Origin: Chloroflexi bacterium GWC2_73_18 | Lineage (GTDB): Bacteria > Chloroflexota > Limnocylindria > Limnocylindrales > CSP1-4 | Direction of reading: 5' to 3' | NCBI GenBank assembly: GCA_001794945.1 | Contig: MGMJ01000007.1 | Coordinates: 1 to 34,341 of the forward strand | Length of the DNA stretch: 34,341 nucleotides | Shown: one piece after another, positions 1 through 34,341 of the stretch | How the letters are laid out: every line of letters starts with the position of its first letter | Numbering within the stretch: position 1 is the stretch's first letter | Position numbers and translations under genes: made by a program | Notes under the pieces: model-generated | Told to the model about the DNA's origin: nothing | Seen by the model: the letters and a program-made list of their open reading frames with translations, nothing else | The model's database searches: none

Positions 1-414
1 CAGGTTGATCGTCCAGCGGCAGTTGGCGGCGACCTGCAGATAGTACTGCCCCGGGGGCAGGCCCTCGATCTCGAGCTCCTGGGTGGTCAGCTTGCCGGGC
101 GGCGTGACGCCGATGGCGAGCGGGTAGCCGCGCCCACCGTCGACAGACTCGAGGAACGCCCCCACGTGGCCGGACTCCTGTCCCCGCGCGGCGATCGCCC
201 AGGTCACCAGGTAGTCGCCCCCCAACTCGAAGGGGGCGGTCCGCTGGCTCATCTCGCCGCTCAAGCCGATCGGCAGCGCGGCCGGCGCCCCGGTCTGCCG
301 GGCCCAGCGCTGGCGCCCGTACTCCGGGCTGCGGATGCGCCGGTAGATGACCCAGGCGACGGTGGGTCCGCCCAGGAGGAGAACGGCCAGGAGCGCTTCA
401 GCAAAGGGAGACAC
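1..414 (-). CDS. Partial CDS (C-terminus beyond window): N-terminally membrane-anchored hypothetical protein
   Basis: Open reading frame from GTG at 414 to window edge: VSPFAEALLAVLLLGGPTVAWVIYRRIRSPEYGRQRWARQ...LTTQELEIEGLPPGQYYLQVAANCRWTINL; one N-terminal TM segment; same orientation as the operon upstream. Confidence 0.6.
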   Translation of the reverse strand, partial: MSPFAEALLAVLLLGGPTVAWVIYRRIRSPEYGRQRWARQTGAPAALPIGLSGEMSQRTAPFELGGDYLVTWAIAARGQESGHVGAFLESVDGGRGYPLAIGVTPPGKLTTQELEIEGLPPGQYYLQVAANCRWTINL

Positions 415-471
415 GGTGTCGCTGCCGGATAGTACACGGCGGCCGATCGTCGCGGGCCGCGGCGGGACGGC

Positions 472-1512
472 TCAGCCGCCGGCGCGCCGGGCGGGCGGTG
501 CCAGGTGCCGGGCGAGCGGGAGGAGCTGGGCCCGGATCGCCGGCAGCGTGGAGCGGCCGCCGACGTTGATGCGCCGCAGACGCAGCCACTCGGCGCGCCG
601 CAGCTCGTTGGTGCCCCGCTCGGTCGTGAAGGCGATCAGTACGCCCTCGGCGCGGAGCATGTCGATCACGGCCGGGTCGTGGGCCCCGCCGGGATAGGCG
701 AAGACGGGGGGCGCCGCGCCGATCTCGCGGCGCAGGTCCGCCAGCGAGCCGGCCAGCTCGTCGCGGGCTTCGGCGACGGGGATCCGATCCAGGAGCGCGT
801 GCGAGCGAGCGTGCGCCGCCAGCGCGACGCCGCGGGCCGCCAGGTCGCGCAGCTCGTCCCAGCCCAGGACGTCCGGCTCGGGCGGTGGCTGCAGGTCCCC
901 GGTGAGGTCATCGACGATGGCCATCGCCTGCGCGTGTGGCAGGGCCTTCAGGTGGTCTCGCAGCCGTCGGAAGGCGTGTCGCCGCTCACCCTCGCCGCCG
1001 AGCGGCAGCGCGCCGAGCGGCGTCTCGATGACCGTGGCGCTCGCCGCCGTGAGGGCGCGGTACAGACGGTCCCACCAGAAGCGCCGCTCCGGGTGGTCGG
1101 GGTAGGCCGTGGGCACGAAGAGGGTGACCGGCGCCCCCAGGCTCTCCAGGACCGGCCAGGCGTGTTTCCCGAAGTCGCGGTAGGCGTCGTCGAAGGTGAC
1201 CATGACGGCGCGCCGGGGCAGCCGCGCTCGCCCGGCGCGAACCTCGAGGAGTTCCCCCAGCGAGAGGGCTCGCCGCGCGCCGGCCAGGTGGCGCATCTGC
1301 GTCGCGAAAGCGGCGGGGGTGGCGCTGACCAGGCCGGGGTAGCGACCGGACGGGTCGTCCGGATGGGCGACGCGGTGGTAGGTCAGGACGGGCAGCAGGT
1401 CGTCGCGGCCGCCGTCGAGTCGCTCGAGAAGCTCGACCAGCCGGGCGAAGGCCCGGCTCTGCGCGGCGAAGGACATGAGCGCGGCGGTCAGCCGATCAGC
1501 CCCCACGGCCAA
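472..1512 (-). CDS. Polysaccharide deacetylase family protein (NodB homology domain)
   Basis: Motifs LPVLTYHRVAHPDDP, VMVTFDDAYRDF (TFDD), HARSHALLDR, FAYPGGAHD typical of CE4/NodB enzymes. Confidence 0.88.
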   Translation of the reverse strand: MAVGADRLTAALMSFAAQSRAFARLVELLERLDGGRDDLLPVLTYHRVAHPDDPSGRYPGLVSATPAAFATQMRHLAGARRALSLGELLEVRAGRARLPRRAVMVTFDDAYRDFGKHAWPVLESLGAPVTLFVPTAYPDHPERRFWWDRLYRALTAASATVIETPLGALPLGGEGERRHAFRRLRDHLKALPHAQAMAIVDDLTGDLQPPPEPDVLGWDELRDLAARGVALAAHARSHALLDRIPVAEARDELAGSLADLRREIGAAPPVFAYPGGAHDPAVIDMLRAEGVLIAFTTERGTNELRRAEWLRLRRINVGGRSTLPAIRAQLLPLARHLAPPARRAGG

Positions 1513-2719
1513 GCTTCCTGGTCACCCTGGCGGCGATCTTCAGGATCTCGGCCGCCCCCGGCCGCGGGTCGTCGCAGGCCAGGATGTCGTAGCGTGCCGA
1601 CGGCGAAACGAGGCTGGCCGCCGCAGCGAGCGCGTCGCGCCGGCGCGGGCGCGGCAGGGAGCGTTGGCGGCGCCGGCCGGCGAGGACGGAGCCGATCCAG
1701 ACGACCTCGAGCTCCAGGTTGTGCGCGCGTACCCCGATCCTGTAGGTCGTGGCGGGCGCCGCGGCGTCATCGGGGGGCCCCGAGAGGTAGAGGTCGGCCA
1801 TGCGCGCCGGGAAGTCCATCCCGCTCGCCACGGCCAGGGGGAGCGAGCCCCAGATCCGGCCGTTGATCTCCATCAGGCGCGGGCCGTCGGGCCCGACCTT
1901 GAACTCCACCATGGCCAGGCCGCTCCACTCGAGCGCCGCGAGCAGCCGCACGGCCTGCCCGTAGAGAAGCGGGTCGAGCGGCACGCTCTCGCGGTAGGCG
2001 CTCGCCCCGCCGGTGAGCGGTACCTCGCGCAGCCGGCGGTGCTGGAAGGCGGCCAGCGGGCGCCCGCGGTGAAGCAGCAACTCGACGCCGTGCCCCTCGC
2101 CGCGGCAGAGCTCCTGGAGGAGGACCGGGCTGCGGCCCTCCAGGCGCCTCATGCGGGCCCTCAGCTCCGCCTCGTCGGCGGCGTAGGCGACCTCGAAGGC
2201 CCGCAGCCCATCGGCGTGGCGGGCGCGCGATGCGCGGGGCTTGAGGACGACCGGGAAGCCGATCTCCGCCCCCGCCGAGACCGCCGCGCCGACCGTTTCC
2301 ACCAGCCGGGTGCGCGGGGTCGGTACGCCGAGCCGCTCGGCAAGCTGGAGCGTGGCCAGCTTGTCGCCCGTGGCGGCGAGCGCGGCCGCGTCCGGCAGGG
2401 CCAGCGTGGTGAGACCGGCGAAGCGCTCACGGGCCGCGGAGAGGGGCAGGACGATCTCGTCCGTGACCGGCACGAGCAGGTCGACGCCGCGTTCACGGGT
2501 GGCGACCAGGAGCGCCTCGACGACCTCTTGCGGGTCGCGTTGTGGCCGCGGGTAGCGGAGCCGCTCGCTCGTGAAGCGGCTGTAGAAGCCGGGGCTGCGC
2601 GGATCCGCGTCGGCGGCGATGACGTGCCACCCACGCCGCCCCAGTGAGCGGATGACGGCGATCGCGCTGCCCCGCCCCGCGTCGGTGACGAGGACGCGCG
2701 GCGCGCGACGGTCAGCCAC
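1496..2719 (-). CDS. ATP-grasp domain protein (carbamoyl-phosphate-synthase-like / carboxylate-amine ligase type)
   Basis: VLVTDAGRGSAIAVIRSLGRRGWHVIAADADP..., PVTDEIVLPL, GFPVVLKPRASRA, GLAMVEFKVGPDGPRLMEINGRIWGSLPLA (ATP-grasp metal-binding E..N pattern). Confidence 0.8.
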   Translation of the reverse strand: MADRRAPRVLVTDAGRGSAIAVIRSLGRRGWHVIAADADPRSPGFYSRFTSERLRYPRPQRDPQEVVEALLVATRERGVDLLVPVTDEIVLPLSAARERFAGLTTLALPDAAALAATGDKLATLQLAERLGVPTPRTRLVETVGAAVSAGAEIGFPVVLKPRASRARHADGLRAFEVAYAADEAELRARMRRLEGRSPVLLQELCRGEGHGVELLLHRGRPLAAFQHRRLREVPLTGGASAYRESVPLDPLLYGQAVRLLAALEWSGLAMVEFKVGPDGPRLMEINGRIWGSLPLAVASGMDFPARMADLYLSGPPDDAAAPATTYRIGVRAHNLELEVVWIGSVLAGRRRQRSLPRPRRRDALAAAASLVSPSARYDILACDDPRPGAAEILKIAARVTRKLGRGG

Positions 2720-3422
2720 GCGGAGTCGCCGCGCTCCCGCGGCGCGCCGCCCGGGAGGCCGCGAAGTCGCGGATCAGCTCGCCCACGGCGGCGGTCACGT
2801 CGTCGGCCGGAAGGCCCGCATCGACGACGGCGAACTCCGGCATCCGGTCGGCCAGGTCGAGGTACTCCCGGCGCCGTCGCGCGAGCGTCTCGAGCGTCCC
2901 CTCGCCCTTGCGGGCCAGGAGCATCTCGGGTGGGGCGTCGAGGTAGATCACCAGGTCGGGACGGGGGTAGATCCGCGAGAGGAAGAGGCCGTGGATCCGG
3001 CGCGTGAGCGGGCGCCCCACGCCGACCACGTCGGTGGCGTAGTAGTCGACGAGGAAGTGGCGGTCGAAGAGCACGATCGCGCCGCGGCGCAGGTAGACCC
3101 ACGCCAGGGCCTGGCGGTACGTTTCCTCGGCCAGGCGGTTGAGGAGACGGAGCCACGCCCGCGCCTCGGCGCTCGCCCGCCCGAGCGCACCCTTCGGGCG
3201 CCTGGCGGCGCGGGCCGGATCCGGGGGCCCCGCCTCGGGCGCCCTGCCGCGCGCCCGCCGGATCGCCCGGACGAGCCGCGTCGTGGGGAGCAGGCGGTTG
3301 CTCGAAGTCGGGTTGACGCCCATGTAGAGGTAGCGGACCGGGAGCCCCAACGCGCGCTCGAGCCGGCGCGCCACGGTCGTCTTGCCCGCCCCGTCGGGTC
3401 CGATGAGGGCGACGGTGAACAC
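2712..3422 (-). CDS. Thymidylate kinase-like P-loop kinase
   Basis: MFTVALIGPDGAGKTTVARRLERAL (Walker A), FDRHFLVDYY, LVIYLDAPPEMLLARKGE (TMK-like LID region). Confidence 0.75.
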   Translation of the reverse strand: MFTVALIGPDGAGKTTVARRLERALGLPVRYLYMGVNPTSSNRLLPTTRLVRAIRRARGRAPEAGPPDPARAARRPKGALGRASAEARAWLRLLNRLAEETYRQALAWVYLRRGAIVLFDRHFLVDYYATDVVGVGRPLTRRIHGLFLSRIYPRPDLVIYLDAPPEMLLARKGEGTLETLARRRREYLDLADRMPEFAVVDAGLPADDVTAAVGELIRDFAASRAARRGSAATPRG

Positions 3423-3425
3423 GGC

Positions 3426-4673
3426 TCAGCCTCGCGCGACCGTCTGCAGCACGCGCTCGAGCCGCCCGGCGCTGCGTGCCCAGTCGAAGTGCGCCTCGAC
3501 GAAGGCGCGCGCCGTCCGATCCGGCGTCGGGTCGCCGCGGACCGCCGCCAGCCGGGCGGCGAGCAGGCCCGCCAGCTCCTCCGCGGTGCGGCCGATCGCG
3601 ACCGGAGGGTCCCGCCCGTCCTCCGTTCGCAGCCCGTCGGCGGCGATCGGCGAGGCGACGACGGGCACTTCCATCGCCATCGCCTCGAGCACCTTGTTCT
3701 GGATCCCAGCCCCGAAGCGGAGCGGCGCGGCGAAGACCGCCGCCCGCTCCAGGTAGGGCCGCACGTCGTCGACGAAGCCGGTGACGGTGACCCCGACGCG
3801 CCCGCCCGCGGCCAGCAGCCGCCGCGTCGGATCGCGGCCGACGATCCACAGCTGCGCCCGTGGCTCGCGCGCCCAAACGAGCGGCAGGATCGTCTCGACC
3901 AGGAAGAGGGCGGCATCCTCGTTGGGCGGGTAGTCCATGGCCCCGGTGAAGACGATCGCGTCGCGGCCGAGCTCCGGGCTCCCGCGCACCCAGTAGGCGA
4001 GGTCGACACCGTTCGGCACGACGGTCGCTCGCGGTTCCCCGGCCGTCGCCGCCGCGCCGCTCCCCAGCAACTCCTGGAGGTCGCGTGCCGAGGCGAAGAG
4101 GAGCGCGTCGGCCTCGGCCATGAGCGATCGCTCCGCGCGCCGCACCGCCGCGTAGTCGAGCCACAGGAGTGGCCGCTGCAGCCGGTGCGCATAGCGCAGA
4201 CTGCCCCTGATCCGGCTCGAGGTCGCGTCGCAGAGGTCGGCCACGACCGGGATCCCCGCCAGCGCCGGGACGACCGGGTAGGTCCGCTTGCCGCTCACCA
4301 GCAGCAGGTCGAACGGGGCTTCGCGGTGGAGAGCGCGGGCGGCCGCGACGAGCTGCCGGACCGCATCGTCCGTGCCCCGGCCCAGCACGAGCGTGCGTAG
4401 CCGGGCGACCGCCTTGCGGCGGAGCGAGCGGGAGCGTGCAGTCGAGGCGAACGTCAGGATGGCGCTGGTGAAGGGCGCCAGTGCCGAGGCGTGTTCCTGC
4501 CGGAAGTCGGCCCCGATGATGGAGAGGAGGCTCACCGCGTGACGTCGCGAGAGCTCCCGGATCAGGAAGTAGTGGCGCAGGTAGCCGCTGGTGAGGGGGT
4601 AGGGGAAGCCGTTGGTGACGTAGAGGATGCGCATCCCGGATCCGCTGGCCGGCGCTCGGTCCGCCGCCGTCAT
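3426..4673 (-). CDS. Glycosyltransferase, family 4-like
   Basis: MRILYVTNGFPYPLTSGYLRHYFLIRELSRRH...VVPNGVD...IVGRDPTRRLLA...VTGFVDDVRPYLERAAVFAAPLRFGAGIQNKVLEAMAMEVPVVASPIAADGL. The start may be an internal ATG (MRIL, around 4634) rather than 4673. Confidence 0.85.
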   Translation of the reverse strand: MTAADRAPASGSGMRILYVTNGFPYPLTSGYLRHYFLIRELSRRHAVSLLSIIGADFRQEHASALAPFTSAILTFASTARSRSLRRKAVARLRTLVLGRGTDDAVRQLVAAARALHREAPFDLLLVSGKRTYPVVPALAGIPVVADLCDATSSRIRGSLRYAHRLQRPLLWLDYAAVRRAERSLMAEADALLFASARDLQELLGSGAAATAGEPRATVVPNGVDLAYWVRGSPELGRDAIVFTGAMDYPPNEDAALFLVETILPLVWAREPRAQLWIVGRDPTRRLLAAGGRVGVTVTGFVDDVRPYLERAAVFAAPLRFGAGIQNKVLEAMAMEVPVVASPIAADGLRTEDGRDPPVAIGRTAEELAGLLAARLAAVRGDPTPDRTARAFVEAHFDWARSAGRLERVLQTVARG

Positions 4674-6439
4674 CGTACACGCCCGGCGCTTCGGCCCCGT
4701 AGCGGGAGCGCCCGGTCCGCATCACCGGCGTGGGCGACGGCGTCGCGCCAGATGGCGTGGTAGCGGTTCGCGCGGAGCCAGGCCGCGGTCTCCGGTCCGA
4801 GCTTCGTGACGGCAACCGGCCCAGGGGCGACGCCGTCCGCCTCCCCCAGGAGACGGTCCAGCAGCCCCGTCGCGTAGCGCGCCCAGCAGGCGACCTGGAG
4901 CGGGCCCACCAGCGAGGGCTCGAGCCCGATCCGCTCGGCATAGCGGCGCACCGATGGCGCGGCCCATGCGCCGGGTCCGTGGAACGCCTCGCGCACGGCG
5001 GCCCGCTGCTCCTGGGTCGTCCGGGCGGCGCGACGGGCGAAGGCGACGTAGGCCAGGAAGAAGAAGAGGTCGTGGGCCGGCAGCCCGCGCGGCTCCGCGA
5101 GCTCCCAGTCGACGACGCCGACCTCGCCTCCGGGCAGGCGCAGAAGGTTGGGGTGGCTCAGGTCGCCGTGCTCGAAGACGAGCGGGAAAGCCGCCTCGCG
5201 GAGCGGCGCCACGAGCTCCACGGTCCGCGCGACGAGCCCGGCCTCCTCGCCCCCGTCGGGGAACGCCGCGGCGAAGCGCTGGAGCGGCACGCCGAGCAGC
5301 CGCTCGTACCAGCCGCTCGCGGTGGCGTCCCCGTCGGATCGCGGCAACTCGGTCAACCAGGCCAGCACGCTCTCGAGCGTCCGGCTCGGCTCGCGCCGGA
5401 CGGTCGCCGGGTCGAGCGGGCGCCCGACCAGCGCCGTCTCGACGAGCAGAGCGCGATCGGCCAGGCGCTCGAGGGCCACCACGCGGGGGGCGGTGGCGTA
5501 GCCCTCCGGACGCGCCCCCTGGAGCGCCTCGAGGGCGGCCGCCTCCCGCGCGATCCCGGCGCCGTCGTCGGGGAGGCGGGGCACCTTGACGACCAGCCGG
5601 GGCCGGTCGTCCCGCCGCCCCGCGACGAGGAAGACGACGTGGCGCGAGGCACGGAAGCGCGGGGTGACGAGGACGAAGCTCAGCTCGTCGCCCAGCCCGT
5701 GCCGTGCCAGCTCGAGGCGGGTCCGGTGGGTGGCGAGGAAGGCGAGGACGGCGTTCCCGACCGGGCGCGGCCCCGTGCCATCGCCGGCGGCGCCGGGCGA
5801 CGACCGCCGCGCCAGGAGGCTGACGTGAGGTAGGAGCGCGGCGAGCCACGTGGCGCCGAGGAGACGTGCCACGAACCCGGCGGGCCGGGCCAGCGGGCCG
5901 AGTCCGCGCCGACGGAGGGCAAGGCGCAGGACCCCCGGGTCGCCGAGCGGGACGATCTCGGTGCAGGAGGCGAAGTCGGGCCAGTGCCAGTACGCCTGGA
6001 TCTCGTCCAAGCCGAGCGCCCTCACGGCGGCCAGCACGGCACGGCGCGGGCCGGCGCCGAGCGGCCAGGGGGTGCGTCGTGACGGCCCGGGCAGCTCGGC
6101 GTAGAGCCGGCCCCCGGGCCGGACGAGTGCCGCGGCCCGTCCGAGCGTCTCGGTCGAGGGGCCCGTGGCGATCACCAGGTCGTACCCGCTCTCGGTCGGG
6201 CGCTCCGGATGCCAGCCGGCCGCGTCGCCCACGGTGCCCGGCTCGGTGATCGCCGGGACGGCGCCGAGCAGCCGCAGCGACTCGAGCATCGCCCGATCCG
6301 TGACGCCGACGCAGGCGACCCTCGCCAGTGCAGGATCCGGCAGCAGGAAGCGCCAGTCGGCGCGTCGCGAGGCCTGCAGGAGCGCATCGCGATCGGGACG
6401 CTGCTCCTCCGCCGGCACCGCTCGTTCGCTCAACGACAC
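4670..6439 (-). CDS. Two-domain protein: N-terminal Rossmann/methyltransferase-like region + C-terminal APH-type phosphotransferase
   Basis: C-terminal VFEHGDLSHPNLLRLPGGEVGVVDWELAEPRGLPAHDLFFFLAY (HGDxxxxN ... DW motif of aminoglycoside phosphotransferase/choline kinase fold). Paralogous organisation to 7574-9331. Confidence 0.75.
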   Translation of the reverse strand: MSLSERAVPAEEQRPDRDALLQASRRADWRFLLPDPALARVACVGVTDRAMLESLRLLGAVPAITEPGTVGDAAGWHPERPTESGYDLVIATGPSTETLGRAAALVRPGGRLYAELPGPSRRTPWPLGAGPRRAVLAAVRALGLDEIQAYWHWPDFASCTEIVPLGDPGVLRLALRRRGLGPLARPAGFVARLLGATWLAALLPHVSLLARRSSPGAAGDGTGPRPVGNAVLAFLATHRTRLELARHGLGDELSFVLVTPRFRASRHVVFLVAGRRDDRPRLVVKVPRLPDDGAGIAREAAALEALQGARPEGYATAPRVVALERLADRALLVETALVGRPLDPATVRREPSRTLESVLAWLTELPRSDGDATASGWYERLLGVPLQRFAAAFPDGGEEAGLVARTVELVAPLREAAFPLVFEHGDLSHPNLLRLPGGEVGVVDWELAEPRGLPAHDLFFFLAYVAFARRAARTTQEQRAAVREAFHGPGAWAAPSVRRYAERIGLEPSLVGPLQVACWARYATGLLDRLLGEADGVAPGPVAVTKLGPETAAWLRANRYHAIWRDAVAHAGDADRALPLRGRSAGRVR

Positions 6440-7572
6440 AGCGGCCCCAGCGCCTCGAAGAGAGACGCGATCCGGACGGGGTAGGGGTGCTCCACGAGGT
6501 ACGTCGGCTTCCCGGCCAGGACGCGCAGGAGGGCCTGGAGCTCGAGCTCCGCCGCCTGCTCGATGAGCGGGTTGGCAGCTCCCGGGAAGGCGAAGCGGTA
6601 CTCCAGGTAGCGTGCGAGGAAGTCGAGGCGTTCGTGCTGGAGGGAGAAGACCATGCGACGGGCCACGTCGGTCGGGTCGACCGGCTCGACGTGCACGTCG
6701 GGCCGGTCGGCGCTGACGACGAAGAAGAGCCGGTCGAAGCTGCCGCTCGGGCGGATCGCCCGGTCGCCGAACAGTCGCACCGGGGCGACGTCGACGTGGG
6801 CCTGCCGCTCGAGCACCGGCATCAGCCGACCGAGGGCGCGGCCAGGAGCCGTCCCCTGCCGGAGCGCCCGCGGCGTCGCGCCATGGAGCCCCCGCGCCAG
6901 GGCGATGGCACGCAGGCGTGCGCGATCCCCGAGACCGATCCCCCGCCGGCGCTCGGGCAGCTGGGCGAGGTGCCAGTCCCAGAGGCGGATCGGTTCAGGG
7001 ATGCCGTGGATCCGCCGGCCGTCGCCGCTGACGTAGACCCACTCGTCGCCGATGTAGGCGGCGCCCGCGGCCATGAAGGCCAGCAACGTTTCGGTCTTGC
7101 CGCCCTTCGACCAGCCCGTGGTGACGACCCCCGTCCCGTTGTAGTCGAAGGCGGCGGCGTGGAGCGGGAGCGCCCCTTTCGCCAGCACGGTCAGGTTGAG
7201 GATCGGGATCAGGAGCGGCACCGCCGGGAGCCCTCGCTCGCAGACGATCTCGCAGGGGCCGCCGACGAGCTCGAGCGGGATGCGGACCCGCGCCGGTGCC
7301 TTGTGGCGGCTGCGGAGGACCAGGAAGGCGTCGTCGCTGAAGGCGGCCTCCCCCAGTCCGAGGTAGCGCAGCCGGCCGGCGGTGCGCAGCCGGTCGACGA
7401 AGCGGATCACCAGGTCCGGCGCGCCCTCCAGGGGCGCCTCGATGGGACCGAGCTGGCGCCGCACGGCAGCCGCGTCGCCGGGCGAGGCGTCGAGGAGACG
7501 GATGCCGGCGAGGCCGTGCAGATCGAAGTCGACCGCCCCCGTGCCGGAACGGCGCGCGCCCGGGTCGGCCAT
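6430..7572 (-). CDS. HPr kinase-like (HprK-related) serine kinase-fold protein
   Basis: 380-aa form starting MADPGARRSGTGAVDFDLHG; Walker A-like GTGVVTTGWSKGGKTETLLAFMAAGAAYIGDEWVYV. The longer 634-aa ORF overlaps the upstream gene and its extension is not supported. Confidence 0.65.
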   Translation of the reverse strand: MADPGARRSGTGAVDFDLHGLAGIRLLDASPGDAAAVRRQLGPIEAPLEGAPDLVIRFVDRLRTAGRLRYLGLGEAAFSDDAFLVLRSRHKAPARVRIPLELVGGPCEIVCERGLPAVPLLIPILNLTVLAKGALPLHAAAFDYNGTGVVTTGWSKGGKTETLLAFMAAGAAYIGDEWVYVSGDGRRIHGIPEPIRLWDWHLAQLPERRRGIGLGDRARLRAIALARGLHGATPRALRQGTAPGRALGRLMPVLERQAHVDVAPVRLFGDRAIRPSGSFDRLFFVVSADRPDVHVEPVDPTDVARRMVFSLQHERLDFLARYLEYRFAFPGAANPLIEQAAELELQALLRVLAGKPTYLVEHPYPVRIASLFEALGPLCR

Positions 7573-7573
7573 G

Positions 7574-9331
7574 TCAGGCCGCCGGGGCCCCCGCCGGCCG
7601 GGGCGTCCCCTCCGCCCTTCCGGTGAAGAGGCGGGCGAGCGTCGGTGCCTGCCGCCGTGCCATGCCGAGGTGCAGCAGGCGCAGGTAATGGCCCTGCCCG
7701 AGGGCGGCCGGCTCCAGGCGCGTCGCCTCCTTGAGAGCGCGGTGCATCCAGCAGAGGTGGAAGAGCGGCTCGACGTAGCGGCGGGCGATGCCGATGCGCT
7801 GGCAATGGCGCCCCACGGCATCGACCAGGAGCCGGCCGAGCGGTGCCTCCGCCAGGACACGCCGCGCATACGCCTCCAGGGGATCCCCGATGCGGCCCGC
7901 CCGTGCGCCCGAGACGGCGAACGAGCGGAGCAGGTAGAAGAGATCCCAGAGCGGCATCCCGAGCGGCTCGGCTGCCTCCCAGTCGAGGAACGCCACCCTC
8001 CCGTCGGGCCGCACGATGAGGTTCCACGTCCCCGGGTCGCCGTGCTGGAAGACGAGCGGGAAGGGCGTGTCGGCGGCCGCGATCGCCTGCACCTGGGCGG
8101 CCAGGAAGGCCTCCTCCGCCGCTGTGGGCCGGTAGGTCGCGGAGAAGCGCTCCAGGAGGGCCCCGAGGGCCGCGGCGACCCGGTTCGGCTCGGCCCACTG
8201 GACGCTGGCCGCGCCCAGCTCGGCCAGCCACTCGACGGCGTCGGCCAGGTAGGGGCAGTCGGCCGTCCAGCGGGACCGCTTCCGGAAGGGCGTGCCGCCG
8301 GCGAGCGATTCGCCGACGACCTCGAGGCCGGCATGACGCCCGTGGAAGAGGAGCCGCGGCGCCCGCTCCGCCCCGATCACGCCGAGGGCCGCCAGCTTGC
8401 CGAGCGCCGCCGACTCGTTCGCCAACCGCGGGCCGAGGTCGGGCGTGCGCGTCATCTTCACCAGCCCCTCGACGCCTCCGAGGAGCACGAAGAGGACCTT
8501 CTGGGAGTTGTAACGGCCGCGGGCGGAGAGTCCCCAGCGGGCGCCGCGCAGGTCGATGCTGGCCTCGGCGGCGATCCGGCGGAGATAGCGCGGCGGCCCC
8601 GCGGCAAGCGCCCCATCGGGGTCCGGGTGGGTCGCCACGATCGCCCCCGCGCGCGGGACGATCCGCTCGGCCAGGGAGTCCAGGACGCCCCGCGCCGGTG
8701 CCCTCTCCAGGAGGCGGCGACCGACGCGCCCGAAGGGCGCCGCGACGAGTGGCCCGGCGAGGTCACGGCGGACCAGGTGACGGGCCGTGGCGCGGTCGCC
8801 GAGCGGTATGGCCGAGCGGACCTCCCCCGCGGCCGGTGAAAGCCGCAGCAGGAGCGACTCCGCGCCCCTCCGACCCAGGGCGCCGAGGAAGGCGCCGTCG
8901 AGCCGCCAGGACCGGGGGCCGCGGCCTTCCAGGTAGACCAGCCCCTCGCGCGACAGCAGCGGCGAGAGGAAGGCAGCCAGGCGCTCCCCGTGGAGCCGGT
9001 AGCCCCCGGTGAGCGGCCAGGCCAGGTCGACGCTCCCCGCCGCCAGGCGTCCGGCCGCGTCGAGATCCGCGATCCTGACCTCCCGCCAGCCCTGCCGGTC
9101 GGCGACGGCGGCCAGGCGGTCGCGGGCGCGGCGGTCGTCGGTACAGACGGTCAGCGCGCGGGCAAGCCGCGCGAGGGTCGCGAGTGACGTCTCGGGCGGC
9201 TCTCCCAGGCAGAGGACGTGCCCCAGCTCCAGGCTCGGCAGGAGGAACGACCAGGCGGCGCCGGCGGCGCCGTCCTTGAGGTTGCTCCCCGGCTCGAAGC
9301 GGGCGGCAAGGGTCGTCGGGAGGATCGTCAT
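7574..9331 (-). CDS. Two-domain protein: N-terminal methyltransferase-like region + C-terminal APH-type phosphotransferase (paralog of 4670-6439)
   Basis: WSFLLPSLELGHVLCLGEPPE parallels WRFLLPDPALARVACVGVTD of the paralog; C-term VFQHGDPGTWNLIVRPDGRVAFLDWEAAEPLGMPLWDLFYLL. Confidence 0.75.
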   Translation of the reverse strand: MTILPTTLAARFEPGSNLKDGAAGAAWSFLLPSLELGHVLCLGEPPETSLATLARLARALTVCTDDRRARDRLAAVADRQGWREVRIADLDAAGRLAAGSVDLAWPLTGGYRLHGERLAAFLSPLLSREGLVYLEGRGPRSWRLDGAFLGALGRRGAESLLLRLSPAAGEVRSAIPLGDRATARHLVRRDLAGPLVAAPFGRVGRRLLERAPARGVLDSLAERIVPRAGAIVATHPDPDGALAAGPPRYLRRIAAEASIDLRGARWGLSARGRYNSQKVLFVLLGGVEGLVKMTRTPDLGPRLANESAALGKLAALGVIGAERAPRLLFHGRHAGLEVVGESLAGGTPFRKRSRWTADCPYLADAVEWLAELGAASVQWAEPNRVAAALGALLERFSATYRPTAAEEAFLAAQVQAIAAADTPFPLVFQHGDPGTWNLIVRPDGRVAFLDWEAAEPLGMPLWDLFYLLRSFAVSGARAGRIGDPLEAYARRVLAEAPLGRLLVDAVGRHCQRIGIARRYVEPLFHLCWMHRALKEATRLEPAALGQGHYLRLLHLGMARRQAPTLARLFTGRAEGTPRPAGAPAA

Positions 9332-9337
9332 CGCCCG

Positions 9338-10906
9338 TCAGCCGCCCAGCAGCCACCGCGCGAGGGGGAGGCGCAGGAGCTCGGGGAAGGTGTGGCCGAT
9401 CTTGAGCACCGTCCGGCCGGCGGCCAGGACCACCACCGACGCGATCCCGACGAGGACCAGGTTGACGGCGATCGCCGGCCGCAGGGCGACCTGCACGACG
9501 AGGAGACCGCCCACCGCCCCGGCGATGACGAGGTAGACGCGCAGGTAGCGCGGCTCGAAGAGGCTGATGCCGGTGCCCAGCCGCAGCCCCGCCTGCTTGA
9601 GGACGTTGTGGGCGATGAGCGTCGCGCAGGTCCCGATCGCCGCCCCGAGGGCGCCGTAGCGCGGGATGAGGACCAGGTTGAGGGCCACGTTGACGGCGGC
9701 CGCCAGGAGGTTGATGACGAGGACGAAGCGGAGCTTGCCGAAGACCTTGAGGGTGAGCCCGTTGAAACCGAGCGCGGTGTTGAAGTAGTAGCCGAACGAC
9801 AGGAGCGCAAGGTAGACGGCCGACTCCTCGTAGCGCGCCTCGTAGAGGGCGACGGTGAGGGGCCCCGCGAGCGAGAAGGTGAGGGCGAAGATCGGAAAGG
9901 AGAAGACGGCCATCCAGATGGCCGTCTGCCAGTAGAGGTCGTTTATCCCCTCTCGATCGTGACGCGCGAAGAGCCGCGCCGCGAGGGGCGTGAAGAGGAG
10001 GGTGAAGCTCGAGAAGACGAGCTGGTTGAGGCCGGCCGCCGGCTGGATGACCCGGAAGGCGCCCACCTCGGGCGCACCCCGGAAGTAGCCGAGCAGGACG
10101 GCGTCCGAGGTGTTCATGAGGATGTAGAGGATGTCCGAGCTGAGGAGCGGGATGGTGAAGCCGAAGACCTCGCGCACAGGGAAGCGCAGCTGCCCGGGTC
10201 GCAGCCGGGCGAGGAGGCCCCGGTCGTCGAGCAGCCGGACCAGGATGACCGAGTAGATGGCCAGGCCGGCGACGCCGGCGAGGAGGTAGCCGAGGGCCAG
10301 GAACGAGGCGCCGCTCCCGCCGAGGATCAAGAGGACGACGACCGCGAGCCGCAACCCCGGCGCGAGGACGTACCTGCGGAAGAAGATGGCCCGCGGGCTG
10401 GCGAAGACGGCGAAGAGGCCAGTGACCAGGTCGTCGAGCGCCTGGACCGGCGCCAGGACGATCAGGATCAGGAGGAGCGCGATCGCCTGGGGATCGCTGA
10501 CGAGCGCGCCACCCAGCCACGCCTGCAGGCCGTAGACGACGAGGAGGAGCGCGACCCCCAGCGAGAGGATCGTCCCCGTCACCATGACGAGCGTACCGAA
10601 CAGCTTGTCATCGGCGCGCTGCTCGTCGTAGATGGGGATGAAGCGGGTGACCGCGCGGTCGAGCCCGAAGGTGACCAGGCTCTGGCCAAAGGCGACGATC
10701 GAGAGGGCATAGGCGAAGGCGCCGTAGTCGGTCTTCGTCAGGTAGCGGACGATCAGGATCTGGACGACGAAGTTGACCGCCATGGACAGGGTCCGCCCCG
10801 CCAGCAAGAGGGTCGAGCCGCGGATCTGCGTGGACGTTGCGCTGGGCGCGCCGCGCGAGCGTGGTTCGAGGGGTTCGATCGTCTCGAGCACGGCCGAGTC
10901 GGTCAT
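9338..10906 (-). CDS. Polysaccharide flippase (Wzx/MATE-like, ~12+ TM)
   Basis: MTDSAVLETIEPLEPRSRG...GRTLSMAVNFVVQILIVRYLTKTDYGAFAYALSIVAFGQSLVTFGLDRAVTRFIPIYDEQ...; start placed at the ATG at 10906 because upstream extension in the 725-aa ORF overlaps the adjacent gene. Confidence 0.85.
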   Translation of the reverse strand: MTDSAVLETIEPLEPRSRGAPSATSTQIRGSTLLLAGRTLSMAVNFVVQILIVRYLTKTDYGAFAYALSIVAFGQSLVTFGLDRAVTRFIPIYDEQRADDKLFGTLVMVTGTILSLGVALLLVVYGLQAWLGGALVSDPQAIALLLILIVLAPVQALDDLVTGLFAVFASPRAIFFRRYVLAPGLRLAVVVLLILGGSGASFLALGYLLAGVAGLAIYSVILVRLLDDRGLLARLRPGQLRFPVREVFGFTIPLLSSDILYILMNTSDAVLLGYFRGAPEVGAFRVIQPAAGLNQLVFSSFTLLFTPLAARLFARHDREGINDLYWQTAIWMAVFSFPIFALTFSLAGPLTVALYEARYEESAVYLALLSFGYYFNTALGFNGLTLKVFGKLRFVLVINLLAAAVNVALNLVLIPRYGALGAAIGTCATLIAHNVLKQAGLRLGTGISLFEPRYLRVYLVIAGAVGGLLVVQVALRPAIAVNLVLVGIASVVVLAAGRTVLKIGHTFPELLRLPLARWLLGG

Positions 10907-10994
10907 CGCGTCGCGGGACCGATCATCATGGCCGCACGATGCGGCCCGCCGCGGCCGAACGCAAGCGTCGCTCCCCCGGGGGCGTTGACCGCCG

Positions 10995-12362
10995 TCAACG
11001 GGCCAGCCGCGCGGCAAAGCGCCGCCACACGACGGTCGTGACCGTGCGCCGGACCTCGTCACCGGAACGGGAGGCGTCGACCACCTCGAGGCGCGGGACG
11101 ACTCCCCGCAGACCCAGGTAGGCTCGCCGCTGCCGCTCGAGCCGCGCGACATCCTGCTCGCCGGAGCGCCGGTGGAGCATCTCGGCCGGGGCGTCGAGGA
11201 GGATGGTGGCGTCCGGCGCCGGGAGGGCGTGGGCGAGCAGCCAGCGGCGCAGTCGGGCCAGGCGACCAAGCGGTCGCGGGACCGGAAGGAGAGCGTCATA
11301 GGTGTACCGGTCGTAGACGACGAGACGCCCGCGGGCCCGCTGGTAGCTGGCCGCGAGGTACGCGCGCCAGAGGCGCAGGATCCGCCGCGCCAGGCCGCGT
11401 CGCGGAGCCGGTCCACCCGGCGCCGCCGTGGGGTAGAGGCCCAGGTAGAAGCGCCGCACGGGCACGAAGAACGTCGCCTCCAGGCCGGCGGCCAGGCTCG
11501 ACTTGCCGGCTCCATCCGGACCGAGGAGCGCCACGGTCAGGCCGCGGCGCCTGAGCGGGACCAGGAGGCGTGTCAGGCGCCGCAGCACGAGTGCGGCGGC
11601 GGTTCGCCGGCCCACCTCCAGCGGGTGACCTCTCGTCCAGCGCGCTCGGATGCGGCGGCCGAGCGCGCGGAGGGTCGGCCAGTCGGCAGCGCGCACATGC
11701 TCCACCACCGTGACGAGCTCGATGCCCGGCGGCAGCGCGGCCGCTATCCAGCGGGCGAGCGGCCCCTCTCCCACGGCCGCCTCGGCGAGCTGCCGCAGGC
11801 GGGCCGCGGCCCCGGGTCGCACCGTGGCCCGGTCCAACAGGCAGTGCAGGAGGAGCGCCCAGAAGGCATCCTCGACGCTCAGCAGGGTGAGGGGACCGCG
11901 CGGCCGCCTCCGCTCGAGGCACGCCTCGGCCGCCCGGGTCCGGAGCGCCTGCGCGGGGCCGAAGGAGAGCTCGGTGACGACGTCGAGCTTGAGCCAGCGG
12001 TCCTCCGTCGCGTCGTAGGCGATGTAGAAGCGATGCGAACCGCGGCCCCAGGCCGGCCAGGCCGCCCAGCCGAGGGGTCGCAGGGCCGGTCCCACGCGAG
12101 TCCCGTCGGCCGGCGCCACCAGGACGTCGACGTCGTCGACCGGCTCGGCCAGGCGGTCCTCGCCGCGCAGGAGGCACCAGGCGATCCCTGCGCGATCGAG
12201 CCCCTCGAAGGCCGCTCGGAGCGCCGGGCGGATCTCCGCCCCGGCGCCCTGCGCGACGGACTCCCCATCGGCCGGTGCCGATCCTCGCTCGACCGCGATG
12301 GCTCCACCTCCCGTGCTCCGGTTCCGGCCGTACGCTCCTTCAGGACGATACAATGCCCGCAC
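10995..12362 (-). CDS. Fusion: N-terminal nucleotidyltransferase-like domain + C-terminal thymidylate-kinase-like P-loop kinase
   Basis: N-term LDRAGIAWCLLRGEDRLAEPVDDVDVLVAPADG (NTase-like DVDVLV); C-term LTVALLGPDGAGKSSLAAGLEA, VVYDRYTYDALLPVPRPLG, ATILLDAPAEMLHRRSGEQD. Start uncertain: the GTG at 12362 is the only in-frame GTG close to the divergent gene; an RBS-like GGGAGGTGG lies just downstream of it. Confidence 0.7.
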   Translation of the reverse strand: MRALYRPEGAYGRNRSTGGGAIAVERGSAPADGESVAQGAGAEIRPALRAAFEGLDRAGIAWCLLRGEDRLAEPVDDVDVLVAPADGTRVGPALRPLGWAAWPAWGRGSHRFYIAYDATEDRWLKLDVVTELSFGPAQALRTRAAEACLERRRPRGPLTLLSVEDAFWALLLHCLLDRATVRPGAAARLRQLAEAAVGEGPLARWIAAALPPGIELVTVVEHVRAADWPTLRALGRRIRARWTRGHPLEVGRRTAAALVLRRLTRLLVPLRRRGLTVALLGPDGAGKSSLAAGLEATFFVPVRRFYLGLYPTAAPGGPAPRRGLARRILRLWRAYLAASYQRARGRLVVYDRYTYDALLPVPRPLGRLARLRRWLLAHALPAPDATILLDAPAEMLHRRSGEQDVARLERQRRAYLGLRGVVPRLEVVDASRSGDEVRRTVTTVVWRRFAARLAR

Positions 12363-12452
12363 CAAGACGATGCAGCAGCACGGGGTGTGGCCGCCGGCCG
12401 GACCCTCCTGGCCGACTGGCGCCCTCGGGCGTGGGGCGGCGACGCGCGCGCG

Positions 12453-14195
12453 ATGATGGGCGGCCGCATTCGGCGCGCGCCGTGGACGGCCCTGTTCGTC
12501 CTTGGATTGGCTATCGCCGCGGGCGGCGCTTTCCTCCTCTCCCGCGGCGGGTCGGTGGCCCAGACCGGCGGCTACCTCGTGACCTCGTCCGAGCTCGCGC
12601 AGCGCAACCAGCTCGCTGGGCAGGGCGCCGAGCCCTACGCCAGCGCCGTCAGCGAGCTGCTCTCCGACGCCGGGGCGGCGCTCACGACCAGCCCCTCGCC
12701 GATGCAGCCGCTCAAGATCAGCGGCACCGACGGCCCCTTCGTCGACGACACGGCGACCACCTACGCGCTCGGCCTGGCCTACGGCGTGACGGGCGACCGG
12801 CGCTACGCCACGAAGGCTCACCAGTTCATCATGGCCTGGGTCCAGACGACGACCACGACCGAGGACACCTGCTCCGGGGGCGGCTGCCAGACCTCGCTCG
12901 TCATCGGCCGGACCGCCGCCGGCTTTGTCTTCGCCGCGGACCTGATCCGCCCCTCGGGGGTCCTCTCGGGTGCCGACGAGGCCGCCTTCAAGGCCTGGCT
13001 GCGCGACGTCATCCTGCCCACCGCCTCGACCGAGACGACCAACAACTGGGCCGACGCCGGGGTGCTGATGCGCGTCACCGTGACCGACTACATCGGCGAC
13101 ACCACCGGCTTCAACAGGGCGATCGCGAAGTGGCGCGCGCAGATGGACCTGGTGGCCAGCGATGGCCACATCCCCGAAGAGACGCGCCGAGGCTCGTCGG
13201 GGATGAGCTACACGCAGGAGGCGCTCCAGTACAAGGTGGCTGCGGCACGCATCGCGGAGCGGCGCGGCGTCGATCTCTGGACCTATCAGGGGAGCCGCGG
13301 CGGGACGCTCAAGAAGGCGGTCGACTACCTGGCCTACTACTGGTTCCACCCGAGCGAGTGGCCGTGGGACAGCAGCGTCGACGTCCCCAGCCCCAACGGG
13401 ATGTGGGAGATCGCCTACGCCCGGTGGCGGAACCAGGCGTACGAGCCGATCATCCGGGAGCGACGGCCCTACGGCGGGTACGGCCACTCCGCCGTGCGCT
13501 GGACGACGCTGACCAACGGGATCCCTCTCGGCGACACGGTCCTCACCACGGGACCGCACGAACGTTTCGTCCCAGGCGAGCGATTGGGGACGGACAGCGT
13601 TCCGCTCGAGGTGAGCTGGTCGGCGATCGCCGGCCGGACCGGGCTGGCCGGCTTCGAGCTCGGCCAGCAGATCGACACGGCGCCCTACAAGAAGGTCGCG
13701 CTGCCGACGGCGATGGCCAGGCGCGTGGACCGGATGCTCGCACCGGGCCACACCTACCGGTTCCGGGCGCGGGCCGTCACCGGCGACGGGACCTGGGGTC
13801 CGTGGGGCTACGGGCCGAGCTTCCGCCTACGGCTCCTCCAGGAGACGAACACGGCCGTGCAGTACAGCGGGACCTGGAAGTCGGCCGCCTCTGCCTCCGC
13901 CTCCGGCGGTGGGCTTCGCTACGCCACCGCGGCCGGGGCCGAGGCGGAGCTCACCTTCGTGGGCCGCGATGTCGCGTGGGTGAGCATCGTCGGGCCGACA
14001 CGCGGCAGCACGGCGGTCTACGTCGACGGCGTCTACGTCGGGGCGATCGACCTCTACGCCGCCACGGCGTCGGTTCGCCAGATCGTCTTCGCGCGTTCCT
14101 GGGCCTCCTCGGCCCGCCACGTCCTGACCATCCGCGTCCTCGGCACCGCCGGTCGGCCGCGGGTCGACGTCGACGCCTTCCTCGTCTGCGCTTGA
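12453..14195 (+). CDS. Secreted alginate-lyase-like protein with C-terminal beta-sandwich-like module
   Basis: N-terminal TM/signal (RRAPWTALFVLGLAIAAGGAFLLS); DDTATTYALGLAYGVTGDRRYATKAHQFIMAWVQT...ETTNNWADAGVLMRV...ALQYKVAAARIAERRGVDLW resembles the alginate lyase superfamily (PF05426-type); C-term YSGTWKSAASASASGGGLRYATAAGAEAELTFVGRDVAWVSIVGPTRGSTAVYVDGVYVG... Confidence 0.72.
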   Translation: MMGGRIRRAPWTALFVLGLAIAAGGAFLLSRGGSVAQTGGYLVTSSELAQRNQLAGQGAEPYASAVSELLSDAGAALTTSPSPMQPLKISGTDGPFVDDTATTYALGLAYGVTGDRRYATKAHQFIMAWVQTTTTTEDTCSGGGCQTSLVIGRTAAGFVFAADLIRPSGVLSGADEAAFKAWLRDVILPTASTETTNNWADAGVLMRVTVTDYIGDTTGFNRAIAKWRAQMDLVASDGHIPEETRRGSSGMSYTQEALQYKVAAARIAERRGVDLWTYQGSRGGTLKKAVDYLAYYWFHPSEWPWDSSVDVPSPNGMWEIAYARWRNQAYEPIIRERRPYGGYGHSAVRWTTLTNGIPLGDTVLTTGPHERFVPGERLGTDSVPLEVSWSAIAGRTGLAGFELGQQIDTAPYKKVALPTAMARRVDRMLAPGHTYRFRARAVTGDGTWGPWGYGPSFRLRLLQETNTAVQYSGTWKSAASASASGGGLRYATAAGAEAELTFVGRDVAWVSIVGPTRGSTAVYVDGVYVGAIDLYAATASVRQIVFARSWASSARHVLTIRVLGTAGRPRVDVDAFLVCA

Positions 14196-14209
14196 CGCGC
14201 GCTGCCGCC

Positions 14210-14479
14210 TCACTCGCGCCGGAAGCGGTAGATCGTCACCATGACGGCGCCGACCGTGATCAGCACGACGAGCACCGGGATGGCGGCGGCCTCGAGCTCG
14301 TCCGGCACGAGGTCGACCCGGCTGACGAGGACGAGGAAGGTCCCTAGGACCCCTGGCACGAGCCCGAGCGCCAGCTGCAGCCCGGTCGATCGCGAGGGGG
14401 CATGAAAGCGACGCGCAGCCACGACCGCCAGCCCCGACAGGACGATCCCGGCGAGGGCGATCAGCTCGATGCGCTGCAC
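14210..14479 (-). CDS. Small membrane protein (about 3 TM)
   Basis: MQRIELIALAGIVLSGLAVVAARRFHAPSRSTGLQLALGLVPGVLGTFLVLVSRVDLVPDELEAAAIPVLVVLITVGAVMVTIYRFRRE; strong hydrophobic periodicity; not overlapped by either neighbour's trimmed CDS. Confidence 0.6.
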   Translation of the reverse strand: MQRIELIALAGIVLSGLAVVAARRFHAPSRSTGLQLALGLVPGVLGTFLVLVSRVDLVPDELEAAAIPVLVVLITVGAVMVTIYRFRRE

Positions 14480-14869
14480 GCCGGCAATGGTAGGCGGCGC
14501 GTCGGTGGCCTGGATCGACGGTCCCGCAGCGCCCCCGCCGAGCAGCGTTGCCCAAACGCAACGGTACTTTCGGTCCGGGCCTTCGCGACCGGCCAGGACG
14601 GGCCGCCGCGCCGTTGCGGGCCGCGGGGTGCGGGTGCTAGGCTACCGAACCTAACCGAATACCACCCAGCCGACCCCGTCAGCGACGAAGGGCCACCCGC
14701 CGGGCCACGCAGTATCGCCGTCACGGACTCATCGACCGCTTTGGTCCCGGCTCCGACGGTGCGCGGCCCTCCGACGCGGACCGCACGGCTCGGAGGGAGG
14801 CCGCGTCCGGGCCGCCGGGTCCCCGACGAACCGGCGCGGACCGCAATCCACGCGTGTGGGAGAGCCGTC

Positions 14870-17800
14870 ATGTTGGTGCCGCGCAGGCTCGCATCGCCCC
14901 CCCGTCCCCGGTCCGGCGCCCGGTGGCGCCACCCTTCCGGTCTCGCCGCTGGACTCTTCCTGGTCGTCGCCCTCGCCCTCGCGGAGGGCGCGCTGGCGAC
15001 CTCGACGCCCGTGCTCGACGGCTACCGCGACTTTGCCTACGGCGGCGGGGCGAGCCGCGCCACCGCAGACAAGCCGCAGTCGAAGCTGTGGTACGCCCAC
15101 GGGTCCTGGTGGGGCGGCCTGTTCAGCACATCCTCCGAGTACCGCATCTACCGCTTCAACGCGGGGACCCAGACCTGGACCGACACCGGCGTGGCGGTCG
15201 ACACGCGCGACAAGTCGCACGCCGACTACCTCTACGACGCCGCGGCCGACCTGCTCTACGTCGTCTCGGTCGGCGCGGCGTCCGGTACCCTCACCTGCCC
15301 GAACGCCGGCACGACGGACGACCTGCGCGTCTACCGTCTCCACTACGACACGGGCACGAGCACGTTCGTGGGCGACCCGGGGTTCCCGGTCACGATCGGG
15401 GACTGCGGTCCCGCCACCGCTACCATCGCCAGGGACTCGACCGGCAAGCTGTGGGTCACCTACCCGCAGGGCACCGACGTGATGGTCACCCACTCGACCA
15501 CCGACGACCTGACCTGGGCGGTGCCCTTCGTCCTCCCGACCCAGGCCGAACCGCTCGATCCGAACCGCCCCGACATCTCGGCCATCATCGCCTTCGGCGG
15601 CGACACGGTCGGGATCATGTGGAGCAACCACGCGACCAGCCCCACGGCGATGCGCTTCTCCGTCCACAACGACGGGGATCCCGAGACGACCTGGCAGCCG
15701 GCGGAGACGGCGGTCGGCGACGGGGAGATGGCCGACAACCACATCAACCTCAAGACCGACAGCGCGGGCCGGGTCTACGCGGTCACCAAGACCGGCAAGG
15801 ACACCACGAACCCCAACCCGGCCGCCCAGGCGCAGCCGCTCATCCTCCTCCTGCGGCGCTCGGCCGCCGGTGTCTGGGACGCCAATCCCCACATCGTTTC
15901 CCGGGTCCGCGACCTTCACACCCGGCCGCAGCTCGTCATCGACGAGGAGCTCGGCGCCGTCTACGTCTTCATGGCCGCCCCGAACGGCGGGGGGACGGTC
16001 TACCTGAAGTCCGCCCCGCTCAGCGGTCCCGGCGCCCTCACCTTCGCCGAGGGCATGGGAACGCCGTTCATCAGGAGCGCCACCGACGTCAACATCGACG
16101 ACGTGACGACGATGAAGCAGAACGTCGACGCCAGCACGGACATCCTGGTGGAGGCCTCGGACCGCGTCACCAAGTGGTACCTGCACGGGTTCCTGGGCCT
16201 GGCAGCCAGCGACGCGGCTCCGCCGGCGCCCGTGCCGCCCGCCCCGGAGGTCAACGCAGGAGCCACGGCCACGAACATCACGACCGTCAGCGTCGACGTG
16301 ACCGCGACCGACCCGGGGAGCGGCGTGAGCCAGGTCCGGCTCGCCAACTCGAGCGCCATGTCCGGCGACCAGCTCACCTCGGGGACGACGTACGCGTACA
16401 CGACGCCGGTCTCCTGGACCCTCACCCCGGCGACCCCCGACGGCCTGCGCACCGTCTACGTGCAGTGGCGCGACAGCGTCGGCAACTGGTCGACCGTCTC
16501 CTCCGACGCGATCACCCTCGACACGACGCCGCCCAGCGGAACGGTTTCCGTCAACGGCGGCGCGAGCGCGACCAACGACCCGAGCGTCAGCGTGGCCGTG
16601 CCCTCGGCGGACGGCGATGTCGCCAACGTGCGCCTCTCCAACACGGCCGCCACCTCGGCCGGCGTGCTGACCGACGGGACGACCTTCGCCTACGCCACGC
16701 CGCAGGCCTGGACGCTCGCCGCCGGTGCCGACGGGACGCGCACCGTCTACGTGCAGTGGCAGGACACCGTCGGCAACTGGTCGGGCGTCTCCTCCGACGC
16801 GATCGCCCTCGACACGACTCCGGCCGATGGGACCGTCTCGATCGACGCCGGGGCGGCCTACACGACCGACACCGGCGTCAGCGTCGCCGTCTCCTCGGGC
16901 GACGCTGACGTGGCGAGCGTGCGCCTCTCGAACACGCCCGACACGACCGACGGCCTCCTCACCGACGGCACCACCTTCGCCTACGCAACTCCCCAGGCCT
17001 GGACGCTCGCCGCCGGGGCCGACGGTGAGCGCACCGTCTACGTCCAGTGGCGCGACGCCACCGGCAACTGGTCGGCCGTCTCTTCCGACGCGATCACCCT
17101 CGACACGGCGGCGCCCAGCGGCGCCGTCTCCATCAACGGCGGCGCACCGCTGACGAGCAGCACCGGCGTCAGCGTCGCCGTCCCGGCGACCGACGCGGGG
17201 AGCGGCGTGGCCAACGTCCGTCTCTCCAACACGGCCACCACCGCGGCCGGCCTGCTGACCGACGGCACCACCTTCGCTTACGCCACGCCGCAGGCCTGGA
17301 CGCTCGCCGCCGGCGCGGACGGGACGCGCACCGTCTACGTCCAGTGGCAGGACGGCGCCGGCAACTGGTCGGGCGTCTCGTCCGACGCGATCACCCTCGA
17401 CACGGTCGCCCCGAGCGGGACGGTCGCCATCAACGGCGGCGTCGCCTGGACGACGAGCCGCTCGGTGACGCTCTCGGTGCCGGCCTCCGACGCGACCGGG
17501 ACCGTCACCCGGGTCCGCATCAAGAACTCCAACGACTTCGCCACTGCGGTCGAGCGCCCCTACGCCCCGACCCAGCCCTGGACCCTGTTGTCGGGGGCCG
17601 ACGGGACCAGGACCGTCTACGTCTGGTGGAAGGACGACACGAATCACTGGTCGCCCGTCGCGACGTCCGACTCGATCATCCTCGACACCGTCCCGCCGAA
17701 CGGCAGCGTCCTGGTCAACGGCGGCGCCGCCTGGACGAACCGCCGCGCCGTCAGCGTCGCCGTCTCGGCGACCGATGCCAGGAGCGGCGTCACCAGCGTG

Positions 17801-18649
17801 CGTCTCTCCAACACGGCGACGACCTCCGGCGGCCTGCTGACCGACGGGACGAACTTCACCTACGCCACCCCGCGGGCCTGGACCCTCGCCGCCGGGGCCG
17901 ACGGCGTGCGCACCGTCTACGTCCAGTGGCGCGACGGCGCCGGCAACTGGTCGGCGGCGAAGAGCGACACGATCACCCTGGACACCGGGCTCCCGACCGC
18001 GGTCGCCCCGACGCAGCGGTTGCTGCGCCTCGCCCAGCTGGGGCTGACCACCGTGCCGGTCCGGCTCGCCTGGTCGGGCAGCGACTCGCTCAGCGGCATC
18101 GCCAGCTACCAGCTGCAGCAGAGTACGGACGGCAGCGCCTACGCGGCCGTGCCGCTTCCGACGCCGGCCCGGACCTGGCTGGATCGCTCACTCGCGCCGG
18201 GGCACTGGTATCGCTTCCGCGTCCGCGACTTCGACCGGGCGGGGAACGTGAGTGCCTGGGCCTACGGAACCGGCTTCCGGCTCCCCCTCTACCAGGAGTC
18301 GAGCAGCGCCATCCACTACACCGGCGTCTGGCACCCGCAGTCCGCGGCCAGCGCGTCGGGCGGTGCCCTCACGTACACGACGGCGGCGGGCGCCGAGGCG
18401 AGCTTCACCTCCTCCGGGCGGACGATCGCCTGGGTCAGCCCGATCGGGCCGACCCGGGGCAAGGTCAAGGTCTACATCGACGGCGTCTACGCCGGGACGG
18501 TCGACCTCTACTCCGCCACCGCGATCCCGCGGACGATCGTGTTCGTCCGCGCCTGGACGGACGTCGGTACCCACACCATCGTGCTGCGGAACGTCGGTAC
18601 GGCGGGCCGTCCGCGCGCCGATCTCGACGCCTTCGTGCTGTTCCGGTAG
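14870..18649 (+). CDS. Large exported protein: beta-propeller-like head, six Ig/Fn3-like repeats, C-terminal beta-sandwich-like module
   Basis: Signal-like RWRHPSGLAAGLFLVVALALAEGALA; head DKPQSKLWYAHGSWWGGLF...; six ~95-aa repeats ending ...RTVYVQWRDGAGNWSxVSSDAITLDT; C-term matches the module of 12453-14195. Confidence 0.85.
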   Translation: MLVPRRLASPPRPRSGARWRHPSGLAAGLFLVVALALAEGALATSTPVLDGYRDFAYGGGASRATADKPQSKLWYAHGSWWGGLFSTSSEYRIYRFNAGTQTWTDTGVAVDTRDKSHADYLYDAAADLLYVVSVGAASGTLTCPNAGTTDDLRVYRLHYDTGTSTFVGDPGFPVTIGDCGPATATIARDSTGKLWVTYPQGTDVMVTHSTTDDLTWAVPFVLPTQAEPLDPNRPDISAIIAFGGDTVGIMWSNHATSPTAMRFSVHNDGDPETTWQPAETAVGDGEMADNHINLKTDSAGRVYAVTKTGKDTTNPNPAAQAQPLILLLRRSAAGVWDANPHIVSRVRDLHTRPQLVIDEELGAVYVFMAAPNGGGTVYLKSAPLSGPGALTFAEGMGTPFIRSATDVNIDDVTTMKQNVDASTDILVEASDRVTKWYLHGFLGLAASDAAPPAPVPPAPEVNAGATATNITTVSVDVTATDPGSGVSQVRLANSSAMSGDQLTSGTTYAYTTPVSWTLTPATPDGLRTVYVQWRDSVGNWSTVSSDAITLDTTPPSGTVSVNGGASATNDPSVSVAVPSADGDVANVRLSNTAATSAGVLTDGTTFAYATPQAWTLAAGADGTRTVYVQWQDTVGNWSGVSSDAIALDTTPADGTVSIDAGAAYTTDTGVSVAVSSGDADVASVRLSNTPDTTDGLLTDGTTFAYATPQAWTLAAGADGERTVYVQWRDATGNWSAVSSDAITLDTAAPSGAVSINGGAPLTSSTGVSVAVPATDAGSGVANVRLSNTATTAAGLLTDGTTFAYATPQAWTLAAGADGTRTVYVQWQDGAGNWSGVSSDAITLDTVAPSGTVAINGGVAWTTSRSVTLSVPASDATGTVTRVRIKNSNDFATAVERPYAPTQPWTLLSGADGTRTVYVWWKDDTNHWSPVATSDSIILDTVPPNGSVLVNGGAAWTNRRAVSVAVSATDARSGVTSVRLSNTATTSGGLLTDGTNFTYATPRAWTLAAGADGVRTVYVQWRDGAGNWSAAKSDTITLDTGLPTAVAPTQRLLRLAQLGLTTVPVRLAWSGSDSLSGIASYQLQQSTDGSAYAAVPLPTPARTWLDRSLAPGHWYRFRVRDFDRAGNVSAWAYGTGFRLPLYQESSSAIHYTGVWHPQSAASASGGALTYTTAAGAEASFTSSGRTIAWVSPIGPTRGKVKVYIDGVYAGTVDLYSATAIPRTIVFVRAWTDVGTHTIVLRNVGTAGRPRADLDAFVLFR
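16247..18000 (+). repeat. Six tandem ~290-bp coding repeats (Ig/Fn3-like stalk)
   Basis: Repeated GTVSINGGA...VSVAVPATD...VANVRLSNT...LLTDGTTFAYATPQAWTLAAGADGTRTVYVQW(R/Q)D..GNWS.VSSDAITLDT; unit 5 (KNSNDFATAVERPYAPTQPWTLLSGADG) is divergent. Confidence 0.9.
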
Positions 18650-18691
18650 TGCCGTAGACAGGCCGACGGCGCCGCGCTGAGCGGGAGATCG

Positions 18692-20668
18692 ATGCGTTCG
18701 AGCCGCCTGGTGCCGCTGGCGGTGGCGCTGTCGGCTGTCGCCGGGCTGGTCGGGATCGTCGTCCTGGCCGGGCTGCCGCGGTCGGGCGGGCGGGACTCGC
18801 CGCCGGTCTCGAACGGTGTCCCGTCTGAGGCCGCGGCCAGCCCGTCGCCCGCCCTGCGGGCCGTCAGCGTGCGCGACATGGCCTACGATCCGACCCGCGC
18901 GAAGGCCCCTGCGGGCGTGCGGCCACAGAGCAAGCTCTGGTTCACCGACGGCGCCTGGTGGGGCGACCTGGTCGACGCGGCCAGCGGGGAGGCGCACGTC
19001 TGGCGGCTCGACTGGGCGACCCAGGCGTGGATCGACACGGGGACCCTGATCGACGAGCGACCCTTCGCCCGCGCCGACTGCCTCTGGGACGGGAACCACC
19101 TCTACGTCGCCAGCGCGGGCTCGAAGCGCTACGCGAGTCACGGGGCGCGGATCCTCCGTTTCAGCTACGACCCCGGCCGCCAGCGCTACACGCTCGACCC
19201 GGACTTCCCGGTCACGATCACGACCTCCGGCGTCGACGGGCTGGTGCTGGCGAAGGACACGACGGGCACGCTGTGGGCCGCCTACCTGGCGGAGGGACGC
19301 CTGACCCTCCAGCGCTCGATGGGCGACGACCTGCACTGGGATGCCCCGTTCGTGCCCCCGGTGCCGGGGACCGCGGGGACCGTCGGCCAGGCCGGCCTGG
19401 TGGCCGCGGGCAGGTCGATCGGACTCCTCTGGAGCGAGCGGAGCGAAGACGTCCTCCGCTTCGCGACACACCGCGACGGCGCGCCGTCCGACACCTGGGA
19501 GGAGAGCAGCACGACCGTCCCGGGGCTCGCCAACGCCGACGCCGACCTCGATCTCCTGGCTATCGAGACCGCGACCGGGCCGCGGCTCTTCGCCGCGGTG
19601 CGAACGTCGCTCGACCGCGGCCCGGACCCGGGCCCTCTCTCACCGGAAGTCTTCCTCGTCGTGCGCGAGCCGGACGGGACGTGGCAGTCCTACCTCTATG
19701 GCCGCGTCATGGACCGTCATGCGCGTTCCGTACTGCTGATCGACGAAGACCGTGACGTTCTCTACCTCTTCGCCACCGCTCCGGCGCGCGGCGGAGCCAT
19801 CTTCATGAAGCGGACCTCGCTCGACAGGATCTCATTCGAGACCGGTCGGGGGACTCCGTTCGTGACCAGCGGGGCCGACCCCGCCATCGACGACGCGACC
19901 TCGACGAAGCAGGCGCTCGGCGCGGCGACAGGTCTCGTCGTCCTGGCCAACGACGACGGGACCGGGCGATACGTTCACGGTGCCATGAGCCTCGGCGGCC
20001 CGGCGCCGGGCGAGCCGCCAGGCGGCCCCGGCGTCTCGGCCAGACCGGGCACGGCGGCGAGCCCGTCCCCGGCGGTCGTCAACGACCTCATCCATGACAC
20101 CTTCGATCCGTGGGCCGTGGGCGGTCAGGTCGGGGCCGGCTGGGCGATGCCGTCGGGGGACGATGCGGGGACGCTTACCGTCGCGGCGCTCCCCTCGGAG
20201 GCCGACCGGAGCGCGCGGGCGCTGACCGGCGGAGCGACCGGCGACGTGCGCGCCTGCAAGGCCTTCGCGGAGGTCGCCGCCGGGTCGGTCACCGTCGAGG
20301 CCGACGTCCTCGTCCAGGGCCTCGGGAGCGCCGACGCGGTCGTCGCCGCCGTGCGTGGCAGCAGCGGCGACGCCGCCTCCCTCCGCTTCGGGCGCCACGG
20401 CACGATCGTCTACTACGATGGGGCGACGAAGGTCGACAGCGGTCGTCCGATCCGCGTCGGGAGCTGGTATCGGCTACGGGTGGACGTCCATCTCTCGACG
20501 AAGACCTATGACGCCGAGGTCCGCGACGGGAGCGCGACCCTGTTCCAGGCGACCGGTCTGCCGTTCCGGACCGCCTCGCTGGCGGCCGTCGGCGAGATCT
20601 GCTTCCAGACGTCCTCGGGCACCGGGGGGCTCGGCATCCTCTTCGACGACGTTCTCGTGCGGAGGTGA
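18692..20668 (+). CDS. Exported protein: beta-propeller-like head + C-terminal LamG/concanavalin-like domain
   Basis: N-term TM (LVPLAVALSAVAGLVGIVVLAGL); head VRPQSKLWFTDGAWWGDLVDAASGEAHVWRLDWATQAWIDTGTLIDE; C-term HDTFDPWAVGGQVGAGWAMP...YYDGATKVDSGRPIRVGSWYRLRVDVHLSTKTYDAEV...ILFDDVLVRR. Confidence 0.82.
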   Translation: MRSSRLVPLAVALSAVAGLVGIVVLAGLPRSGGRDSPPVSNGVPSEAAASPSPALRAVSVRDMAYDPTRAKAPAGVRPQSKLWFTDGAWWGDLVDAASGEAHVWRLDWATQAWIDTGTLIDERPFARADCLWDGNHLYVASAGSKRYASHGARILRFSYDPGRQRYTLDPDFPVTITTSGVDGLVLAKDTTGTLWAAYLAEGRLTLQRSMGDDLHWDAPFVPPVPGTAGTVGQAGLVAAGRSIGLLWSERSEDVLRFATHRDGAPSDTWEESSTTVPGLANADADLDLLAIETATGPRLFAAVRTSLDRGPDPGPLSPEVFLVVREPDGTWQSYLYGRVMDRHARSVLLIDEDRDVLYLFATAPARGGAIFMKRTSLDRISFETGRGTPFVTSGADPAIDDATSTKQALGAATGLVVLANDDGTGRYVHGAMSLGGPAPGEPPGGPGVSARPGTAASPSPAVVNDLIHDTFDPWAVGGQVGAGWAMPSGDDAGTLTVAALPSEADRSARALTGGATGDVRACKAFAEVAAGSVTVEADVLVQGLGSADAVVAAVRGSSGDAASLRFGRHGTIVYYDGATKVDSGRPIRVGSWYRLRVDVHLSTKTYDAEVRDGSATLFQATGLPFRTASLAAVGEICFQTSSGTGGLGILFDDVLVRR

Positions 20669-20675
20669 TCGGACG

Positions 20676-21674
20676 ATGCGCATCCTGGTGACCGGGGCGG
20701 CCGGCTTCGTGGGTTCCCACCTCTGCGAGCATCTCCTTGCCGAGGGCCACGAGGTCGTCGGGCTCGACGGCTTCATCGAGTCCTACCCCCGTGCGATCAA
20801 GGAGCGGAACCTGGCCGGGATGGGCAGCCATCCCCGCTTCACGTTCCACGAACTGGACCTGCGCACGGACCGCCTCGAGCCGAGCCTGGAGGGGGTCGAG
20901 GCGGTCGTCAACGAGGCGGCCATGGCCGGCCTCTCGCGCAGTTGGAGCGAGATGGAGCTCTACACGGGCTGCAATCTGCTGGCCGTGCGGCGGCTCGTCG
21001 ATGCCTGCCGCGCCCAGGGGGTCCGCCGCTTCCTGCAGATCTCGACCTCCTCCGTCTACGGGGTGGAGGCGGCGGGCGACGAGTCGATCCTCACCCGGCC
21101 CGTCTCGCCCTACGGCGTCACCAAGCTGGCGGCCGAGCATCTCGTGCTGGCATACGTCGACGCCTTCGGGTTCCCCGCCGCGATCCTGCGCTACTTCTCG
21201 ATCTACGGCCCACGTCAGCGGCCGGACATGGCCTACCACATCTTCATCGAGGCGCTGCGCGCCGGCCGGCCGATCACGGTCTACGGCGACGGCAGGCAAT
21301 CCCGCTCGAACACCTTCGTGACCGATTGTGTGCGGGGCACGGTCCAGGCGCTCGGCGGGGCCGAGACCGGCGAGGTCTACAACATCGGGGGCGGCGAGGT
21401 GATCACCCTGGCGGAGGCGATCGAGATCACGGCCGATGCGCTCGGGGTGCGACCGGTCGTGCGCCACGAGCCGGCGCGGCCGGGCGACCAGCGGCACACG
21501 CGGGCGGACACGACGAAGGCTCGGCTGGCCTTCGGCTACCGCCCCGCGGTGAGTCCCCGGGAGGGGCTGCGGGTCCAGGTGGACTGGCACCTCTCGGGGG
21601 GCACGCGTGCGGGCGCCGAACTCAGGCCCCCGACCCCTTCAAGACGGCCATCGCCGTCCACCACAGGATCTTGA
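20676..21674 (+). CDS. NAD-dependent epimerase/dehydratase (extended SDR, nucleotide-sugar epimerase)
   Basis: MRILVTGAAGFVGSHLCEHLLAEGHEVVGLDGF (GxxGxxG), ISTSSVYG, SPYGVTKLAAEHL (YxxxK), NTFVTDCVRGTVQAL. Confidence 0.9.
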   Translation: MRILVTGAAGFVGSHLCEHLLAEGHEVVGLDGFIESYPRAIKERNLAGMGSHPRFTFHELDLRTDRLEPSLEGVEAVVNEAAMAGLSRSWSEMELYTGCNLLAVRRLVDACRAQGVRRFLQISTSSVYGVEAAGDESILTRPVSPYGVTKLAAEHLVLAYVDAFGFPAAILRYFSIYGPRQRPDMAYHIFIEALRAGRPITVYGDGRQSRSNTFVTDCVRGTVQALGGAETGEVYNIGGGEVITLAEAIEITADALGVRPVVRHEPARPGDQRHTRADTTKARLAFGYRPAVSPREGLRVQVDWHLSGGTRAGAELRPPTPSRRPSPSTTGS

Positions 21675-22245
21675 GATCGAGGGCGAAGGACATCTCCTCG
21701 ATGTAGCGGATGTCGAGGCGCAGGCGCTCGTCGAAGGTCATGGCATTGCGCCCCTTCACCTGCCAGAGGCCCGTGATCCCCGGGGGGACCTCCAGCCGCT
21801 TCGTGTGCCAGAGCGCGTACGCGCTCGGGGCGAAGGAGGTCGGGCGCGGCCCGACAAGCGACATCTCGCCGCGCAGCACGTTGATGAACTGCGGTAGCTC
21901 GTCGAGGCTGGTGCGCCGCAGGAAGCCACCGACGCGCGTGATGCGCGGGTCGTTGGGGATCTTGAAGTCAGGCGGCGGCAGCACGTTGAGGTGAGCCAGG
22001 GTCGACTTCAGCTCCTCGGCGTTCCGAACCATGGTGCGGAACTTGAAGATGGGGAAGCGGACGCCGTGCTGGCCGGTTCGCTGCTGGGCGAAGACGATCG
22101 GTCCGGGCGAATCGAGACGGATGGCGATGGCGCAGAGCGCCATGAGCGGCGCCACGATCGGCAGGAGGGAAAGGCATAGCACCAGGTCGAAGAGGCGCTT
22201 GGTCGACATGTAGCCGCGAGGGGCGCCCGGCATCCAGACCGTCAA
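21622..22245 (-). CDS. Undecaprenyl-phosphate sugar phosphotransferase (bacterial sugar transferase, small PglC/WbaP-C-terminal type)
   Basis: [59 protein letters not shown]...[27 protein letters not shown]...[13 protein letters not shown]. Start uncertain (TTG at 22245 versus internal ATGs). Confidence 0.92.
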
Positions 22246-22922
22246 CCGAGGCGCTCGCCGCTGGCGGCCCCCGGGTCGCGATCGGTGAAGGAGGTGGCAG
22301 CTCCCGCCAGCTCAGGGAGGCGCGCCGAGCGGAAGGGGATCGGGTGAGCGCTCTCCGCGGGTCGGTCGAGGGCCGCGATCAGCGCGCCGCTGGTGAGTCC
22401 GTCGTCGGGGAAGGCCGCCAGCCGCACGCGATCGGGCATCGGCAGGCGTGTTTCCACCTGGAGACGAGCGATCAGGGCCTCGCCCCGCCCACGGTCCGTT
22501 TCGGGGAGGAGGAGGAAGACCCTCTCGCCCTCGGCCCAGGTTCGATCGGCGCTCCGGAGGACCGAACCGAAGGCGAGCGCGGCTGCCTCGGCCGGGCGCG
22601 GATCATGCGTCGGCGCGGACGGCGCCCCCGCTGCCCAGGGAACACGCACGATGGCCATCGGATGGGCGTGGCGGCGGCTTCGGTCGAGCTCCCGATCGAA
22701 CTCGATCCAGCCGATTCGCGCGTCGGCGAGGGTGCCCCGCGCGCGGCGGGGCCTTGCCGGTGGTCGGGTCGCCACGAAGCCGATGGCCACGATGATGAGC
22801 ACGCCGATCACGACCACGACCACGAGCCGATCCGGCGAGCCGCCCTGCGCCCCGATCTGGTAGCCGATGACGCCGGCGACGAGCGCCGTCGCGAGCACCG
22901 TCAGCACCCCCCGCGAGCCCAC
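22242..22922 (-). CDS. Membrane-anchored degenerate GGDEF-domain protein
   Basis: Two N-terminal TM helices; FDRELDRSRRHAHPMAIVRV...LRSADRTWAEGERVFLLLPETDRGRGEALIARLQ has a GGDEF-fold-like pattern with GGDEF replaced (EGERV/GERVF) and RSAD (RxxD) upstream; RBS-like GGAGGAGG before GTG 22922. Confidence 0.65.
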   Translation of the reverse strand: MGSRGVLTVLATALVAGVIGYQIGAQGGSPDRLVVVVVIGVLIIVAIGFVATRPPARPRRARGTLADARIGWIEFDRELDRSRRHAHPMAIVRVPWAAGAPSAPTHDPRPAEAAALAFGSVLRSADRTWAEGERVFLLLPETDRGRGEALIARLQVETRLPMPDRVRLAAFPDDGLTSGALIAALDRPAESAHPIPFRSARLPELAGAATSFTDRDPGAASGERLG

Positions 22923-23009
22923 TCCGCCCTCCTCCAGGCTTCACCCTCCGTGGCTACGTTGATGGCACTTTCGTTCGGGGTGGGCCGCTCCATCGATGGC
23001 AGCGCCAGC

Positions 23010-24434
23010 TCACTCCCCCGAGAGCGCAGGAGCGAAGGTGATCGACCTCGCCGCCTCGGGCTCCGGTCGCAGCCTGCCCGCCGCTTCTTCGGCCGGCGCG
23101 AGCTCGCTCGAGGCTTCCCAGCGACCCCGGCCGAAGGCCGTGTAGGTGATGCCTGCCGCGGCCACGCGCGCCGGGTCGAGCGCGTTTCGGCCGTCGACCA
23201 CGAACGTCCCCCGCATGACCCGCCGCGCGGCGACCCAGTCGATCTGGTCGAACTCCGGCCATTCCGTGACCAGCCCGACGGCGTCGGCGCCAGCCAGGGC
23301 CTCCTCCACGCTGGCGACGGTCACGAGGCCCGGCACCATGGAGGCGGCCCGGTGCCGCGCGCTCTCCATCGGGTCGTAGGCGACGACCGTCGCCCGACGC
23401 CGGAGCAGGAGCGCCGCGATCGCCAGCGAGGGCGCCTCGCGGAGGTCGTCGGTCCCCGGCTTGAAGGTGAGGCCGAGGAGCGCCACCCTCCGGCCGGCGA
23501 GCTGGCCGCCGAGTCCACCGGCGATGCGCCGCACGAACTGCTTCTGCTGGCGCCGGTTGATGGCCGACACCGCAGCCAGGAGCGGCGTGGTCATGCCTGC
23601 CGACGCCGCGATCTTCATGGTCATCACGACCTGGTGCGGAAGGCAGGAGCCCCCGAAGCCGACCCCGGCCCGCAGGAAGGACCCGCCGATGCGAGGGTCG
23701 AAGGACATCGCCTGCACGACCTGGTCGACCGTGCCGCCGAAGGCGTCGCAGATGGCGGCCAGCTCGTTGGCGAAGCTGATCTTGGTGGCCAGGAAGAGGT
23801 TCGACCCGATCTTGGCAAGGATGGCGTCGGCGGCGGAGAGGACCAGGATCGGCGCGTCGGTGCGGCGGTAGAGTCCGCGCAGCCGCCCGACCCCGCGGCC
23901 GGTCGGATCCTCGGCCACGCCGATCACGACGCGGTCGGGCTTCATGAAATCGCTGATGGCGCTCCCCTCGCGGGTGAACTCCGGGTTCACCAGGACCGCG
24001 AGCGCGGGTCGTCCCGCCTCGCGACGAAGGTGATCGACGATGCCAGGGAGCTGTCGGATGAAGGTCGGCGGCAGGGTGGAGCGGACGACGAGCGCGGCAT
24101 CGTCGGCCATGTGCGGCACGACATCGGCCAGGCTGGCGGCGAGGGTCGTGGTCTGCCAGCCGCCATCGCCGTCGTGCGTGCCGACGGCGATGATGACGAG
24201 GTGGGCGGCCGAGAAGGCCGATGGGGTGACAGGGGCGAAGTGGAGTCGGCCGCCGGCCGCGTGCCGGCCCACCAGCTCGTCGAGTCCCGGCTCGTGGATC
24301 GGGATCCGGCCGAGGCGAAGGTTGGCCAGGCGGTCCTCATCGGCCTCGACGCCGACGACATCGTGGCCCCACTCGGCCAGGCAGGCGCCAGTGACCAGAC
24401 CGACGTATCCGAGTCCGACGACGACGACGCGCAC
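23010..24434 (-). CDS. UDP-glucose/GDP-mannose dehydrogenase family protein
   Basis: MRVVVVGLGYVGLVTGACLAEWGHDVVGVEADEDR..., EGSAISDFMKPDRVVIG, LFLATKISFANELAAICD, RIGGSFLRAGVGFGGSCLPHQ (catalytic Cys motif), LGLTFKPGTDDLREAPS. Confidence 0.93.
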   Translation of the reverse strand: MRVVVVGLGYVGLVTGACLAEWGHDVVGVEADEDRLANLRLGRIPIHEPGLDELVGRHAAGGRLHFAPVTPSAFSAAHLVIIAVGTHDGDGGWQTTTLAASLADVVPHMADDAALVVRSTLPPTFIRQLPGIVDHLRREAGRPALAVLVNPEFTREGSAISDFMKPDRVVIGVAEDPTGRGVGRLRGLYRRTDAPILVLSAADAILAKIGSNLFLATKISFANELAAICDAFGGTVDQVVQAMSFDPRIGGSFLRAGVGFGGSCLPHQVVMTMKIAASAGMTTPLLAAVSAINRRQQKQFVRRIAGGLGGQLAGRRVALLGLTFKPGTDDLREAPSLAIAALLLRRRATVVAYDPMESARHRAASMVPGLVTVASVEEALAGADAVGLVTEWPEFDQIDWVAARRVMRGTFVVDGRNALDPARVAAAGITYTAFGRGRWEASSELAPAEEAAGRLRPEPEAARSITFAPALSGE

Positions 24435-24637
24435 GATGACCCCTCACGAGCCGCAGCCCAGACGGCTATCAACCGGCTGTCACGGCCTACCTGTCACGCT
24501 TCACCCCCATGTCGACCGGCCCCGAACTGGCCGAAGAAGGTGTATCGCGCCGGTGCGCCGATACGGTCTGATTAATCCAAGCGCCGGGGTGATAAGGCCT
24601 AACGGGATGCTGGGCCAGCGGCTCCGGTCTGCCTCGT

Positions 24638-24666
24638 AATGTACCCACCTTGTCGTCCCTTTACAA
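24638..24666 (-). promoter_or_regulatory. Putative sigma70-type promoter for the dehydrogenase-led minus operon
   Basis: On the minus strand TTGTAA - 17 bp - TACATT, in a locally AT-richer intergenic region ~200 bp upstream of the GTG at 24434. Confidence 0.4.
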
Positions 24667-24851
24667 CACCGAACTGGCCGATTCCCGGTACTCGAACCGC
24701 CCCTCCCGGCCCTCAAAGTGTTGACAACTCGCACCACCGGCGCGGTTGCCCGGTCCGAGCCCGCGTCGGAGGCTCCGGCCGCCTCCCCATGGGCCACCGT
24801 TCGGTATGATTCCCCGGCGATCGGCCCGCCCTGGCCGGGTCAGGAGACCAC

Positions 24852-25625
24852 GTGTGGGACCTTAGCCCTTACCTCCCGCTCTTCCTGATCTGGGCCATGG
24901 TCTTCGGGCCGCTCACCGGGTGGCTGGCTGGCCGTCGGCAGCGGCAGCGGCTCGTCTGGCTCGTCTACGGCGGGCTCCTGGGCCCGCTGGCGCTGTTGAT
25001 CGTGGCTCTGGCGCCGCCCGGCCAGTGCCCCGCCTGTGAGGCGCCGCTGCGGGGCTGGGCCTATGTCTGCCCCGCCTGCGGGCGCCAGCTGCGCGGCTCG
25101 GTCGGGTTCGCGGAGGAGGGCGGGGGAAAGGTCGGTGCGGCGGCCGCGCTCCCACCGCTACCCCCCGTGGCTGCGCTCCCTCCGCTGCATCTCCCGACGA
25201 CCGCGCCCGGTCGAGGCTCCTCGCCGTCGCCGACCGCGACCGACGGGCCGGCGGGGACCGCGCACACGACGGGCGGCCCGCCGGCCACCGCCCCGGGACA
25301 GGCCGTCCTGTTGGCGGTCGGCTACTTCGTCGGCGGCAGCGAGGCCCTGACCGTGGGGGCGCGCTACGCGATCCTGCGGCGCCACGACGTCCTGCAGATC
25401 CAGGGCCCCGTCGACGTCGGGCCGGGAACCGTGCTCCTCGAGCACGCCCTCGAGGCACTCGAGGTGAGCGCCATCGGGAACCGGCTCGTCGTCAGCGGGG
25501 TCGGCGACCGGCGCCGGCACTTCGTGGTCGCCTTTCAGATCGTGGCCGGACTCGGCGGCAACGAGCTCGAGCGGGGGCTCGACGTCTATTGGGCCGCACC
25601 CGCCGGTCCCGCCGTCCATCCGTGA
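24852..25625 (+). CDS. Membrane protein with double-CPxC zinc ribbon
   Basis: Two N-terminal TM helices, then CPACEAPLRGWAYVCPACGRQL zinc ribbon, Pro/Thr-rich linker, C-terminal globular region. Confidence 0.7.
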   Translation: MWDLSPYLPLFLIWAMVFGPLTGWLAGRRQRQRLVWLVYGGLLGPLALLIVALAPPGQCPACEAPLRGWAYVCPACGRQLRGSVGFAEEGGGKVGAAAALPPLPPVAALPPLHLPTTAPGRGSSPSPTATDGPAGTAHTTGGPPATAPGQAVLLAVGYFVGGSEALTVGARYAILRRHDVLQIQGPVDVGPGTVLLEHALEALEVSAIGNRLVVSGVGDRRRHFVVAFQIVAGLGGNELERGLDVYWAAPAGPAVHP

Positions 25626-25647
25626 CCCACCCTTCAGGCGGAGCGCG

Positions 25648-26835
25648 GTGAACGGCAGGCGACCCGGCCTCGCCGAGGCCATCAGCCCTGAGCTCGTGGC
25701 TCTCGCCCTGGTCGTCGTCCTGGGCGGGTCGCTCCTCCTGGGGATCACCGTCAGTGGCGCCGGCCTCGGCGCCGACGGGGGCGACGCCACGCCGACGGCC
25801 GTCCCGGAGACGCCCGCGCCGACGCCCAGCAGGTCGGCCGCGGTCGATCAGGCCGACGTCTCGCTGGCGATCTCGGTGAACGACAACCTCTCGGCGAGCG
25901 GGGCGGATCTGAGCACCGTCCTCGCCGCGCCCAGCCTCGACGCGCCGGCCCTGGTGACGGCGATCCGCGAGATCGCCGCCACGGCGCGGTACGGGACGGC
26001 AGTGGCGGACCGGCTCCGGCAGCGGAGCGGCTCGGCCACGGTCGGGGCCAGGCTGGCCGTCCTTTACGGCGACCTCCTCGACGCGGCGGCCGTGGCCTCG
26101 TCGACGCTCCTGACCGATACCGCGACCCTGACCGCGATCGCCCGCCAGATCGTCGTGCGGCTGGGAGATGTACCGGCCGTGACCGCAGAGCTGACGACCC
26201 TGCTCGCCCCCGCGTCGGCCCCGAGCTCGGGGCCGCCCAGCGCGTCTCCCTCCCCGACCGGAAGTGCGCCGGGCCCTTCTCCGAGCGGCGAGACTCCCAG
26301 CCCATCGGCCACGCCGGAGACGAGCCCTGCGGCGACCCCCTCGCCGACCCCGCCTCCGGGTCCCGGGCCCAACCAGCTGGCCGCCGCCGGTTTCGAGTCG
26401 GGCGTTGGTCTCCCCTGGGAGCTCCACCTGGAGGCGAGTGACGCCATGGCGACCCTGGTCGCCGACACCTCCACGGCGGAGCAAGGCACCACCTCGGCCC
26501 GTATCGATATCAGCGCGGGGTCGAGCTCGCGGGCCGGGGTCAGCCTCCGGCAGGGCAACATGTCTCTCGTCCCGGGGCAGCGGTACGTCTTCCGCGTGGC
26601 GCTGCGCGCGACCGTCCCGCGCGAGGTGGGCCTGCGTGTCGTATCGATCGGCGGCGACACCTACAGCACGCGCATCTTCACGGTCGGCAACGAGTGGATG
26701 ATCGCGACCTTCGAGTTCACCGCCGTCGTCTCCGACACCTCGGCCTACTGGGAGATCGACGTCGGGCGCTCGAACACGACCGTCTGGGTCGACGACGCCT
26801 GGCTCGGCGAGGCGGCGATCCCACTGGCGCCCTGA
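25648..26835 (+). CDS. Exported/anchored protein with Pro/Ser-rich linker and C-terminal CenC-like carbohydrate-binding domain
   Basis: N-term TM ELVALALVVVLGGSLLLGITVSG; linker SPSPTGSAPGPSPSGETPSPSATPETSPAATPSPTPPPG; C-term NQLAAAGFESGVGLPWELHLEAS...YVFRVALRATVPREVGLRVV...NTTVWVDDAWLGE (CBM4/9-like). Confidence 0.65.
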   Translation: MNGRRPGLAEAISPELVALALVVVLGGSLLLGITVSGAGLGADGGDATPTAVPETPAPTPSRSAAVDQADVSLAISVNDNLSASGADLSTVLAAPSLDAPALVTAIREIAATARYGTAVADRLRQRSGSATVGARLAVLYGDLLDAAAVASSTLLTDTATLTAIARQIVVRLGDVPAVTAELTTLLAPASAPSSGPPSASPSPTGSAPGPSPSGETPSPSATPETSPAATPSPTPPPGPGPNQLAAAGFESGVGLPWELHLEASDAMATLVADTSTAEQGTTSARIDISAGSSSRAGVSLRQGNMSLVPGQRYVFRVALRATVPREVGLRVVSIGGDTYSTRIFTVGNEWMIATFEFTAVVSDTSAYWEIDVGRSNTTVWVDDAWLGEAAIPLAP

Positions 26836-26917
26836 GCAGGGTGAACATGGGGCTGGACGCCGCACGGGTCGACCGGCGACAATAGCGGGCGCTCACCCAG
26901 GGAGGATTCCATCGGCC

Positions 26918-29446
26918 GTGCTCCGCCCCCGCCGCCTCCACGCCCCGCGCCTGGCCGCCCTGGTGGGCGGCCTTCTTCTGGTGGGAGGACTGGTCCCGGC
27001 GCCGGCTGCGGCCGCGCTGGGCGACATCGGCTACCAGGACCGGTCCTTCACCGGCGCGAGCGGCTCGCCGAGCGGCTCCAAGCCGGAGAGCAAGCTCTGG
27101 TGGAACGACGGCTTCTGGTGGGCGAGCCTCTTCGACACGGTCAGCGCCGATTTCCACATCTTCAGGCTCGACCTGGCGACGCAGGCCTGGCAGGACACGG
27201 GCGTCCTGCTCGATCCCCGCACCAACAGCCGCGCCGACGTGCTGTGGGACGGCACCCACCTCTACGTCGCCTCGCACGTCTACTCCACCAACCCGGCGAC
27301 GGGCTACCCGAGCCGCCTCTACCGCTTCAGCTACAACGCGGCGACCGACACCTACTCCCTCGACACGGGCTTCCCGGTGACGGTCAACGACTACCGGACC
27401 GAGACGCTCGTCGTCGAAAAGGACGGCACGGGGAAGCTGTGGGCCACCTGGACGCAGGGCGGCCAGGTCTGGGTCAACCGGACGATCGGCAATGACCTGA
27501 CCTGGGGCACGCCGTTCGTGCCGGCGGTCAGCGGCACCTCGGTCGCCGCCGACGACATCTCCTCGGTGATCGCCTTCGGCCCCGGCAAGATCGGCGTCAT
27601 GTGGAGCAACCAGAACGTCTCGGCGATCTACTTCGCCGTCCACGTCGACGGCCAGCCGGACACGACCTGGGAGGCGAGCCGCACGGCCGTGCAGGGTCCC
27701 AAGACGGCCGACGATCACGTCAACCTCAAGTCGCTCCAGGCGGGCAGCGACGGGCGCGTCTTCGCCGCCGTGAAGACCTCGATGAGCTCCTCGTCGGCGC
27801 CCCTCAACAACCTGCTGGTGCGCGACCCGGCGACCGGCGATTGGGCGAGCTACCGCTTCGGGCGCGTCTCCGACAGCCATACGCGGCCGATCGTCATGCT
27901 CGACGAGGAGCACGGCGTCATCCACGTTTTCGCCACGGGGCCGCAGCCACCCGGCACCAGCGGCCAGTCGGGCGGGACGATCTACGAGAAGACGTCGCCG
28001 CTCGATAGCATCTCCTTCTCGGACGGGTACGGCACGCCGGTCATCAACGACGCGGACAGCGGCGACATGAACAACGTCACCTCGACCAAGCAGAACGTCA
28101 ACAGCACGACCGGCCTGGTCGTCCTCGCCACCAACGACACGACCCGGCGCTACTGGCACGCCTACCAGTCCCTCGGCGGTGCGCCGGCCCCGCCGGTGGC
28201 GAACTTCAGCGGCACGCCCGTCAGCGGGACGGCGCCGCTCACCGTGGACTTCACCGACCTCTCCAGCGGCAGCCCGACGGGCTGGTCGTGGGCCTTCGGC
28301 GATGGCGGGACCTCCACCCTGCAGAACCCGAACCACGAGTACGTCAACCCGGGCACCTACAGCGTCACCCTCGTCGCCTCGAACGCGGGGGGCGACAGCG
28401 CCCCGGCCACCAAGACCGACTACATCGCGGTGAGCGGCCCGCCGCCGCCCGCCCCGGTCGCCGACTTCAGCGGCACCCCCACCAGCGGAGTCGAGCAGCT
28501 CTCCGTCGACTTCACCGACCTCTCCAGCGGCAGCCCCACCGCCTGGTCGTGGGCCTTCGGCGACGGCGGCACCTCGACCCTGCAGAACCCGAGCCACTTC
28601 TACGCCGCGCCGGGCACCTACACCGTCAGCCTGACGGCGACCAACGCCGGCGGCAGCGACCCCGAGACCAAGACCGGCTACGTCGTCGTCAGCCCGGCCG
28701 CGTCGGCGCCGACGGCCGACTTCAGCGGCACCCCCACCAGCGGCGACGCGCCGCTGGCGGTGCAGTTCAGCGACCTCTCCACCGGCGTCGCCACGAGCTG
28801 GTCGTGGGCCTTCGGCGACGGCGGCACCTCGACCCTGCAGAACCCGAGCCACACCTACGCCGCGGCGGGCACCTACACGGTGGGCCTGACCGCCTCCAAC
28901 AGCGTCGGCGGCGACACCGAGACCAAGGTCGACTACATCACCGTCAGCGCGCCGCCGGCGCCGACCATCCTCACCTTCGCCCCCCTCGCCGACGCCCAGG
29001 TCAAGTCCTCCAGCGCCACCACCAACTACGGGTCGCTGGCCACCCTGCGAGTGCGCGAGGACACCGCCTCGCCGCCGACCACCTACCGCAGCTACCTCAA
29101 GTTCACGGTCAGCGGTATCACCGGGACGGTCAGCGCCATCAAGCTGCGGCTCTTCGTGGTGACCCAGAACAGCAACGACGGCGGGGCCGTCTACGCCGTC
29201 GGCAACGGCTGGGCGGAGGGCACCATCACCTGGAACACCGCGCCCGTCATCGGCCCCACCGCGATCGGCAGCGCCGGCGCGGTGACCCAGAACACGTGGG
29301 TCGAGATCACCCTCGACCCCGGCGCCATCGCCGCCGACGGGACCTACTCCTTCGCCCTCAAGAACGCCAGCACGACGAGCGCCTACTACAACAGCCGCGA
29401 GGCGGCCACCAACCGGCCGCAGCTGGTGATCACCCAGACCCCCTGA
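26918..29446 (+). CDS. Exported protein: beta-propeller-like head, three PKD domains, C-terminal DNRLRE/CBM-like domain
   Basis: Signal peptide LAALVGGLLLVGGLVPAPAAAA; head SKPESKLWWNDGFWWASLFDT...; three PKD repeats (PLTVDFTDLSSGSPTGWSWAFGDGGTSTLQNPNHEYVNPGTYSVTL); C-term FAPLADAQVKSSSATTNYGSLATLRVREDT...SYLKFTVSG...EGTITWNTAP. Confidence 0.85.
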   Translation: MLRPRRLHAPRLAALVGGLLLVGGLVPAPAAAALGDIGYQDRSFTGASGSPSGSKPESKLWWNDGFWWASLFDTVSADFHIFRLDLATQAWQDTGVLLDPRTNSRADVLWDGTHLYVASHVYSTNPATGYPSRLYRFSYNAATDTYSLDTGFPVTVNDYRTETLVVEKDGTGKLWATWTQGGQVWVNRTIGNDLTWGTPFVPAVSGTSVAADDISSVIAFGPGKIGVMWSNQNVSAIYFAVHVDGQPDTTWEASRTAVQGPKTADDHVNLKSLQAGSDGRVFAAVKTSMSSSSAPLNNLLVRDPATGDWASYRFGRVSDSHTRPIVMLDEEHGVIHVFATGPQPPGTSGQSGGTIYEKTSPLDSISFSDGYGTPVINDADSGDMNNVTSTKQNVNSTTGLVVLATNDTTRRYWHAYQSLGGAPAPPVANFSGTPVSGTAPLTVDFTDLSSGSPTGWSWAFGDGGTSTLQNPNHEYVNPGTYSVTLVASNAGGDSAPATKTDYIAVSGPPPPAPVADFSGTPTSGVEQLSVDFTDLSSGSPTAWSWAFGDGGTSTLQNPSHFYAAPGTYTVSLTATNAGGSDPETKTGYVVVSPAASAPTADFSGTPTSGDAPLAVQFSDLSTGVATSWSWAFGDGGTSTLQNPSHTYAAAGTYTVGLTASNSVGGDTETKVDYITVSAPPAPTILTFAPLADAQVKSSSATTNYGSLATLRVREDTASPPTTYRSYLKFTVSGITGTVSAIKLRLFVVTQNSNDGGAVYAVGNGWAEGTITWNTAPVIGPTAIGSAGAVTQNTWVEITLDPGAIAADGTYSFALKNASTTSAYYNSREAATNRPQLVITQTP
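28192..28950 (+). repeat. Three tandem PKD-domain coding repeats
   Basis: Near-identical blocks such as tggtcgtgggccttcggcgayggcggsacctcsaccctgcagaacccga in all three units. Confidence 0.88.
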
Positions 29447-29512
29447 GGGGTGCGACGGCGGCCGCCAATCGAGCGAGCCGCCCGACCCAGGGTTCGCAGA
29501 CGAAGGCACGGG

Positions 29513-29535
29513 TAGGCAACGACTGACGTTGCCTA
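29513..29535. terminator. Perfect 9-bp inverted repeat between convergent genes; possible bidirectional terminator
   Basis: TAGGCAACG-ACTGA-CGTTGCCTA; lies between stop of 26918-29446 (+) and overlaps the stop of 29533-30573 (-). No T-tract. Confidence 0.5.
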
Positions 29536-30573
29536 GAGGCGATCGAGGATCTGCCCTCGCTTCGCGTGGTACTCCCCGTCGCTGACGAGACGCTCCTGGT
29601 GCAGCTCGCGCAGCTCGAGCAACGCCTCTCGAACGCTGGGACGGCGCGTGTCGCGCGCCGCACTCGGGCCGGCTGCGCGCCCGGCGAGACCGGGGCTCTC
29701 GGGCGAGGCGCCATGGGCTTGACCAGCGTCGGGGCCCTGCGGCCCGGCCGTCGCGCCCGTCGGGCGTCGGTCGGCGCGGAGCCGTTCGGCTGCCAGCCGC
29801 GAAGCCGCGACCAGATCAGCGCCGAGGTCGGGGCTGGCCAGGCCGACCGAGAGACGCACCGGGATCGCGCTCGTCCCCAGGATCGCTGCGATGCCTTCGC
29901 GAACGCGGTCCACAAGCGCCTCGGCCTCTGCCTCATCGGTTTCCGGCAGCAGCGCCCGGAAGCTGCCCGGGCCGGCTCGGGCGACCCTGTCGGCCGATCG
30001 CGATTGGCGCCGCAGCACTGCCGCGACCGCTTCGATCAGCCGGTCGCCCGCCTGGTGGCCGACACGCTGCGCGAGTGCATCCAGCCCGTCGAGCTCGAAG
30101 TGGACCACGCACGCCCGACGACGATACCGATGCAGGCGCTCCTCCTCGAGTTCGAAGGCTGATTCCCAGCTGTCGGCGGTTTCGAGCCCGGTGGCGGAGT
30201 CCGTCAGCTCCGCCCACGGGGGACCGGACGGTCCGTCGACGGCCAGAGACGCCTCCAGTCCCGGCGACGCCGGCTCCGGTTCGCTGAAGTGTGATGCCGC
30301 CGTCGGTAACGGCCTCTGGAGCGCGGGCGCCCCGGAGTCGCCCGCACCGGCCGAGATCGAGCTGTGTCCAGGGCCCGCGGTCTGCGGCACCTGCGCCGCC
30401 GGTGCAGCGAGCCGTCGCCGCACCTCTGATTCCGACAGGTCGTGGAGAAGCTCCGCGCCTTCATGGCGGTTCCGCCGACGCCGTCGGACCTCGGTCAGGA
30501 CCAGCACGATCACGAGGAGGAAGTTGCCGAGAACACCGACCAGGAGGAGCTCGACCGCGGTGTCAACCGGCAT
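29533..30573 (-). CDS. Membrane-anchored degenerate GGDEF protein with C-terminal SHOCT-like domain
   Basis: N-term TM VELLLVGVLGNFLLVIVLVLTEV; RSADRVARAGPGSFRALLPETDEAEAEALVDRVR (GGDEF replaced by GPGSF); C-term EALLELRELHQERLVSDGEYHAKRGQILDRL (SHOCT-like). Confidence 0.75.
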   Translation of the reverse strand: MPVDTAVELLLVGVLGNFLLVIVLVLTEVRRRRRNRHEGAELLHDLSESEVRRRLAAPAAQVPQTAGPGHSSISAGAGDSGAPALQRPLPTAASHFSEPEPASPGLEASLAVDGPSGPPWAELTDSATGLETADSWESAFELEEERLHRYRRRACVVHFELDGLDALAQRVGHQAGDRLIEAVAAVLRRQSRSADRVARAGPGSFRALLPETDEAEAEALVDRVREGIAAILGTSAIPVRLSVGLASPDLGADLVAASRLAAERLRADRRPTGATAGPQGPDAGQAHGASPESPGLAGRAAGPSAARDTRRPSVREALLELRELHQERLVSDGEYHAKRGQILDRL

Positions 30574-30609
30574 GGAGTCGGCTCACGCGCATCGGGTGGA
30601 TCGCCGGCC

Positions 30610-32613
30610 TCAATGGAGGCGCGGGCGCCCGGCTTCGCTCGGGCGGTCGCGCCGGTGCCGGTCGTCGCGCAGTCGCTCCTCGGCGGCCACAAGGGCCGGT
30701 TCGAGGCTGCCCTCCGGGCCTGGGCTGCCCCAGCCGACCGCAAGGTCCAGCGGCACCCGGGAACTGGCCAGCCAGCGCTGGCACGACGCACGGATCCGCT
30801 CGAGATAGCTCTGCGCTCCGGCTTCGTCGGTCTCCGGGAGGAGGAAGCCAAGACGGTCAACGTCGAGCCGCCCCGCGAGGTCGCTTGCCCGGCTTTCGGC
30901 GCGAATCACCTGCCCGACCACCTGGACCGCCCGATCGGCGGTCTCCTCACCGTCTCTTCGCGCCAGGTCCGCGAGGCCGTCCAGGTCGACAAGCCCGGCG
31001 GTGATCGGCCTGCGATATCGCAGCGAGCGAGCGTGTTCGGCGCGCACCTGGCGTTGCCACGCCGCCCGGCTACGGAGGCCCGTGAGAGCGTCGCGGGCGG
31101 ACCCGAGCGGCGGACGCGGCCGATCGCCGGTACCCGCCCGCCGTTCCTGCGCGCGTTCGATCTCGCGTGCCCTGTCCGTCTCCCCCGGGCTGGGCCCGAG
31201 CCCCGCTTCCGAGCCAGCCAGCAGCGACTCCACGGCCCGCCGGAGTCGCTCGTCGTCATCGTCGGCGACGCTGGAGAGGGGTTGATGTCGGTCGCCGGGT
31301 GCGTGGCGAATGCCTGGCGGTCGTGCATCCGTGCTGGCGATCCCGGACGCCGACCCCGGCACGCTCCACGGAGCCTCCGTTCGAGGGACGGTCACCGAGA
31401 TCGGGCCACTTCCCGCCAGGACGACGCGGTCCTTGCCGAGCCGTTTCGCCGTGTACATCGCGGAGTCGGCCGCCGCCATCAGGGCGTCCGCGGTCTCTCC
31501 GTCACCCGGGAAGCCGACGACGCCGATGGAGGCCGTCGTCGGGAGGTGCTTGCCGGCGGGGAGGGCGATGGTCGCGATGGTCGAGCGGATCTTCTCGGCC
31601 ACGATGGAGGCGCCCACGGGGTCGGTCTCCGGCAGCAGCACGATGAACTCGTCGCCGCCGTACCGGGCGGCCATGTCGACGCGACGGATGGTGGCGGTGA
31701 TGCTCGAGGCCGCGGATCTCAGGACCGCGTCGCCCGCCGGATGCCCCAGGCGATCGTTGATCGGCTTGAGGTCGTCGAGGTCCATCATGAGGAGGCAGAA
31801 CCCGCGCCCCGTTCGGGCTGCCCGCTGGATCTCGCGATCGATACCGCGGAACAACGCAGCCCGGTTGGCCAGACCGGTGAGAGCGTCACGGAGGGAGAGG
31901 CGCACCGCCGCGTCTCGGGCGCGTCGCTGTTCGCCCACGAGCACGAGCGCCAGGTACGCGAGCAGGATCAGGCCGGCCAGCTCGACGGCGACCCTGGCGG
32001 TCTCCTCCGGCCCCACCGCAGGCACGCCCGGGGCGACGAACGCGACGACGAGAAGCGCTGCCGCGCTTCCGGCGCCGAGGAAGATCGCGGGTCCCTCACT
32101 TGCCGCCAGGACGGCAGCGGTGACGATCAGGTAGTAGCCGACGAAGAACGGGCTCCTGACGCCGCCGGTCGCGCCGACCATCACCGTGACGAACGCGATC
32201 GCGATCGCGGCCTCGATCGGATACCGCGCTCGCCCGAGCCATCCGCGCGGGATCAGGTCGTTGATGGTGAAGATCGTGATGCCGGTGACCGCGACGGCGA
32301 CGTAGATGAGCGGAGCGGCGTCGGGCCACAGACCGCTGACGGCCACGATCACGGCCGTGACGAGCAGCACCGCATAGCCGACCACCTTGGCCACTCGCTC
32401 GTAGGCGGCGGTGACGTCCGCTTCCGCAGCGAAGGACCGGACCCCGGGGACGGCGCGGTGTGTCTCGGCATCGGGTCGAGCTGGCGGCTGCTCGGGATCA
32501 CGGCCGGCGGGCACCAGGGGCGAGATCAACCGCGTCGCGACGAGCGTGAACGCCAGGGCCATGTTCGCCGCGGTCACCACCGCAAGCACCGTCAGTATCT
32601 GCTCGGTGTTCAC
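30610..32613 (-). CDS. Multi-TM diguanylate cyclase with tandem GGDEF domains (first canonical, second degenerate)
   Basis: ~6-7 TM helices; MDLDDLKPINDRLGHPAGDAVLR...RRVDMAARYGGDEFIVLLPETD (canonical, 31645-31659); second VDLDGLADLARRDGEE...RASDLAGRLDVDRLGFLLPETD (degenerate, 30850-30864). Confidence 0.85.
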   Translation of the reverse strand: MNTEQILTVLAVVTAANMALAFTLVATRLISPLVPAGRDPEQPPARPDAETHRAVPGVRSFAAEADVTAAYERVAKVVGYAVLLVTAVIVAVSGLWPDAAPLIYVAVAVTGITIFTINDLIPRGWLGRARYPIEAAIAIAFVTVMVGATGGVRSPFFVGYYLIVTAAVLAASEGPAIFLGAGSAAALLVVAFVAPGVPAVGPEETARVAVELAGLILLAYLALVLVGEQRRARDAAVRLSLRDALTGLANRAALFRGIDREIQRAARTGRGFCLLMMDLDDLKPINDRLGHPAGDAVLRSAASSITATIRRVDMAARYGGDEFIVLLPETDPVGASIVAEKIRSTIATIALPAGKHLPTTASIGVVGFPGDGETADALMAAADSAMYTAKRLGKDRVVLAGSGPISVTVPRTEAPWSVPGSASGIASTDARPPGIRHAPGDRHQPLSSVADDDDERLRRAVESLLAGSEAGLGPSPGETDRAREIERAQERRAGTGDRPRPPLGSARDALTGLRSRAAWQRQVRAEHARSLRYRRPITAGLVDLDGLADLARRDGEETADRAVQVVGQVIRAESRASDLAGRLDVDRLGFLLPETDEAGAQSYLERIRASCQRWLASSRVPLDLAVGWGSPGPEGSLEPALVAAEERLRDDRHRRDRPSEAGRPRLH

Positions 32614-33188
32614 TCTAGCCGGGCACTCCGTGGGGCCCGTGGGGGCCTCGGGTCACACACGTCACGGGCCCGCTGGTCGTCCGTCGCGCACGTACCTCCG
32701 CGCCCGTCGGGTCAGTGACGACCGCCAGGCCGTGGCGGCAGGCAGCGCTCCTTGGCCCTCGTCCTCCGTCCCGGCACGACCGCGCGGGGATCAGCCGAGC
32801 CGCGATCTCGAGCCTATGGCCGTGAGCCCCGGCAGCTCGCGGCGAAAGGCGCGGAAGCCGTGACAGGGATCGGCGTCGCCAGGCCGACGGCGCGAGCGCC
32901 GGCGAGACGCGTCTCTCGACCACGCGGCCCCGGGGAGCCAAGGATGCGCCAGACACGGTGTCCTCCGGCCGCCGATGTGCCAATCCCGTGGCGATCTGCC
33001 ACCACCAGTGGCCTCAGTCGGCGAGGATCGCGCTCCCCCAGGCGGAGCGCTCCTCGACGCCTTCCCCTGACTCCCGGATCAGGTGTTTCGAATGGTAGCC
33101 GTCCGTATCTCCGCCGACAATAGGCAGCGCCGGGTCGAATCGCCTCTCGCCGCGACGTTCGGCGTGTGCCCGCCGCGAGAGTCTGCGA

Positions 33189-34031
33189 CTAATCTCGACC
33201 GCGTCTCGAGGTCAGCCAGCCGGGCCCGTGCCGAGCGAGATCGAAGAGCCGGCCCAGGGAGTCGCGCTCGCGCTCCGCCGTCCGGGTCGTGCGGTCGCGA
33301 AGCAGCTCCGCGGCGACCGTCCGGTGGTCTGCTGCGCCGGTGCTGTCCGGAGCGTAGCGCGTGATGGGCAGCTGGAACGACGGTGCCTCCGCCAGCCGGA
33401 TGTTCTCGCGGACCGTGGCGGTCAGGACGAGGTGGCCGTGGCGACGGCGCAGCAGTTCGACGACCTCCCGCGAATGGGTGGTCCGATTGACCCGGCAGGC
33501 GAGGATGGCGGAGAGGGTCAGCTGCGGGTTGAGGCGCTGGCTGACCCGTTCCATCGTGGCGATGACGCTGCTGAGGCCGGCCAGGGCGAGGACGTGGCTT
33601 TCCACCGGCACCAGCACCTCATGGCAGACGGCGAGCGGCGCGATCGCGAGGTAGCCCTGGGATGGCGGGCAGTCGACGATGAGGAGGTCCCATCGTGGCG
33701 GCGTCCGCTCGACGGCGCGGATGATACCCAGTGCGATCTCCGTCTCCTGTCGTCGGTCGGCGGCGACGAGCCCCGGAGAGGCCGGCACGAGGTCCACGCC
33801 GGGCGCTGTTGTGGGCCGGGCGAGCACGTGCAGCGCGGCCCGGCCGAACAGCGCGTCCGATGCACTGCGGTCGTCGCGCGGCACGCCCAACCAGGCGGAG
33901 GCCGAGCCCTGAGGGTCGAGGTCCATCACGAGGACGCGCAGGCCCAGTTCGCCGAATGCCGCGGCGAGATTGACCGCGGTCGTGGTCTTGGCGCTACCGC
34001 CCTTGTGGTTGGTGATGGCCAGCGTTCTCAT
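33189..34031 (-). CDS. ParA/Soj-family ATPase
   Basis: MRTLAITNHKGGSAKTTTAVNLAAAFGELGLRVLVMDLDPQGSASAWLG (deviant Walker A KGGxxKT), LLIVDCPPSQGYLA, VTVRENIRLAEAPSF-type C-terminus. Confidence 0.92.
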   Translation of the reverse strand: MRTLAITNHKGGSAKTTTAVNLAAAFGELGLRVLVMDLDPQGSASAWLGVPRDDRSASDALFGRAALHVLARPTTAPGVDLVPASPGLVAADRRQETEIALGIIRAVERTPPRWDLLIVDCPPSQGYLAIAPLAVCHEVLVPVESHVLALAGLSSVIATMERVSQRLNPQLTLSAILACRVNRTTHSREVVELLRRRHGHLVLTATVRENIRLAEAPSFQLPITRYAPDSTGAADHRTVAAELLRDRTTRTAERERDSLGRLFDLARHGPGWLTSRRGRD

Positions 34032-34341
34032 CGGTCACGCTTGGCGCCTCCCGAGACAACGTCGTGAACGAAGGACTCCCAGGCGAGCCGTGCGTTCTCC
34101 TCTGAGCGCGGCGCGTCGAGCGGGTCGCTGCCCAGCGTCGACTGCCTTCGCCTGGCTCGCGGCGTGACCGCGGCGCCGTCCGTGGCCGCCTGGCCACGCC
34201 GCCCCGCGACGTGAGCGACCTGACCTGTCGCACCACCCCCCCTGGTCGATGCGCGATGGCCGGGCCCTCCCGACTCGGCCGGAGCGGCGGGGGCGACCGC
34301 TCGGACCGCCGGAGCGGCGGGCTCGGCGAGCGGCCGGCCGA
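34028..34341 (-). CDS. Partial CDS (N-terminus beyond window) overlapping the parA start by 4 nt; Ala/Pro-rich, unknown function
   Basis: Open frame to window edge ending ...STLGSDPLDAPRSEENARLAWESFVHDVVSGGAKRDR*; its TGA overlaps ATG of parA (ATGA). Confidence 0.5.
   Translation of the reverse strand, partial: GRPLAEPAAPAVRAVAPAAPAESGGPGHRASTRGGGATGQVAHVAGRRGQAATDGAAVTPRARRRQSTLGSDPLDAPRSEENARLAWESFVHDVVSGGAKRDR

Follow-up and report, generated by a model that had tools for sequence, protein, structure and literature searches.

The nine-gene operon described here forms, as judged from its sequence, the core of a polysaccharide locus of the Wzx/Wzy type. It lies in a window of 34,341 nucleotides, an entire contig of Chloroflexi bacterium GWC2_73_18. 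Its HprK-like and TMK-like kinases, together with the ATP-grasp ligase and the deacetylase, most likely represent a co-inherited cassette for a phosphorus-bearing substituent. We assign a probability of about 0.55 to the reading that this cassette builds and attaches a phosphorylated substituent, itself inferred, on an amino-sugar/uronate exopolysaccharide of the Wzx/Wzy type. The operon, the locus type, the linkage and the intact motifs are read from the sequence; a fold does not disclose the substrate of a kinase.

Operon layout and locus type

Nine open reading frames run head to tail on the minus strand of the window and are followed by a tenth, shorter one:

10995..12362, minus strand: NT-TMK, first gene of the operon (GTG start; TTG at 12365 also possible)
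9338..10906, minus strand: Wzx-type flippase (PF01943, 74 bits)
7574..9331, minus strand: APH1, degenerate methyltransferase-like N-domain and APH-fold kinase domain, identified from a model
6430..7572, minus strand: HprK-like kinase, a PEPCK/HprK-fold P-loop kinase, identified from profile and model
4670..6439, minus strand: APH2, degenerate methyltransferase-like N-domain and APH-fold kinase domain
3426..4673, minus strand: GT4 glycosyltransferase (PF13692, E=7e-27)
2712..3422, minus strand: TMK2, thymidylate-kinase-like P-loop kinase (PF02223, E=1e-8)
1496..2719, minus strand: ATP-grasp ligase, carbamoyl-phosphate-synthase-like/PF15632
472..1512, minus strand: polysaccharide deacetylase, PDA (PF01522, E=8e-15; TTG start, with GTG 1506 and ATG 1476 as alternatives)
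1..414, minus strand: short 141-aa ORF, open, completed on contig G000:C12

An earlier note on this DNA had described a nine-gene coupled operon, and this description stood: all nine frames are open, their ends and junctions are as it gave them, and the sole 88-bp gap is the NT-TMK/flippase junction. The nine genes are thus real, but the extent of 472-12362 that it gave the operon was too short, as the operon continues past 472 and the ORF starting at 414 runs off the contig. The left end of the window shows an exact 53-base overlap with G000:C12, another contig of the same genome, on which the short ORF is completed. Beyond it lie four further genes on the same strand:

G000:C12 7572-9161, minus strand: Wzz/BY-kinase (Wzz and GNVR domains)
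G000:C12 6585-7556, minus strand: GT4b, a second GT4, next gene after Wzz/BY-kinase, with an apparent GalE remnant
G000:C12 5446-6588, minus strand: GT2, the glycosyltransferase after GT4b
G000:C12 3941-5446, minus strand: Wzy/O-antigen ligase family protein (PF04932, 76 bits; polymerase and ligase not separated by sequence)

Once this contig is counted, the full operon comprises at least 14 genes, with the nine genes as its front two-thirds. Nearly all the evidence comes from draft metagenome assemblies. Longest-ORF gene calling is unreliable on these high-GC contigs, where wrong-strand ORFs win, and therefore our conclusions are based on tblastn and profile hits.

Four further genes of the window complete the picture of the locus:

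12453..14195, plus strand: probably secreted protein of the alginate-lyase family (PF05426, 108 bits), encoded divergently from the operon
21622..22245, minus strand: initiating sugar transferase (PF02397, 222 bits)
22242..22922, minus strand: 226-aa protein whose N-terminus is hydrophobic and which looks GGDEF-like, its gene coupled to that of the sugar transferase; no Pfam match
23010..24434, minus strand: UDP-glucose/GDP-mannose dehydrogenase (three UDPG_MGDP_dh domains)

The dehydrogenase probably supplies a uronic-acid sugar, and a uronic-acid polymer fits both this enzyme and the alginate-lyase-family neighbour. Homologues of these four proteins also accompany the locus in relatives. The alginate-lyase-family protein is found beside it in L026, L028, L019 and L029, and the sugar transferase near the flippase or HprK gene in L029, L017, L022 and L015. 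In L029, the 226-aa protein occupies the equivalent place, and the UDP-glucose dehydrogenase gene adjoins those of the sugar transferase and the flippase.

Altogether, the flippase, the Wzy/O-antigen ligase family protein, the Wzz/BY-kinase and the initiating phosphoglycosyl transferase that define a Wzx/Wzy locus are all present. The operon had previously been taken not to be a standard Wzx/Wzy operon because the locus is truncated at the contig end; Wzz and Wzy lie on the adjoining contig, and the sugar transferase and UDP-glucose dehydrogenase genes at 21.6-24.4 kb. Nor is there only one glycosyltransferase, as GT2 and the second GT4 are encoded on the adjoining contig. That the operon serves a surface polysaccharide and has an unusually large share of kinases is, on the other hand, well borne out, and relatives hold the Wzx/Wzy parts and the kinase genes together in one locus. 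As in Wzx/Wzy-dependent exopolysaccharide loci, a flippase, Wzy/O-ligase, Wzz/BY-kinase, sugar transferase, UDP-sugar dehydrogenase, GT4 and GT2 are combined in one conserved locus. What sets the locus of the window apart from them is an ATP-grasp ligase and five predicted kinases, all with small-molecule folds, the core of this set being co-inherited.

Kinases and companion enzymes

Family assignments were above the Pfam cut-offs for the deacetylase, ATP-grasp ligase, TMK2, GT4 and flippase, and below them for the HprK-like kinase and NT-TMK; neither APH protein of the window had a match in the Pfam search. Catalytic motifs are intact in all five predicted kinases and in the ATP-grasp enzyme of the window, so the earlier concern that the kinases might be pseudoenzymes does not apply.

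NT-TMK fuses an N-terminal nucleotidyltransferase-like domain (PF14907-like, E=0.0015) to a thymidylate-kinase-like P-loop kinase (Thymidylate_kin, E=6e-4), both scores lying under the curated cut-offs. Its best matches in a PDB profile search are thymidylate kinases, and its D-x-D, Walker A (GPDGAGKSS) and DR(Y/H) motifs are kept in L022 and L026. In TMK2, the Walker A, DRH and RK motifs are invariant. The HprK-like protein matches an HprK profile at E=1e-5, with PF07475 itself below its cut-off; its AlphaFold model (pLDDT 93) leads by Foldseek to the PEPCK/HprK fold, and H138, GWSKGGKTE and GDEW are conserved.

The AlphaFold model of APH1 (pLDDT 82) has WbdD, APH(3') and methyltransferases as its best Foldseek matches. 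HGD-x4-N, D450 and K292/E306 are present in the window protein; one relative (L014) has HGN in place of HGD. APH2 is supported by the NCBIfam APH(3') model (E=4e-6) and by its L019 relative (PF01636, 62 bits), and its HGD..HPN and DWE motifs are invariant across eight sequences. Both APH proteins carry an N-terminal methyltransferase-like domain, which the earlier note did not mention. The two N-domains are homologous (hhalign 97.6%), that of APH2 is an ORF of its own in several relatives such as L019, and the GxGxG motif is absent from the alignments of both, so that the SAM motif is lost.

As regards the remaining genes, a simple 19-residue scan of the flippase gives eight hydrophobic segments. 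The E284-I-N-G-R motif of the ATP-grasp enzyme is invariant, with 54-60% identity in relatives. Hydropathy revealed no membrane-like segment in the deacetylase, which is probably cytoplasmic.

Conservation in relatives and a possible phosphonate branch

The neighbourhood comparison that had been suggested as a check on the operon gave a clear answer: relatives keep the gene order, at identities that mostly lie between 35-60%. The order in L026, from another genus (33-65% identity), is identical: NTTMK>FLIP>APH1>HPRK>APH2>GT4>TMK2>GRASP>PDA>WZZ>GT4b. The stretch HPRK>APH2>GT4>TMK2>GRASP>PDA recurs in L016, L017, L019, L020 and L022. At 19 HprK loci, many of them cut by contig ends, we found TMK2 in 13, PDA in 11 and the flippase in nine, each in 0/16 control stretches; indeed, none of the 16 stretches, taken from related genomes, contained any of the nine genes. 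By these counts, the eight other genes recur at HprK loci beyond chance. The tight linkage of the HprK-like and TMK-like kinases is evident at sequence level: in a survey of 177 genomes of the class, TMK2 was on the same contig in all seven genomes with HprK (Fisher p=8e-12), and the distance matrices of the two proteins correlate (Mantel r=0.76). Where HprK and TMK2 stay paired, NT-TMK and APH genes are in many cases missing.

In some relatives, a 2-hydroxyacid dehydrogenase (HADH), a PEP-mutase-family protein and another ATP-grasp take the place of the APH genes. Locus L023 carries APH1>HPRK>HADH>PEP mutase>ATP-grasp in one run. Its PEP mutase scores 403 bits against a cut-off of 320, and its signature EDKMFPKTNS agrees with the EDKxxxxxNS of true PEP mutases. 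This locus resembles the phosphonoglycan clusters that are based on PEP mutase. By contrast, the L025, L028 and L047 loci (HPRK, TMK2, HADH, PEPM-like, GRASP2) have EDNLFPKRNS, with EDN instead of EDK. Geodermatophilus sp. LHW52908 (L024), which may be in culture, combines HprK with the flippase and has a PEP-mutase-like gene at another place in its genome. In some cases, then, the substituent of the relatives would be a phosphonate made through PEP mutase and 2-hydroxyacid dehydrogenase. A phosphonate in the window's own genome was rejected, as no PEP-mutase-family protein was found there, and the phosphonate link thus comes from the relatives only.

Proposed function and alternatives

The polymer probably contains uronic acid and an amino sugar. 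We propose that the cytoplasmic deacetylase would free the amine of a lipid-linked amino sugar, onto which the ATP-grasp enzyme would couple a carboxylic acid. The HprK-like and TMK-like kinases would phosphorylate this acid or its precursor. APH1 and APH2, with their WbdD-like layout of methyltransferase-like and kinase domains, may add phosphate to hydroxyl groups on the sugars of the lipid-linked glycan, which the flippase, Wzy and Wzz would then export and polymerise. A phosphorylated or acylated glycan is our best guess, and the PEP-mutase-containing versions of the locus lend it indirect support.

A broader idea, which we advance tentatively, is that the HprK-like, TMK-like, ATP-grasp and deacetylase core constitutes an undescribed mobile glycan-tailoring module adding phosphorus-bearing acids to exopolysaccharide. 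It would be fed by APH-fold kinases in the window (phosphate esters) or by PEP mutase and 2-hydroxyacid dehydrogenase in L023 and its kin (phosphonates). Our literature search found no description of such a kinase/ligase/deacetylase group. Searches on Chloroflexi exopolysaccharide clusters, on APH/TMK/ATP-grasp capsule loci, on HprK-related kinases with exosortase and on exosortase with ATP-grasp and deacetylase returned nothing relevant. If the proposed function is right, the linked HprK-like/TMK2 pair would offer a sequence handle on phosphorus-decorated exopolysaccharides of bacterial groups from which few members have been cultured, and the PEP-mutase-bearing relatives would tie phosphonate synthesis to exopolysaccharide. 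For kinases with HprK and thymidylate-kinase folds, it would also point to a likely role in glycan tailoring in which they act on small molecules.

A rather unlikely alternative is that the kinases serve precursor synthesis: the APH-fold proteins, as sugar-1-kinases, would work with the nucleotidyltransferase domain and the TMK-like nucleotide kinases to make an unusual NDP-sugar or other nucleotide-activated monomer, the polymer itself being free of phosphorus. APH-fold sugar kinases are well known, and NT-TMK does fuse a nucleotidyltransferase-like domain to a TMK-like kinase. Nucleotide activation is also common in phosphonate cell-surface pathways (PMC6697681). However, precursor synthesis leaves the HprK-like kinase, and the PEP mutase in the cassette of relatives, unexplained. 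Moreover, HprK and TMK2 frequently persist together without NT-TMK and APH genes, which indicates that the conserved core is something other than the presumed kinase-transferase pair.

We consider it improbable that APH1 and APH2 control chain length by capping the chain as it grows, in the manner of WbdD, with the HprK-like protein acting as a regulatory protein kinase. In E. coli, the O9a O-antigen is capped by WbdD, a kinase-methyltransferase (PMC3482155). WbdD is the best structural match of APH1; in it, too, the kinase domain comes after an N-terminal methyltransferase fold, and its gene likewise belongs to a polysaccharide operon. Nevertheless, overall TM-scores are low (0.21-0.28), so that domain order is shared but relative orientation is not. 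The absence of GxGxG makes part of the resemblance non-catalytic, and the APH1 model lacks the long C-terminal coiled coil of WbdD. The APH1 and APH2 profiles had no sequence match in the PDB; with the SAM motif lost in both N-domains, close homology to WbdD was rejected. Furthermore, WbdD serves an ABC-transporter pathway, whereas the window holds a Wzx/Wzy locus in which chain length is already served by Wzz/BY-kinase. Regulation might be hinted at by the nearby protein with a GGDEF-like look, but searches for HPr (PF00381) came up empty for the window's genome and for seven of the nine others covered, the seven controls being positive. An HPr kinase/phosphorylase role was therefore rejected.

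A ribosomal-peptide (lasso-type) system is extremely improbable: HPr-kinase homologues phosphorylate and putative nucleotidyltransferases glycosylate the peptide in paeninodin and pseudomycoidin clusters (PMC8498205), but here PqqD (PF05402) had no match in the window's genome, with positive controls, and the locus offers full polysaccharide machinery and no recognised lasso cyclase or protease. With HPr kinase/phosphorylase and the lasso-peptide kinases, the HprK-like protein shares the P-loop, conserved histidine, acidic motif and HprK/PEPCK fold, a similarity limited to the P-loop region.

In exosortase A (XrtA/PEP-CTERM) loci, too, polysaccharide genes occur together with those for PF14907 proteins and HprK-related kinases. 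An XrtA system was rejected, since exosortase (PF09721) had no match in the window's genome (89.6% complete), the control genome being positive. HprK_rel_A scored 15.7 against a cut-off of 200. The locus recalls these systems in its GT4, whose nearest family is TIGR03087 of the XrtA system (231 bits, under the cut-off of 317), and in a ligase of L019 that resembles TIGR03097.

The locus and its polymer machinery

On re-reading, the nine minus-strand open reading frames at 472-12362 have the ends and junctions reported in the earlier note. Five family calls (deacetylase, ATP-grasp, thymidylate-kinase-like, GT4 and flippase) are backed by Pfam and NCBIfam. Profiles from these libraries are weak for the HprK-like kinase, the NT-TMK protein (nucleotidyltransferase-like plus TMK-like kinase), and APH1 and APH2 (methyltransferase-like N-domain plus APH-fold kinase), calls that are backed by motifs in alignments. 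For the HprK-like protein, an AlphaFold model (pLDDT 92.8) has PEPCK and HprK as closest solved relatives, and the APH1 model (pLDDT 81.7) matches WbdD, APH(3') and methyltransferases.

The window spans all of contig C7 (34,341 bases) of a draft genome of 2.93 Mb, which comprises 137 contigs and is 89.6% complete. When Wzz and Wzy of relatives were used as queries on this genome, matches fell on one other contig, C12. The window's left end overlaps that contig's right end by 53 identical bases, and the reading frame at window 1-414 is completed across the join (141 aa). The proposed join is based on this overlap and on synteny with the related locus L026, where the order is likewise deacetylase > Wzz > (GalE) > GT4b.

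C12, same strand, after the 141-aa frame: Wzz/BY-kinase, GT4b, GT2, Wzy_C/O-antigen-ligase protein
Window 21.6-24.4 kb: initiating sugar transferase, 226-aa protein, UDP-glucose dehydrogenase, ordered as beside the flippase in L029

Given these genes, the polymer machinery is of the ordinary Wzx/Wzy type, contrary to the earlier suggestion that this is not a standard Wzx/Wzy operon. The unusual operon described in the earlier note is real but was under-called, since it belongs to a conserved kinase-bearing Wzx/Wzy exopolysaccharide locus rather than standing alone. The GT4b gene (C12 6585-7556; L085) lacks its own N-terminal part and opens, in frame, with about 20 residues resembling a GalE start, which indicates a deletion or misassembly within this gene; at this site in relatives, the GalE and GT4 genes are longer.

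Searches of this 90% complete draft turned up no exosortase, PqqD or HPr. Within that limit, the locus was taken to be neither an XrtA system nor a lasso-type peptide system nor a PTS regulator.

Gene order and distribution in relatives

Around 19 HprK-like loci we found conserved arrangements of two types, bearing out the neighbourhood conservation that the earlier note had proposed to check. None of the nine genes occurs in 16 control stretches.

Gene order at HprK-like loci
Type A (window, L016, L017, L019-L022, L026): [NT-TMK] > flippase > APH1 > HprK-like > APH2 > GT4 > TMK2 > ATP-grasp > deacetylase > Wzz > GT4b > GT2
Type B (L025, L028, L047, part of L048): flippase > HprK-like > TMK2 > 2-hydroxyacid dehydrogenase > PEP-mutase-like > ATP-grasp (GRASP2) > deacetylase > Wzz
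Mix of A and B (L023): APH1 > HprK-like > 2-hydroxyacid dehydrogenase > PEP-mutase-family > GRASP2

The core common to both types comprises flippase, HprK-like kinase, thymidylate-kinase-like TMK2, ATP-grasp and deacetylase. Type A loci are often interrupted by contig ends or lie in two divergent halves (L022), and one half of the L047 locus is inverted.

The HprK-like family was surveyed by two protein searches and by profile searches class-wide (177 genomes) and phylum-wide. Full-length copies number seven in the 177 class genomes (profile search, E below 1e-100), and an even draw of 400 phylum genomes gave a single clear member beyond the class, in G249 (E=5e-99). By these searches, the family is rare and scattered. 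This occurrence, together with homologues in Geodermatophilus and Nocardioidaceae, suggests horizontal transfer. The high GC content (71-76%) and homologues labelled Chloroflexi suggest that the host lineage is class Limnocylindria of Chloroflexota. TMK2 and HprK co-occur (Fisher p = 8e-12, relatedness not corrected for), and their distance matrices correlate across 12 loci (Mantel r = 0.76, p = 2e-4), shared host ancestry contributing. APH1 is present in only 2/177 class genomes, both type A.

Proposed tailoring chemistry and a likely phosphonate branch

Among the nine proteins, only the flippase has membrane-like segments, and the deacetylase is probably cytoplasmic. A cytoplasmic deacetylase adjoining an ATP-grasp ligase suggests that an amino sugar would be deacetylated and then acylated; the acyl group, or a precursor of it, may then receive phosphate from the kinases.

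The N-domains of APH1 and APH2 are paralogous (hhalign 97.6%); the methyltransferase fold is seen on the APH1 model, and the GxGxG motif is absent from both. E. coli WbdD phosphorylates and methylates the O9a chain end (PMC3482155). The APH proteins resemble it in domain order and folds but do not match its SAM site and coiled coil. The N-domain and kinase of APH2 are separate reading frames in L019, and APH1 of L014 (6167-7954) has HGN, not HGD, at the catalytic aspartate.

Published work distinguishes PEP mutases within their family by the signature EDKxxxxxNS (PMC6697681). By both motif (EDKMFPKTNS) and score (403 bits), the L023 protein counts as a PEP mutase. In this lake Chloroflexi MAG, the APH1 and HprK-like genes are followed immediately by those for PEP mutase, 2-hydroxyacid dehydrogenase and ATP-grasp (L023:3551-6909, +), in what is likely a phosphonate-decorated polysaccharide locus. 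The PEP mutase reaction must be pulled by a favourable downstream step (PMC7858074), which the adjoining dehydrogenase could provide by reducing phosphonopyruvate. The PEP-mutase-family protein of L028 reaches 249 bits, short of the cut-off of 320. It belongs to a subfamily with conserved EDNLFPKRNS instead of the signature (L025:5523-6455, L028:7210-8106, L047 about 14097-14969), adjoining a PGDH-like dehydrogenase and possibly catalysing a different reaction. The window's genome yielded no PEP-mutase-family protein, nor did most of the other type A genomes searched; the type A-like genomes L014 and L021 have only a distant member on another contig.

Flanking genes

12453-14195 (+): alginate-lyase-family protein, transcribed divergently from the operon
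14870-18649, 18692-20668, 26918-29446 (+) and C12 301-1788: large, apparently secreted proteins
22242-22922, 29533-30573 (-): shorter proteins of GGDEF-like appearance
30610-32613 (-): GGDEF protein with two domains

Homologues of the alginate-lyase-family protein, which may trim the polymer, adjoin the locus in four relatives. At least three of the four large proteins have in common a domain with KPxSKLWxxDGxWW, which is also encoded next to the locus in L026, L028 and L049; one large protein carries PKD and CBM96 domains and another Ig-like repeats. The GGDEF and GGDEF-like neighbours make c-di-GMP control possible, and the 226-aa protein (22242-22922) keeps its position beside the sugar transferase in L029.
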